A stretch of 64,000 nt of DNA from Actinernus sp. WN-2022 (taxonomy: Eukaryota > Cnidaria > Anthozoa > Actiniaria > Actinernidae), in NCBI GenBank assembly GCA_030867875.1, contig JAOWCC010001609.1:434001-498000 (forward strand), written 5' to 3'. Below are positions 1 through 64,000 of the stretch, piece by piece (position 1 is the first letter of the stretch; every line of letters starts with the position of its first letter). Below the pieces are notes generated by a model. The model was not told where the DNA came from. It worked only from the letters and a program-made list of their open reading frames with translations, and made no database searches. A program made the translations under genes and the position numbers.

Positions 1-94
1 TATTAGGAGCATCCTACAGAGTCTCGATGCTCTTACATATTATACCTAATAGAAATATAATTACATGAATATATAAAAAGTATCAAGTAACTAG

Positions 95-934
95 CTAAAA
101 GCATCTAAAAAGAAAGGTCTTCAAACTTGATTTAAATCTAGTTAATGAATCAATACTTCGAATATAATCCGGAAGAGAGTTCCACAGTTTAGCTGCAGCG
201 ACATAGAATGAACTGTCGCCATAGGTTACAGTATTACAACGAGGAACTGTAAGTAAATTATGTGAACTCGATCTGAGTGAACGAAAAGGTCTGTAAGGTC
301 TGAGTAATTCGCTTATATATTTGGGAGCTTGGCCATGGAGAGCCTTAAAAGTAATTAAAATTATTTTAAAAGTGATTCTATCTCTAACTGGCAGCCAGTG
401 AAGTTTATATAAGATAGGGGAAATATGGTTAAACTTCCCAGCTCGAGTTACAAGTCTCGCAGCCGTATTCTGCACACGCTGTAGTTTATCAAGTTCACAT
501 GCCGGTAAACCATACAAAATGCTGTTACATGAGTGAAGTTTAGATGTAATGAAGGCATGAACTAATCTTTCACAATCATCCTGGGCCAAGTGCTTTCGAA
601 TCCTTCCAATATTCCTAATAGCCAAATACGCAGACTTGCAAATATTGTTTACGTGCTTCGTCAATTGGAGATGGGAATCAACAGTAACACCGAGGTCGCG
701 TGCAGCCAGCTTTGGAGCAATGACAACATCATCAATAGTGATTCCCGAGATCAGATCACATCGTTTGGCATAACGAGACGTGAGATGGACAACATCAGTT
801 TTGTTAGGATTGCACGCAAGGCCATTGGAAGTGCACCAAATTAGAATATCTTTGACACATAGTTCGAGCCTGGACAACACAACTGAACGATCAGAACAGG
901 GATTGATAGACACAAAGTTGTGTGTCGTCTGCAT
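95..934 (-). pseudogene. LINE reverse transcriptase, C-terminal part
   Basis: A 279-codon frame holding the part of the RT after the YADD site plus the C-terminal region of the L2/CR1 type, including the segment LKTFLFRCF at the very end. The catalytic YADD lies just upstream in another frame, so the ORF begins at a frameshift and not at a true start. It is part of the LINE covering the window start. No function is expected. Confidence 0.8.
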
Positions 935-1117
935 ACATCATGCAATTCAGGCCATGGGCAGATATCACATCTTCTAGTGGTGCAAAGAAAAGTGAGAACA
1001 AAAGAGGTCCAAGCACGGAATCTGAGGGACACCATATAACAGCTGTCTGTCAGACGAAGTAGTATCTCTTACCATAACCACCTGCGTTCGGTCAGTAAGG
1101 TATGAGTGAAACCATTT

Positions 1118-2286
1118 CTACACGGTTCCATTCATCCCACACCGGTACCGGAGTCTTTCAAACATTAGAGTATTGTCAATAGTGCCGAAAGTTGACGACA
1201 AGTCCAAAAGTACCAGAACCATTTCTTGGTGTCTATCAATTGCATATAAGATGTCATTAAACACTCGTAACAGGGCTGTTTCAGTACTATGAAAGCGCCT
1301 ATACGCGGATTGCAGCTTAGCTAAAAGATCGTTAGCAACAAGGTAGTTCATAGTCTGTGTAGCAACTACTCGTTCAAGAGTCTTGGAAAGAAAAGCAGCG
1401 TTCGTGATAGGACGGTAACTTGGGAACTCATTGTGATCTAGGGTTTGCTTCTTGATAGATGGATGTAGGATCCCTTTCTTGAGGGACGTAGGAAACACAC
1501 CAGAACTCAGTGATGTGTTAATAATATTGGCAAGTGGATAAATTAGAACATCAGCGGATTGTTTTAAAAGATGGGTTGGTACTGGATCAAGAATGCAGGA
1601 TTTGGGTTTCGAGTGTTCCACAACTTCACGGATATAGCTTTCAGATACCACAGCGAATTCACTAAATGAGCATTGACATGGAGTGGAATTTATAGCTACA
1701 GACATGTCCATAGACGCCAAACTTGACATATGCAGATTGTCTCTCAGTTTTTGTATCTTGGTTGAGAAAAACTCACTGAAGTCCTCTGCCAGAGAATGAA
1801 GAGGCAAATGGGACGGTAAGGGAGAAACTTGTTTAACCTTTAAGAGGCCATCAATCATGCGAAACAGCCGGTTGTTATCAGAGCTTGATATTTGTGCCTT
1901 ATAATAATTAGATTTAGCAGAGTTAAATGCATCTGTATAAGCACGACACTGTTCTCTGTACATCTGTTGATGGACCTCAAGGCCTGAGGCTAGATATTTC
2001 CGTTCAAGTCGACGTTTTTGCCTCTTTAGAGCTCTTAGGTATCATTAAACCATGGCGCATTTGGGCGTAAGGTGATTGCTCTCGTACGTTCAGGTGCATG
2101 CTTATCAATGAGCTCACGTAGGACACTGTTGTATTGGTCTGTCAGGATGTTAACATCTGTAGAGGTAGAGCCAGTTGAGGATGCATGGAGTGTTGAATTC
2201 ATAATGTCACTACGCCATGACTGGATGTCCATGTGGCGCAAATCTCGATGACGAATTACCTTCTTGGTCGAGCGAGGCCTGGGCAA
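1118..2286 (-). pseudogene. LINE endonuclease end, linker and RT N-terminal part
   Basis: Two frames (2286-2035 and 1963-1118) separated by a stop and a frame change. The first carries a linker with PNAPWFNDT after the endonuclease. The second carries linker helices and RT motifs, with SYRPITN (usually RPIS), the block around ILDPVPTHLLK, and the degenerate DLSSTFGTID site. Together with the frame at 95-934 they cover most of one LINE ORF2. Several breaks show it is inactive. Confidence 0.8.
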
Positions 2287-2340
2287 ATCAACAGAACATA
2301 TGATAGCGTTGTGATCTGATGGAACGTCGGAGTGATTGTT

Positions 2341-5017
2341 TGTGTAGTTACTTGTTAAATAACTGTTATTCTACTATAACTATTGCTTAATTTGACACTT
2401 AATTTGTAATTATTTGTTAAATAGTGTAAAATAAAAACTGAATTGAATTGTAAAACCAAAATAGATAATTTCAGAATTTTTTGGTTCAAATGAACCACAC
2501 AAGCGTCATGCTGGTTCATGCATTTCTTTGCCAAAATCCGTGCTGTTGAGAAATATTAAAAAAAGACATTCTATATTCGAGAAAAGGCCTTGAGTTACCC
2601 AAGGTTTCATGGGCTAATACACTGCGGCTGCTTCTGCATGAACCATTTCACAATGATCAGACCATTCATTCATTATTTTATTTACGTTTTGCATGTTTTG
2701 CCGATTGCCGTGATTTTACATACTGGCCTCACATCTACGGTTTGTGTAGTGCGATAATGTTTTTATTAGTTTGCATTCCTCGCTGTATGGTCTTTTATTT
2801 AGTTGCACGTTTTGGCATGCTCTGCCGGCAATTTGACACTCGTGTAGCCGCGAGTTTGCATGCTGGCCTCTCAAATACAGATTTGTGTAGTGTGATGGTA
2901 TTTTAATTAGTGCTCCATTTGTTTGCTTTATAGTTTTTCATTTTGCACGTTTTGGCACGTTTGCGGCCGTGAGTTTGGCACATGTGTTGCCGTATCTTTT
3001 CTTTTTGGATTTTATCTATATATTTGCTTTGACATATGGGCACCACTGTTATGCACTAAGGTAATGTTCGGAAGTTGATACATGGTTGTTAGTGCTTTCT
3101 CCTGGTCGTTCGACTTGTTATTTCTTTGCACACGTACTACCTTTTGGTATGGGTTTTCGTGAGTTTAGCATGGGTACTTGTTTCTTGAGTACAAGGGTGG
3201 TTTTGTGGATCATTGTTTCTATTTACATAAGTTAGCTTTCTCTGTTCCATTATAACTCTATTTGCAGTGCACGTTGTATGTGTAGTTACCACCATTTCGT
3301 GCCCGTGCTTAACTTACCATAAGGAGTTTGGGGCTAAGTGTTATTGTCATCATACGTTTAGCATGTAGTTTCCCATTAGCCTATTGCTCCTCACGCATTT
3401 TATCTCGCTTAACGCTTATGCAGATTTATATTACGCCCTTGGTATGACTAGTTGGTTCGCCTGTCATGATTTAGTTTTTATTCCCCATTCATCCGTACGT
3501 TTGGCATCAGTTGCCAGAGTAATTCGCGCACACGTGCTCCATTTGTGCCGTGCTGTTTTTTATTCGATATGTTAGTTTTTATGTTCTATTTGTTTTATTC
3601 CATTCATTTCAGGGGTATACGTATTGTAACGTTTATGCTGTCTAGTACCCCTCCGCCGACCACCCCTTTCTCTATGGGAACAACAATCAGTTATCTCAGA
3701 TTCACGTTCCCACGCTTACAATCCCGTCTTCGTTTTTATCCCGGATTCAACGAAAAGTATCCGAACTCGCTGGAATAAGTACAAACGGGGTTACGAATCC
3801 GGGATAATGATATACAGGATTCACGACGAACATTGGCGAATATACCGTCTGGCACATTTCTACTTTCACTATTGAAATGGCCGTCTTCACTCCGAACTGG
3901 CTAAGTGCGAAGAACAGAGCGGCACTGTTGAGTTCAATACAAAACATTTGTAAAGTGAACATAAAAAACTCACAGAGCAGCGTAAAAAGCCCATCACAAA
4001 CAAATGTAGAAACGAATTTGTAAAATCTTGAACTTTAAAAATATACTTTTCTCGTGTTTCTGTCTACTCTAGAAGTCAACGTCTAGTCTAGTTGCATCAG
4101 TTTACTGACTCAGATTCGCGAGCCGCGCTCGCTACTAGAAGCTCAAGCATGTTAAGGCCTGTTTCAGGGGTCAAATTTCGGGTAAAAACTGTTTTCCTTA
4201 TTTCAACGCAGCCGGGTATGATAAGTACGTCAAGTGTCTCACGATAATAGGTATCGCCATTCCTGACTACCTTAAGTGGTTTGTGTGTAATAAAACGTGT
4301 CACGTGACTTAGAACACGAAAAATCAGTAAATCAAAAACGCGGCTCCGAGTTTAAAACAGCTAGGATGATGAGTGGATATGTTTAGTTAAGGTTGAAGCC
4401 TTTTACCTAAATCAGCTTAGAAAAGATGACTACAATGTAATTAATAACGAGTAATTAAGGCGAAAATAGGTCACCTGACTTTTTGTACCCTTAATATCTC
4501 CTTATCTTTACATGATAGTCATGTTTTCTAATCGTGGTCTGAAACACTGCGGGAGGAGTAATGTTTTAGCAGGGTTACTTTATATTCATATGTTATCATC
4601 GCAGCCGCATTTCACTTAAACGAATTATGACGTCATCGATCACGTGATACGACAACCATCCACTTAACAAATTTAGGGAAGTTAATATTAATATTACAGT
4701 GTAATTAGATTTTGTTTAAACTGTTATTTCTGTCAGAAAATCTTTTTTACGTAAATCTATTTTCCGTTAAATTAACCAGGCCTTGAGAAGTCAAACTACC
4801 AAGTTGCTGTACTAATTCTCGAGAATTGTGAAGGAGAGAAGGCACTCTTTCTTGGAACACAAAGTTACTTAAAATAAAAACTAGCGTAGCCTTTAAAACA
4901 AACTCAATCGAGCGTCCTAGTACATTTTTCTAGTGCGGACTTTCACGGGAATGTGCTTCTCAAAGTTTGTGACACTTTTCATCTATTGGTATAACAGGAT
5001 TCTTTCCAACTAGTCGT
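2341..5017. other. Non-coding, AT-rich; imperfect tandem repeats
   Basis: I see no gene here. From about 2685 to 3000 a unit of roughly 125-150 bp recurs imperfectly, each copy containing a piece like GTTTGTGTAGTGYGAT followed by GCACGTTTTGGCA. Around 2350-2450 a short AT-rich tail looks like the 3' end of another retroposon. The segment 4097-4303 belongs to a dispersed repeat described separately. Confidence 0.5.
4097..4303 (-). repeat. Dispersed repeat shared with the end of viral copy 1
   Basis: About 150 bp, reading GTTAAGGCCTG then CGGGTAAAAACTGTTTTCC and ending near GGTATCGCCATT, matches the reverse complement of about 45097-45250. The reverse strand has a 68-codon open frame, but the copy at 45.1 kb is not open in the same way, so I treat it as a repeat and not a gene. 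It matters because the second copy sits exactly at the 3' truncation point of the first virus-like element. Confidence 0.6.
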
Positions 5018-5019
5018 TA

Positions 5020-5163
5020 ATAGCCCATTTTGACGATGTTGCGCGCGCATTGAGAACAATATACATGCAATCAAGAAAACAAAAGATTGTCATTCAACAT
5101 ACGTTTTGGCGGGCCACATGCTTTTGTTTTCAATGCGCGCGCAACATCGTCAAAATGGCCTAT
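5020..5163. mobile_element. MITE, TIR GCCCATTTTGACGATGTTGC
   Basis: A 140-bp hairpin element. The left end reads GCCCATTTTGACGATGTTGC and the right end is its near-perfect reverse complement, with a TA on both outer sides. Related copies occur at about 8300-8430 and 52550-52695, the latter with TIR CCCACTTTGACGATGTTGCG. TA flanks suggest a Tc1/mariner-type mobiliser, but that is inference. Confidence 0.7.
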
Positions 5164-7430
5164 TGCGGAAAAGAGAAAATGACGTCTCCTTGTCCCATAA
5201 TGGAGAGCAAACGATAGTGATTGACATGTGCTTAATGTGATGTGGAGTATGGTATCCAGGGGTGGATCCAGGGTTTGGTTTGAGTAGTTTACTCTGACAG
5301 ACCAATCAACTCATTCCCCACCCACCCCACCCCTGGTATCCCACACCGAGTATCAAAAGCCAATCACAATCATTTTATTAAATAACAAGAGGCTGTATGC
5401 AGCCTATACTCGGGCCATATCCATCTATAAGACAGTGTGATGCTTGGTAATTTTTGTGATTGGGTTGATTTCATCCCTGTGGTTTGTACAGGTTTGGAAT
5501 GAGCCATGGTGTCACAAACCAGTACAAACCACTGGGATCTGTTAACACAATCAGAAAAGAAAACAGCCACAATACCTGGGACTAGGCTGGTGCCACATAT
5601 ATTAGCAATGTTATAAACGATAAATGATTGTGTCTGAGTATGTAAAATATTATTTAATTGAATTTTAAAAATACCACCATACAAAAGATCACATCAAAAT
5701 TAGTAACGCTGACTGAGTTTGAAGCAAACATTTTCTTATCAGTGGAGGAGTTATGCAGTTACATTTTATCATGTATATAAACTTTCCTTTCAATAATAGT
5801 TCTTTCAGAATGTAGATGATCATAAACTCAGGTGTTGTTGAAGCAGGTGAATGGTTTTTCTAGATTACAGCTGTCAGTAACTATTTCTGTGTTTCTATTT
5901 TACCTGGGTCCTTCCATCCACAGTTTTTATGAGATTCCCTTCCGTGTCATTTGAAACAGTTATTTAGCTGTCAATTACCAACTACATGTACATCCATTGT
6001 CAACTACATGCAGCTGTGCTCCCAATGAACTGGTATAAAGTTCCGTGCTGAACTGGTAATATGATGTTCCTTGGTGGTCATTTTTCTGGACTTTCTGAAT
6101 CAGCTTTGGAGTTCATTAGCTTGATTAAGGCATACAGCATGATATAGGGAAATACAATGGTGCAGGGTACAATTCCCCTCCATGTCACTGAAAACAGTTA
6201 TTGAGCTGTAAATTATCAACTACTTCCAATGTCAACTGCAGAGATGTATACGATCTCCAAATAGGTGCATTCATTTCCAGCACTTTAGTGAAGACTGGAT
6301 ACATACATGTAGCATTGATATAGATCTACATATATAACAGTCAATTGTCCTGTGATGTTCAAAATTCAGAGCAACATTTGTTCAGTGCATTGGTACAAAG
6401 TTCTATGGTTAACTGGTAATATGTGCCTTGTACATGGATATATGTAATCTGCAGGCTGGTCATTTTTCTGGACTGAACTGATCAGCTTTTTGGAGAACAC
6501 TACAGGAGTTCACTAGGCCAGCCTCACTGGGAAGTACCGTACAACAGTGGGAATAATTATTATGCCTGCAAATATAAAAATATGGGTGTGTAAATATATT
6601 ATTGGTTTTTGACAGGCAATATAAGCTTGTTAACACACACAGGGAGTAATTGCAGAATACCCCCTCCTTTGGTTCATTAATAATTCATTTCTCAACTCTT
6701 TCATACAAACCTTCTAAAAACCTAACCCTGAAATAAATAAAAACTTAACCATTTCGACCCAAAATCATTCATAGAACGAGTCTAAATACACATGAAGTAA
6801 AGTGGAGAATTTAGCGCAGTTTTCAAGCGATCTTTTGAGTGGAGGGGGTATTCTGCAACTATAAGCCCAACATGTTCCATCACTGTTTTTAAATGGTTGG
6901 TTGTATGAAAATTTGACAACATGAATTATTAGTATGCTTACACTGAGAAAGCGCCGGGATTTCAACATAAATATAACCTGAAGTTAATGGAGAATTTAGC
7001 GAAGTTTTCAAGTGTACTTTTGCTTTAAGTTTGACAATTTCAGGACGTACATGCTTACACTGAGAAAGTATCATGTCAACAGAAGTGTGATCAAGGATCA
7101 CAAAATTGTTGTACAGTAATTAATTGTATTATTCCTAATTATGCCGACCTCGCTTAAACCCAACAGCCGTAAGTACATGTTGCCGAAAACAATACCATTC
7201 TGTGCGATGGTCACTGTATTGACCTACAGAATAGACCTGCTAGTTATTAGTTTGTTGGGCGGACATGATGAGTCATGTGGGCTGGCACAATACCCACACC
7301 ATATCCTATTATTTGATGCTGGCCCAATTCCTACGCCCTGGAGGTACGACTGAGTTGCTTACCGCTGGGGTACCCTTACCGCTTGCTCCTCTTCTATCTA
7401 CTCCGCCATAACACCTTGAAGGACTACGTC
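5164..7430. other. Non-coding; local imperfect duplications
   Basis: No gene seen. About 5935-6130 and 6175-6510 share blocks such as CATTTTTCTGGACT and ACTGGTAATATG, so they look like an old tandem duplication. Around 6655-7070 there is an inverted pair GCAGAATACCCCCTCC / GGAGGGGGTATTCTGC and a repeated block TGGAGAATTTAGCG. The many short open frames have no recognisable product. Confidence 0.45.
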
Positions 7431-7431
7431 A

Positions 7432-8190
7432 ATGCCTTTCGTTCCCCGGCCTCGAATTCAGTTTAAATTTCGTTTGATGCTCGCATTAATAGACCTTTAT
7501 CTCAAGATAATCCAACCCTCTGTCACCTATGCACTACCTGTGTGGGGAGGTTTTAATTGTAAGGATATTTTTAATTCACTTGAAATACTACATTGTATAG
7601 AGCAGCAAGGATAATATGTAATCTGCCGCGAGATATGCCCTCACAAGAAGTACTCACAAAAGTCGGGTGGGATACTCCGTTTTATACATATAAGCTAAAT
7701 ATAGGTAAATTAATATTTAAAATATATAACGAGTTAACGCCTCCAAGTATGTTCCACATTATTGATAAGCGAATTAATAAGTATAGCTTTAGAAGTAAGA
7801 ACAGGCTTATTACACCTCGTTTCAACACGTACTACATGAAACATTCTGTGGCTCACAGAGGTGCCATCATATGGAACACCATATCTGAGAAAATTGACGT
7901 AGCAACATGTACTACAAACACATATATGGATAAGACTAGAAAGATAGATACACTACATAACTTAGATTTTAACTTTACATCAGTGCAGACTCTCACAAAA
8001 GGAACTAAAGACTACATATATTATTGATATTGTTACATTTTTAGCATTCTTAACTTTTTAGACATTTTATGATATTGTTACATTTTTAGCATTCTTAACT
8101 TTTTAGACATTTTATGATTTTATTTATGTTACACACGACCCCACAAGCGGCGACGCTTTAATGTATATCGTGTTTAAATAAAAGTTATTG
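7432..8190 (+). pseudogene. LINE C-terminal fragment
   Basis: Two overlapping frames (7432-7614 and 7593-8027) encode the C-terminal part of a LINE ORF2 after the RT core (VTYALPVWGG ... MYRAARIICNLPRDM), joined by a frameshift near 7600. After the stop near 8026 a 45-bp unit beginning GATATTGTTACATTTTTAGC is present twice in tandem (about 8025-8115), followed by an AT-rich tail with AAATAAAAG. It is strongly 5'-truncated, as is usual for retroposed LINEs. Confidence 0.75.
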
Positions 8191-8254
8191 TATTATATAA
8201 ACCGCTTATCCCGTATAAGTCTGGGTGTGGTGAGTATGGGTGTGGTGAGTATGG

Positions 8255-8640
8255 GTGTTCTCCCTAGCTGGCCGGGGGTATGAGATATGGAGTTCCCTGA
8301 TCTCGCGCGGGCGACAATGCCCATTCTTATTGCACGAGCATAAAGGGAATGATGCGAATAGGATACTATTTGGCGGGCTACATCTATTGTTGATTGATGC
8401 ATGCGCAACATCGTCAAGGTGGGCTATTCTGTTTGGCTGCATTCTCTACCCCAGTCCCTTCTTTTATTTCTTACTGCGCGCACCCGCAGTAAGAAATAAG
8501 AGAAGGGTCTGGGGTCGAGAATGGTTTGGCTGTTCTGAACAATGCAATTTCGCCGGAAGTCGAACAAAGCCTTTTTGGAGGGTTGATTTATTGCATGACC
8601 AGATGGATATAGCTCCCGACGTGAGTCCGCTGGCAATAGT
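8255..8640. mobile_element. Composite MITE with palindromic hairpin
   Basis: This segment combines a diverged MITE right end (CGCAACATCGTCAAGGTGGG near 8405-8424) with an adjacent palindrome at about 8440-8515 whose arms read ACCCCAG..CTTCTTTTATTTCTTACTGCG and their reverse complement. It then continues through GGAGGGTTGATTTATTGCAT. The same arrangement is found at 52540-52910, so the whole block of about 380 bp has moved or been duplicated as one unit. Open frames here arise from the palindrome and are not genes. Confidence 0.6.
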
Positions 8641-9099
8641 CTCATTAATAAATTGCGTGAACGCTTCCTTCCCGGCGGGACTCGGTACAGCGAGATGGCC
8701 TTGTTGCCTCTAATTATATCTGCTGGGTGCAGTCAGACGAGAAACCGCTTGTGGCTCAAGAACCTTCACATCTCAAATAAAGAAATTATGGGATAGATCT
8801 AACACAAGTAAATTATGGGATAGAAAGGACCCTTAGAACCAAACACCCCTTTTTGTGAAAACATGGTAGATCTTGTGTGCCTTTAGCTTCAAAAGCCAGT
8901 TACTCGTGTTCTTGCCGTTTTCTTGAAAGGGCAAATGGTAGTTTAAGACTTTTCTGGCCTTTCTATCCCATAATTAATTTCTAGGTATTTTATGTGGGTT
9001 AAGCGGCCAGGCTCTCGCGGATGTCTCGATGCTAGCATTCAGGGATACCAATTCCTTTGTGGCCGGAAACCTTCATTCCCATCAAGCAATGAGATCACA

Positions 9100-9240
9100 T
9101 CTAATAGCGATACTTACTGCCACGTCATCCATTGTCATTAATGTGGCAACCAGAGATCCATTGGTTCTTGACACAAAGCGGCCATTTGAAATCATGGTTG
9201 GAACATTAGCATAACAAAAGTAATATTTATCAACACAAAG
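9100..9240. repeat. Dispersed repeat, inverted copy near 45.33-45.47 kb
   Basis: The stretch containing ACTGCCACGTCATCCATTGTC and ACACAAAGCGGCC matches the reverse complement of about 45330-45470 with scattered differences. No coding capacity is evident. It marks another repeat family shared between the left end of the window and the region just right of viral copy 1. Confidence 0.55.
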
Positions 9241-9442
9241 TAACGCTATACGCTAAGCTGGTCGCTGAAAAACACGAAGGTGCAGGACGCGTTACGCGTT
9301 ATGCGGCCCAAGGGCTCCCTTATAAAACTGTCAACCCTGAGCGCGGGAGAATAGCAAAAGAGCCGAAAGTGATTGTCAAAGCTACAGAAGAAACGCTATG
9401 GCGCGAAAGCGCAAAAACCAGAAAACCAAATCAAAACGCTTA

Positions 9443-10682
9443 CGTAAGGGATGTACATGCACCATAGCCTGCGTTGCGGCTTTGGAGTATCGGAGCGCAG
9501 CGAGCGGAGAGAGAAAAGAGGGGGGAGGGGGTGGGAAGGAGAGGGTGGGGAGGAGAGGAAGAGAGAGCCTGCCGGAAACCCATGGTTATTTTGATATCCA
9601 CCCACTAATTAAAATGCATAAAATTAGTAAGTCATTCGACCGATTCATCATCATGCGGCGGAAGTGAAAACCATGTTTAATATCTGTCAAACTCACGCGT
9701 GGAATATCAAGGAATCACAACTCGAGCGTAAAATTCAAAACAAAAAATATACGAACCTGGAGAATGTCAGCTGAAACTACGAAAAAACATGCGAAGATAG
9801 GACCTAAACTCAAACCTGTAAATGTCAACGACTTTTGCAGGATATGTAATATTTTAAGCTAGCGTTTGGGAATTCAAATATTTTCACGGCGAGAATCTGT
9901 TCAAGACTTCAGAAAGAAAAGAGAGCCGAAGCTTTAAATAATTCTAGCTGGTGCCTGCAAAAGTATTGGTCTTCATATTCCGAAATCTGCTGCTCTATCA
10001 GAGCGAGTCTGTCGTTCTTGAAGAAGGAAGATTCGAAATGCAGTAGGGAACTACACCTATGTTCGTGAAGGTTTGCAGGATAAAGATAACTAAGATAAAG
10101 AGAACTCGTTGCCGCTGACTAAAGTCGCCACCAAATCAGTAAAGAACACTGCCGACACAATAACATCGGAACGAAATTCTGTCAAAAGAAGCGCTAAAAA
10201 CTATCCACGCAGCGGTTCGAAATCATCAAAGCAGCTGGTATTTTCGGAAGCACAAGCCTGTTCCTCGAACACACCGGCCATGTTTCAACCGTGTGCGTTT
10301 CGTCGAGCAAGACGCTTGTGGAGTTCCGATACAGGGTTCTTCAGCTCATCGCGAAATTCGATCTCATTACAAAATAAAAGATCTGTATTTTTTTCTTTAA
10401 ATTCATCGCTGAAGGAATTCTCGGAATGTTTGTCGCCATACTAATTGGTTTCTGCTCTTATCGCATGCCAATGATTTCTGTCAATCACGCCTTTTAGTCA
10501 ATAGCAATACGCGGCCTTCTGAGGCCGAGAGTTATCAAAATAACCATGGGTTACCGGCAGGCTCTCTCTTCCTCTCCTCCCCACCCCCTCCCCCCTCTCT
10601 TTTTTCCTCGCCCCAATCCCCCTAATCTCCGCTCGCTGCGCTCCGATACTCCAGAGCCGCAACGCAGGCGACATGCACCAAA
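9443..10682. repeat. Fold-back element with ~150-bp inverted arms
   Basis: Arms at about 9443-9597 and 10531-10682 are inverted copies containing GCCTGCGTTGCGGCT, a long purine-rich tract, and CCATGGTTATTTTGATA. Between them lies about 930 bp without a recognisable gene. The purine-rich tract (pyrimidine-rich on the other arm) makes long spurious open frames on both strands. It may be a fold-back transposon or simply two inverted copies of one repeat. Confidence 0.55.
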
Positions 10683-10699
10683 TCGTCCGCCATCGACAG

Positions 10700-11786
10700 A
10701 GCCTGGTACTTGTCGAAATCATTATTTCTTCTCAAGCCGTAAGCGGCCAGTTGTGACAAACCCTTATCAACTGTATTGGTCTGTGAATCTTCAAGCGCCA
10801 GTATATACTGCAAGAGGGCTGCAACCTATACGTAAAATACCGTCAATAAATAAATAACGAAATATATCTAAACGCATAAAGAAAACTTAAACGGTACGGC
10901 ACGGACCGCATACGTGCGTAGTGTGTCTTTAAAACGTGGTACGCTACACACATAAGACATAACCAAAGCATGATGTATAAAACGGTCCCTATGGCAAAAT
11001 TAAGATAATCACCGACTACATACTTAGACTCTGGAGGCGAAATAGGCCATTAATAATGAACCACGAATAAATCTAAAACTGAATATACCTAATGACAACA
11101 GACCGGTCCGTTATTATTATATTTTTTTAATCGGCTTTTGTAAAATGAACAGGAACCACAAAAGCAGTACCTGGGTAACGAACCTAACCCAAGACAATTG
11201 TTATAATGACACACTAAACCGATGAACGTGCTCAGTTCCGCACGAACGAAAATGAATTGTTATGATGGGTTTTATAGAATTAAATACAGACCAATAAAAT
11301 CACGGAAAAGAATAATAGGAAAGAAACACCCTTTGCATTTTTGCATTTTTGCATTTTTGTATTTTTTTGTATTTGCCGTTCACGGTATTGCCTCAAAAAG
11401 CCAACGATATCCAAACAAATCGAAGAACAGCTGTAAATAAGCTAAAACAACAGTAGTAAAGTCGTGAATAAAATAATCAAATAAACTCTTGCCGAGAAAC
11501 TATGACTCGTTAAGGAATGCATATATGTACGCTGTTCTGTATGTAAAGTAACACACACTAAAACAAATAACGTTCTTCCCGACAAAAATCATGAACAAAA
11601 CTGAAAGCCAAATATCTCATGACAAAACTAAAACCGGTTGAGAGTTTTTTTTTCTGCAGACCGGTGCACAGGAACTAAAACAACAGCACTAAAGTAATAA
11701 ACAAAACTGAATACCTAACATATGACCAAACTAAAACAGGTTAAGAAATAAACGGTCCGGCAAGTACAGTGCACAAGTTATAGTAC
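10700..11786. other. Non-coding; nothing recognised
   Basis: No gene or RNA recognised. There is a small run of TTTTTGCAT units near 11331-11365, and the segment is AT-rich throughout. Confidence 0.4.
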
Positions 11787-11787
11787 T

Positions 11788-12512
11788 AAAGGCCCGTGTA
11801 TACGACAGAAAAAAGGAACGGCTCGGATAGAGAGAAGTACCGGTTCCATGAACATTTGCCCATTTACACGAGAAATATCTTGAAACGGTTCGGATAAAAA
11901 GTGGCACCGGTCCGCAAGCCTAGATGGAACGGCAAGGGCTGTTTACACGATAATATTTCCGAGACCGGACATGGTTGAGCCCATGATAATGTTTAGATCA
12001 CTGTCATTCGTATGCGTCGCACATGACGCTCGTAAAATAGAATGGCGATTGACGAGGCGAGGCTGTTTTCTTTTACGTTTCTTTTAAGAAGCTACTTTGA
12101 AGTTGCATAAAAAACAGATATAAAGCTTAGATAAAGAGACTCGTTAGAAGATAAAAAAAATTTCCTTCATTTTCATTTCTTACTCGTTTATCGTCCGCCA
12201 TATTGCGAGAAAGTGGAGCTAAATACGCATGCGGACAGAAATAAACAACTGAGGACAAAACAGTGCAGGCTCAGAAAAAAGCAATGGAACGGGTACGTAA
12301 GCGTTTACACGATGCACAGGAACTGAAAACACTGGTACCGAACCCAGTTTAATCCGTTCCGTTTCGGGATCATAGGTGCCTATCGTCCCAGAACAGATAA
12401 AATTCCCACGGTAAAAGTAGGGTACGGATCGTTTACACGAATGAAATTATCCGAACCGTTCTAGTTTTTATCCGAGCCGTGCCATTTTTTTCGGTCGTGT
12501 AAATGGGCCTTA
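11788..12512. mobile_element. Non-autonomous TIR element, ends AAGGCCC
   Basis: Ends are inverted copies: left AAGGCCCGTGTATACGAC, right the reverse complement of AAGGCCCATTTACACGAC, and the match continues through CGGCTCGGATA (about 40 bp). Inside, the short word GTTTACACGA and variants recur five or six times. No transposase is encoded. Superfamily is not clear to me. Confidence 0.6.
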
Positions 12513-13385
12513 AAACTGACAACTATATAATGTGGTGAATACAACTGAAAGCCCAAATACTACTAAAATGACAGGCCTAAAAGGACAGTCTAATAAGCAA
12601 AGAGAACCTACACGATACACGATTTTCTTTCTACATGTAGATACGTTTACATTAAGGTTAAGAGAAAGAAAAAAGTGTTAACATATGTGGGGAAGTAAAA
12701 CTACGCAAAACACGTTTTATTATTGTTTTCACTTCAGAGACAATATGTAAACACGTTTCATTCTAGTTCTCACTGCATTATTGTGGTTTGCCTATGCCCA
12801 CATAGCTGTAAGTTGTAATAATCAGCCTGCTATAACAAATAAGAATATGTTTTAGCATATGAATCCAGAGGTTGCCGTGAATTAATCCTACTACTTTGGC
12901 CTTAAAAAGTAGAGTTCTTGGAATTCACATTTTGTGGAACTGCATTAGGATTTAAAGAATGGCCATGTGGCATAAATTGAACTGAGAGAGTAGAATCCAA
13001 TTAACAGAGCGACAGACGAAGGCAGACGACTCGAGTTGAATTTGTAGGTTATTCGAATCGACGACCGAGGAGTAACGATGTTTTTCTCAGTCCTTTTTTC
13101 AAGCTGAAAATGGGACAGATACTTTAACAACGTTAGAATTAAGTAGGGAATAATGAAAGTATAGCTTACGCGTTGGGTTGTGATAATTTTCGTCCATTCA
13201 ATTGTTTTGTTTTCAATCACATCAATTGTGTATTTTGTAGACTTTTTGGCATTGATTTTACTTATCATGAGATTAATGAATTTCTGCAATTTCTTTTCCT
13301 ACTGTGCGGATATCACCTTGAAGCTCACTATGGGATATCACTTCGAAATTGGGTAATATTACCTGACATCCGCCCGTGAAAGTGT
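12513..13385. other. Non-coding; nothing recognised
   Basis: AT-rich sequence with no supported gene. The open frames at 12945-13289 (-) and 13173-13379 (+) overlap on opposite strands and show no recognisable domain. Confidence 0.4.
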
Positions 13386-13387
13386 AC

Positions 13388-15960
13388 CACGCGACCCATT
13401 TTGACCACCAAGACTATCCCGTGGTATCCCATGCATCATCGCGGGAACTGTGTACCACCCTCCAAGCTCCGATGACGGTGCGATGCTCGACTATCTGGCG
13501 ACCACACTTACTGCTGTTGAAGGTCTCTACCCTGGCTGTGGAATTTTGCTAACCGGTGATTTCAACCGCCTTGATATCAGGCGCCTACTGGTCCAATTTA
13601 AGATGAAACAACTCGTCCACGCCCCAACCAGAGGTGAGCGCATCCTGGACCTGATTATTACGAACATGCCACAAATCTACAACAAGAACTCTGTCGAATG
13701 CATCCCTCCCTTTGGTCTGTCAGACCACAATGGGGTTTTACTCCGGCCGAAGCCACGGCCCTCCGATAATAAAACCAGCAGGAAGGTAGTGACCAAAAGA
13801 GACACCCGACCAAGTCGGAAAGCTGAGCTCGGAAGATATTTAACCACTATTGAGTGGTCGGTCCTGGACGATGCTGTCTGTTGCAAAGACAAGCTACAGC
13901 TTCTGGTTGATTTTATCATTATTGGCGTTGACAACATTATGCCAATTAAGCAAGTGAAATTCCATACAAACGACCCCCCATGGGTTACTGCAGCCTTCAA
14001 AAAGCTAATAAAATTGCGCCAACAAGCTTTCACTAGTGGTGATCCTGAACGTTTCCGACACCTACGTAACCTTGTCAACCGAGAAAGAAAGTCCCTACGG
14101 AGCAGATATTTCTCGTCTAAGGTCCAACGCCTTAAAGACTGAAAACCCAATCAGTGGTGGAGTTCGGTTAAACGAATTGCGGGTATGACACCAGCCTGTG
14201 GCCCCGATGAGCTACAATCTCAGCTTCATATTGCTGGAATTGAATTGCTCTCGTCAAAGGATATTGCTAACATGATAAACGAAGCTTTTCTAGAACCAAT
14301 GCAGTCTTTTGAGAGGCTAGACTCCCTTCCCCCCATCGAGGATGATTCTGAGATGTTTCAGATTTCTGAAGAAGCCGTATTTGCGAACCTACGGAGCCTC
14401 AACCCTCATAAGGCCCCCGGACCTGATGGAGTCTCGAACTGGATTCTCACTGAATATGCTGATATCCTCGCTGGCCCAATATGTTGTGTCCTGAACAGTT
14501 CGTTTGCTGAACAGAAACTACCCCCGTCTTGGAAGCTAGCTGACGTTATTCCCATACCAAAACTTAAACCAGTCGTGGAAGTTAATAGCCACCTTAGACC
14601 TATCTCACTGACTCCTGCGATTTCTAAAGTTGCGGAAGATTTCATTGTGAAATCGTATCTTGCACCTGCAGTATTAGGAAGGATTGATCCTGACCAGTAC
14701 GGGGCCATCCCCCTGTCTTCTACCGTACAGTCCCTAATCTCAACGATACATCACTGGGCTCATGCCACGGATGCAACTGGTGCCGCAGTGAGGGTCATCT
14801 TGCTCGACTACAAGAAGGCGTTCGACCTTATCGACCATAATATTCTAGTACAAAAGGTCCTGAGTTTACCTATTCCTCGAAGCATAGTGCGCTGGATAGC
14901 CGATTTCCTAATGAATAGGAAACAGCGAGTTAAACTTTCACAAGACTGCCTGTCTGAGTGGGGCGACGTCCCTTCCGGGGTCCCACAGGGCACCAAGCTC
15001 GGTCCGTGGTTGTTTTTACTCATGATTAACGACCTTAGAGTCCCTGATGTTCATACCTGGAAGTATGTGGATGACACGTCGATAGCAGAGGTTGTCCCGA
15101 GACGAGCAAATAGTCAGATCCAACATGCCGTTGAATCAGTTGAAAAGTGGTCTCGACAAAACAAGCTACAACTTAACGCTAAGAAATGCAAAGAACTTGT
15201 AGTCGATTTTAAGAACCAGAAACACGAATTCGATCCAATAACTTTGAATGGTAAAGATCTTAGTGTTGTTTCCCATGAGAAGATATTAGGCTTGCACATC
15301 TCTTCCGACTTGCAATGGAACACTCACATCAGTGAGATAATTAAGAAGGCGAACAAGCGTTTGTACTTTTTAGTATCACTGAAACGCTCTAGGGTACCAG
15401 CTAATGATATCTGTAATTTCTATTGCACTTGCATTAGATCTCTTTTAGAATATTGCGCGCCCGTTTTCCATCACTCGTTACCCAAATATCTTAATGACGA
15501 CCTAGAAAGGGTACAAAAGAGGGCCTTGGCAATAATATCGCCTAAAATGTCATATGTAAGCAACTTGCAGCTATTTAAATTAGTAACCCTGCAAGAACGA
15601 CGCCAGCATTTATGCCAGAAATTATTTTCATCCATTATAAGTTCTGAGACACATAAATTACATGGCCTCCTTCCACCTAGACATGTGTCCAAACATAATC
15701 TTAGGAAAAAGCGGACCTTTGATGTTCCAAGGGCCCGGACAAATCGTTTTAAATGCACCTTCATCCCGTCCATGTGTAATTCCTAGAGCAATTTTTACCA
15801 TTACGATACACTATATTTTTAACTTATGTAGATATTGATTGTGTTTATTTTATAGATTGTAACACTAGTATAATTATTGTGAATTACGCAATTCAGCCGT
15901 GAGGCTGCAATGTGATTATTATTAAACTATCTATCTATCTATCTATCTATCAATGAGAGC
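13388..15960 (+). mobile_element. CR1/jockey-like LINE, 5'-truncated, CTAT-tailed
   Basis: Forward-strand LINE running from the middle of the endonuclease domain to a 3' end made of CTAT repeats (about 15930-15951), which is a typical tail for some CR1/jockey-type LINEs. Only one in-frame stop (TGA at 14140-14142) interrupts the coding frame from about 13388 to 15786, so this copy is much younger than the others in the window. Confidence 0.85.
13450..15786 (+). pseudogene. LINE ORF2: endonuclease end plus reverse transcriptase
   Basis: One frame split by a single TGA at 14140, at a place where related LINEs normally have tryptophan. The upstream part holds the late endonuclease motifs (VYHPPSSDD, LTGDFN, GLSDHN). 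The downstream 533 codons hold the RT with LNPHKAPGPDGVSNW, LRPISLTPAISK, catalytic DYKKAFD near codon 208, SGVPQGTKLGPWLF and YVDD near codon 294, and then a C-terminal LEYCAPVFHHSLP block. The endonuclease homology already starts near 13388 without a start codon. The protein would copy its own RNA at a nicked target. With the truncated 5' end it is not an autonomous copy. Confidence 0.85.
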
Positions 15961-16084
15961 AAGCGAAGAAAATACCGGGAATTTACCACAGGAAGACCGG
16001 CATTAAGCATTTGGCAGAGAATACAAGAATAATGGGATTCCTGTGGTTTTCAATTTACCACAGGAAGCCCATTTCTTCATGTCC

Positions 16085-16145
16085 TCCGCCATTTTGTTTT
16101 GCCAGTCGAGTGTTGCAAATTGCGTGGTGTTTCTTCTCTGTTTAG
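16085..16145 (+). other. Candidate non-coding first exon of a host gene
   Basis: CGCCATTTTG, a common animal core-promoter/YY1-type word, is at 16089-16098, and a strong splice donor (TTTAG|GTGAGTATT) follows at 16146. A non-coding first exon spliced to the exon at 24019 is possible but would need an intron of about 8 kb. Based only on these short signals. Confidence 0.2.
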
Positions 16146-17930
16146 GTGAGTATTTTGTCCTTGTCTTATAGCATACTTCACAAAATAGTCTCTAGAATGA
16201 GAGGAAACTGAGATACCTTAGACTTTAGAATGAGACTGGACCTCAAATCAGTGACTAAACTATCAAAGGAACGTAACTCCAAATTATCGACCTTACAAGT
16301 CCTTATGCTTAGTAACTAAATATACTAATACATCATATTATGATGTATATAAAAGCAGTAAATATAAATGAAATGGCTCTTAACCTCCCACCCTATGTAA
16401 AGCCTAAACAGTGACTGACAAGACGGTATCATCCCTAGAAGTTTATTAATATAAACACAGGCGCCATGTCCAAGCTGTGTAAAAGCTTTGTATATATTAT
16501 TTTTTATTAAATATAATATCTAGCCAATATTTCCCTTAGGCCTTATTATTCTCAGATAAAGAATATAAACTCTCTGGGACTGGGGTCTAGAAATGGCGTT
16601 TAGACTTAGAGGGAGAATAGAGAGAAACCCAAACTGAGAATTATAAACGCCATTTCTATAGACCCCAGAGACACAAAAGCACAACAACACACTTAAAATA
16701 AGGTAAGTTTATTTTCTTTATCTGACAATTTTAGGGAAATAGGTTTATATAGAGGCTATTCAAAGCCTTGTACATATACATGTATACATGTAACATGATC
16801 ATGGGTCATCTATGATCTGGCTGGAACTCATTACTGTCTAAAGTTATATTGATCAACTACATGTATCATAGAATCTTTAGATCAAATCTTGCTACTTTTT
16901 TTCATGATTGATGAATAGTAGCATTGTTTATTATTTATTTATTTAATACTTATTTTATTCATTTGCGGTGATGGGTTCAGTGCATTTTATATTACATATT
17001 TAGATTGTCTATTCAATTTAAATGTAATTTTTCGTTTAAGTTTTATACTCATTATACAAAATGTACATTAATTTTATAGTTCTTTGTAGATTCTCATAAG
17101 TTTTTATATGGCTTCTCTGGGGATGAAGCATCATAATTTTCTTCAAAGAAGAATTGTAATTTTGTTAGATTCTTCAATCAGTCAAATTCTATGCATGTTA
17201 GCCTACGTGTAGCCGTTTACCCACCCTCAGCGAGGAGGCCGATGTCTACATAAAGCTGGCACTAACCGTGATATGTTCCTTTGTGAAGTGAATTTATTAT
17301 TTTTAGCAGATATATTGGTCTATCAGATACAAGTGAGATATTGTGAATGCTGGCCACGGCCGCTCTGGGAGGGGGGCTTGTTTTCTGTAGTCATTGAAAG
17401 TCAAAAATGATGGAAATTTAGGCAATATTCAAATGTATATGACAGAAAGCCTAAAAGGATATCAATAATATCCTTTCTGGGTTGTGTGAATAGCCTTTAC
17501 ACCTATCAGTCATTGGACTTTATAAAACACTATTTATTTACAACCAGCAGATGCAGGATCTATCCAATTTGTGTTGCAGACATCCACAATAAAACATATT
17601 TTTTTTTATTTCCAAAATAACTACTGGTACTCATAGTTTTCTTGTGATATTGATGAGCTACTCTTTTCGTTTTATAAGGGCATTATTTTAGTCCAACAAG
17701 TTTTCCAGAAGATTGTTAATGTGTGGTGAGGAATATCTAGTTTCCAAAGGGTATGCATGTGGACATTAATACGTTGCAGACATTACATATTTCAGATCTC
17801 AAGGAGAAAGGAACAATATATATAACCTTGGCAATTTTGACAACCTACATTTGTACTAACCCCAAAATGTATTAGGATTTATTAAAGAATCATTGCTAGC
17901 ATATAATATATATATATATATATATTGTAT
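16146..17930. other. Non-coding; one imperfect palindrome
   Basis: No gene seen. At about 16573-16672 an inverted pair (TCTGGGACTGGGGTCTAGAAATGGCG near the left, its reverse complement near the right) forms a hairpin of about 100 bp, probably a MITE. Two copies of GTTGCAGACAT (about 17569 and 17773) are inverted relative to copies of the same word at 20.38-20.77 kb. Confidence 0.4.
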
Positions 17931-18402
17931 ACATACAGTTGATGCCAAAAAGGTTGTCCAGCAGAACATAATATGTAAGGGTTAGAGACTGCTTGTGAGT
18001 TCTTTATCGACAAATACAGGCACGCGCTGACTGTACGATGAATGAAATATAATGAATACTGCATGAGGCCGAAGGCCGAATGCAGTATGAAGAAATTTTG
18101 AGTTCATCGTACAGTCAGCAAGTGACTGTATTTTGCCGATAAAGCACAAACAAAAAGTCTCTAACCCTTTTAATATTCAAACCGAGTGCATTGCAGTGAC
18201 TGTTTATGCGTTTAATTCGCTAGCTGATAACTGAAGAAAACTACTGAACGAATTAAGACAAGTGATCTTTTAATTCAGTTTTCAGTAAATGAAAACCAAA
18301 ATAATAAGTAGACATTAATGTCAAAATTTATAAAGTATATATACAAATGCAAAGTCTTGCGAAGGAAAATGTAAGCACTGGCCACTGTCCTACTTGCCGG
18401 TT

Positions 18403-19515
18403 TTACCGGCAACATTGTAATTGAAAACAAAGCTGCTCGAAACGAGCACTACCAAAATCAACAAATTTAGGAGAATTTTGCAGACTTGTGTTACAAATAG
18501 TACTGCCAGACTTAGAATTACTAACTTGCTTAACATTCTCCTGTAGTTGTACAGCCGCTTGAACAGTAACCGGCGCCGCTAGAACCTCTGAACACTGCTT
18601 TTCTTCTTGTAACGTTTGCCTTTCGCAGTAGGATTTAAGACTTGATTCGTTCCTGTGTCCTGATACTTGCATTATCCGATGCAGAGGAATACCAGCTCTA
18701 TCGAGTAGAGTAATTGAGGTTGCTCTGATGCTATGATTTGTGTATTTCTGGCTTAAGTTTGCTGCAGAGGATATTTCTTTCATCATTGTCCCAAGAGTAT
18801 TAACTCCAAGCGGCGACTTTTCAAACCACACAGTGTTGCCAGGACAGAATTTTCTCTTTGGTTTCTGGAACAATGCCTCTAATCCTGGGTTTAGCACCGA
18901 CAGCAATTTCCTGAAATACTGAACTGGACAATTGTTAGTTCCATTGGCAAACATTTTGGGGTCCCCTTCCTCTGCTTTGTCGCTTAATCCTCCCGGATGA
19001 TTTTTCGTTCGTTCTTCTTCGGTCATGGCGAGAAACTCGATATTGTTTGCATCTCGCTTTATTTGAAAACTTGTTTTCTTCAACCTTCTCTGATTCTCCC
19101 GACCTCGGCGACAGAAAAACAGACTGATGTTAAACCAATTGACTCGAAGCAGAGATGTAGCTGTATCTTCACCAAATGTGCCAGTCTCATAACATTTCTT
19201 TATATCTTCTGGGTCAATGGCAGAGTGGTGATGTATTTTGCATGTGCCTTCCTCTTTCACTCTCTTGAGTTTGGCATTCAGCGAACTGTTAGCGACCTTG
19301 AAAACAGGATCATTCATAATGGAAAACTTCTTCCCAACTTGTTCTGAGGTAAGATGTCGGTGAATAGCGGCTCTAATGGCAAGATGAGCTGAACGACTGT
19401 AGTGTTTTTCAGGCGAACATTTCACTTCTTGGTAAAACTTTTTCAGCCGCTCGGAAAGAAGTTCTTGATTTAGATATTCGAGCTGCTCTTCGGGAAACCT
19501 TTTTTTGAAGCCATT
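18403..19515 (-). pseudogene. Crypton-type tyrosine recombinase (DUF3504-like), main exon
   Basis: Likely catalyses strand exchange through a tyrosine-linked intermediate. On the reverse strand the exon starts at an acceptor (AG at 19516-19517) and reaches a stop at 18403. Visible catalytic set: an early arginine in FFCRRGRENQ, the HxxR box NHSIRA, a histidine in SGHRN and the tyrosine in LKSYC. This is the pattern of the DUF3504/Crypton-A group, also found in domesticated animal genes. The upstream exon ends in phase 1, and the first codons of this exon fit the family only if one frame change within a run of seven A's is allowed, so this copy may be a recent pseudogene or the base call may be wrong. 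The C-terminal tail is low-complexity. Confidence 0.6.
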
Positions 19516-19646
19516 CTACAATAAAAAATGCAATAAAAACCTTGTTGGCTAACATATAAATAAAACCAAAAGCTATTCTCATTCAAACATTTTAAATTTC
19601 ATTCAATAACAGAACATTTCACAAAAACACAATAATACAATTTCAC

Positions 19647-19836
19647 CTTTCATTATCGAAACTCCCCAGCGAGTTTGCTGCTTTGTTGAGGTTGGAATCG
19701 CTCGTTCTATGGAATCTAACACTTCTGTGTCAGTAAAATCTTCAAACCTACTTAGATGCTCTTTATCCCCGTTGGCGTTGGAACTAAATAGCGAATTAGC
19801 CATTGGTATTGACGAAGTTGTGTTTACAAAGGGCAA
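19647..19836 (-). CDS. 5' exon of the tyrosine recombinase gene
   Basis: Open frame starting at the ATG at 19836, or at an internal ATG (MANSLF) 36 bases later. It encodes a short N-terminal region ending in STKQQTRWGVSIMK, which matches the T..W/ helix found at the start of the DNA-binding part in DUF3504-type proteins. A GT donor follows at 19645-19646 on the reverse strand. Joined to the exon at 19515 it would make a protein of about 430 residues. Confidence 0.5.
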
Positions 19837-20124
19837 AACGAGAACTGCAAAAAAATTGCTGGGCTCTCACTGCAACTTTTCACGAGCCGGCCAGTCTCTC
19901 ACAGAGGGAAGAGAGGGCCTGGGTCGAGTGCTGTGGTCACCAATAATGCACGCTCAGTAGCCAATCACATGCTTGGATTTTGTACAATGCACGACATTTG
20001 AACATTAAAATACTATAATATCCAATGTTTTGGTCTATTGTTTTGGTCTAGACAATAGCCCAAAACAATGGATATTATAGTATTATATTATGTTCTGCTG
20101 GACAACCTTTTTGGCATCGACTGT

Positions 20125-20930
20125 ATATATATTACATATATATTATATGTTGTTTACTGCAAAAAGACTTGTGTACTAATTTTAATGTAAAAATGAAAGA
20201 AAGTTAAAATATAACTGAAAATTGTTCAATTGTACATAATTAAATAATGTATTTTGTACTATTTAATTAACATTGAAACTCATTCATACTTTACAATACA
20301 CTTCAAAACGAAAACAAAATCCCTTAAGCTCCAGACTACAAAACAATATGATTCTAAGCACAATCTCAAAATGTAATGTCTGCATCAGTTTTTGTGTAAT
20401 GTCCGCAACATATATATTTTAAAATAAAAACAACCACAGTGTGCTTTGTTGAGCTTCATCATTATAGTTGGAAACTCTTGTCATTAACAAGTTCAGAAAG
20501 TCCATTTGTTTTCTTGGAACTCCTCACAATTCACAGGAATTGAGAATTTTAAAAGTTGAGACAAACATATGGTTGTTTTTGCTGTAATGTCTGCAACAGG
20601 CATATAGATATTAATTAAAAAAGGATAATGAGAGAATTTTTTTTATATTTCAAATAGAGAGGCCCACCTAATTTAAGGTGTGCTATCTATAAATTTAAGC
20701 AGCACAGCTATTTTAAATGAAGTTTGGGAAGCCTTTGTAATCTGATTTTTGGTTTCTGAATGTAATGTCTACAATGTGGAATATATTGCCCTAATGTTTT
20801 CAAATTTGAAAAAAATAATGCCTAAAAATATTTCAGCCACAATGAGTATATCAGGCAATGATAAATGGACCTTAGTGGAAGGCTTGAAAACCCAAAAGAA
20901 TCCAAAACAGAATGACACGAACAATGTTAA
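20125..20930. other. Non-coding with repeated word TGTAATGTCTGCAACA
   Basis: No gene. The word TGTAATGTCTGCAACA or a close variant occurs at about 20371, 20397, 20585 and 20758 on the forward strand. Two further copies are inverted on the far side of the recombinase unit (about 17569 and 17773). This arrangement resembles subterminal binding repeats of a larger element. Confidence 0.4.
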
Positions 20931-20934
20931 CTCA

Positions 20935-21175
20935 TGTGGCGCAGTGGTGCATGTGACCTACATGTAGGTTCGATTCCCGGACACATCTCGCCCTTGCTCC
21001 GAGGATTTTTCTCTGGGTTCTCCAGTTTTCTTCTCTCCTGAAAAACCAACCTAATTTTAATTCCAATTCGATCCTGGAGTTTGTTGGAATACTGAAATAC
21101 AAACCTCTGGCTTGTAAGATCTCAGTAACAGCATCATGTATCTTCGACGTATAATAAACCATTTATTTTATTTAT
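20935..21175 (+). mobile_element. tRNA-derived SINE
   Basis: A-box-like TGGCGCAGTGGTGC and B-box-like GGTTCGATTCC are spaced as in a tRNA gene. They are followed by a tRNA-unrelated body (CGCCCTTGCTCCGAGGATTTT) and an AT-rich tail near 21150-21175. The same body occurs in the copies at 24.4, 31.3 and 49.8 kb, so this is one dispersed SINE family. Confidence 0.75.
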
Positions 21176-21179
21176 TTGT

Positions 21180-21720
21180 TTGACTCGGCTCTCCAGTAAA
21201 CAAGCTTGCAGTCTTCTAAAACAGAGTGGCAAATGTGTTTCATACAATACAGAACTGGGTAATGCATAGATATTTGGCTATTAAGGTCCTTTATGATAAG
21301 ATAATTTTTCTTGTTGTTTTCAAAGAATATATATATATTGGTGTGAAATAGACACATTGAATGATAACTTATGAAGCGGGGAAATGAAAAAAAAAAGTTG
21401 ATGTCACAGCCGGGAAGCAACTCCAGGGCCAACGGTTTGGGTGCCACGATAACCCCTGGCTGAGAGAAATGTATTTGTCTTGTACATGTAATGGAGAAGG
21501 AATGCAATGAATTGGTAGTGCAAAGAGAAATAAGTTCCTATGTGGATGAGAGGGCCTGGAGAGCCTGAGTGTTATGATAATTAGGGTTATATACATGTAC
21601 ATGTAAACTGTCAAGAAACAGTCAGTTTATTGTGGTTCTGGCTTACAAACATTTTAGGGTTTAATTTTAATGAAAATTTACGATATAAATAATTAGGCAC
21701 ATCCAGTTATATATTCAAGT
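21180..21720. repeat. Left copy of a duplicated non-coding segment
   Basis: About 21460-21640 matches about 23305-23460 in the same orientation, with shared words GAGAGGGCCTGGAG and AGTGCAAAGAGAAAT (variant). The match resumes at 22229-22330 versus 23600-23690 around GTGGGCCTGGACCTG. The intervening part of the left copy is interrupted by the hairpin element at 21760-21955. Confidence 0.45.
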
Positions 21721-21764
21721 GTGTTTATTCATCCCAGATGTATTACACGTCAGTTATACTTAAG

Positions 21765-21957
21765 AAATAGAAAACATTTCCCGTGTTTCTATAGAGTTAT
21801 AGAAACACGAGTGGGAGTTTGGGAGAACGAGAAATGCCAGTGGGAACACGAGCCCGAAGGGCGAGTGTTTCCACAGCTATTTCGAGTTCTTCCAAACTTC
21901 CACAAGTGTTTCTATAACTCTATAGAAACAAGGGGGAAATGTTTTCTATTTCCTTTA
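21765..21957. mobile_element. Hairpin MITE, arms GTGTTTCTATAGAGTTATAG
   Basis: Arms AGAAAACATTTCCC..GTGTTTCTATAGAGTTATAG and their reverse complement enclose about 100 bp. A solo arm of the same family (TTTCTATAGAGTTATAGAAACACG) is at about 22053. The 79-codon frame across it is an artefact of the palindrome. No transposase. Confidence 0.65.
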
Positions 21958-22675
21958 TAAAATAAACAAATAAAAGCACGGAAACGCTCGCTTAATTTGA
22001 TAACCAAAACGTAAATTCTCACAACTAGCTCAAGCGCGCGCTCAACTTACTATGTTTCTATAGAGTTATAGAAACACGGCTTACAGCCAATCAGAGCGCG
22101 CATACTATCGAAACTATTTTATAAATTATACATATTGCATGTTCATGCATAATTATATTACTTAATATGGATATGTCAAGGGCCCTTATGTAAGTACTTT
22201 AAGTATTGTACTTAAGTCATAACTATATATGGATATGGTGATGATAATAAATATAATGGTGGAGGTTGTGGGCCTGGACCTGTCACCACAAAGTGTTGCT
22301 GTGGTATATTTCAGGGACTCGAGATCTAACAATACGAAAAGACAATTTTTTTTGCAATTTTTTTCTATTATCAGCATTTTCACATACAAGAATCGTAATG
22401 ATCTATGTAAAATTTCACTTGATAAGACAAAAACGAACATAAATAAGAGCAAAGAGTGTCGCTAAGTCAAATTGTCAATGATGCCCTTTTTGCACACAGC
22501 CCTTTAATAATTGTTCTTTTTGTAAACAGAAGAAATGTCTGAGAGGTATATTTTTTGCACATGCCAGGGAACATGACGCATACTACATGTACTTTAAATT
22601 ATTAGATATCTTAACTTTGGATAACATTAATTTTATCAACAAAATCGATTCAAAAACAGAATCTATACTAGACGC

Positions 22676-22775
22676 TGGGACTCTTTATCTGGGACTCTTT
22701 ATCTGGGACCCTTTATCTGGGACTCTTTATCTGGGACTCTTTATCTGGGACTCTTTATCTGGGACTCTTGTCCTG
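22676..22775. repeat. 14-bp minisatellite, unit GGGACTCTTTATCT
   Basis: About seven head-to-tail copies of GGGACTCTTTATCT with one C/T variant. Because the unit is not a multiple of three, the overlapping open frame alternates through all frames (LGLFIWD, SGTLY), which explains the long but meaningless ORF at 22587-22865. Confidence 0.85.
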
Positions 22776-22879
22776 TTGTTCTATCCAACAACTAGTTGGC
22801 AAGCTTGTACTGTAAATTGTTTTTCTGTCTATATTTTTTGTAGTGCGGTTTGTTTGTCATTGTAATAATGTGATAAATA

Positions 22880-24018
22880 CTAGTTGTAAAGTTAATAAAT
22901 AAATAAACTCCATTAAGTTTGTCTAATGTCCTCAGACCATCCTCGATCTACTCTTCGCATGTACAACATCAGATATGTTTCTAATCAAAACGTTTATAGG
23001 AGTCATATACAAACTAATAGGCCTTATATGCATGATGATGTCACGCTTTTGTGATCACCACCCAAGCCCCAATGTGACACAAAGTTTCCTCTCAACACAG
23101 AAGTCAAAGGCTTGGTGGTGATGACAAAAGTGTGACATCGTCAAGCATCAAGCATTATCATGGAAAATTTACCCTTGATAATAGCTAGGGTTTGGGAGAC
23201 TGTCCCCACTAGTTTTATAAATCTGTGCCACCAAGCATTAAAAAAATAAATCCAAGATATATTTACTACAAAACCAGCTTTGTTAGCCTAATCAAGAAAT
23301 ATATTTCTCTTGTAATGGACTATGAATGCAATGAATAGGTAGTGTAAAGAGAAATAGTTTCCTAAATGGACGAGAGGGCCTGGAGCCCTTGTTATGATAA
23401 TAAGTTTCTGCATATTGTTTATAACTGTCAAGTGACAGAGTCCGCTCCAGTGTGGTTCTGGTCTTCAACAAGATAGGACAGTCTCAATTACAACAGTTTA
23501 CAAGTTCAATTTTCAAGTGTTTAGATTTTCAACTATCTAGTCATTTTCAGAATTGTAAGCAAGCTATAAATTACAGATGTATGTTGTGGTTATCAATGAT
23601 AATGATAATACAGTGGATATTGTGGGCCAGGACCTGCCACCGCAAATTGCTGTTTTTGTGTTTGTGGGTCAGGGACTCGAGGAGTATTTAGGAATATAAA
23701 ATTCATTGTTTACATAAAACCTTATCAATTAAAAAAATATAAATTATAATTTCTTAGAATATTTTTGTTCTTAAATAGTTTAGGTAATGTTTGTCATTAT
23801 TGTCATTATTCTGTCAAGTACATGTATGTACTGTTAGTAATGTTTTTCACAAGATCATCAGAGGTTGACACAAAAGCCAACAGGCTATCTCAGCCTCTAG
23901 TGTGCACTTCCATACAATGTATTAAATTGATATATAAAAAATTAAAAATGTCTAAAGTCAATAATTATATGTACATTATGTATTTATTTAACTAATTAAT
24001 TACATTTTTCCCTTGCAG
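22880..24018. other. Non-coding; a MITE-like hairpin and a duplicated segment
   Basis: About 23032-23148 is an inverted pair around GTCACGCTTTTGTGATCACC and GGTGGTGATGACAAAAGTGTG, a hairpin of about 115 bp. About 23305-23690 is the right copy of the duplication noted at 21.46-22.33 kb. No gene seen. Confidence 0.45.
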
Positions 24019-24140
24019 ATTAATTAAGGATGGAGTCGTACTGGAATGTTACTTTTTATAAATCTGGCGTAGTCCTGTGCGATTACAATACAACCACTCA
24101 TGAAGTTAGATGGTCACATGTGCCAGATTCCTCTTTCAAG
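24019..24140 (+). CDS. Candidate host exon starting MESYWNVTFYKSG
   Basis: Bounded by a good acceptor (CCCTTGCAG at 24010-24018) and a good donor (TTCAAG|GTACGA at 24141). An ATG at 24030 opens 37 codons ending in phase 0 exactly at the donor. The peptide MESYWNVTFYKSGVVLCDYN looks non-random but I do not recognise the family, and no following exon could be identified. It may be the first coding exon of a host gene, possibly linked to the promoter-like site near 16.09 kb. Confidence 0.3.
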
Positions 24141-24364
24141 GTACGATTCCTAGTTTGTACTATTACATCACTTGAAAACAACTACCAGAATCCTTTTCAA
24201 ATCCTTTTTGTTATTCAGATTTTTTAACTCCTGAGAATACCAAGACAATGGTCCAAATTAGAAGAACAAAAGAGTCAGCAAAAAGGACTCTGTTAGTTTT
24301 ATTTAACTGACGTAATAGTGCAAACCACCTATTAGAGAGTAATACATTTTTGATAGCCTTGTTT

Positions 24365-24612
24365 TACCTTGCAAGTGGGAAGCACTTTGTCTGTCAGCAC
24401 CATTGCCAGGGTTCAAGCCCTGGTAACATGTGAGTTGAGTTTGTTAATTGCTATCAAACTCTAATGCTCTGAGGGTTTTTCTTCAGACTCTCAGGTTTTC
24501 CTCCCTCCACAAAAACCAACATGCTAAATTTCAATTCGTTGATGGGCTTCTGTGATTTAGCCAGGTCCTGTTAAAATTCAGCAGTATGAAGTGTTGTTGT
24601 TGTTGTTGTAGT
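24365..24612 (+). mobile_element. Diverged tRNA-derived SINE
   Basis: B-box-like GGGTTCAAGCCC near 24411, then the same body as the SINE at 20.94 kb (GCTCTGAGGGTTTTTCTTC, CAAAAACCAACATGCTAAAT), and a GTT microsatellite tail (24593-24609). The A box is eroded, so this copy is older. Confidence 0.6.
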
Positions 24613-24804
24613 AGTACTGTTAGTAGTACTAGAAAAAGTACATGTATGTGTAGTAGTAGTAGTGCTAGAGTAGTTATAACTAGTACTTTGATTAAGTGTC
24701 AAGGTATTTATATTAGCTATAGCTAGGTGCAGCTAATTGGGGACTCTATACATTGTAGCTTAATTGTAAAATAAACGTAAATTGTGAATAACATAATAAA
24801 AATT

Positions 24805-25615
24805 GGTACATATAGAATAGAAGGGTAATATATGCTAATAACATGTATCATAAACACATACCTACTGTAATTATAAGTGTGATAAGCGTAACTTACAATA
24901 AGTAATAGGCTATTTGCTAAATACTAATTATGAGGAAACTAACTATTAAAAAATATAATAATATATATACTAATAGCACATCATAATTACATAACTCCTA
25001 TAAATATAGTAAGTGTGATAAGCATAAGTTTACAATATGTAATAGACTAATTACTAATTATTAAATACTAACTATTAAAAAGTATAATAATACATATATA
25101 CTAATAGCACATCATAATTACATAACTACTATAAATATAGTAAGTGTGATAAGCGTAAGTTTACAATATGTAATAGACTAATTACTAATTGTTAAACACT
25201 AACTATTAAAAAGTATAATAATACATATATACTAATAGCACATCATAATTACATAACTCCTATAAATATAGTAAGTGTGATAAGCGTAAGTTTACAATAT
25301 ATAATAGACTAATTACTAATTGTTAAACACTAACTATTAAAAAGTATAATAATACATATATACTAATAGTACATCATTATTAAATAACTCCTATAAATAT
25401 AGTAAGTGTGATAAGCGTAAGTTTACAATATGTAATAGACTAATTAATAATTATTAAATACTAACTATTAAAAAGTATAATAATATATATATATACTAAT
25501 AGCACATCATAATTACATAACTCCTATAAATATAGTAAGTGTGATAAGCGTAAGTTTACAATATGTAATAGACTAATTACTAATTATTAGACACTAACTA
25601 TTACAAAAGATATTA
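24805..25615. repeat. Satellite array, 131-bp unit, about six copies
   Basis: Landmark AGTAAGTGTGATAAGCGTAA recurs at 131-133-bp steps (near 25009, 25140, 25271, 25402 and 25535, plus a diverged first copy near 24876). Units are AT-rich and nearly identical in the middle of the array and more diverged at the left edge, the usual pattern of an array evolving by unequal exchange. No coding capacity. Confidence 0.85.
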
Positions 25616-25627
25616 CTTTCCCTACTA

Positions 25628-26140
25628 CAGTCGAACCTGTATATAATCGTCACCCTCGGGACTTTAGACATTGGCCGCTGAATACAGGTTGGCCGCTTAA
25701 TACAGGTTCACCAAAATACTTACTGGACATGGACAAATGTCAATTTATTCGCGTATTATGTACAGTAGCAACTCGTTCAAGCTTACAATAACACAACCAA
25801 GCGATATCTATACCTTTAACAAACGAAGATTGTAAGTGCTTATGGATATTGGTGAATGAACTACTGTATGAACAATAACGGCTTTGTAGCGAAGTGTTGA
25901 TGGTGCAATGAAATCGTAAATTGATTAGTGGTTTTAGGTTTCATTTCAAAGGTGGCCGCTTAATACATGTCAAAATAACAAAGATAGACAAACACGGGAC
26001 TGCTCAAGGGTGGCCGCGACCGCTTAATAGAAGTGACCGTTTGCTACAGGTAGCAAATACAGAGATTGTATGGCAGAAACTTTGTGACTTTACAAACTGG
26101 TCGCTTAATAGCTGGTGGCCGCTTAATACAGGTTAGACTG
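25628..26140. mobile_element. MITE, TIR CAGTCNAACCTGTATTAAGC
   Basis: Left end CAGTCGAACCTGTATATAAT and right end the reverse complement of CAGTCTAACCTGTATTAAGC. The word TGGCCGCTTAATACAGGT and variants recur five or six times inside both ends. No transposase. Immediately right of the 131-bp satellite. Confidence 0.6.
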
Positions 26141-26544
26141 TTACCAACGTTTATTAGCAGAAATGGCCTCCGAGCGTCCGACCAGTTGTAGCTACGATAG
26201 GGAAGATTCGATCGGACCGAACCAGGTCGTACATCGATCGAAAGCTGCTCGGATGATGGAAAGCCAATTGAACGAGTGGCCACACCTACTGACTGATCCG
26301 ACTACCTTACTATCATCTGACCGCATTACGACCGCCCGTGTGATCCCAGCTTAACGGAACGATTTGCAGCGGGACTATTCTAGGCTTCCGGCAAAAGTTG
26401 GTTAACGTTGGAGCAGGAAGGGTAACTCGACAATCATCTCAGTAATCAATACTCAAAGCCTATAATTTTGACTAGAGCTAGCCTGGGTTTAATTCACTGC
26501 TAAACAACGTTAAATGTTCGATTTACTAATAGGGACAGTAATAA

Positions 26545-29500
26545 CTGTTGATTAGAGTTTAAAAAGTTGCGAAATCCTGATGTCCGAAGATTTACATGGA
26601 GGGGCCAAGGGCCACGAATTTCTTTAGGCAAAACTAACACTATTAATCGACGGCTTGATTATTTCTTTGTTTCCGATTTTCTGCAGCCCGTAATTGAGAA
26701 GACTGATAGCATTACCGCCCCCTCTACTGATCACTCGGCTATTTCACTTTCCTTTAAATCATCATATGCAAACGCTCAACATGGACCTGCCTTTTGGAGG
26801 TTTAACAACTCACTGATTAATGATAACAACTACTTAGAAAACATGCGGGATAAAATCAAATCTTTTAAATCTGACCTTGACAGCTCTAATATACATAACC
26901 CCCAACTCCGCTGGGAGTTACTCAAATATGAAATTCGAAAGTCCACTATCCGGTTTTCAAAAGATAAGGCAAAACAGTTTAGATCACGATATAGTCGCAT
27001 TGAGAGAGAACTTGAACTCATAGAGATGACCGTTGATTGGGAGGTGGACGAACAGTTGGCTTCCAAACACGACACGCTGAAAAAAGAGTTAGACGTTTTC
27101 AGTGATTATATCACTGAGGGCATAATTATTCGTTCCAGATCGACTTGGTATCAATATGGAGAAAAAAACAATAAGCATTTTTTATCACTTGAGAAAAGAA
27201 ATAAGGCCAAAACACACGTTAAGAAACTAATAGTTGAAGAGGATCCGGAGACCGCTATTACTGAACCCAAACAAGTGCTTGACTACATTCAGCGGTTTTT
27301 CGGTCATCTCTACTCCCCAAAAAAAATCAAAACTGAAGAACAATGCTTCACCTTTTTATCTAATATCAATACCCCGAATCTAAGTGAAGAACAACAGACC
27401 AAGTGCGAAGGTTTACTAACAATAAACGAATGCTATGAAAGTCTAAAACAACTTGGGGCATCAAAAACTCCCGGCAACGACGGATTATCGAAAGAATTTT
27501 ATACTCCATTTTGGGATTTGCTGGGTCAAGATATGGTTAAGTGTCTAAACGACTGTTTTGACAAAGGAGCTTTAACCACATCACAAAAACAGGCAATAAT
27601 AATATTAATTGAAAAACCAGAAAAAGACGTGAGATTCTTAAAAAACTGGAGGCCGATAAGTTTGATTAACGTTGACGCCAAAATATGCAGTAAAGTGTTG
27701 AGCAATAGAATGACTGACATTCTTCCCGACATTATAAACAACGATCAAGCTGCTTTTGTTAAGGGCCGGAATATCGAAGAGCCAATCAGGTTTATAGAAG
27801 ATCTCATGTACTATGTTCGGGACAAGAAAATAAAATAAAATCACTATTGTTAGCTGCGGACTTTGAAAAAGCCTTCGATAGTATTGAACATAATTTCGTT
27901 TTTGCTACCCTATGTAAATTTGGGTTTGGGCCAAATTTCATTAAATGGATACGTGTGATCCTAAATGATAATTACAGTTGTGTTCTCAACAATGGCGTAG
28001 CAACCCAGTATTTTAAAGTAGGACGGGGCTCTAAACAAGGTGATCCAATTAGCCCGTACTTATTTATTTTAGTGATAGAGATAATGACCACTTTAATACG
28101 TTCTAAAGGTATTGATCTCGGGGGCTATGAAAAGAAAGTCGAAAATTTCGCTGATGACGCGACTTTTGTACTGAGAGATTTAAATAGTTTGTATAAGGTT
28201 ATCAATACGCTCGAAACCTTTTATGCCTTTTCTTCTCTAAAAATTAATTATAGCAAATCGGAAATTGGATGGCTTTACGGCAGTGAAAATTCGGAAAACC
28301 GGCATAAACTTAAATGGATCGACTTTAACACTAAGGGATTGAGGTTTCTTGGGGTCTATTTTTCTTATAATGAGAAATATAGACAAAATAACAATCTTGA
28401 TAGATCTCTGGAAAACTTCGGAACTGTTTTGTCTATATGGGGATTACGTAAGCTCACCCTTTACGGCAAAATCCAGATAATTAAATCGCTGGCGATTTCC
28501 AAGCTAGAGTATGTCTGCTCTAAAGTTTATGTTCCGGACACGTATATTAAATGTGTACAAAATGAAATCAATAAGTTCATTTGGAATGGAAAGAAACCCA
28601 AAATTAAACACGAAACCCTTATTGGTGATTATGGTGACGGTGGCCTCAGGGCGCTTGCCTTTGATATCAAAATTAAGGCGCATTTGGGCAAAGAAATTGT
28701 TAGATCCAGAGGAAAAAGACTGGAAAATAGTACCAAATATTTACTTAAGGGAGGTTGGGGGTATAAAATGTATTGGTAGCAATTTTGATAAATCTGTTAT
28801 TCCCGAGACTCACTTCCTAAATTTTATAAACACATTTTGGAAAATTGGGCAGATATTAGCCACTGTGATACTGGCACGAATATTGACGGAGGTCATACTA
28901 AACCAACCCCTATGGAATAACAAATATATAAAAGGTATAGACACCAAACAGTTTAGGTCCTTTACCGCAAAATATTTTTTGAAAGTAAGAGACATTAGCC
29001 ATAACGAGTACTTGTGTAACTGGGGTCAAATCAGAGAAAAGGGGATCAAAGAAGGTGAATTTTTACATTGGAAGAGTCTTATCCAGTCAGTTCCTACTGA
29101 ATGGAAAGTTGTTTTGCATAGAGGTCGGACTACCGACGATACCAACGATACATGTAATGCCCAAATGCACAAGTGCGCCCCAAAACTACATCTTGGAGAT
29201 AAAATCATATTAGTATCAAAATTAACATCAAAACAAATTTATTGGTTTTTCATAAATAGAAAGTTTAAACCTCCAACCTCACAACCGAACATTGAACGTA
29301 GAATAGGTACCTCAATCGACTGGAAAATAGTTTACAATAGAATACGAAATACGTCTATTGATACATACCTTCGAACATTTCAATATAAAGTTTTGAACAA
29401 TATCTTATTTGTAAACAGAGATCTGTTTAGGTTTAAGTTGATTGAATCTCCAAGGTGCTCCTACTGCCAAATGGCCTATGAAACTATAGACCATATTTTT

Positions 29501-30000
29501 ATTCACTGTATAGAATCCAAGAACTTTTATTTCGAAATCCGTAACTGGTTGTTATGCAATGCCCAGTTAAATCTACCCCCATTGGACCCAGAACATATTT
29601 TGTTAGGAGTCGAAGATACATTCCACCGGGCAAATCTAGTAAATTTCATTTTATTAATTTACAAACTACTGTTATATAAGTCAAGGGACTCAAACAAACC
29701 TCCAAACTTACAACGGTTTCTTGTCTCACTTACGTACTATGAACAAATTGAAAGAAAAATCGCCATAAGTCAAGGTAAATTACCCCTTCATTTATCCAAA
29801 TGGGATGATTTAACTGAGCGTTTTGTAAGTTTTGCTCCTCATTAAACTGGAGTAAAAAAAATCATAGGTTCGAAAAGAAAATTTGTATTTTTTTGTTAGT
29901 GTAATATATGTAATGTATGTAAGTGAAACTAATTGTTACAATACTTTTTCATTAAAAAGTAAATAAAAAAAAAACAATAAAAAAAAGAAAAAGATGACCA
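26545..30000 (+). mobile_element. L1/Tx1-like LINE, 5'-truncated, poly(A)
   Basis: Forward LINE from the end of the endonuclease (RRLDYFFVSDFLQ, STDHSAI) through RT and a C-terminal zinc-binding motif to an A-rich tail (about 29956-29995). The KTPGNDGLSKEFY block and FADD catalytic site are of the L1/Tx1 type. Frame changes near 27838 and 28700-28779 show that it is inactive. Confidence 0.85.
26567..29845 (+). pseudogene. L1/Tx1-like ORF2 in three frames
   Basis: Frame 1 (26567-27838): endonuclease end, long helical linker and RT start including NWRPISLINVDAKICSK and AAFVKGRNIEEP. Frame 2 (27847-28779): RT core with ADFEKAFDSIEH, GSKQGDPISPYLF and NFADDATF. Frame 3 (to 29845): C-terminal region with the cysteine/histidine motif CSYCQMAYETIDHIFIHC. 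The change at 27838 is next to an AAAATAAAATAAAA stretch. Translation cannot give one protein, so no activity is expected. Confidence 0.85.
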
Positions 30001-30289
30001 AAAATAAATTAAAAGTACTCAACTACACGTATAAGTAAAAATTATTTTGGTGTTACCCCTGATGACGGGTCGCGCAACCCATATGCAGAAACCGGTAACT
30101 TCCTTTAATGTGTTCCGTATTTACCCCCTCATGACTGGTTTCCGCTTGGGAAAGTTGATGAGGAGTTACATGAAGAACCGATATCGAGGACCCCGATTTT
30201 GATGCACTTGTCTGCCCATTTAAATCGTAGAGATCCATACTACTAGCTGATATCTATTGCCCTCCGTCAACAACTACTGCAACCGACAT

Positions 30290-31160
30290 CACTAAATTTG
30301 AGCAAAACTATGCCGAGATCGAACCGAAGCGAGCGAACGTGCGAACCGAAGACTGGAGATATAATCCCGTTTCCATTGTCTTGCCATCTGTCTATCAAAA
30401 AAATTATCAAGAAGAACTTTACGATTTTACAGAATGATCGAGAGACTGCCTCTATTTTTTCGCAGCCTCCTCTCATTTCTTTCAAACATGACAAGAATCT
30501 CCGTGATGCCCTTGTCAAAGGATCCCTACAGCCTGATCTTCAACCAGGCACTTTTAAATGTTCTAGGAACTAAAGGCTTTCTTAAAGTCATTTTGATTGT
30601 ACTTCCAGTAATGTTATTTATTGTATCACCTTCACACTTTGTAACAAACTCTACATCGGAGAAACAGGACGAAGATTAGGAGATCGATTCTGCGAACACT
30701 TGCTAGATGTTAGAGCTATTCAGCAAGGATCTCGCCAAACTTGTTGCTCGCCACTTTAACCCTTACCATTGTATTAATCACATCATTGTATCCGGCATTT
30801 CTCTTCTTCAAGGTACTACCGACACCGGTAAACGCAAAGAACAGAACTTTATTTCCAAATTAGGCGCATGGCACCTCACGGTATTAATGAACGCGTTTTA
30901 CAATTCACGTAATCGCTCACACTTAGATCAGCATGTTTCGTTAGTTTATTCATCGACACTCTTTATTGTTCCTGTTACAGCTATTAGCATTTCTATTATT
31001 GGCTATTGGCGCAATTTCCTTTGATCTTAATTGATCGGAGTACATGTTTCTACAGCGGTAGTCATACACTCAACACTACATAAACCGTCTCCCCATCCAC
31101 AATTCCCTCTTTTGCTCTGACGAAGAGCTGGCGCTCGAAACGTCAGCTGCTACTCTTTTC
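30290..31160 (+). pseudogene. Penelope-like retroelement remnant with GIY-YIG domain
   Basis: Frame 30298-30573 ends in PPLISFKHDKNLRDALVKG and QPGTFKCSRN, typical of the region between RT and endonuclease in Penelope-like elements. In the following frame, from about 30606, comes a GIY-YIG domain with LYIGETGRRLGDRF. Later fragments (PHGINER) match the C-terminus. Several frameshifts break it. A 3' block near 31115-31160 contains CTGACGAAGAGC and GCTCGAAACGTCAG, a pair often seen at Penelope 3' ends and reminiscent of hammerhead ribozyme cores. Confidence 0.7.
31117..31153 (+). ncRNA. Possible degenerate hammerhead-like motif
   Basis: The sequence reads CTGACGA, then a short stem GAGC/GCTC with loop TGGC, then GAAAC and GTC. 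CTGANGA, a stem II and GAAA in this order are the hammerhead core, and Penelope-like elements are known to carry such ribozymes with a short stem III. I cannot confirm stems I and III by eye. A related block (CTGATGAAGG ... CCCGAAACGTGTG) lies at about 31888-31945. Confidence 0.3.
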
Positions 31161-31224
31161 ACATCATGATTGATTTTATTATAAACAGGGACATTTTCAA
31201 ATCAAGTAAACAAACTCTAATTTG

Positions 31225-31467
31225 TAACGAGACCTGAAACAACCATGGGGCTGATCAAAGTCAGGACCCGGCTAAACCACAGTTCGAATCGGAATTTAGC
31301 GTGTTTGGTCTTTGTGGAGGGAGAAAAACCGGAGAAAAACCGTCGGAGCAAGGGTGAGATCCCAAGAAACTCAACTCACATATGGCGCCACGTCTGGGAA
31401 TCGAACCTGGGCAATAGAGATGAGAGGCGAAACACTTAACCACTGCGCCAGCCCGGTTCACGCACAT
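31225..31467 (-). mobile_element. tRNA-derived SINE, reverse strand
   Basis: On the reverse strand a tRNA-like head starts near 31460 with GGCTGGCGCAGTGGTTAAGT (A box) and GGTTCGATTCC (B box near 31395). It is followed by the same body as the SINE at 20.94 kb (CACCCTTGCTCCGACGG) and ends with a tail near 31230. Best preserved member in the window. Confidence 0.75.
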
Positions 31468-31689
31468 GACATTGATGCACTGAATGAAAAACTGTGTTAG
31501 GAGTGGCTATTTACCTTCGATACTTTGCTTATTGTCACAACAACATACCTGGAACATATCTGGGACATTTAACTAATGTTACAACTGGCAAAACAGTAAG
31601 CAAACGCTCCTATGAGCCAACTCGTGGATGTGAGGTGTACAATTTATGTTTTATGCATGCGCTTTCGGGTGCGCAATGTAAGTTTTAAA

Positions 31690-32880
31690 CTCTTGGATTT
31701 TAATCGTGTCTTCATTTGCCACAAGAACTCACACTAGATGTGTAATGGCTCTAAGGACCACCTGAAGAAATCATCAAGCGCCGGATCCTTTTTGAAAGGA
31801 TCACTATTAAATCAGCAAAAATACGGTAATTAAAGAAAAACGAAGAATGAAAGGCTGACTTTACAGGTCGAGGAAAAGCCATTCAGGCTGATGAAGGCAA
31901 ACCGTGGTTGCTGATAAAGGATTTATCACCCGAAACGTGTGTATTCATAACTATTGACACTTTGGAAGCCATTCATTTTATATTAAGTTTTAAATTCTGA
32001 CCTGGTCTGTGTCATGCATCACCAGAACTTTTTGTTCTCTTCTGTTCTATTGGATAATATACTAGTACATAATTTTCCCAACACTGTATATTGCAACTGA
32101 ACGCAGCGACGGTAACTCTGGTCAAATTTCGGGCACTGTGCAGATTTGATCAAATACTAGATTACAATCGAAAACGACGTGCTTAACAAATCTCTGCTTC
32201 TGAAGGTCTACGGTAACCTTATTTTGATAAGCATAACATCATCGTATGGAATGTTTTGCCTTGCATCGCAGAGGCTTCCGATGCGAGACGGGTGTATTCG
32301 CAGGCTAAAAGTATCTCCAAACCATAGTTTTTTCCCGAGATTCTGACGTAAGTTTACTCTAGCATGTAATATATTATAATAAAAGCCTAAAAAATGCAGA
32401 AAAGTACCTGCGCGCTGTTGACGTAATTATCACGCCGTTTTCGAACAACGAGCGCTCGCTCAAAGCTGTTTTTTTTTTACAAGCCCGCGCGACGTACTCA
32501 ACAAACTAAAGTAAAACTTCTGTATCCTCCTTTATTGTTTTAGTTACATGACTATCATAGAATCGTCTGTGTTTTTCGGTGTAACGATAAATACCGCTCG
32601 TAATATTTCCAAATTTCCAAATTGCACTTGTCCAGCCGGCAAGTGCAATTTTGATGGAATTTTGAAATTTTACTCACGGTAGCACCAAAAACCAGACGAT
32701 TACGTATACGGAGGGAAAGTTTCCAAAAGAGTAATTGAAAACACAATTTCATCCATGATTGGTCTGAAGAACCCCCAGCTACATATAATCCTCAAACAGC
32801 AGCTGCTCCAGATATGCTACTAATGTTTATTATTTTATTTATTAAATCAAATTGATACGCGATAATCAACGGTCAACAAT
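31690..32880. other. Non-coding; repeat fragments
   Basis: About 31800-31990 contains a second Penelope-like 3' block (CTGATGAAGGC, CCCGAAACGTG). The rest, including inverted GCAAGTGCAATTT / AAATTGCACTTG near 32625, has no gene that I can support. Confidence 0.4.
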
Positions 32881-33199
32881 TTTTTTTTTTAAAGTAGCCG
32901 TGTGGCTAAAAGTATGGCTAAAAGTAAAACACAGTGGTTACTAACTACTTACAACTCTTACTGTCATTACTGTCTTATTTATTTCTGATTTTACTGATTA
33001 ACTTACGTGCTCAGTAGATCTTTGCGTATATATACAATGTACTTGAACTCCATTACATTCTGTTCTTCTTAAACACAGTTGTTCTCTAATTATAATTGCC
33101 AACCGTTAATCCAATATTGCGTTCAAACCAATGTTTGTGATACAATATAGATTTAACATTAACTGGATGAGAAATGTTCACAGTTCAGTATTTCTCGAT
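32881..33199. repeat. Left copy of a ~320-bp direct repeat
   Basis: Begins with a T-run and AGCCGTGTGGCTAAAAGTA and ends at CAGTTCAGTATTTCTCGA. It matches 36015-36340 in the same orientation with only scattered differences. The two copies bracket the zinc-finger gene and a LINE fragment. LTR-like ends (TG...CA), a primer-binding site or a gag-pol region are not seen, so an LTR element is unlikely. Confidence 0.7.
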
Positions 33200-33662
33200 A
33201 TAGCGACATGCTGCGACATGTATCCTGTGTTCCAGAGGGATACATCTTGAGATTGTTAGAAATATTATTTAATATTTTATTATACCTGTAGAACAGTTCC
33301 AAGTTTTACCATATCATTTAGAAAGCATTTTAAGTACTAGATACATAACGAGTGGCCGTGCTTTATCGTATTCATAAATTCGAGCTGAAAGCGAGAGTTT
33401 GAAAATCCGGTAACTCACGAATACGAATTCTCCATGTGTCTTAATTATCAAACGTCCAGATATGTAGAGTCGTGTTTTTCAGTTATTTTGGCGATACGAC
33501 CTATTTCAGCCAAGAAAATCAAAGCAAAGGTTTATGCAAATCAGGACGAACCTGTTACAGATTACTTATCGCAAATCGATTGCCTTTGTTTTCCTTAATT
33601 TATTATTAATGTATTATTAATGTGTTTGATAGTCATATATATTATCTTCGTTGCTGTAGGAC

Positions 33663-34802
33663 GTGTCTAAGGAAACAATGGCCCATGCTTCTGGTCAGAG
33701 AAGTTCATTCTATGCTACCGAGAAACATCCACAATCAGAGAAACTGGTTAATCTTGATGATAATAAGACACCATTCCGAGACCATGTTCCAACCCAGATT
33801 GAGCGTACAGATCACGTTCGAATGCACACTGGAGAGAAGCCATATAATTGTAAGCAGTGTGGAAAGTGCTTCAAGCGGCTTTGTAACCTAACTAGGCATG
33901 TTCGAATACACTCTGGAGAGAAGCCATATAAATGTAAGCAGTGTGGAAAGTGTTTTAGCCAGTCTATTCATCTAACTACGCATGTTCGAATACACTCTGG
34001 AGAGAAGCCATATAATTGTAAGCAGTGTGGAAAGTGCTTCAATGAATCTGGTGCCCTAACTCGACATGTTCGAATTCACTCTGGAGAGGAGCCATATAAT
34101 TGTAAGCAGTGTGGAAAGTGCTTCAAGCAGTCTAGTTCCCTAAATCAACATGTTCAAATCCACTCTGAAGAAACACCATATAATTGTAAGCAGTGCGGAA
34201 AGTGCTTCAAGCAGTCTGGGAGCCTAATTAAACATGTTCGACTGCACTCTGGAGAGAAGCCGTATAATTGTAAGCAGTGTGGAAAGTACTTCAATCAGTC
34301 TAGTGAGCTAACTCAACATGTTGGAATACACTCTGGAGAGAAGCCATATAATTGTAAGCAGTGTGGAAAGTGCTTCAAGCAGCCTGGTAACCTAAGTAGG
34401 CATGTTCGAATACACTCTGGAGAGAAGCCATATAATTGTAAGCAGTGTGGAAAGTGCTTCAATCAGTCTAGTGAGCTAACTCAACATGTTCGAATACACT
34501 CTGGAGAGAAGCCATATAATTGTAAACAGTGTGGAAAGTGCTTCAAGCAGCCTGGTAACCTAACTAGGCATGTTCGAATACACTCTGGAGAGAAGCCATA
34601 TAATTGTAAGCAGTGTGGAAAGTGCTTCAAGCATTCTAGTACCCTAACTCGACATGTTCGAATTCACTCTGGAGAGGAGCCATATAATTGTAAGCAGTGT
34701 GGAAAGTGCTTCAAGCAGTCTGGGAACCTAATTCAACATGTTCGAAGAATCCATATAAGTGTAAGCAGTGTGGAATGTACTTCAGTTGGTCTTCCACCCT
34801 AA
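33663..34802 (+). CDS. C2H2 zinc-finger array protein (11 fingers in frame)
   Basis: Probably a nuclear DNA-binding protein. After about 45 N-terminal residues without a recognisable KRAB, SCAN or BTB domain, eleven C2H2 fingers follow at 84-bp steps, each of the form CKQCGKCF..(12)..H-V-R-I-H joined by HSGEKPYN linkers. Finger backbones are nearly identical in DNA sequence, and the differences concentrate at the base-contacting helix positions (QSGNLTR, QSSELTQ, HSSTLTR). Some linkers read SGEEPYN or SEETPYN. The acceptor-like sequence before the ATG (TTGCTGTAG near 33660) suggests that an upstream exon may exist. The last five or so codons before the stop are out of frame relative to a twelfth finger. 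Confidence 0.75.
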   Translation: MSKETMAHASGQRSSFYATEKHPQSEKLVNLDDNKTPFRDHVPTQIERTDHVRMHTGEKPYNCKQCGKCFKRLCNLTRHVRIHSGEKPYKCKQCGKCFSQSIHLTTHVRIHSGEKPYNCKQCGKCFNESGALTRHVRIHSGEEPYNCKQCGKCFKQSSSLNQHVQIHSEETPYNCKQCGKCFKQSGSLIKHVRLHSGEKPYNCKQCGKYFNQSSELTQHVGIHSGEKPYNCKQCGKCFKQPGNLSRHVRIHSGEKPYNCKQCGKCFNQSSELTQHVRIHSGEKPYNCKQCGKCFKQPGNLTRHVRIHSGEKPYNCKQCGKCFKHSSTLTRHVRIHSGEEPYNCKQCGKCFKQSGNLIQHVRRIHISVSSVECTSVGLPP

Positions 34803-34879
34803 CTAATCATGTTCGGTTACACTCTGGAGACCACACAACCTTGAAATTCAGTATGTACCGTATGTACCGACTTCAGTAG
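34753..34879 (+). pseudogene. Twelfth zinc finger, out of frame
   Basis: The frame YKCKQCGMYFSW..HVRLHSG is a complete C2H2 finger but is shifted from the preceding eleven. Comparison with neighbouring repeats shows about 13 bases missing from the linker at 34745-34750 (normally ACACTCTGGAGAG). So the array once had at least twelve fingers and the protein is now truncated early. Confidence 0.7.
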
Positions 34880-35284
34880 CCTAGTAAAAGGTATTTGAGA
34901 ACAGTTTGAAATACTTCTTAACGACAACAATAGCATTCATCTGGAGTTTTGATTTTGTATATGTAATCGCTTGAGTGCAATGAAATGATGGATTTTTCAC
35001 ACATTTCCAACTTTTCATCAAATTGTGACGCGGGAAATGTCGTGAAAAAATTGAAAACACAAGTGATTAATCCTTCAATTTCGTTTATAAGATAGTGTGA
35101 AATTTTCCGAGAGAGTATGAAAGACTTTGACTTCAGAACTAGTCGACTATATTCGCCTTTTATTGGATTGAAGCTCAAGCAAGTCGAAATGCTGCTGTCT
35201 CGTAATAGACATCACATAACTGTAAGGTGGAATGCTTTATTTTTCTTATGCAATGTGATTGGTTCTTGTAAAAAATAAATTTAA

Positions 35285-35615
35285 AAAAATATTTGCTTTC
35301 TGTTTCTAATTATCGTCCTATCTCTTTACTTTCAATATTCAACAAGATTCTTGAAAGACTAATGTATAATAGACTATTATTTATGATCAGCAATTTGGAT
35401 TTAGATCCAATCATTCAACATTTCATGCACTGATTCTGTTAATTGACAAGATTAAACAATCTATTGATAAAGGCACTTATTCCTGTGGCATCTTCATAGA
35501 CCTGTGTAAGGCTTTTGATACAGTTGACCATAACATATTATTGACCAAACTAGAATATTATGGAATCAGAGGTATTGCATTAGACTGGTTTGCCTCCTAC
35601 CTGGATAATAGGAGA
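35285..35615 (+). pseudogene. Jockey-like LINE RT fragment
   Basis: A short piece of RT with the SISLLSIFNKIL region, QFGFRSNHST, SCGIFIDLCKAFDTVDHN (catalytic block) and LDWFASYLDNR. It is the same family as the LINE at 46.86-48.41 kb. It stops abruptly at 35615 against a sequence (CCTCGTCCCCAGGGTCTTCTC) that looks like the end of another repeat. Confidence 0.75.
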
Positions 35616-36014
35616 CACAACCTCGTCCCCAGGGTCTTCTCGGTCAGATCCAAGATGGCGGCTACCTGAGAGAAGCCCTGGTAAAGGCTGGATCATGTGA
35701 TCAAATACTCCCAGATTTTGGGAGTATTTTGTCACGTGATTTGGCGATCTAAGATGGCGGCCAAGCTAAATATGGGAATATTTCATGACGTGTATAAACC
35801 ATAGGTATCCTAATCCGGATTGAGCGAGAAGCGATTAACGGTATTTCCACGCGGCGAACGATGCAGTGAAAACAGGTCTACTAAATGGCTCGAAATGGAG
35901 TTTACTTGGATAAAGAAACAGTGGAAAGGTATCACAAAGCTACCAGGATGTATCTAAGTTAGAAGAGAATCCTAAAAAGCCGTTCATTTTCCGTTAGCGT
36001 TGAAGCGAAGCAAT
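35616..36014. other. Non-coding; repeat ends, nothing coding
   Basis: Contains two near-identical short blocks around AAGATGGCGGC (35651 and 35753) and an inverted TACTCCCAGATTTTGGGAGTA at 35705-35725. No gene. Confidence 0.4.
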
Positions 36015-36340
36015 ATTTTTTTTTTTTTCAAAGGAGCCGTGTAGCTAAAAGTATTGCTAAAAGTAAAACACACAGTGGTTACTAACTACTTACAACTCTT
36101 ACGCCATTACTGTCTTATTTATTACTGATTTTACCGATTAACTTACGTGCTCAGTAGATCTTTGCGTAGATATGCAATGTACTTAAACTCCATTACATTG
36201 TGTTCTTCTTAAACACAGTTGTTCTCTAATTATAATTGACAACCGTCAATCCAATATTGCGTTCAAACCAATGTCTGTGGTACAATATAGATTTAACATT
36301 ATAACTGGACGAGAACTGTTCACAGTTCAGTATTCCTCGA
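36015..36340. repeat. Right copy of the ~320-bp direct repeat
   Basis: Same orientation as 32881-33199, from a T-run with AGCCGTGTAGCTAAAAGTA to CAGTTCAGTATTCCTCGA. Directly after it the sequence changes to that of virus-like copy 1, so it marks the host side of the left junction. Confidence 0.7.
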
Positions 36341-36408
36341 GCAGCAGGGGGGCTGAGCGGAATTCTTGGATGTAAATTTGTTGTATCCAACGATTTCATT
36401 TAGACAAG

Positions 36409-36495
36409 ACACAAGAAAATCAACATGTGACACGACGATAACCAACATGTGACACAAGAAAAACAACATGTGACACAAGAAATCCAACATGTCAA
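36409..36495. repeat. Short tandem repeat, unit ~20 bp with AACATGTGACACAAGAAA
   Basis: Four imperfect copies of AACATGTGACACAAGAAA. It lies at the left edge of virus-like copy 1 and has no counterpart that I can see in copy 2. Confidence 0.7.
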
Positions 36496-36550
36496 CACTC
36501 AGACATCACCAGTACCACCCACCCCCCCTGCTGCTATTGATATCAAATCT

Positions 36551-36790
36551 GTTGTCAACATTATCGTATTTCGATACCCTATTAGAGAAAGGTCGTTATG
36601 TAGTATATCCACGAACCCATTCGTTGTCCACATTATTATATTTCGATATGATAGTGTTAAGGTATATCAATTATTTCTACTATGGATGATCTGATTGATG
36701 AGATTCTTGCAGGGTACGTACCAATCCCAGAAAATAATGGGCCCATTGGTGATCCACTTTATTGCATTTCGGCACCCTATTAGAGAAGGG
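36551..36790. promoter_or_regulatory. Repeated 5'-region motif CCCTATTAGAGA
   Basis: The block ACATTATNGTATTTCGATA with CCCTATTAGAGA or a variant is present three times (about 36556, 36630, 36754). CCCTATTAGAGA also occurs near 53108 in the left part of copy 2, before the F-box/ankyrin gene, and a variant is at 53933. Each lies in a gene-poor segment upstream of a start codon. Promoter or 3'-end function is inference. Confidence 0.4.
36682..36783 (+). CDS. Possible small ORF, 33 residues
   Basis: ATG in the context CTACTATGGATGAT, close to that of the F-box/ankyrin gene of copy 2 (CCACTATGGATCAT). The peptide MDDLIDEILAGYVPIPENN could be the remnant of an F-box-like N-terminus, but it is too short to call. 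It is followed directly by a CCCTATTAGAGA motif. Confidence 0.2.
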   Translation: MDDLIDEILAGYVPIPENNGPIGDPLYCISAPY

Positions 36791-36808
36791 ATACCCATTC
36801 GAAATACT

Positions 36809-36934
36809 ATGGTACTAACGTATATTCTTTACTTCACGATATTAACGTATGTTGTTATCTTAGTACGCATTAATACCACACAGATTAGACAAGCGCGCGC
36901 GATTGAAGAACCTCAACGTAGACGTCACAACTAA
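36809..36934 (+). CDS. Small single-span membrane protein, 41 residues
   Basis: A hydrophobic segment (VLTYILYFTILTYVVILV) is followed by a basic tail ending in EEPQRRRHN. Copy 2 has the same peptide at about 54020-54161 with four additional residues, but there the 5' part is duplicated and shifted. Conservation of the peptide between copies supports a real gene. Role unknown. Confidence 0.5.
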   Translation: MVLTYILYFTILTYVVILVRINTTQIRQARAIEEPQRRRHN

Positions 36935-36973
36935 GATACCAATTAGACACAACATATATAGGTATATTACACG

Positions 36974-37378
36974 ATGACTGAGATAATAACTTGCGATTGG
37001 TTGATGCGAGGAAAGGACACGAAATGTATAAGGAAGATTTCGAAGACATCAGAGTATTGTGCTCAACATAACTTCCAGATACTAAGAGGGGGTGCCTTAT
37101 TCGTCCCATGTTCGAAGTGCGGTAGAGAATGTCGTACGAGTTACGGGCTTTGCTCAAAATGTGGTGCGATTCAACGCCGTCTCATTCGCAATAAGAAGAG
37201 CCTCGATAAGAAACGATCTAAGGAGTTGGCGAACCTCGTAGATACAAATGTGGTGGAATCGGAGAAAGATCCAAATGTGGCGGACAACGAGGATCACATT
37301 CGCGAGTTCGATAAGGTGTTGGCGGACCTCGTAATCGGTGAGAAAGATCTAAATGTGGTAGAATCGGAGGATGAGTAG
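36974..37378 (+). CDS. Cys-rich zinc protein of the virus-like element
   Basis: 134 residues. The N-terminal half has about ten Cys/His ligands, with the core CSKCGRECRTSYGLCSKCG near residues 41-59, probably a zinc ribbon or a double knuckle. The second half is charged and carries VVESEKD/E repeats. The copy 2 homologue is 139 residues. Preceded by TATATAGGTATATTACACG and followed 20 bases after the stop by an A/T hairpin. Its place before the TFIIB-like gene suggests a role in early transcription or DNA binding, which is inference. Confidence 0.7.
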   Translation: MTEIITCDWLMRGKDTKCIRKISKTSEYCAQHNFQILRGGALFVPCSKCGRECRTSYGLCSKCGAIQRRLIRNKKSLDKKRSKELANLVDTNVVESEKDPNVADNEDHIREFDKVLADLVIGEKDLNVVESEDE

Positions 37379-37390
37379 AAATCACGGCAC

Positions 37391-37456
37391 AAAAAAAAGA
37401 AAAAAAGAATGAAGAAAGGTTGTCACGTGACCTCCTTCATTCTTTTTTTTCTTCCC
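37391..37456. terminator. A/T-rich hairpin after the zinc gene
   Basis: Arms AAAAAAGAATGAAG..AGGT and ACCTCCTTCATTCTTTTTT pair through a loop containing GTCACGTGAC. Equivalent hairpins with different stem sequences lie at 54623-54696 and 63785-63869. Each follows a forward gene or repeat block and precedes the next start. A transcript-end signal like the palindromes of some giant viruses is likely but unproven. Confidence 0.55.
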
Positions 37457-37496
37457 ACAATTAGATAGCTGATAGCGTATGGTATATACAACTAGT

Positions 37497-38429
37497 ATGG
37501 ACGAGCTTATTAGATTACTTGGTTCAGAAATTTGTGCAAGCCTACATATCAAACCACGGTTGCATATTAACACTGGTGAAACATGTCCCGAATGTCTCTG
37601 TCCAATGGTCGCAGGTCTGAATGTGGTGGAATTCATATGTCCCACATGTGGTCTTGTTTCCGAGGTCGAATCATGCGAAGAAACAACTATCAATGTTACT
37701 ACTCGGTTACGTATAGTAGGTCCGGATAGCTTTCGGTATCAACATGATCTAGACCGCACAATCCCAAAGCAAAGCGATAACAAAGAATTGCAACTACGAA
37801 CGATCATGCGAGAACTACAGGCATACAACACTATTTATATACAAAATTACGACCTCTCGTTTCCCACAAATGTATTAGTAATCGTAGCCGACGCATTCAT
37901 CCAAGTAAAGAAGGTTTGTATCAAACGTAGCTATGCGAAACGAACTATTTTAGCTGCTATACTTTATCAGGCATGTATACAATGTGGGTTCGTTCGATCT
38001 AAAGGCGAGGTCGCTCGTTTTATGCAACTAAACAATAAAAGCATCTGTAGCGGAAATGTCTTTATACGTTCTCTACATGATGACGATAAGATCGATATAG
38101 ATTTAAATGCCGATCGAATAGTTCCCCACATCGCAACGACTTTTGCTAAACTCGACCCCCAAGGAGTACCTAAGAATGTCCAACAAATAGTCTATGAGAT
38201 TGTTCATACAGCAATAGGAAACAATATAGGCACCAGTTCCATACTAAAGTCGTTGGAGCAAGTTACGAGGTGCTACGTCGTTCGGGATCACACATCTCTT
38301 ATCGAAGTTATTAAACAATGTGGTATACATAAGGGTTCGGTCACGCGTTTTATCGATGAGTTGATTGCTTACAATTCCCACTTTGAGCCCATCTATACAA
38401 AACACGGTCTAACTAGTGATAGAGTTTGA
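37497..38429 (+). CDS. TFIIB-like transcription factor (copy 1)
   Basis: 310 residues from the ATG at 37497, chosen because it aligns with the copy 2 start. The upstream ATG at 37479 lies in the TATA-like stretch. The N-terminal zinc ribbon has CPEC near residues 30-33 and CPTC near 49-52, and two cyclin-like helical repeats follow (ADAFIQVKKVCIKRSYAKRTILAAILY is the first core). This is the layout of TFIIB, which bridges polymerase and TATA-bound DNA. A poxvirus VLTF3-like identity is an alternative. About residues 247-264 differ wholly from copy 2 because of two indels (7 and 2 bases) that together keep the frame. Confidence 0.7.
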   Translation: MDELIRLLGSEICASLHIKPRLHINTGETCPECLCPMVAGLNVVEFICPTCGLVSEVESCEETTINVTTRLRIVGPDSFRYQHDLDRTIPKQSDNKELQLRTIMRELQAYNTIYIQNYDLSFPTNVLVIVADAFIQVKKVCIKRSYAKRTILAAILYQACIQCGFVRSKGEVARFMQLNNKSICSGNVFIRSLHDDDKIDIDLNADRIVPHIATTFAKLDPQGVPKNVQQIVYEIVHTAIGNNIGTSSILKSLEQVTRCYVVRDHTSLIEVIKQCGIHKGSVTRFIDELIAYNSHFEPIYTKHGLTSDRV

Positions 38430-38485
38430 TTTCGTAAAGTTAAAATAAGATCCACGTTCGTTTCTTTCATAGGAAATGTCGATTT

Positions 38486-39106
38486 TTATCCCACTAGACT
38501 GCCAAGTTTTTCTCGCATTTCTTGCTTGAGTTCGGTTCGAATCTGTTCCACGCTTTTTTCACCCCCCGCGACCATGGAAGTCTCGCGACGAATTTCAGAC
38601 CTCATAATCTCGTATGTATCTGCTTCAGCGAGGATGAGACTGTATTCAGAGTCAGATATATTTTCATCGCGTAGGGCTTTCGATACTAGATCGCGAATCG
38701 TATTAACTTTCGATTTTGCCAGCATAGTTGTTTTCTCATGTTTAGAACCTTTTATTCCTAACTTTTTAGCTCCAATGGTCGTAGATGCTGAAATTAATCC
38801 ACATAGCCCACCAATAACACCAAGTGGCAGACCAATCACTATTCCAAAACCGGTTAGAGCTACTTCCAATCCAGATCCAGATAAAATCACAGATAGACCT
38901 CCTGTTACCACGGCAATGCCATGAACTCTTCCTTGAGAACGCGCATATTTCTTACGCACGCCTTCATAGTGTTTTTCTTGAGTTTCGATATCCGAAAGCG
39001 TATCTCGGACTGTTTGCAGTCGAAAATTCTTTCCATTGCCACTAGCAAGCGATGGATAGATATTTGGTGCTGATGGAAGAAGTGGTTGAATTGAATTGCC
39101 GTCCAT
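38486..39106 (-). CDS. Conserved hydrophobic protein (copy 1)
   Basis: 206 residues, start chosen at the ATG at 39106 because MDGNSIQPLLPSAP aligns with the copy 2 start. A basic region with KKYARSQGRVHG precedes a glycine-rich hydrophobic stretch of about 60 residues (GGLSVILSGSGLEVALTGFG, then PLGVIGGLCGLISASTTIGA) that could form two membrane helices. The C-terminal half is a charged helix. Family unknown. It resembles membrane-inserting minor virion proteins only in general layout. Confidence 0.65.
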   Translation of the reverse strand: MDGNSIQPLLPSAPNIYPSLASGNGKNFRLQTVRDTLSDIETQEKHYEGVRKKYARSQGRVHGIAVVTGGLSVILSGSGLEVALTGFGIVIGLPLGVIGGLCGLISASTTIGAKKLGIKGSKHEKTTMLAKSKVNTIRDLVSKALRDENISDSEYSLILAEADTYEIMRSEIRRETSMVAGGEKSVEQIRTELKQEMREKLGSLVG

Positions 39107-39125
39107 CGTATGTATATGTCTTAAC

Positions 39126-39788
39126 TTATTCAATCTTCAATACGTAGCGGATAGGTCGACCACGGAAGTTTATCACATTTCCTTTATCATCGCGAATTTT
39201 CAGGCGAAGGTTGTTTCGTATCGTACCTAGAGCTCGAGTGGTTATTGGGAGTAGTGAAGCATATGTTGATTTTGCAAATCTTTCGCCTCGTATCTCTATT
39301 CTAGCTAGTACTGTCGATCGCTTTCCATCTCGAATTGAAAAGCTAGAATCTACCACATCGCAGTTGACATACACTGTGTGGATATCTTGTAGCGTCAGTT
39401 CGTGGCTACCCGAGTTGAGCGAAATCATACCACCACCTATGTCAAGTCCCTTGACACCCCATAGTGTACAGAGGTTTTCATTGAACTGGATTGGTTTTTT
39501 AACCAAAATGGTCCAAACATTCTTCGCCACGGTTTGTATGAATTCCACGAAGCCTCCATCAATTGCGGGTTTTAAGAGGGTCTGGAGACTTGTCATATCA
39601 TAGTGTCCTGGATCGATATAATATGGTACCATAAGACCATCAGTATCCCACTTGAAAGCCCCAGTTTTTGATAGGTTCCACCGACTGTTCTCAAAAGTGA
39701 CCTCAACTAGTGAAATATTCTGGATACGAATAGGTTGATCGAAGTGGACCGTATGGTCAGCCGATGTGGTGGTGACATATAAGAGCAT
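39126..39788 (-). CDS. Minor capsid (penton)-like protein, copy 1
   Basis: 220 residues from the ATG at 39788, which is one arm of the divergent promoter palindrome. The sequence is rich in short beta-strand-like segments with little helix (VTTTSADHTVHFDQPIRIQN, VKKPIQFNENLCTLWGVKG), and the size fits a single jelly-roll penton protein of Polinton-like viruses. It lies beside the other virion genes and is paired divergently with the orphan gene. Assignment is structural inference; a profile or structure comparison is needed. Frame intact. Confidence 0.5.
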   Translation of the reverse strand: MLLYVTTTSADHTVHFDQPIRIQNISLVEVTFENSRWNLSKTGAFKWDTDGLMVPYYIDPGHYDMTSLQTLLKPAIDGGFVEFIQTVAKNVWTILVKKPIQFNENLCTLWGVKGLDIGGGMISLNSGSHELTLQDIHTVYVNCDVVDSSFSIRDGKRSTVLARIEIRGERFAKSTYASLLPITTRALGTIRNNLRLKIRDDKGNVINFRGRPIRYVLKIE

Positions 39789-39825
39789 ATTAAAGGTATA
39801 AACTGTATGTATGTATAGCTTTAAT
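39789..39825. promoter_or_regulatory. Palindromic bidirectional promoter (copy 1)
   Basis: The two divergent start codons are 37 bases apart, and the spacer is a palindrome with arms ATATTAAAGGTATA and TATAGCTTTAATAT. The corresponding spacer in copy 2 (57068-57108) has arms that differ at two positions per side, each with a matching change on the other arm. TATA words are present in both directions. So both genes probably use the same promoter form. Confidence 0.65.
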
Positions 39826-41557
39826 ATGACAGAGGCGTGGCAACAGTTCAAGTATCTATTTCCTGAGGCAGTACTTGGTTGGTTTGAATCCACTTCTGAT
39901 AATGTCAATTTCAATGATCGTGGGATGTCTCACCGAGTGTTCACAGATGAAGGTCCTACTACGAAGACAGGTGGAGGAAAGTTAATGGGTTGGATTGGTA
40001 CGACAGGCAATGCACTTAGCATAGCACTTGGCGACAAAACAGTTTATGAGAGAGTACTATTTGCTCGGAATCACGAAGGTCTTTCCAAACGCGATTGGAT
40101 AGAAGAAAATGAAAAGGTCGCAACACTGAATGCCGATCTATTAGCGAAGTTTAAGAAAAGATACCCACATGCAGATTTTCACCAGTTCTATGCATCCACG
40201 GATATAGATGGACCCGGCAAATATTCAACGAGTATTTGGTTTCGAGATGGGGATATTCTAGCTATGTGGTCTATGGCGATGATGTCTCCAAGCTACCTGC
40301 TACCATTCGAAAACGCATCGACAATGCATTGCAGGGGATGGTTGGTGGTTTCCCACTTACGTTGACACTAGATAAAAGTGTAAAATATCCTATTACAGCA
40401 GTTCCTTTTACCGAACCGGCACAAGATATCGATCTCACTAATCTATGGATATACGTCACACCTACGAAAAAGTTCTATGCAGGCGTACCAAACATATTCA
40501 AAGAGACCACCATAAAGCATGTGACAGCAAAAGAGTCTCATCATTGGTTATCAGGTCCGGATTTCAAATATTGGCCTCAACAGCTAAATTTCGCAACGTG
40601 GTGTGCGACTTCTGGATGTGGAGTGTCATTGTTCGACCCTACTTTCGAAACATATCCACCAGTTGTTCAAGGGTTCCTACGATTTCACGTTTATTTCACG
40701 ATACGAAGAATTCTGCGTGAACTTGGCGCGCCTCTACCTGATGACCATGCTTTCAAGCAACATGACAACCTCTACAGCAAAACAGCTCTTGCGAACTTAT
40801 GTATTGAGTTTGGATTATCTCGAATACCAGACTTCAGATTGAAAGGTGGTAGGAATCATGGACTAGGAGATATATATACGTACTTAGTTAATAAAGGAAC
40901 TATTCGCAATGCTGATTATTACCACAATAAAGAAAGTCTTGATTGGCCAAATGATAATAAGTATAAATTTCCAGATGAGGGTGGAAAATGGCATATCTCA
41001 TACATCAAGAATTCTCATGCGGAGAAACAATACGATTGGTTTACGCCACCAATCGGAAAGGGTTTGACAGATGCTGGATTAGGTAGATTGAATCGATCTG
41101 TCGAAGCTTTCGGATATTGCATTCTAGGTGCTCAAAACGATCTTAACGAATCCATCATAGCTATTCTCGAAAACAATTTAGTGGTAAGCTATACTACACA
41201 CACATGAGAGAAAAGATCTGGCAATAGCTATAGCGGTACGATTACTACCAAGCAATCTTGAGTACTACCTCAGCAAGAAGGATGGCTACAAAAATCCAAT
41301 CCCGAACGCCACAGAAGGTATGGTGTTAGGTGTAAACGATATTAATGGAGATGTTTGAAACCGAATCCCCACCACCAGATATGGAAGGACAGATACGAAA
41401 GAAACAATTACCACATAGTGCAAAGCGACAAGTTCCACATCCTACTCCACGACGAGTTCCACATAGTCCTACTCCACAACGAGTTCCACAACATGAGACC
41501 AATCTAGTGATGGTATCTATTGCAGGAGCTGGAATTGCATGGGCGTTATTTCGTTAA
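39826..41557 (+). pseudogene. Broken copy of the 614-residue orphan protein
   Basis: Aligns along its whole length with the intact gene at 57109-58953. A 2-base insertion near 40257 (in GATATTCTAGC) breaks the frame after about 143 codons. A second break near 41170, where roughly 90 bases are lost, breaks it again. The correct C-terminal frame reappears at 41345-41557 (ending VSIAGAGIAWALFR). Remaining regions keep the blocks KYWPQQLNFATWCATSGCGV and IGKGLTDAGLGRLNRSVEAF. Not translatable as one product. Confidence 0.8.
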
Positions 41558-42615
41558 CGTCGTTTATATTGCTCTATTGTGATCACCACCACCGCTACGA
41601 CGAATAACCAAACGTTCTCTGCTAAGACTCCCAGGGCCTTACCGGCCATAGTAAATATGAAATTCGCAATCGATCCAATCATTCCAGGTAGTATCTGTCC
41701 AAGTTTCTTTCCCATTTCCGTTAGCAACTTACCTGTCGTATTTAATCCCTTTTTTACTGCATCTACCACTTTGTCAATACCATCTTTTACTGGTTTCGGT
41801 ACGGATCTCGATAACTGGGAAACTATTACGCTAACGATGGCACCAATAGAAGTTACAACAGCAAGAACGGTCATTCCATACTTTCTGAAAATGTATTTGA
41901 CCCTCTCACGTAGCGACGTACGTTCTAGTATGGCTTCTTCTTGACGTTCAAGTAATTCTCTTGCCCTATGGATAGACATTAACTCTTTCTTAGCTATTTC
42001 TTTCTGAGCGTCGGTCGACTCGGAGTCTCCAAGAATAGACTCATTATTTGCTTCCAGATCAGCGAGTTGTCGTTCTGCAAATATTACTTCCTTGGCGGCC
42101 TCTTCATTATTTGGACCTAAGGCATCTTTGAGAGCTTTCCTCATCTTCACACGTAATTTCATATCTTTCTCATCACCGACAAATAGACGTATAAAGGGTT
42201 CTTTGCTTCCAAGTTCGCGAACTTTGATTTGTTCGTCTACTAGGGAGATTTCGATGTTATGTCGAACGCCCGCATCCATATATTGCTCCTTTACTATGCC
42301 AACCAGCATTTCCTTTGCCGAATCTTGAATGGTTTGATTGAATGTGAATCCTCGAAGTGGGTCATCACCTTCTATGGCATAGTCATGCAAATCATCCATG
42401 GTAATTGTCTCACTACCTCCAGCTTCATCTTGATTATCACCCAATAAGCGAGCCACGTATCTTTCATTTGCTTCTCGTTCTCGTCGGTCTTCTTCATCTC
42501 GTTCTCGTCGGTTTTCTTCATCTCGTTCTCGTCGGTTTTCTTCATCTCGTTGTCGTTCTTCGTGTCTATCGGTATTATCCTCAGGTCTCACATCGACATC
42601 TCCCATATTGAACAT
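41554..42615 (-). CDS. Membrane / coiled-coil protein, copy 1
   Basis: 353 residues starting at the ATG at 42615. The N-terminal part has EENRRERDEE-type repeats (three 8-residue units), which are highly charged and coiled-coil-like. The middle part is weakly conserved with copy 2. The C-terminal third is well conserved: helix LERQEEAILERTSLRERVKY, then a hydrophobic span (MTVLAVVTSIGAIVSVIVSQ), a linker, and a terminal hydrophobic pair ending VVVITIEQYKRR. Its stop codon overlaps that of the orphan gene. Possibly a virion membrane protein; function unknown. Confidence 0.65.
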   Translation of the reverse strand: MFNMGDVDVRPEDNTDRHEERQRDEENRRERDEENRRERDEEDRREREANERYVARLLGDNQDEAGGSETITMDDLHDYAIEGDDPLRGFTFNQTIQDSAKEMLVGIVKEQYMDAGVRHNIEISLVDEQIKVRELGSKEPFIRLFVGDEKDMKLRVKMRKALKDALGPNNEEAAKEVIFAERQLADLEANNESILGDSESTDAQKEIAKKELMSIHRARELLERQEEAILERTSLRERVKYIFRKYGMTVLAVVTSIGAIVSVIVSQLSRSVPKPVKDGIDKVVDAVKKGLNTTGKLLTEMGKKLGQILPGMIGSIANFIFTMAGKALGVLAENVWLFVVAVVVITIEQYKRR

Positions 42616-42640
42616 AACTACATATCATGGTATATTCAAC
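42616..42640. promoter_or_regulatory. Divergent promoter before the major capsid gene (copy 1)
   Basis: Spacer between the divergent ATGs with TATATTCAACATG at the capsid side and the reverse complement of a close relative (ATGTTCAATATGGG) at the other. The copy 2 spacer (60087-60111) has the same TATATTCAACATG. The same TTCAACATG word starts the orphan gene of copy 2, so it is a shared late-gene start motif. Confidence 0.55.
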
Positions 42641-43772
42641 ATGATATCGTCGAAGTTGATTCCCACACAAGCACGAAGAGAGCCTCTCTCACTCAAAGCT
42701 CAACGAACCGCTCTATATAGGAAAACTTTCACTCCATCATCTGCCAATCCAGGCGAGACGCTCTATGTGGAAGTTCCAACGATGGGAGAAGATATCGTAT
42801 TAGTTCCTGGTAGCTTAGCATTGTTGGGCGACATCGTATTGTCTGGTGGACATGCCAATAATCGAGTTGTTGCAAATGTTGGACGTTGCTTAGTTATACA
42901 TCGAGTTTGTAAGATGGGAGCTGAAATAGTAGAAGACATTGCTCGGTCAGATCTCTTACAGACATATTCCGATGTATATCTATCTACGCAAGAGAGAGAA
43001 TCGAGAATACAACAAGGTATCCAATCAGAGAACGCAAATAAGCTACGATCTAAGGCCGGTGATGCAAGTACTTCGAACGTCGGTGATAATGCGCTCCTAG
43101 TTGCATATGGTTCCAAATATAGAATTCCGTTAGACGTTGATATTCTGACACAACATGGAGTTCTATATTCACATGCGTTAGAAGACACCATTTCATTCGA
43201 GTTAACTCTAGCTCGCGCCATCGAGATAATCGTTGGATCGGATGCGACAAAGATAGGTACGTACAAGCTTAACAACATCCAGTTAGAATATGAAGCAAAG
43301 AAGAATGAAACACATATGAAAAAGGTACTGCTTTCCTATACAATCACGCAGTTCACTTTAAGATGGTACCTATTGCCAAGGCATCAGATACTTTAATATC
43401 TCAGAATATAAATGTTCCACGACGATCCTTTGCTGGGTTACTTCTACTATTCATATACTATTCTTTCCGGGAGGTATGTTACCACCAGATTTTTGGGAGG
43501 CCGCAAAAGGATGGTTTGGCACATCCGAGACTTCTATGACTCCTACCAAATTTTACGATAACAGATTTGCCATCCTAGTCGATTGTCGCACAGCAAAGGA
43601 TTCCTCTTCTCATGGCGATGGAATGGCACAAACTGGTGGTGGAAAAGATATCGATATTCGTATACATAGCCGAACTTTAAAAGGAAGTGGAAACGTAAAC
43701 ATGTATATCTACGTCCTTGCAGATGCTCAGCTCAAGATATTGAACAGATCTTTACATAGTATAACATACTGA
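42641..43772 (+). pseudogene. Broken major capsid-like gene, copy 1
   Basis: Aligns with the intact 411-codon gene at 60112-61347 (conserved NPGETLYVEVP, VLVPGSLALLGDIVLSGGHA). The frame is lost near 43310 after YEAKK, and about 95 bases are missing near 43455, inside the region that in copy 2 runs from LLLFID to the PSGML block. The 3' part (43476-43772) is open again. Not functional as a single protein. The remaining sequence shows that copy 1 once encoded the same capsid-type protein. Confidence 0.8.
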
Positions 43773-44395
43773 TGGATTCCCTCGTAGAACATATTCCATT
43801 CAACACACTTATAGTAGGTCCAACGAATTGTGGAAAGACTGCATTTCTCATAGAACAACTTCGTGGACCAATTCGTGGTAAGTTCGATTACATAGTATTA
43901 ATTTGTCCTACGTATGCCCACAACGAAACATATCATGGATTTGCCAATCGAGATCCACACTTTTATGTCGTATCTCCACCTCAGGATGCCATCAATACCG
44001 CATTGAATATCTGTGCCACATTTTGGAAAGGGACCAATACTCTATTGATTCTAGATGATTGTGCCGCCTCAAAAGATGTAAAACGAAGAACTGACAAGCT
44101 AGTAGATTTAGCATTCTCTGCCCGACATATAGGACTCTCTATTTGGGTGCTATCCCAACAGTTAACGAGTATATGCAAACCTTTCCGTGAGAACGTAGCT
44201 ATTGTAGTAGCATTTCATACGGCATCGGTTATAGATGGTAAAAGGATATTTGAAGATTATGGAGGCTCACAAGAATGTAATGAGTTACGAACAATACTTA
44301 GATCTCACAAGTTTGCTCGCATATGTTTTTGTTTGCGACATCCTTTTGCAGTAGTGTTAGAGCTACCCGCACCTATAACATATTATCATGGATGA
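43772..44395 (+). CDS. A32/FtsK-HerA-type packaging ATPase, copy 1
   Basis: 207 residues. Walker A is GPTNCGKT (residues 16-23) and Walker B is LLILDD (about 91-96). The segment LSQQLTSI (about 127-134) carries the glutamine sensor expected for this family. Role: ATP-driven loading of viral DNA into preformed capsids. Length fits the compact ATPases of Polinton-like viruses. Start codon overlaps the capsid gene stop (CTGATGG), and its stop overlaps the next start (ATGGATGA). Frame intact although the upstream capsid gene is broken. Confidence 0.8.
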   Translation: MDSLVEHIPFNTLIVGPTNCGKTAFLIEQLRGPIRGKFDYIVLICPTYAHNETYHGFANRDPHFYVVSPPQDAINTALNICATFWKGTNTLLILDDCAASKDVKRRTDKLVDLAFSARHIGLSIWVLSQQLTSICKPFRENVAIVVAFHTASVIDGKRIFEDYGGSQECNELRTILRSHKFARICFCLRHPFAVVLELPAPITYYHG

Positions 44396-44936
44396 TAAAG
44401 AAATACTCGGGCTACTTGGTGAGGATTTAACAGGCCCACCACCTAAAACAGAAGACGTTGCATCAGATAATCGTGAATCACTTTCCATTTTGGCTGCAAC
44501 TGGTACAACGAAGGAATACCTAGGAAAGAATTTCTCTCTAGGAGATATTGCTATACTTCCTGAAAAAGAAGTAGATAAATTGTATAGAAGGTATCAGGCC
44601 GTTCTTGGTAAACAAATAACAGAAAGCTTAGTCAATGGTGTGATGCGTCTAGCTACTCGCTTAGTTGCTTACCTAGTACCAATAGATTCTCAAGAAGCAT
44701 TGATCAAAGACCTACAAGAAGACCAACTAGTCCGTAACGAGATCAGTGCTACCACTGGTCTATTATCACTTAAAGCAGGTCGCTTTGTAGCACTAGCTAG
44801 TGTCTTGTTCCATGTATCTGGTCACATAGTTCTTCCTGGTACACCTATTGAACCTTCGCACATACCTACTACATCGAATCGGGATGGAGGAACAGACGGA
44901 TCAGATAACTGCGAATCCACCGACGACTGTGCCTGA
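44388..44936 (+). CDS. Conserved protein after the ATPase, copy 1
   Basis: 182 residues, overlapping the ATPase end by 8 bases. Mostly helical, with SILAATGTTKEYLGKNFSL, then YRRYQAVLGKQI, and a more hydrophobic second half (GLLSLKAGRFVALASVLFHV). Ends in an acidic, cysteine-containing tail. Homologous to 61963-62526 in copy 2. No family recognised. Confidence 0.6.
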   Translation: MDDKEILGLLGEDLTGPPPKTEDVASDNRESLSILAATGTTKEYLGKNFSLGDIAILPEKEVDKLYRRYQAVLGKQITESLVNGVMRLATRLVAYLVPIDSQEALIKDLQEDQLVRNEISATTGLLSLKAGRFVALASVLFHVSGHIVLPGTPIEPSHIPTTSNRDGGTDGSDNCESTDDCA

Positions 44937-45180
44937 CAAGAAAGTAAAAGATCCAAAGAAGGTCGCCGCTGGGAAAGCATTAGCACTTAGCAATAAACTT
45001 GCTAGAGAGGCTCAAAAGAGAGAGATGGCGCGTGAAAGTGAATTATCTAAAGAAATCGATGTAGAGGAAAGTTGGATCAAAAACATATCTACTAATACTA
45101 CACACAACCCAGGTAGTCAAAAATGGCGATACCTATTACCGTTAGAAACCTGGCGTACTTACCATACTCGGCTGTGCTGA
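44884..45180 (+). pseudogene. 3'-truncated small membrane protein, copy 1
   Basis: Aligns with the protein at 62474-62812 from MEEQTDQITANPPTT through KLAREAQKREMARES, then departs at about 45070. The rest of the frame reads into the dispersed repeat at 45097. So the transmembrane part is missing and the end of the ORF is chimeric by accident. Confidence 0.65.
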
Positions 45181-45250
45181 AATAAGGAAAACAGTTTTTA
45201 CCCGAAATTTGATTTCTGAACCAGGCCTTAACATGCTTGAGTTTCCTAGC
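45097..45250. repeat. Dispersed repeat at the 3' junction of viral copy 1
   Basis: Reverse-orientation copy of the repeat at 4097-4303, sharing GGAAAACAGTTTTTACCCG. It follows directly on the truncated viral gene. A small inverted pair AGCCTCGG / CCGAGGCT is at about 45249-45279. Confidence 0.6.
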
Positions 45251-45329
45251 CTCGGTTAAACACGTTTGAGACCGAGGCTGGGTAAGCATTAACAATAGGT
45301 TTATTCCAAGATGGCCGTCGCGTGGGATA

Positions 45330-45470
45330 GGTCAATAGCGATACTTCATGTTGATAAACATTACAATTATGCTAACGTTCAACCATGATTTCAAAAGGCC
45401 GCTTTGTGTCGGGAACCAATCGATCTCTGGTTGGCACATTAATGACAATGGATGACGTGGCAGTAAGTAT
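45330..45470. repeat. Dispersed repeat, inverted relative to 9.10-9.24 kb
   Basis: Contains GACAATGGATGACGTGGCAGT near the right end, the reverse complement of a segment at 9115-9135. No coding capacity. Confidence 0.55.
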
Positions 45471-46858
45471 CATAAGCCTCTGGCTTCTGCTTAATATAAA
45501 ACAATAACATATGTATATAGAGTATCTGTACTATGCGCTTTACAATAGTGCATTGTATAAATAACATAAATTAATTCTTATCTACTAACATAACGACTAA
45601 TAATTAAACTGTAGCAATGTATATATGGGTATTAATAACTAGTTCAGATTATAAGCTTATTATAGGCTGTAACAACATTATTAATATGCATCATTAAACT
45701 CAAATTCAACAGTGTCTATATAGGGCTTTCTGTGGCAAAGCCGGTCCATTACTCCAGTATTAGAAACAGAACCATACCAGGAGTTTCCATCCCGTATACT
45801 GGGCCAATGTCACTATAGCTAGAGTGGTACATTGATAAACTGATCAAGTAGAAAACTCGGGTAAAATGAAAATTTTAGTGATTTTTATGGGAAGTCGTTA
45901 TGACCAGTTTTCGTTTATAGATAATGAAAACTCGATATAACGCAACAATTCTTCCAGTCCTATCTGTCAGGATGATATCAATAAGCTACAGACCCTGGCT
46001 GTGGCCACAGGAATAACACACGCAACCCGTTTAAATATAAGGTATCTGGGAGTATACCATCCCTGATATCTTTGACTTAACTGGTTTCAGTTATCCGATA
46101 TTCGTTACCACTCGGTATTGTGGAGTATAATGGCACCTGACACCCTTGACACTTCGTGTTAACAGTTAGCCAGATCGTGATATTCCATGACACTTTATAT
46201 CATTGAGTATACAGCACCCGATATTCCCTGATACTACAAGTATCCTGACATGTTGCGTGCCAATCCCGTATACTTCAAGTATGCAAAACGTATCACGGCC
46301 GCGAGTATTCAGTGATACTTCTTATTTCACACAGTGCGGGTCACTCGCTTCGCTGTGTATGCCATTACATTATAATAATAATATAGACATAGGAAGCTTG
46401 TGGGCGGAACTCCAATTGCTACATACATGGAAATGTCATTTGGTACAAGCAACTGGCCCGAGTCCGAGAGCAGATGTAGTTTATTAAAAAATAATTAAAA
46501 AAATACCAGAACGAGAAAAGAAGAGGTAAATAAAATGATATCCGTCGTAAAAAAAAGGGTAAAACTGTTTATATCATGGTCTCGAACCGACGACCTTGCA
46601 AACTGGGAACCCTTAATTTGAGTTCGCGCGCTGTCGGCTAAGCTATCGCCGCACAAAACGATGTCGATTGGACGGGCGAAAAGTTTGGTCGTACGCGCTT
46701 ATCTTTTATCGTCTTTGCAGTTTTCTAGATTTCCACCGGCTATAATTCCTCTAGTCTTTCATCAGGAAACTTATATTGAATATTTTAAGTAGTTATTTAA
46801 ACAGTGATCATAGTTTTTTTAGGTCTTAGTTTCAGTCTTGTCAAATATTGTAATTTGT
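45471..46858. other. Non-coding; possible tRNA-like relic at 46571-46657
   Basis: No gene seen. At 46571-46657 the reverse strand reads like a type II tRNA: TAGCTTAGCCGACAGCGCG (A box area), a CAA-containing loop, and GGTTCGAGACC (B box area), but acceptor stem pairing is poor. It may be a tRNA pseudogene or the head of an old SINE. Confidence 0.35.
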
Positions 46859-48418
46859 TATCTCTTATTGTAACTTATATTTATGAATTTAACAACAAAA
46901 ATTCTACTATTGGCAATAAGCTGGCTTCAACTATCCCAATATCAGCTACATCCTCTAAGTATTACTTAGACAAATCTCAATTGACTAGCTTTCTTCTATC
47001 TCCTGTTTCTACCATAGAAATTGAGGATATTATTTCCTTCCTCAATACAGCTAAAGCTTGTGGCCCTTTAAAGTCAATTATATCTTACCCTCTTGAGTTG
47101 CTCTTCAATTATTCGTTTTCTTTGGGTACAGTTCCAGATCAACTCAAAATAGCAAAAGTGATTCCAGTTCATAAGAAGGGCTCTAGCTTCATTGTCTCAA
47201 ACTACAGGCCCATTTCTTTACTATCAATCTTTAATAAAATAATGGGAAAATTAATGTATAAAATACTAATAAGTTACTTAGATAAATTATCTACAGTTTG
47301 GATTTAGATCAAAGCATTCTACTACTCATGCCCTTCTTCTTCTAACTGATAAAATTCAATGTGCAATAGACAAAGGCATTTATTCCTGTGGCATCTTCCT
47401 AGATCTAAGTAAAGCTTTCGACACTGTTAATGATAGCATACTTTTGTCTAAATTGGAGTTTTCCGCGGTGTCGTTCACGATTGGTTTGTTTCCTATTTGA
47501 GCAATAGAAAACAATTTGTGTCTATTAGAGGTATTGATTCGGATTATCAGACAATTTCATGTGGGGTGCCACATGATTGGTCCTTGGTCCACTGCCTTTT
47601 CTACTATATGTTAATGACATTTTCAAATGTTCTGAAATTCTAGACTTCCATTCATTTGCAGACGATACAAATATCTTAAGTGATAAAAACATTCGGAACC
47701 TTGAACATGTACTTAATATTGAATTGGAAAAAGTTAGTGACTGGTTAAATGCCAACAAGCTATCATTAAACATTGATAAAACTAGCTTTGTAGTCTTCCA
47801 CCCCCCACAAAAGAAAATTCTGCATAACATGAAATTGTTAATTTCAGGTAAGTCAATCAGAAAAGATAGACAAATTATATACTTAGGCCTCATTTTTGAT
47901 TCACATTTTAATTGGAAACCACATATACATGAATTAGGTAAAAAAATATCAAGAGGGGTTGGAATTCTATCTAAGCTTAGACATCTTGATATTGGGATCT
48001 TATGCCAATTGTATTATTCATTAATTTATCCTTTCTTTACGTATGGCCTACTTCTGTGGGGTAACACTTACAAATCGACTCTAAAACCTATCATAACCCA
48101 GCAGAAGAAGACCTTGCGTATCATTACTTTTTCTAAACCAGATAAACACTCAGACCCTCTCTTTTACCAGCTTGAAATTCTCAAGTTAATTGATCTTGTT
48201 TCTTTCCATAATCTAATTTTTATGTACCAGTTCCATCATAATTTCTTACTCAAAGGTTTTGACAATTGTTATAAGTCAATATCATCCAAATATCAATACA
48301 ACACTAGACTTGCTTCAAAATCATCGTATTATATGAAATCAGTAAAAAATAATTATGGGAAGTTCAATGTCCACTTTGCTGCAGTACTTCTATGGAATAA
48401 CATCGATGAACATCTTAA

Positions 48419-49289
48419 GAGCGGATGTCAGGAAAAATCAAACATATCGCGGCAAGGTCGAAAATTTGATTTCTTTCATATTTCAAAGTCAGATAGGCTA
48501 AGGTATAACCAAAAGCACTGTACACTTTTTTAGGAAAAATATCATTTTATTTCCAAGAAAAATGCAATTAACTAAATTCAGTCGAAATGACTGTTTGAGA
48601 CGCCAAATTCTGACACGAGTTTGACGGTCTCGCGTACCAAAACAAACAGTCATCTAGTCTTAAAAACGCTCAAATCGTGTTCTACGATATCTAAATATCT
48701 AGTGTTATACATTTGAGAAATATTGTATTATTCTTTACATGAAAAATAATTTTATTCAGAAGGCATACATTTCACGTTGATAAAAGTATCTCGTAAATAA
48801 AATTAATTTTCACCATGTGCTAAACCTTTGAATGGATCAAGCTTCGGTTTTTTTTAATTATCGAAAGATTATCTCTCGATTACTGTAAAGATTTCTTTGG
48901 GCAAATAATTGTGCGTGACGCTAGAGCTGTTCAAAGTCTGTTGAAAAACGTACATATTTGACCTTGAGAGGTCAACTGTCTATCTACGGGTCCAGCGCAT
49001 TTATGCCTATTTCGCGCTTCTTAGCAAATTAGAGGTTCAGAAAATACACTAAAAGGCCATTTTAAAAAGTTCTAACCTTAGTTGTTGTAGAAATCAGATC
49101 CGGAGACTGTTTCTGTGTGATTCTTTTGTCGTTCTCTTAAGTTGCCACAAGCTGTCAACGGTTGATTTGGAACAACAATCTTTGTCTGACGTTCGACGTA
49201 TTTCAACATCACAACAACCAATTCACAGGCTAAGTCAGTCTCTTCCCGATCCCAAGTAGCAATTATGCTAATTACTTAGTGTGTTCTGC
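48419..49289 (+). repeat. Left long terminal inverted repeat
   Basis: Pairs with 50477-51459 in inverted orientation. It includes a segment with CGTACATATTTGACCTTGAG and a perfect-looking run around ATTGTATTATTCTTTACATG. The region shows no gene. Confidence 0.8.
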
Positions 49290-49704
49290 TTTCGCGAAGG
49301 AGGGGTTTACGTCAATCATCAGAAAATTCATATATACAAAAAGTAAAAGTTCCAGTTAGGATTTCTAATAGAAAAGGAGCCTGTTAATCGTTTAAATATA
49401 TTGTTGATGAAATTCTGGTTGCTTTGAATTCCGGGTAAATTTTGATTATATGCCGTAGAGACAAAGCATGCACCCGAGGGTGGGATTGTGTCACGATTTA
49501 GAGTATTTGGGTATTTTGGGTATACCCCCTCCCCCAACCTCCCTGGCCGACGCTGCTTGATCTATTGCGGACTTTCACATTAATTTGAAACATTCAAGCT
49601 ACAATTTGACATTGAATTTTCAAGAGGTATACAGTCATATGACTTTCTAAGCGCTATCCTCAAAGTTTATTATAAATATAAACGTCTATAAGAGGGCATA
49701 CCAC

Positions 49705-49870
49705 TAAATTTTAACGAGACCCCCAAAACAACCACTAACAGCGGCTGATGAAAGTCAGGATCCAGCTAAAGCACATATCAAACTGATTCGAATTTAGCGT
49801 ATTGGCTTTTGTAGAGGGAGGAAAATCGGAGAACCCGGAGCAAAACCCTCGGAGCAAGGGCGAGACATAA
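49705..49870 (-). mobile_element. SINE fragment inside the TTAA transposon
   Basis: Reverse-strand SINE body of the same family as 31225-31467 (CGCCCTTGCTCCGAGGGTTTT) without the tRNA-derived head. It was inserted into or carried by the transposon centre, so it helps to date the nesting order: LINE, then TTAA element, with the SINE inside it. Confidence 0.6.
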
Positions 49871-50476
49871 AACATCAAACATCACCAAAAGAAGACTTAC
49901 AATGTTCAGTTAGGTTATATAAATCTTAAACAATGAGAAACCAACCAGCCGCTGTGGTAATAGTATTGGTGGGACAGAGAACTTGACGCGTTACCAGCAA
50001 GGGGCCCCAGAAAATCTTGTGTTAGGAGCGTCAGAAAAATTGGGATATCTACAATTCATCCAGAATCAATATATTACCTGCTTCATAAATTGTGCACCCC
50101 CCTCTAACGGAAACGATTGAAAAATATTTTTAACTATACTCCTTTTTCGAGCTCTCTACGCATTACTTACTTGCCTTTCTCGTGAAAATTGTCAATCCAC
50201 AACTAGTAGAAGAAAAAGTAGTCGATGAATACATGAACATTTTTACGCGAGTCTTCAAGCCGACTTGGTTCCACATCTCCCTAACGTTTTTTAATTTAAT
50301 TTTTTTTTTTAGCGACCTAACCCACCATCGCGTGCCGGAGGGCGATGGTAAACGAAACATTTTATTGAGATGGCCTAACAGGCTTCTATTTCTGTGTAAA
50401 TATAATCCTAACTGGAACTGATATATCTGAATGTTCTGATTATTTTCTTTTTAACTTGATTTAGCCCTGCGCAACT

Positions 50477-51459
50477 CAGAACACACTAAGTAATTAGCAT
50501 AATTGCCATTGTCTTAATATTGTGCAACTTGGAAGAACCGCCGGCACGTTGATCGTATTGTAGCAGTTTAAAGGTCTCAAAACTATAACGAGAGTGCACT
50601 CCAAATCGAAGAACATTTAGCAAATGACTTAACCTGTGAATTGGATATTCAGTGTGATGTTGAAAGTCAGACAAAGATTACTGTTGACAACCGTCTAACC
50701 GTTGACAGCTTGTAGTAATACGGCAACTTAAGAGAACGACAAAAGAATCACACAGAAACAGTCTCCGGATCTGATTTCTACAACAACTAAGGTTAGAACT
50801 TTATAAAATGGCCTTTTAGTGTATTTTCTGAACCTCTAATTTGTTAAGAAGCGTGAAATAGGCATAAATGCGCTGGACCCGTAGATAGACAGTTGACCTC
50901 TCAAGGTCAAATATGTACGTTTTTCAACAGACTTTGAACAGCTCTAGCGTCACGCACAATTATTTGCCCAAAGAAATCTTTACAGTAATCGAGAGATAAT
51001 CTTTCGATAATTAAAAAAAACCGAAGCTTGATCCATTCAAAGGTTTAGCACATGGTGAAAATTAATTTTATTTACGAGATACTTTTATCAACGTGAAATG
51101 TATGCCTTCTGAATAAAATTATTTTTCATGTAAAGAATAATACAATATTTCTCAAATGTATAACACTAGATATTTAGATATCGTAGAACACGATTTGAGC
51201 GTTTTTAAGACTAGATGACTGTTTGTTTTGATACGCGAGACCGTCAAACTCGTTTCAGAATTTGGCGTCTCAAACAGTCATTTCGACTGAATTTAGTTAA
51301 TTGCATTTTTCTTGGAAATAAGAAGATATTTTTCCTAAAAAAGTGAACAGTGCTTTTGGTTATACCTTAGCCTATCTGACTTTGAAATAGGAAAGAAATC
51401 GAATTTCCGACCCTTGCCGCGAAATTTTAAATTTGTCTGGTTTTTCCTGACAGCCGCTC
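50477..51459 (-). repeat. Right long terminal inverted repeat
   Basis: Inverted partner of 48419-49289, about 110 bases longer because of extra sequence around 50540-50640. The outermost 60 bases match the left end closely, differing for example at the seventh base (GAGCGGA/GAGCGGC). Confidence 0.8.
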
Positions 51460-51969
51460 TTAAAATACTCCCTCCAAAATCGTTTAAGTCACAGATTAAA
51501 TCTCACTTCATCCAAGCATATGATATAAATTAGACTTTCCTTGTAAAGCCTGTTTTTCAATCACCAATTCTGAATGTTTCAAGCTGGTGCCTTCTCTAAA
51601 TGTTATGTTGATTTTTCTTAATTGATTATTATTTATATTAGATGTCTTTATTACTGTCAATTTAGTGTTAATTTAGTGTGTAGCCACTCAGCTTGTTTAG
51701 CTTTTTAGTTATTCTGGCTTTTTACCTTCCTGTTTTTTGTCATCAAATTGTAACTTTTTAATTTAAATCATGCTTGTTGTTGTTATATTTAGGATAGCCT
51801 TTATCACCGTTATTGATGTTATTTCATTTTCTTTTATTCTATATCGCGCAGTTAGCTTTGTGGACCCTCAGGAATAGCACCCACGGATGATGACGCATTT
51901 CTCGTTAAACTGTTTAAAAGTAGTAGTACTTGTATTATTAAAGGAAATTCCCAAGGGATAATGTGCCCA

Positions 51970-52540
51970 TGAAAAGGCAATCCCGTACCCAGACTGCATT
52001 TATTTCTTACTGCGCATGCTCGATGAAAACATAGGGCTCTGGAATAGTGTAATTTTTGTTAGTTGAGGTACGGAACAGAAGCCTGGGGAGAGTAGTGCTG
52101 AGAATTATGGGTAATGTAGTGTGCCATAAGTAGGTGATTGTTAAGAGGTTGAATTCATTCTAGGTCAGCCTTGCTACCTTGCTTCATTTTTTTTTTTTTT
52201 TGATTGAATCGTCCGAGTTTAATTTAAATCGGCATAAGATTGTATTTATCATATCGGACTAAATGTATTTAGATGACCTCAGCTCCCAGAGTTGGCGGCA
52301 CTGCATTGGTGGGAGTATACGTTCCCGTTTAGTCCACACAGTCGTTTTGGGTTTTCGTATCCGGCAGTGTCGCAATAATTAATAATAGTAGTAAATAGAG
52401 ACCAAAAGTTGAAGAACGAATGCCTGTAAGCTATTATGAGCAATTATATGAATAAACGCTGTTGGGCTCGGTTGACCGACATACCCAAGTATCCTACGTG
52501 ACTGTGTGTCTGAATTGTGTAGTGGAGGCAAAATATTCGA
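51970..52540. other. Non-coding; half of a hairpin repeat
   Basis: About 51990-52030 (TTTATTTCTTACTGCGCATGC) matches one arm of the palindromes at 8.45 and 52.73 kb. Otherwise no gene seen. A T-run lies near 52190. Confidence 0.4.
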
Positions 52541-52910
52541 TTTGTGTGTATAACCCACTTTGACGATGTTGCGCAGGCAACTAGAACAATGCATATACGA
52601 TCTGAATTACAAGAGACTACCGGCGGGCCACATACTATTTGGCGGACAACATCTATTGTTGTTTGATGCGTGCGCAACATCGTCAAAGTGGGCTATTCTA
52701 TTTGGCTGCATTCTCTACCCCAGACCTTTCTCTTATTTCTTACTGCGCATGCTCGACGAAGTGATTTCGTCGAGCATGCGCAGTAAGAAATAAGAGAAGG
52801 GTCTGGGGTCGAGAAATGTTCTGAGCAATTTCGCCGGAAGTCGGACAAAGCCTTTTTGGAGGGTTGATTTATTGCATGGCCAGATGGATATAGCTCCCGA
52901 CGTGAGAGTA
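52540..52910. mobile_element. Composite MITE with palindrome (second copy)
   Basis: MITE with inverted ends CCCACTTTGACGATGTTGCG (52555-52695), then a near-perfect palindrome at about 52717-52817 centred on CGACGAAGTGATTTCGTCG, then GGAGGGTTGATTTATTGCAT. Same order as 8255-8640, and more intact here. Confidence 0.65.
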
Positions 52911-53046
52911 GTAGGGGCGGTAGTAGAATTATACCACTTTTTTGTTGCACAAGGGCGCCATAAAGCGAATTCAGAAATCCACTTTATGACGCCCTTGCAC
53001 AACAAAAAAAGTTGTATAATTCTACTACCGCCCCTACTACTAGGGG
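52903..53046. repeat. Palindromic hairpin, ~140 bp
   Basis: Arms AGTAGTAGGGGCGGTAGTAG..TTGCACAAGGGCG and their reverse complement (CGCCCTTGCACAA ... CTACTACCGCCCCTACTACT) meet around 52978. It has replaced the sequence seen at this place in the first composite copy, so it is a separate insertion. It lies directly against the left part of viral copy 2. Confidence 0.65.
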
Positions 53047-53057
53047 TACTAAGGGTC

Positions 53058-53135
53058 AGCCAAATTGTCACTAGACATTCTTACACATAAAAATCCAAAC
53101 TTGATAACCCTATTAGAGATATGATTAGCATATAG
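53058..53135. repeat. Left direct repeat flanking the F-box/ankyrin gene
   Basis: Matches 53877-53955 over about 78 bases (CCAAATTGTC, CATTCTTNCAC, ATCCAAACTTGA, TTAGAGATAT). The gene cassette between the repeats may have been gained, lost or amplified by recombination at these repeats. Confidence 0.6.
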
Positions 53136-53175
53136 TTATATCGACATCGATTGTCCCGTATCGATCTCTTCCACT

Positions 53176-53862
53176 ATGGATCATATATCGTACCTCCCGA
53201 TGGAAATCTTGACTAAGATCGTAGAGTATGCAGGCCCAGAATCATTCGCAAGCATCGCAAGGACATCGAAACACCTAAACGGTGCCGCATCTCTCGTGCG
53301 CTACAAAAACGTAGACCAAGAGTTCCGTAAACGAGTACTCACTTTCGGTCTTAGGTCTACTCGTAATGACAACGATCGAGACAATTTGGCTAGGACATTC
53401 GGTATTTCCGCAAACTACATCGATGATAGCTTTCCTCTTGTCTACGCCAGTGAATATGGTAATCTTAACGTTATTAAGTGGCTCATTAAGCACTTATGGT
53501 TCGATAAAATGGGTGGACACACCGATTACGTTCTATGCGCTGCCTGTAAGGATGGCTGTCTTGATATCGCTAAGTGGCTCACTAAGCACTTCCAGTTCAC
53601 CAAAGAGGATAAAGCCGTCGGGTTTGCTATACTAGATGCCTGTAGGAATGGCCATCTCAATACCGTTAAGTGGCTCATTCGACGCTTTCAGATAACCATA
53701 GAGTATGAATACGCCCATCATGCTCTACTATGCGCCAGTAGCAATGGTCATCTTAATACCGCTAAACGGATCGTTGAGTGGCTCATTAAGCGCTCCCAGC
53801 TCACCATAGTGGACGAAAACGCTCTACTAGATTACTACATAAATGCTTATGCCGCCACATAG
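53176..53862 (+). CDS. F-box-like / ankyrin-repeat protein
   Basis: 228 residues. The N-terminus LPMEILTKIVEYAGPESFAS with ARTSKHLN is F-box-like, and three to four ankyrin-type repeats follow (ASEYGNLNVIKWLIKH, ACKDGCLDIAKWLTKH, ACRNGHLNTVKWLIRR, ASSNGHLNTAKRIVEWL). This GHLN..KWL form is the style of giant-virus ankyrin proteins. Such F-box/ankyrin proteins usually present a bound host protein to an SCF ubiquitin ligase, so a role in changing the host cell is probable but inferred. Flanked by 78-bp direct repeats. No equivalent remains in copy 1. Confidence 0.65.
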   Translation: MDHISYLPMEILTKIVEYAGPESFASIARTSKHLNGAASLVRYKNVDQEFRKRVLTFGLRSTRNDNDRDNLARTFGISANYIDDSFPLVYASEYGNLNVIKWLIKHLWFDKMGGHTDYVLCAACKDGCLDIAKWLTKHFQFTKEDKAVGFAILDACRNGHLNTVKWLIRRFQITIEYEYAHHALLCASSNGHLNTAKRIVEWLIKRSQLTIVDENALLDYYINAYAAT

Positions 53863-53876
53863 GATCTCTCGCAACA

Positions 53877-53955
53877 TCCAAATTGTCCCTAGGCATTCTT
53901 GCACCTAAAGATCCAAACTTGAGCAACTGTTAGAGATATCATTAGTATACCGCAT
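53877..53955. repeat. Right direct repeat flanking the F-box/ankyrin gene
   Basis: Second copy of 53058-53135, beginning 15 bases after the F-box/ankyrin stop. It may include the 3' end signal of that gene and an upstream element of the next one. Confidence 0.6.
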
Positions 53956-53965
53956 ATCGCCACCT

Positions 53966-54161
53966 ATGGTATTAGTATACATTCTCTACTCCACGATATT
54001 AGCTTACGTTGTTATCTCCATCCACGGTACTAACATACATTCTCTACTTCACGATATTAACGTATGCTGTTATCTTAGTACGTATTAATACCACACAGAT
54101 TAGACAAGTGCGTATGATTGAAGAACCTCAACGTAGACGCCACAACCAAGATACCAATTAG
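53966..54161 (+). pseudogene. Rearranged small membrane ORF (copy 2)
   Basis: Homologous to 36809-36934, but the first 58 bases are present twice in tandem (from ATGGTATTAGTATAC and again from GGTACTAACATAC). Because 58 is not a multiple of three, the ATG at 53966 no longer leads into the conserved tail RQVRMIEEPQRRRHN. The second unit lacks an ATG at the expected place. It may be lost or may use another start. Confidence 0.5.
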
Positions 54162-54190
54162 ACATATAGTATATATAGGTATATAACAAG

Positions 54191-54610
54191 ATGATTGATA
54201 CAAGAACTTGCGATTGGTTGATGCGAGGAAAGACCACGAAATGTATAAGTAAGTGTTCAAAGACGTCAGAGTATTGCTCTCAACATAACTTCCAGATAGG
54301 AAAAGGATGTGCCATATTCGTTCCATGTTTGACGTGTGGTCGAGGCTGTCGTACTATTCACGAACTTTGTGCAAAATGTGGTGCACCTCAACGCCGTACC
54401 ATTCGCAATAAGAAGAACCTTGATAAGAAACGAGCTAACGAGTCGGCGAATATCACGTGTTCAAATGTAGTAGAATCGGAGAAAGATCTAAATGTAGTGG
54501 AATCGGAAAAAGATCAAAATGTGGTGGACATTAACGATCTCGATAATGCATTGGATGACCTCTCCATCGGTGAGAAAGATCTAAATGTGGTAGAATCGGA
54601 GGATAAGTAG
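54191..54610 (+). CDS. Cys-rich zinc protein (copy 2)
   Basis: 139 residues. Conserved cysteines include CDWLMRG..KC, YCSQHNF and the core CLTCGRGC with ELCAKCG. A basic stretch (RRTIRNKKNLDKKR) may bind nucleic acid. The tail has three VVESEKD/EDK repeats, compared with two in copy 1. Upstream TATATATAGGTATATAAC is shared with copy 1. An A/T hairpin follows 13 bases after the stop. Likely a transcription or DNA-binding accessory factor; specific function unknown. Confidence 0.7.
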   Translation: MIDTRTCDWLMRGKTTKCISKCSKTSEYCSQHNFQIGKGCAIFVPCLTCGRGCRTIHELCAKCGAPQRRTIRNKKNLDKKRANESANITCSNVVESEKDLNVVESEKDQNVVDINDLDNALDDLSIGEKDLNVVESEDK

Positions 54611-54622
54611 AAATCACGATAC

Positions 54623-54696
54623 GAAAAAAAAAAAAAAAAAAAATGATGAAGAGAAATTGTTATGCGACCTCTCTTCATTTTTTTTTTCTTTTTTTT
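54623..54696. terminator. A/T-rich hairpin after the zinc gene (copy 2)
   Basis: An A-run followed by ATGATGAAGAGA pairs with TCTCTTCAT followed by a T-run; the loop is AATTGTTATGCGACC. Stem sequence differs from copy 1 but position and form are conserved. The open frame beginning at 54643 starts inside this hairpin and is not the true start of the next gene. Confidence 0.55.
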
Positions 54697-54756
54697 AAAA
54701 AAAAAACAAACGAACGAACAATTAGACAATTGACAGGCATATGGTATACAACTAGT

Positions 54757-55773
54757 ATGGGTGATCTTATCAGATTACTTGGTCCAGAAATTTGTGCAAG
54801 CCTACATATCAAACCATTGTCGCATATCAAACCATTGTCGCATATTAACACCGGTGAAACATGTTCCGAATGTCTATGCCCGATGGAAATGCAAGGAACG
54901 GAATTCATATGTCCCACCTGTGGTCTTGTTTCCGAGACTGAATCATGTGAAGAAACAACTATCGATCTTACTACTAGGTTATGCATAGTAGGGTCGGATA
55001 GCTTTCGGTATCAACATGATCTAGACCGCGCAAAACCAAAGCAAAGCGATGGCACAGACCTGCGACGACAAATGCTCCTACGAGAACTACAAGTGTACAA
55101 CACTATTTACAAACAAAATTATGACCTATCGTTCCCTATGAACACGTTAGGAATCGTAGCCGACGCATTTATCCAAGTAAATAAAGTTTGTCTCAAGCGT
55201 AGTGATGCTAAGAGAAATATTTTAGCTGCTCTACTCTACCATGCATGCATACAATGTGGGTTCGTACGAACTAAAGATGAGGTTGCCCGCTTCATGCAAC
55301 TAAGCAACAAAAGAATCCATAGCGGAGAGGTCTTTATACGTTCTCTGTATGACGACGATAAGATCGATGTAGACTTGGATGCCGAGTGCATAGTTCCTCA
55401 CATTGCAACGACTTTCCTTAAACTCGATCCTCAAGGAGTACCTAGGGACGTTCAACGAATAGTCCATGAGGTTGTTACTACAGCGATAGAAAACAATATA
55501 GGCCCCAGTTCAATACTTAAGACGAAAGTCGTTGGAGCAAGTTACGAGGTGCTACGTCGCTTAGGATCGTCTATGTCTCTTAAGGATGTCGTTAAACGAT
55601 GTGACATATTTGGAAATGCGGTCAAGCGTTTTGTCAAGGAGTTGTCTTCTTACCATTCCCACTTCGAACCAATCTACGCTAGGCATGGGCTAACTAGCAG
55701 TAGGACTTGGCAAAGTGAAAGTGAGAACCATGTTCGTTCCTTTCATAGGAAACATCGATTCTTACCCCACTAA
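54757..55773 (+). CDS. TFIIB-like transcription factor (copy 2)
   Basis: 338 residues. Start chosen at 54757 (CTAGTATGGGTGAT), since the same context starts copy 1 at 37497. Zinc ribbon cysteines are near residues 36, 39, 52 and 55. Residues 19-30 contain an extra KPLSHI unit from an 18-base tandem duplication absent in copy 1. Cyclin-like repeats follow, with ADAFIQVNKVCLKRSDAKRN as the first core. Probably recruits an RNA polymerase to viral TATA-like promoters. The stop overlaps the end of the convergent hydrophobic gene by 12 bases. Confidence 0.7.
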   Translation: MGDLIRLLGPEICASLHIKPLSHIKPLSHINTGETCSECLCPMEMQGTEFICPTCGLVSETESCEETTIDLTTRLCIVGSDSFRYQHDLDRAKPKQSDGTDLRRQMLLRELQVYNTIYKQNYDLSFPMNTLGIVADAFIQVNKVCLKRSDAKRNILAALLYHACIQCGFVRTKDEVARFMQLSNKRIHSGEVFIRSLYDDDKIDVDLDAECIVPHIATTFLKLDPQGVPRDVQRIVHEVVTTAIENNIGPSSILKTKVVGASYEVLRRLGSSMSLKDVVKRCDIFGNAVKRFVKELSSYHSHFEPIYARHGLTSSRTWQSESENHVRSFHRKHRFLPH

Positions 55774-56382
55774 GCTGCCAAGTTTTTCTCGCATTTCCTT
55801 TTGCACTTCTTGTTTGAGTTCGGCTCGAACCCAATCCGTGCTTTTTTCACCTATGGAAGCCTTGCGACGAATTTCAGACCTCATGATCTCATACTTATTC
55901 GCTTCGTTCAGGATGAGACCGTATTCGGAGTCGGATATGTTTTCATCGCGTAAGGCCTTCGATACTAGATCTCGAATAGTATTGATTTTCGCCTTTGCCA
56001 ACATAGTTGTCCTTTCATGCTTAGAAACCTTCATTCCTAACTTCTTAGCTCCAATGGTAGTAGATGCTGAAATTAATCCACATAGCCCACCAATAACTCC
56101 AAGTGGTAGACCAATCACTATTCCAACCCCAGTCAACGCTGCGCCCAATCCAGATCCAGATAAGATCACAGATAGACCTCCAGTTACCACTGCGATGCCA
56201 TGAACTATTCCTTGAGAACGTGCATATTTCTTGCGCACACCTTCGTAGTGCCTTTCTTGAACTTCTATGTCCGAAAGCGTGTCTCGGATCGTTTGCAGTC
56301 TAAAGTTCTTTCCAGTGTCATTAGCAATCGGTGGATAGATACTTGGTGCTGAGGGAAACGGTTGAATCGAATCGCCTTCCAT
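55762..56382 (-). CDS. Conserved hydrophobic protein (copy 2)
   Basis: 206 residues, the same length as copy 1 and nearly identical in the hydrophobic core (GGLSVILSGSGLGAALTGVG, PLGVIGGLCGLISASTTIGA). The strict conservation of the glycine-rich part compared with the N-terminus suggests that the membrane-inserting segment is the functional part. It may be a virion-associated membrane-active protein. No named family. Confidence 0.65.
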   Translation of the reverse strand: MEGDSIQPFPSAPSIYPPIANDTGKNFRLQTIRDTLSDIEVQERHYEGVRKKYARSQGIVHGIAVVTGGLSVILSGSGLGAALTGVGIVIGLPLGVIGGLCGLISASTTIGAKKLGMKVSKHERTTMLAKAKINTIRDLVSKALRDENISDSEYGLILNEANKYEIMRSEIRRKASIGEKSTDWVRAELKQEVQKEMREKLGSLVG

Positions 56383-56401
56383 TGTACGTTATACATATAA
56401 C

Positions 56402-57067
56402 TTACTCAAGCTTCAACACGTATCGTATAGGCTGATTGTTGAAGTCTATGAGGTTGCCTTCCTTATCGAGAACTGTGAGGCGAATGTAGCTCTGCATCGT
56501 TCCCAGGGCTCGAATGGGTAGGAGAGTTGGCGGAAAGTAAGTCATTGCTTTAAAACTGTGGTCTGCCATATGAAAAATATGTAGTACTTTAGATGGCTTC
56601 CCCTCAAGAAGTGAGAAGGTGGAATCTACCACATCGCAGTAGATATATGCATAATGAATATCTTGTGGCACCAGGGTGTACTTTCCCACATCGATAGTCA
56701 CGTAGTCTGTCACGTCTTTATTTACTTTGATACCAAACAAATCGCAGATATTCTTAGTGAACTGGATTGGTTTTTTGACCTCAATAATCCAATATTTCCT
56801 AAATGAATGGTCTACGAATTTCAAGAAACCGGCCTTAACTGCGGGATCGAAGTAGGTTATCAAGTTTTCTATACTATAATGCCCCACCTTAATTTCGTAT
56901 GGAAACATCACACTATTGTTATCCCACTTAAAACTCCCCTTCTCAGCTAGGTTCCACCAATTATGACTAAGAGTGACCTCGACTAGCGAAATATTATTGA
57001 TAAGAATTGGATCGTCGAAGTAGACCGTATGGTCGGATGATGTGGTGGTGACATTAAGGATCGTCAT
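56402..57067 (-). CDS. Minor capsid (penton)-like protein (copy 2)
   Basis: 221 residues, mostly predicted beta, homologous to 39126-39788. Conserved blocks: ISLVEVT near residue 25, EVKKPIQFTKNIC in the middle, YCDVVDSTFS, and the end LIDFNNQPIRYVLKLE. Size and position fit the vertex (penton) protein with a single jelly roll. The stop lies 19 bases from the start of the hydrophobic gene on the same strand, so both may share a transcript. Confidence 0.5.
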   Translation of the reverse strand: MTILNVTTTSSDHTVYFDDPILINNISLVEVTLSHNWWNLAEKGSFKWDNNSVMFPYEIKVGHYSIENLITYFDPAVKAGFLKFVDHSFRKYWIIEVKKPIQFTKNICDLFGIKVNKDVTDYVTIDVGKYTLVPQDIHYAYIYCDVVDSTFSLLEGKPSKVLHIFHMADHSFKAMTYFPPTLLPIRALGTMQSYIRLTVLDKEGNLIDFNNQPIRYVLKLE

Positions 57068-57108
57068 TATATGTTGAAGGTATAACTATATATACGTATA
57101 GCTTCAAC
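57068..57108. promoter_or_regulatory. Palindromic bidirectional promoter (copy 2)
   Basis: Arms ATGTTGAAGGTATA and TATAGCTTCAACAT around a centre ACTATATATACG. Compared with copy 1, two bases per arm differ and each is matched by the complementary base on the other arm. The one mismatch (G opposite G in GAAGG/AGCTT) is the same in both copies. Confidence 0.65.
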
Positions 57109-58953
57109 ATGACAGACGCATGGCGGCAGTTCAAGTACCTATTTCCTAATGCCGTACTTAGTTGGTTCGAATCTACTTCTGATAATGTTAATTTCATCGA
57201 TCGGGGAATGTCTCATCGCGTGTTCACGGAGGAAGGTCCTCCTACTAAGACGGGAGGTGGTAAATTGATGGGGTGGCTTGGTCGCACTGGTAAGGCTCTC
57301 GATATAGCACTTGGTGGTAAGTCAGTTTACGAGAGCGTACTATTCGCACGGGAACATGAAGGTCTTTCCAAACGCGATTGGATAGAAGAAAACGATAAGA
57401 TCGCAACGTTGAATGCAGATCTATTAGCGAAGTTCGAGAAACGATACCCACATGCGGATCTTCACAAGTTCTATGCCTCTACGGAAGTGAACGGTCCAGG
57501 CAAATATTCGACGAGTATTTGGTTTCGAGATGGAGATTCTAGCTATATCGTTTACGGCAATGATGTCTCAAAGTTACCTACTACGATTCAAAAACGCATC
57601 GATAATGCGTTGTGGGATGTGCATAAAGGTTTCCCATCTACGTTGACCCTAGATAATAGCGCGAAATATCCTATTACAGCAGTTCCTTCTACTGGACCGG
57701 CACAATATATTGATCTCACTAATCTATGGATATATGTCACCCCAACGAAGAAGTTCAAAGCTGGCGTTCCTAACATATTCAAGGAGACCGTCGTAAAGCA
57801 TACGACAGCAAATGAGTCCTACCATTGGTTACATGGTCCGGATTTCAAATATTGGCCTCAACAATTGAATTTCGCAACGTGGTGTGCGACTTCTGGATGT
57901 GGAGTGTCATTGTTTGATCCTATTTTCAAAACGTATCCACCAGTCGTTCAGGGGTTCCTACGATTCCATGTTTATTTCACTATACGAAGAATTCTACGTG
58001 AACTTGGTGGTACTAATGGAGTTCCTTTACCTGGTGACTCTGCTTTCAAGCAAATGGATAACCTCTATAACAAATCAGCTCTTGAGAAATTGTGCATCGA
58101 GTTTGGTTTATCTCGAACACCAGATTTCCGATGGCACGGAGGTAGGAATAATGGACTAGGAGATATATTCCTTTTGTACCCGGGTCCGACAGGATACGTA
58201 AACGTCCATGGAGTCCGAAGCTATGACAAAGGTGCAACCACATGGCCTCAGAAATATAATTTATTTGCAGACCAAGGAGGTAAGGAGGATCAGGGCGATC
58301 TTGTAGCCTTCATTAGGAACGATGAACATGAAGGAAAGCAATACAATTGGTTTACGCCACCAATCGGAAAGGGTTTGACAGATGCTGGATTGGGTAGGTT
58401 GAATAGATCTGTCGAGGCTTTTGGACATTGCATGCTTGGTGCTCAAGCCGACTTGAACGAATCCATCATAGATAGCCATAACGTCAAAGAAAAGTTTAAG
58501 AGCTTGGTTGAAGGCGCTATTCTCGTAAACGACTTAAAGTTAAGTTACGATAACTATCTTCTTGCTATAAAGACGACGCATAAGAGGCTCGATCTAGCAA
58601 TAGCTATAGGTGTGCGATTATTGCCAAGCAATCTAGTGTACTATCTTGGTAAGAAAGATGGCTATAGGAATCCAATCCCGAAAGCTACGAAAGATATGGT
58701 GCTAGGCGCTAACGACATCAATGCAGAAGTTGAAGGACACCCACCTCTTCCTATGGAAGGATCACCAGATAAGAAATTAATACCACCTCTCGAGACGCAC
58801 AAGAAACGAGTTACTGTACAGAAGGCTGTCGATAAGAAATCGGTGCCGCCTCTCGAGACGCACAAGAAACGAGAGGCTATCCCACAACATGAGATTAATC
58901 TCGCAGTGACATCCATTGTCGCAGCTGGAATTGCATGGACGTTGTTTCGTTAA
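57109..58953 (+). CDS. Conserved 614-residue orphan protein
   Basis: The largest gene of the element, intact here. Visible parts: an N-terminal region WRQFKYLFPNAVLSWFEST, a glycine-rich stretch TKTGGGKLMGWLGRTGKALD, the most conserved core KYWPQQLNFATWCATSGCGV followed by RFHVYFTIRRILRELGG, then GKGLTDAGLGRLNRSVEAFG, and a C-terminal hydrophobic segment TSIVAAGIAWTLF. The proline-rich segment before it holds a repeat (PPLETHKKR, twice), probably a linker. No enzyme motif recognised. A large virion protein, such as a spike, fibre base or second capsid component, is plausible because of the shared late promoter with the penton-like gene. Confidence 0.65.
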   Translation: MTDAWRQFKYLFPNAVLSWFESTSDNVNFIDRGMSHRVFTEEGPPTKTGGGKLMGWLGRTGKALDIALGGKSVYESVLFAREHEGLSKRDWIEENDKIATLNADLLAKFEKRYPHADLHKFYASTEVNGPGKYSTSIWFRDGDSSYIVYGNDVSKLPTTIQKRIDNALWDVHKGFPSTLTLDNSAKYPITAVPSTGPAQYIDLTNLWIYVTPTKKFKAGVPNIFKETVVKHTTANESYHWLHGPDFKYWPQQLNFATWCATSGCGVSLFDPIFKTYPPVVQGFLRFHVYFTIRRILRELGGTNGVPLPGDSAFKQMDNLYNKSALEKLCIEFGLSRTPDFRWHGGRNNGLGDIFLLYPGPTGYVNVHGVRSYDKGATTWPQKYNLFADQGGKEDQGDLVAFIRNDEHEGKQYNWFTPPIGKGLTDAGLGRLNRSVEAFGHCMLGAQADLNESIIDSHNVKEKFKSLVEGAILVNDLKLSYDNYLLAIKTTHKRLDLAIAIGVRLLPSNLVYYLGKKDGYRNPIPKATKDMVLGANDINAEVEGHPPLPMEGSPDKKLIPPLETHKKRVTVQKAVDKKSVPPLETHKKREAIPQHEINLAVTSIVAAGIAWTLFR

Positions 58954-60086
58954 CGTCGTTTGTATTGCTCTATAGTGATCACCACTATTGCTACGATGAA
59001 TAACCAAACGTTCTGTGCTAGTACTCCCAGAGCTTTACCAGCCATAGTAAATATGAAACTCACAATAGATCCAATCATTCCAGGTAGGATCTGTCCAAGT
59101 TCCTTTCCCATTTCTTTTAGCAACCCCCCAGTCGTTTTCAAGCCCTTCTTTACTGCATCTGCTGCTTTATCGATACCAGCCTTTACTGGTTTCGGTACGG
59201 ATCTCGACAACAGGGAAACTATCGTACTAACGATAGCGCCAACGGAAGTTACCACTGCAAGAACAGTCATTCCATGCTTTCTAAAAATGTATTTGATCCT
59301 TTCACGTAGAGATGTACGTTCTAGTATGGCTTCTTCTTGACGTTCGAGTAATTCTATTTCGTTCTGGATGCGTACTTTCTCTTCCTTAGCCGCTTCCTTC
59401 TGGTCCTCAGTTGACGTTGAGCTTAGAAGTATGCTATCTTCTACTTTGAGATGTTCGGCGGCCTTTTCTTGACCTTGGATGACTTGTTCTGCTCTTTCTG
59501 CATCCGTAGGACCTAGGGCAAATTTGAGATCTTTACCCATACTTTGATATCTTTCGCCCTTCACTGTGGTCAAAGGTATGGGCTTCTCTTTACTTCCAAG
59601 TACGTGAAGATAGATCCTACCCAGTTCCTTATTGGCATCCCATATTCCAGTTATCTCAAGGACTCCTCCACGAATCCCTACATCCGCATAGTGTTTCCAT
59701 ACAGTATCGAATAGCATTTGTTTCGTTTCATCCGATGTGCCTGCTTTGAAGATTACGTGGCGATCGCTAAATTTCGGATTTTCGATTCTATCCTCATCCA
59801 TCAATTGCTCTCTAGAAAGGTTCGAGACTTCCGGCCCGGCGAGTTCGTCTATGTAATCATCGTCTACGGTAAACGAGGTTTCCCGATTCTTTGATCGAGC
59901 ACCTTCCTTGGCGAAGTCGCGTCTAGTTTTCAAGTTGAATGATTCTCTCGGATCCACATTCGTAGAGTCTGGAAACGCCAATTTCCGTGCTTCTTCATTG
60001 ACAGTATCATCGTCATCTTTTCCTCTTTCAGCTTCATCAGTTCTTTCCTCATACCTCCCATCAATCTTAAAGTCCATGTTAGACAT
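58950..60086 (-). CDS. Membrane / coiled-coil protein (copy 2)
   Basis: 378 residues from the ATG at 60086, which aligns with the start in copy 1. Charged N-terminus, a middle region with little similarity to copy 1, and then a conserved helix LERQEEAILERTSLRERIKY and two or three hydrophobic segments (MTVLAVVTSVGAIVSTIVSL, GMIGSIVSFIFTMAGKALGV, WLFIVAIVVITIE). The rapid change of the N-terminal two thirds against the fixed membrane part is what would be expected if the exposed part faces host factors. Its stop overlaps that of the orphan gene. Confidence 0.65.
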   Translation of the reverse strand: MSNMDFKIDGRYEERTDEAERGKDDDDTVNEEARKLAFPDSTNVDPRESFNLKTRRDFAKEGARSKNRETSFTVDDDYIDELAGPEVSNLSREQLMDEDRIENPKFSDRHVIFKAGTSDETKQMLFDTVWKHYADVGIRGGVLEITGIWDANKELGRIYLHVLGSKEKPIPLTTVKGERYQSMGKDLKFALGPTDAERAEQVIQGQEKAAEHLKVEDSILLSSTSTEDQKEAAKEEKVRIQNEIELLERQEEAILERTSLRERIKYIFRKHGMTVLAVVTSVGAIVSTIVSLLSRSVPKPVKAGIDKAADAVKKGLKTTGGLLKEMGKELGQILPGMIGSIVSFIFTMAGKALGVLAQNVWLFIVAIVVITIEQYKRR

Positions 60087-60111
60087 AATTATATATATAG
60101 TTATATTCAAC
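60087..60111. promoter_or_regulatory. Divergent promoter before the major capsid gene (copy 2)
   Basis: A 25-base spacer with TATATATAGTTATATTCAAC leading directly into the capsid ATG; on the other strand ATTATGTCTAACATG leads to the membrane gene. The same TATATTCAACATG word is at the capsid gene of copy 1. Confidence 0.55.
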
Positions 60112-61347
60112 ATGATCTCATTAAAGTTGGATCCCATGCAAGCACGAAGAGAGCCTCATGCACTCAAGGCTCCGCGAGACTTGTATAGGAAAACTTTCAC
60201 TCGATCATCTGCCAATCCAGGTGAGACTCTATACGTAGAAGTCCCAAAGCTAGAAGAAGGCGTAGTACTAGTACCTGGTAGCTTAGCGCTATTGGGCGAC
60301 ATCGTACTATCTGGTGGACATGCAAATAACAGAGTCGTTTCGAACGTTGGACGCTGCTTGGTCATGCGTAGAATCTGTAGGATGGGAGCTGAAACAGTAG
60401 AAGACCTTGTCAGGCCAGACCTCCTACAAACGTACTCCGATGTATACCTATCTACGCAGGAGAGAGAGTCTAGAGTACAACAAGGCATTCAATCAGAGAA
60501 CGTAAACAAGCTACGATCGAAAGCTGGTGACGCAAGTACTTCGTCTGCTGCAGACAACGCGCTCCTAGCTGCATGTGGTTCCAAGTATAGGATTCCATTA
60601 GATGTTGACATTCTGACACAACATGGAGTTCTATATCCATATGCCTTAGAAAGTACAATTACATTCGAGTTGACTCTAGCGCCTGCCAACGAGGTCGTAA
60701 TTGGATCGGATACGACGAAGATAGGTACGTACCAACTTACCAACATCCAACTAGAATACGAAGCAATCAGGGACGGAACGCTGGCTAGTAGTGCACTTCA
60801 CAAGTACGAAATAGGTGCTGCACTCCTATACAACTACGCTGTTCACTTCAAGACAGTAGATATCGCTAAAACATCCGATACTTTGATATCTCAAAACGTT
60901 AATGTTCCACGACGATCCTTTGCCGGACTACTTCTACTATTCATAGATCCACCTACCATTGGCACGCGAGATAGTGACGCATTCTCGAATCCCGATATTT
61001 CGAAGGTAGAAGTAGATGTCAACGGGATTCCCAACAGACTCTTTCCAAGCGGCATGCTTCCCCTAGATTTCTGGGAGGCTGCAAGAGGCTGGTTTGGTAC
61101 ACCCAATACTTCCATGACTCCAAAGAAGTTCTTTGAAAATAGATTCGCTATCCTAATCGATTGTCGCACAGCAAAAGATTCCACCGTTCATGGTGATGGC
61201 TTGGCACAAACCGGCAGTGGAAAGGACATCGACATTCGCATACATAGAACTGCAAAGGGAAGTGGAAATGTGAAAATGCACATCTATGTCCTTGCGGATG
61301 CTCAGGTCACGATATTGAACAGATCTCTGCAGAGTATATTATACTGA
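60112..61347 (+). CDS. Major capsid-like protein (double jelly-roll candidate)
   Basis: 411 residues; the start at 60112 is set by alignment with copy 1 and by the promoter word. Conserved blocks: NPGETLYVEVPKLEEGVVLV, SLALLGDIVLSGGHANNRVV, YRIPLDVDILTQHGVLYPY, TYQLTNIQLEYEAI, NVPRRSFAGLLLLFIDPP, and KGSGNVKMHIYVLADAQ at the end. Many alternating beta-type segments and its place immediately before the packaging ATPase point to the capsomer protein of Polinton-like viruses; the length is near the short end for double jelly-roll proteins. A structure prediction would decide. Confidence 0.6.
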   Translation: MISLKLDPMQARREPHALKAPRDLYRKTFTRSSANPGETLYVEVPKLEEGVVLVPGSLALLGDIVLSGGHANNRVVSNVGRCLVMRRICRMGAETVEDLVRPDLLQTYSDVYLSTQERESRVQQGIQSENVNKLRSKAGDASTSSAADNALLAACGSKYRIPLDVDILTQHGVLYPYALESTITFELTLAPANEVVIGSDTTKIGTYQLTNIQLEYEAIRDGTLASSALHKYEIGAALLYNYAVHFKTVDIAKTSDTLISQNVNVPRRSFAGLLLLFIDPPTIGTRDSDAFSNPDISKVEVDVNGIPNRLFPSGMLPLDFWEAARGWFGTPNTSMTPKKFFENRFAILIDCRTAKDSTVHGDGLAQTGSGKDIDIRIHRTAKGSGNVKMHIYVLADAQVTILNRSLQSILY

Positions 61348-61970
61348 TGGATTCTCTCGTAGAGCACGTGCCATTCAACGCACTCATAGTCGGTCCAACG
61401 AATTGTGGGAAGACTGCGTTTCTCATAGAACAACTTCGTGGATCATTTCGTGGTAAGTTCGATTACATAGTACTGATTTGTCCTACGTATGCCCACAACA
61501 AAACTTATCGTGGATTTGCAAATCGAGATCCTCGTTTCTTCGTCATGTCACCACCTCAGGATGCCATCGATGCTAGTTTGAGTATTTGCGCAACATTTTG
61601 GTCAGGTACCAATACTCTATTGATTCTCGATGATTGCGCCGCATCGAAGGACGTCAAGAAACGAACTGAAAAGCTAGTGGACTTAGCCTTTTCTGCACGA
61701 CATATAGGGCTTTCCGTTTGGGTGCTGTCCCAACAACTAACGAGCATATGTAAACCCTTCCGTGAGAACGTAGCTATCGTAGTAGCATTCCATACAGCAT
61801 CGGCCGTAGATGGCAAAAGGATATTTGAGGATTATGGAGGCTCGCAAGAATGCAAAGAGTTACGAACGATACTTGGATCCCATAAGTTCGCTCGCATGTG
61901 CTTCTGTCTACGCCATCCTTTCGAGGTAGTGTTAGAGCTCCCAGCACCTACAACATATTATCATGGATGA
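61347..61970 (+). CDS. A32/FtsK-HerA-type packaging ATPase (copy 2)
   Basis: 207 residues with Walker A GPTNCGKT (16-23), Walker B LLILDD (91-96), an arginine in SARH (118) and VLSQQLTSI with the glutamine sensor (about 126-134). Powers DNA entry into the capsid. TGATG overlap with the capsid gene upstream, 8-base overlap with the gene downstream. Highly conserved with copy 1, including residues outside the motifs, so the ATPase is the slowest-changing gene of the pair by eye. Confidence 0.82.
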   Translation: MDSLVEHVPFNALIVGPTNCGKTAFLIEQLRGSFRGKFDYIVLICPTYAHNKTYRGFANRDPRFFVMSPPQDAIDASLSICATFWSGTNTLLILDDCAASKDVKKRTEKLVDLAFSARHIGLSVWVLSQQLTSICKPFRENVAIVVAFHTASAVDGKRIFEDYGGSQECKELRTILGSHKFARMCFCLRHPFEVVLELPAPTTYYHG

Positions 61971-62526
61971 ATACCTGAATGAACTGATTGATGAGTGCGC
62001 TATTGTTTGCCCTCCAGTCGTGTTGGAACATCCAACCAAATTGGAGGGTGTCGAAGATTGTCGGGAAGCACTTGCAATCTTAGCTGCAATGGGTACGACA
62101 AAAGAGTATCTAGGACAGAATTTCTCAATAGTAGATATATCTAAGCTATCTGAGAAGGACGTAAAACGTTTGCATAGTAGGTACCAGGCCGTAGTAGCAA
62201 AGCAAATAACGGGATGTCTAGTAAATGGAGCACTACGCCTAGCTACCCGCGCAGTCGCATACGTAGTTCCAATAGATGACAAACAAGAACTGCTTAAGGA
62301 CCTACGAGAAGACCATCTAGTTCGCAACGAGATATCTGCTGTGGCCGGTCTATTATCACTCAAAGCAGGTCGATTAGTGGCTCTAGCTAGTGCCTTGTTC
62401 CACGTAGTTGATCACATAGTCGTTCCTACAACACCTGTTGAACCTCTACAGGTAACTACTATACCGAATCAAGATGGAAGAAGCGGACCAGATAACTGCG
62501 AATCCTCCGACGACTGCACCAACTAA
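61963..62526 (+). CDS. Conserved protein after the ATPase (copy 2)
   Basis: 187 residues. Helical N-terminal half (ILAAMGTTKEYLGQNFSI, HSRYQAVVAKQITG), basic-hydrophobic second half (GLLSLKAGRLVALASALFHV) and an acidic tail with CESSDDC. It is coded mostly by overlap-packed DNA: its start lies inside the ATPase gene and its last 53 bases overlap the next gene. Function unknown; no match recognised. Confidence 0.6.
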   Translation: MDEYLNELIDECAIVCPPVVLEHPTKLEGVEDCREALAILAAMGTTKEYLGQNFSIVDISKLSEKDVKRLHSRYQAVVAKQITGCLVNGALRLATRAVAYVVPIDDKQELLKDLREDHLVRNEISAVAGLLSLKAGRLVALASALFHVVDHIVVPTTPVEPLQVTTIPNQDGRSGPDNCESSDDCTN

Positions 62527-62812
62527 GGTAAAAAATCCAAAGCGCGTCGCAGCTGGAAAGGCACTAGCGTTAAGCAACAAGCTTGCTAGAGAAGCTCAGG
62601 AGAGAGAGTTGACGCGTGAAAGCGAACCACGCAACGTAGAGAAAGGTCGGTTCGAAAATCTGACCATCCTCGCAGTCATCGGTACTGGCGCTACATTGGT
62701 CGGCACGTACTTTGCGTACAAGAAGTATGTAGATGGCAACACGCGAGCTGCCGACGTTAGCACGACACAACCTGCAGCTCCGGCAAAGCCAACGGTACTA
62801 GACATGGAGTAA
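62474..62812 (+). CDS. Small single-span membrane protein
   Basis: 112 residues: a proline/threonine N-terminus, a basic helix (KRVAAGKALALSNKLAREAQ), one hydrophobic span (LTILAVIGTGATLVGTYFAY) and an alanine/proline-rich end. Overlaps the previous gene by 53 bases in another frame. Copy 1 has only its first two thirds. Confidence 0.6.
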   Translation: MEEADQITANPPTTAPTKVKNPKRVAAGKALALSNKLAREAQERELTRESEPRNVEKGRFENLTILAVIGTGATLVGTYFAYKKYVDGNTRAADVSTTQPAAPAKPTVLDME

Positions 62813-62849
62813 CACTTAAAGACTCGAGATCATACTTATATATGTCGAG

Positions 62850-63059
62850 ATGGATAAGGAATTGATGAAGACGGCAACCGATGCAGCTATAATTGTTGGA
62901 CTCGCTTCTGGTATTGGGTGGATCGTAAAAAAGACTACCAAGGAATCTATGCTTAGCGATCCTTCTTCTTCCCTAGTGAATTACGCAAAGTGGACTGCCG
63001 TGATACTTGGTAGCTTATACGCGAAACAATATCTTGAGAAACAAAAGATCATACCGTAA
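62850..63059 (+). CDS. Small two-span membrane protein
   Basis: 69 residues with two hydrophobic segments (DAAIIVGLASGIGWIV and YAKWTAVILGSLYA) joined by KKTTKESMLSDPSSS. Preceded by ACTTATATATGTCGAG, the only larger gap in this part of the gene chain, so a separate promoter is possible. Its TAA stop overlaps the next ATG (TAATGG). Confidence 0.6.
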   Translation: MDKELMKTATDAAIIVGLASGIGWIVKKTTKESMLSDPSSSLVNYAKWTAVILGSLYAKQYLEKQKIIP

Positions 63060-63484
63060 TGGCAGCAGCAATTGGAACGACCGTTTTCGGGGCTATCTTG
63101 AATGCAACGGCATTTACTGGTGGTGGTATACTAGCTAGAATGATTGGAAAGGGTGATGTAGATACGGAACGAGAGAGACACGATAGGGCCGTCGAAAAAC
63201 TAGAACGCGAAATGAAAGCGTATAGAATCGAACGTCAAAGACGATACGACTATGCACAAGAGCAGGAAGGTCTTGAACGCAACGCACGCAACGATCAAAG
63301 AGATACCAACGAAGCCTTAGTGCGATCCGATAAGTTACGTAAGGCGCTTAAACGTCTCAAAGAGCTGAAAAAAACCCGCTTATCTGACTACTACAAACTC
63401 TCAAACAATCAGAAAACTGGCGAGTTGCTCTACGTTGGTGGTGGAATGCTAGGCGTTGGATACGCTATTAGTAAATGGTTATAG
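63059..63484 (+). CDS. Coiled-coil protein with hydrophobic ends
   Basis: 141 residues: a hydrophobic N-terminus (FGAILNATAFTGGGILARM), a long highly charged helix rich in R and E (about residues 35-110, coiled-coil-like) and a hydrophobic C-terminus (GGGMLGVGYAISKWL). Coupled to the preceding gene through TAATG. May be a scaffold or membrane-linked protein; function unknown. Confidence 0.6.
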   Translation: MAAAIGTTVFGAILNATAFTGGGILARMIGKGDVDTERERHDRAVEKLEREMKAYRIERQRRYDYAQEQEGLERNARNDQRDTNEALVRSDKLRKALKRLKELKKTRLSDYYKLSNNQKTGELLYVGGGMLGVGYAISKWL

Positions 63485-63783
63485 AAACGTACTAGGTCGT
63501 ACTAGATCGTACTAGGTCGTACTAGGTAACGTACTAGATCGTACTAGGTCATACTAGGTAACGTACTAGGTCGTACTAGGTAACGTACTAGGTCGTACTA
63601 GATAACGTACTAGGAACGTATTAGGTTCTACTAGGAACGTACTAGGTACTACTACTAAGCTACTACTAAGCTACTACTAAGCTACTACTAAGCTACTACT
63701 AAGCTACTACTAAGCTACTACTAAGTTACTAAGTTACTACTAGCTACTACTAAGCTACTACTAAGCTACTACTAGGTTACTAC
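63485..63783. repeat. Tandem repeats, CGTACTAGGT then AAGCTACTACT units
   Basis: The first part (63485-63645) is built from CGTACTAGGT/CGTACTAGAT units of 10-12 bases separated by TAA; the second part (63650-63783) is about eleven units of AAGCTACTACT. The word TACTA is common to both, so the second block could have grown from the first. Located between the last small gene and the integrase-like gene. No frame runs through. Confidence 0.8.
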
Positions 63784-63784
63784 T

Positions 63785-63869
63785 AAAAAAAAAAAAAGGA
63801 AAAAAAAAAAAGGAAAAAAGAAAGGAATGAGGCCTGGTTCTTATTCTTTTCTTTTTTCTTTTTTTTTCA
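63785..63869. terminator. A/T-rich hairpin before the integrase-like gene
   Basis: Left arm AAAAAAGAAAGGAATGAG and right arm CTTATTCTTTTCTTTTTT pair imperfectly around GCCTGGTT. Third instance of this structure in the element, again just before a start codon. Confidence 0.5.
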
Positions 63870-63885
63870 TCTGTTGAAGGTTAGA

Positions 63886-64000
63886 ATGTATAGATGTATG
63901 ATGGATTCTAAACTTGCGAATATCTTCTATGGTCCTATGGGCTATTGGAAAGGTCACTCTGCAATTGGCAAGCTATCGGTAGCAGCGAAAGCATCAGAAG
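63886..64000 (+). CDS. Start of an rve-type integrase-like gene, cut by the window edge
   Basis: Open from ATGs at 63886, 63898 or 63901 to the last base. The visible peptide DSKLANIFYGPMGYWKGHSA with AIGKLSVAAKAS has the pattern Y-x(n)-GYW-G-x-AI-L-A-A, which I recall from the N-terminal region of rve-type integrases of Polinton-like elements in cnidarian genomes. The catalytic DDE part lies outside the window, so this is a tentative call. Confidence 0.45.
   Translation, partial: MYRCMMDSKLANIFYGPMGYWKGHSAIGKLSVAAKASE

What the first reader, a model, noticed from the sequence alone, without database searches (positions are those of the whole stretch)
53050..64000. Intact, possibly undescribed Polinton-like virus integrated in an animal genome
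Seen: thirteen packed genes with open frames, including a clear packaging ATPase, two beta-rich capsid-type proteins, a TFIIB-like factor and an integrase-like start. Known: Polinton-like viruses and adintoviruses combine a double jelly-roll capsid, penton, A32-type ATPase and rve integrase. Inferred: this is a member or relative, but with a TFIIB-like gene, a 614-residue orphan and no visible protease or PolB, so it may form its own group.
Basis: partly seen in the sequence, partly recalled or inferred. Interest (0 to 1): 0.92.

Follow-up and report, generated by a model that had tools for sequence, protein, structure and literature searches.

The report
Many-copy Polinton virus in animal genome
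A roughly 16,000-base virus-like jumping element of the known Polinton kind sits in this genome (probably an animal's) in many near-identical copies, and it carries an unusual gene resembling a transcription factor that may help switch on its own genes.

Summary
The element starts with a terminal inverted repeat (TIR) at 52907 and runs 4.85 kb past the window: 15.95 kb in all, TIRs 97% identical, ends AGTAGT...ACTACT. Beyond the edge lie a true rve integrase and a type-B DNA polymerase, so 'no PolB' is an edge effect. PolB is split into two frames here, so this copy is not intact. The capsid candidate is modelled as a double jelly-roll, closest to iridovirus/PBCV-1 capsids. The 614-aa 'orphan' has at least 466 relatives but no known fold. 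A broken second copy lies at 36.8-45.1 kb. The genome holds many copies: the 150 ATPase hits scored are all open and at least 97% identical; 54 of 72 scored PolB hits have frames of 1200 aa or more without stops. This is a Polinton/Maverick-type endogenous virus. Departures: 5-bp target duplications at three sites, a TFIIB-like gene in all 15 copies examined (stops in 8), TATA before 10 of 12 tested starts, F-box/ankyrin cargo, no protease found, one hypervariable gene. New variant of a known kind.

The parts
52907..53174 (+). Left terminal inverted repeat; its outer 135 bp (52907-53041) is itself a palindrome; outer end AGTAGT, preceded by the 5-bp duplication GTGAG (52902-52906)
   Evidence: 97.4% identical over 269 alignment columns to the inverted right end at L016:5053-4788; palindrome; junctions
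53176..53862 (+). F-box/ankyrin-repeat protein, 228 aa (cargo; role as a host ubiquitin-ligase adaptor is a guess)
   Evidence: Pfam Ank_2 3.1e-14; F-box-like 1.9e-4, below cut-off; found in 12 of 15 other left parts examined
54191..54610 (+). Cys-rich protein, 139 aa
   Evidence: matched, wholly or in part, in 15 of 15 other left parts
54757..55773 (+). TFIIB-like factor (zinc ribbon CxxC...CxxC, then a cyclin-like stretch), 338 aa; the upstream start at 54643 in the ORF list is not shared with copy A
   Evidence: Pfam TFIIB 0.0048 and 0.01 in copy A, both under cut-off; PDB TFIIB chains only 0.28-0.66; alignment; matched in 15 of 15 other left parts, 8 of them with one to three stops in the aligned stretch; no relatives found
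55762..56382 (-). 206-aa protein with two hydrophobic segments, possibly membrane-inserted
   Evidence: dN/dS 0.19
56402..57067 (-). Penton candidate (221 aa); inferred only from size, look of the sequence and position
   Evidence: pair alignment; no Pfam hit above cut-off; not modelled
57109..58953 (+). 614-aa conserved protein of unknown fold with a C-terminal helix (593-613 in the model)
   Evidence: 466 relatives; model pLDDT 72.6, pTM 0.64; no PDB match at E<=0.001
58950..60086 (-). 378-aa protein (395 aa from the upstream ATG at 60137) with three hydrophobic segments in its C-terminal third
   Evidence: dN/dS of its C-terminal part 0.38
60112..61347 (+). Major capsid protein, double jelly-roll, 411 aa
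   Evidence: AlphaFold2 pLDDT 85.2, pTM 0.85; Foldseek: SGIV capsid 1e-15, PBCV-1 9e-15; Pfam Capsid_N touches 29 of 64 family members, best 0.0015, but not this member itself
61347..61970 (+). A32-type genome packaging ATPase, 207 aa
   Evidence: Pfam Pox_A32 4.5e-11; PHROG terminase 8.5e-9; dN/dS 0.08; 150 of 150 scored genome hits open and 97-100% identical
61963..62526 (+). 187-aa protein, the most variable of the six genes compared between copies
   Evidence: nt identity 0.695-0.774 in 9 of 14 other copies whose ATPase is 0.986-0.992 identical
62474..62812 (+). 112-aa protein with one hydrophobic segment
62850..63059 (+). 69-aa small protein
   Evidence: 93.8-100% identical in 14 other copies
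63059..63484 (+). 141-aa protein, charged, probably helical (my reading)
63482..63827 (+). Tandem repeats between the virion-gene block and the integrase
63886..64000 (+). Start of the rve integrase (continues to L016:1138; 350 aa in all)
   Evidence: Pfam rve 1.8e-10 over the whole gene
36811..45090 (+). Second, decayed copy (alignable blocks 75-90% identical): frame breaks in the 614-aa and MCP genes, ends inside the 112-aa gene, no integrase

Best explanation
An endogenous Polinton/Maverick-type DNA virus, 15.95 kb, inserted by its own rve integrase (shown: TIRs, 5-bp target duplications, integrase gene). It presumably replicates with its PolB (protein priming is inferred from the family), packages DNA with the A32 ATPase into a double jelly-roll capsid that may have an internal membrane (hydrophobic proteins shown by a crude scan, membrane inferred), and transcribes its genes from TATA-like motifs just before the start codons, possibly with its own TFIIB-like factor (motif and gene shown, function inferred). 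The lineage has spread to many loci of this genome, and many copies remain near-identical with open frames, so the spread is recent (inferred). Whether by reinfection of the germ line or by transposition inside the cell is not resolved; the strong divergence of the 187-aa gene between copies whose neighbouring genes are near-identical suggests recombining, virus-like lineages. The window copy itself is broken in PolB.
For: TIR 97.4% over 269 columns; ends AGTAGT...ACTACT and 5-bp duplications GTGAG, CATTT, AACGA; rve and DNA_pol_B_2 above Pfam cut-offs; double jelly-roll MCP model; Pox_A32 ATPase; purifying selection between the two window copies; ATPase 150 of 150 scored hits open and at least 97% identical; PolB 54 of 72 scored hits with an open frame of 1200 aa or more and no stop in the match (my count); TFIIB-like gene matched in 15 of 15 other left parts; TATA within 30 nt before 10 of 12 tested starts against 44 of 406 other ATGs, a number reached in 1 of 10,000 base shuffles (mean 4.0).
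Against: No protease found by Pfam in the frames examined. Target duplications are 5 bp, not the 6 bp reported for vertebrate Mavericks. Penton not tested by structure. No relative confirmed in IMG/VR viral contigs with five queries. The TFIIB reading rests on sub-threshold profile scores, and 8 of 15 other copies have stops in the aligned TFIIB stretch. The TATA motif, and the starts used for TFIIB and the 395-aa gene, were chosen after looking; the F-box and integrase starts, which lack TATA in the 30 nt before them (sequences), were left out of the 12. Six of the ten copies whose ends were fetched had an end that could not be placed. The hydropathy scan also flags the MCP and the 187-aa protein, so it is a weak test.
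Confidence: 0.92

Rival explanations
1. A genuinely new virus class without PolB and protease.
For: No PolB in the window frames scanned; no protease by Pfam; TFIIB-like protein without relatives found.
Against: A DNA_pol_B_2 gene lies just beyond the edge and is open over 1200 aa or more in 54 of 72 scored copies; Polinton end motif, TIR and integrase.
Confidence: 0.03
2. A capsid-bearing transposon that no longer makes virions and spreads only inside the genome; capsid genes persist passively.
For: Many copies at scattered loci; no relative in IMG/VR.
Against: Capsid and ATPase genes show strong purifying selection between the two window copies (dN/dS 0.08-0.17); MCP is one open frame in 14 of 15 and ATPase in 15 of 15 young copies, window copy included; 18 of the 120 listed 614-aa relatives lie on contigs of 13-18 kb, about one element long (counted by eye).
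Confidence: 0.2
3. A satellite (virophage-like) that depends on a giant virus; TFIIB and TATA motifs mimic that virus's late transcription.
For: MCP closest to Nucleocytoviricota capsids among solved structures; A32-type ATPase; TATA-type motifs just before starts.
Against: Own PolB and TFIIB-like gene; the capsid model is further from mavirus (1e-10) and Sputnik (4e-9) than from iridovirus (1e-15). No helper virus was looked for.
Confidence: 0.12
4. The TFIIB-like gene is not a transcription factor but a zinc-ribbon protein with another role.
For: Pfam TFIIB 0.0048 and 0.01, under the cut-off; best PDB TFIIB chain 0.28, behind an unrelated zinc protein at 0.071; stops in 8 of 15 other copies.
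Against: Zinc ribbon followed by a TFIIB-repeat match in the order found in TFIIB, in both window copies; TATA motifs before genes.
Confidence: 0.3

Closest known systems
Polintons / Mavericks (Krupovic 2014, PMC4028283, parts 1-2 of 4 read; vertebrate Mavericks, PMC8097293, passages read)
   Same: TIRs with (AGT)2//(ACT)2 ends, rve integrase, type-B polymerase, packaging ATPase, double jelly-roll MCP, size within 15-20 kb, intronless genes
   Different: 5-bp rather than 6-bp target duplications at the three sites placed; no protease found; TFIIB-like and F-box/ankyrin genes; palindromic outer TIR (whether that is unusual was not checked)
Cnidarian Polintons (Hydra, Nematostella; PMC4028283, PMC10120064)
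   Same: Same kind of element; the only listed MCP relative with a species name is from the coral Oculina patagonica; cnidarian MCPs are reported to lie outside the main Maverick cluster
Adintoviruses and meldviruses (PMC11071296, passages read)
   Same: PolB plus rve integrase plus double jelly-roll capsid; Meld23486 pairs PolB and integrase with poxvirus-like virion genes
   Different: No chromodomain found on the integrase by Pfam; MCP not shown to be recognisable by BLASTp from adintovirus hexons; no direct comparison with Meld23486
Nucleocytoviricota (iridovirus, PBCV-1, poxvirus)
   Same: Capsid fold, A32-type ATPase, a TFIIB-like gene (that such viruses carry one is recalled)
   Different: 16 kb, integrase, TIRs, Polinton-type ends

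Membership tests
Polinton/Maverick | Terminal inverted repeats | tested here: met
   97.4% over 269 columns
Polinton/Maverick | End motif (AGT)2//(ACT)2 | tested here: met
   AGTAGT...ACTACT in the window copy; one other copy (L024/L025) has a single AGT at its left end; motif as stated in PMC8097293
Maverick (vertebrate definition) | 6-bp target site duplication | tested here: not met
   5 bp at 3 of 3 distinct sites where both ends were placed, of ten copies fetched
Polinton/Maverick | rve integrase | tested here: met
   Pfam rve 1.8e-10
Polinton/Maverick | Type-B DNA polymerase | tested here: met
   DNA_pol_B_2 1.3e-10; split in this copy, open in 54 of 72 scored copies; protein priming not tested
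Polinton/Maverick | Double jelly-roll MCP | tested here: met
   (a predicted model)
Polinton/Maverick | Packaging ATPase | tested here: met
Polinton/Maverick | Penton with single jelly-roll | tested here: inconclusive
   no model made; no profile hit above cut-off
Polinton/Maverick | Adenovirus-type protease (found in 74% of Polintons per PMC4028283, so not required) | tested here: not met
   no Pfam protease match in the 16 frames of this copy that were scanned; a divergent one could be missed
Adintovirus | Integrase with C-terminal chromodomain | tested here: not met
   at E<=1 Pfam shows only rve and a weak DUF6140 match; a divergent domain could be missed
Adintovirus | Hexon recognisable by BLASTp from adintovirus hexons | not tested
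   no adintovirus reference sequence was used here
Adintovirus | PolB with N-terminal OTU-like domain | tested here: inconclusive
   N-terminal PolB piece shows only weak zinc-finger matches in Pfam; an OTU-like stretch is my reading by eye
Virophage | Virophage-type MCP | tested here: inconclusive
   Foldseek ranks iridovirus and PBCV-1 above mavirus and Sputnik, which is a ranking and not a membership test

The most novel reading that the evidence does not exclude
A lineage of animal Polinton viruses that is active now or was very recently: it encodes its own TFIIB-like initiation factor matched to a TATA motif before its genes, exchanges a hypervariable gene between lineages, and has filled a 1.4-Gb genome with near-identical open copies, so particle formation by an animal Polinton could be looked for directly in this species.
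Probability: 0.35. Interest if true: 0.8.

Novelty: new variant of a known kind. Interest (0 to 1): 0.58.

Why it matters
Polintons are considered ancestors of most eukaryotic DNA viruses (abstract of PMC7805220 in the listing), yet their particles had not been observed when the vertebrate survey was written (abstract of PMC8097293 in the listing). A genome with many near-identical, open copies gives a place to look. A TFIIB-like gene in a Polinton, if its function holds, would tie these small viruses to the transcription style of large nucleocytoplasmic viruses.

Tried and rejected
Rejected: 'no PolB' (found beyond the edge); '614-aa orphan'; 'intact copy'; integrase judged from its start alone (Pfam showed nothing relevant; settled by the full gene). 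Led nowhere: IMG/VR scans with ATPase, MCP, 614-aa, TFIIB and integrase-start queries; genome-contig scan with the MCP; phage collection (one weak hit); PDB sequence searches with ATPase and MCP; Foldseek of the 614-aa model. Not done for lack of service: whole-genome counts of TIRs and of TFIIB genes; BFVD search of the MCP (not completed). The host species was not identified. One search's nucleotide identities for minus-strand loci were wrong (not reoriented) and are replaced; its protein-level rows stand. Several TATA patterns and distances were tried: TATA within 30 nt 10 of 12 against 44 of 406; within 45 nt 11 of 12 against 67 of 406; a stricter pattern 9 of 12 against 12 of 406 (30 nt) and 21 of 406 (45 nt).
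Full report
What is there. Thirteen open frames from 53176 to 63484, on both strands and without introns, are as described. The ATPase matches Pfam Pox_A32 at 4.5e-11. The 411-aa protein at 60112-61347, modelled with 63 relatives, gave pLDDT 85.2 and pTM 0.85 and Foldseek matches to the Singapore grouper iridovirus capsid protein (1e-15, TM 0.67/0.61), PBCV-1 (9e-15), mavirus (1e-10), vaccinia D13 (3e-9), Sputnik (4e-9) and PRD1 P3 (4e-9). It is a double jelly-roll model, nearest among solved structures to Nucleocytoviricota capsids. In its family 29 of 64 members touch Pfam Capsid_N (best 0.0015), but the window protein itself does not, and no PDB sequence match exists. The penton candidate remains an inference.

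Beyond the edge. The window is G000:C658:434001-498000 of a 1.39-Gb assembly in 1772 contigs. The right flank (L016) holds the rest of a 350-aa integrase (Pfam rve 1.8e-10) and, on the opposite strand, two PolB frames of 614 and 556 aa (the first length equals that of the window's 614-aa protein by coincidence). The 614-aa frame matches DNA_pol_B_2 at 1.3e-10; the 556-aa frame shows only weak zinc-finger matches. The left 268 bases of the element recur inverted at L016:5053-4788, 97.4% identical. The element therefore spans C658:486907-502853, 15,947 bp. PolB is split in this copy. Among the 72 PolB matches scored (of 5767 loose candidates), 54 have an open frame of at least 1200 aa without stops in the match (my count); the other 18 are shorter or carry stops, the window copy among them.

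Ends. Ends of ten copies were fetched. Both ends could be placed in four; two of these have the same flanks, so they are one insertion seen twice on contig C658. The three distinct sites carry GTGAG, CATTT and AACGA on both sides: 5-bp duplications (for CATTT I read the junction by eye, since that copy's left end is one AGT shorter). Vertebrate Mavericks are reported with (AG)3//(CT)3 or (AGT)2//(ACT)2 ends and 6-bp duplications (PMC8097293, passages read). The end motif agrees, the duplication length does not.

Copy number and age. The 150 ATPase matches scored, of 4585 loose candidates, are all open and 97-100% identical to the window protein. These are capped lists of the best matches, so they say that many young copies exist, not what fraction is young nor how many there are. 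Over 3.6 kb, 15 copies (the window's included) differ by 0.1 to 11% (105 pairs, median 7.4%, gaps ignored). MCP is one open frame in 14 of 15 and ATPase in 15 of 15. In nine of the 14 other copies the 187-aa gene is only 69.5-77.4% identical in DNA while the ATPase beside it is 98.6-99.2%; the 112-aa gene is 82.6-94.1% in the same nine. That looks like gene exchange or diversifying change.

Second copy. At 36811-45090 lies a decayed copy, 75-90% identical in its alignable blocks. Between the two, dS is 0.31-0.96 and dN/dS is 0.08 (ATPase), 0.12-0.17 (MCP), 0.10-0.27 (614-aa), 0.19 (206-aa), 0.31 (187-aa), 0.34 (TFIIB-like), 0.38 (395-aa), 0.48 (penton candidate) and 0.65 with an interval reaching 1.10 (Cys-rich). 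Their lineages diverged under selection, which favours separate insertions of functioning elements over a duplication in the host. dS is lower at the left end (0.31-0.53) than elsewhere (0.63-0.96); I cannot explain this.

Transcription. TATA occurs within 30 nt before 10 of 12 starts against 44 of 406 other ATGs in the element; shuffling the bases of the 12 stretches gives a mean of 4.0, and reached 10 in 1 of 10,000. The second copy shows 7 of 8 against 59 of 331. The motif was chosen after seeing the sequences; the TFIIB and 395-aa starts were moved to downstream ATGs; the F-box and integrase starts, which lack TATA (sequences), were left out, so over 14 starts it would be 10; and divergent gene pairs share one region. 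The p-values are therefore optimistic. The TFIIB-like sequence is matched in 15 of 15 other left parts, but only 7 have no stop in the aligned stretch, one has three, and one lacks a frame over 250 aa with the zinc-ribbon pattern. In the four divergent copies checked the first stop falls at residue 313, near the end. The F-box/ankyrin gene is matched in 12 of 15 without stops. Divergent copies give dN/dS 0.53-0.56 for TFIIB (codons after the stop included) and 0.39-0.69 for F-box/ankyrin, weaker selection than on capsid genes. No relative of the TFIIB-like protein was found at E<=0.01; that search needs shared 5-residue words.

Relatives. MCP relatives number 824 at E<=0.001 among 8000 candidates scored; the 120 listed are 43-50% identical, and the only one with a species name is from Oculina patagonica. 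In a tree of 121 MCPs (midpoint root) the window protein and P0001 form the sister branch of the other 119. The tree of 121 614-aa proteins does not show the same: the window protein pairs with P0159 (support 0.94) within a larger cluster, P0136 next to it at support 0.25. P0001 (best MCP relative) and P0136 (16th by E-value for the 614-aa protein) both come from a contig of 6242 bases, probably the same one. Of the 120 listed 614-aa relatives, 18 lie on contigs of 13-18 kb, against 2 of the 120 listed MCP relatives (counted by eye). This hints at free element-size genomes but proves nothing.

Literature. Bellas 2023 (PMC10120064, passages) states that cnidarian MCPs were the only metazoan ones outside the main Maverick-Polinton cluster. 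Krupovic 2014 (PMC4028283, parts 1 and 2 of 4) defines Polinton genes and finds the protease in 74%. Buck 2024 (PMC11071296, passages) describes an element with PolB, integrase and poxvirus-like virion genes. The word TFIIB does not occur in the held main texts of four papers. A search for Polinton with cnidaria and TFIIB gave 0 papers. A search for any two of TFIIB, virophage and Polinton gave 150, of which 15 were listed, six holding the word TFIIB; none of the 15 titles is about a Polinton-borne TFIIB, but I did not read those papers. A search on Polinton, F-box and ankyrin listed 6 papers, not read. Novelty of the TFIIB-like gene is therefore provisional.

Verdict. A Polinton/Maverick-type endogenous virus in the broad sense, with several tested departures. 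What it works like is well supported; whether it makes particles is not shown.

Noticed in passing
36811-45090: Second, decayed copy of the same element type, ending inside the 112-aa gene.
   Followed up: yes
61963-62526 and L001-L015: The 187-aa gene is far more divergent between copies than its neighbours, a mosaic pattern.
   Followed up: partly
C658:934964 (L002, L020, L021): A second copy on the same contig has the same outer flanks as the window copy, so contig C658 holds a duplicated stretch or two haplotypes; a copy on C1380 (L003, L040) shares the short PolB frame.
   Followed up: partly
54191-56382 versus the rest: Synonymous divergence between the two window copies is lower at the left end (0.31-0.53) than elsewhere (0.63-0.96); unexplained.
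   Followed up: no
52711-52815: Separate palindromic repeat just left of the element, with a related stretch at 8363-8625; looks like a small DNA transposon.
   Followed up: no
48412-49237 and 50625-51466: Inverted pair of repeats, 94% identical over 848 columns.
   Followed up: no
26552-29845 and 13405-15786: Reverse transcriptase-like frames of non-LTR retrotransposons (my reading of the translations).
   Followed up: no
33660-34802: Long C2H2 zinc-finger array in one open frame (my reading).
   Followed up: no
L017:4018-5409: Transposase-like frames (pogo/Tigger-like, my reading) to the right of the element.
   Followed up: no
53057-53132 and 53875-53949: Direct repeats, 83% identical, on either side of the F-box/ankyrin gene; related pieces also lie near the right end, as if that gene were a cassette.
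   Followed up: partly
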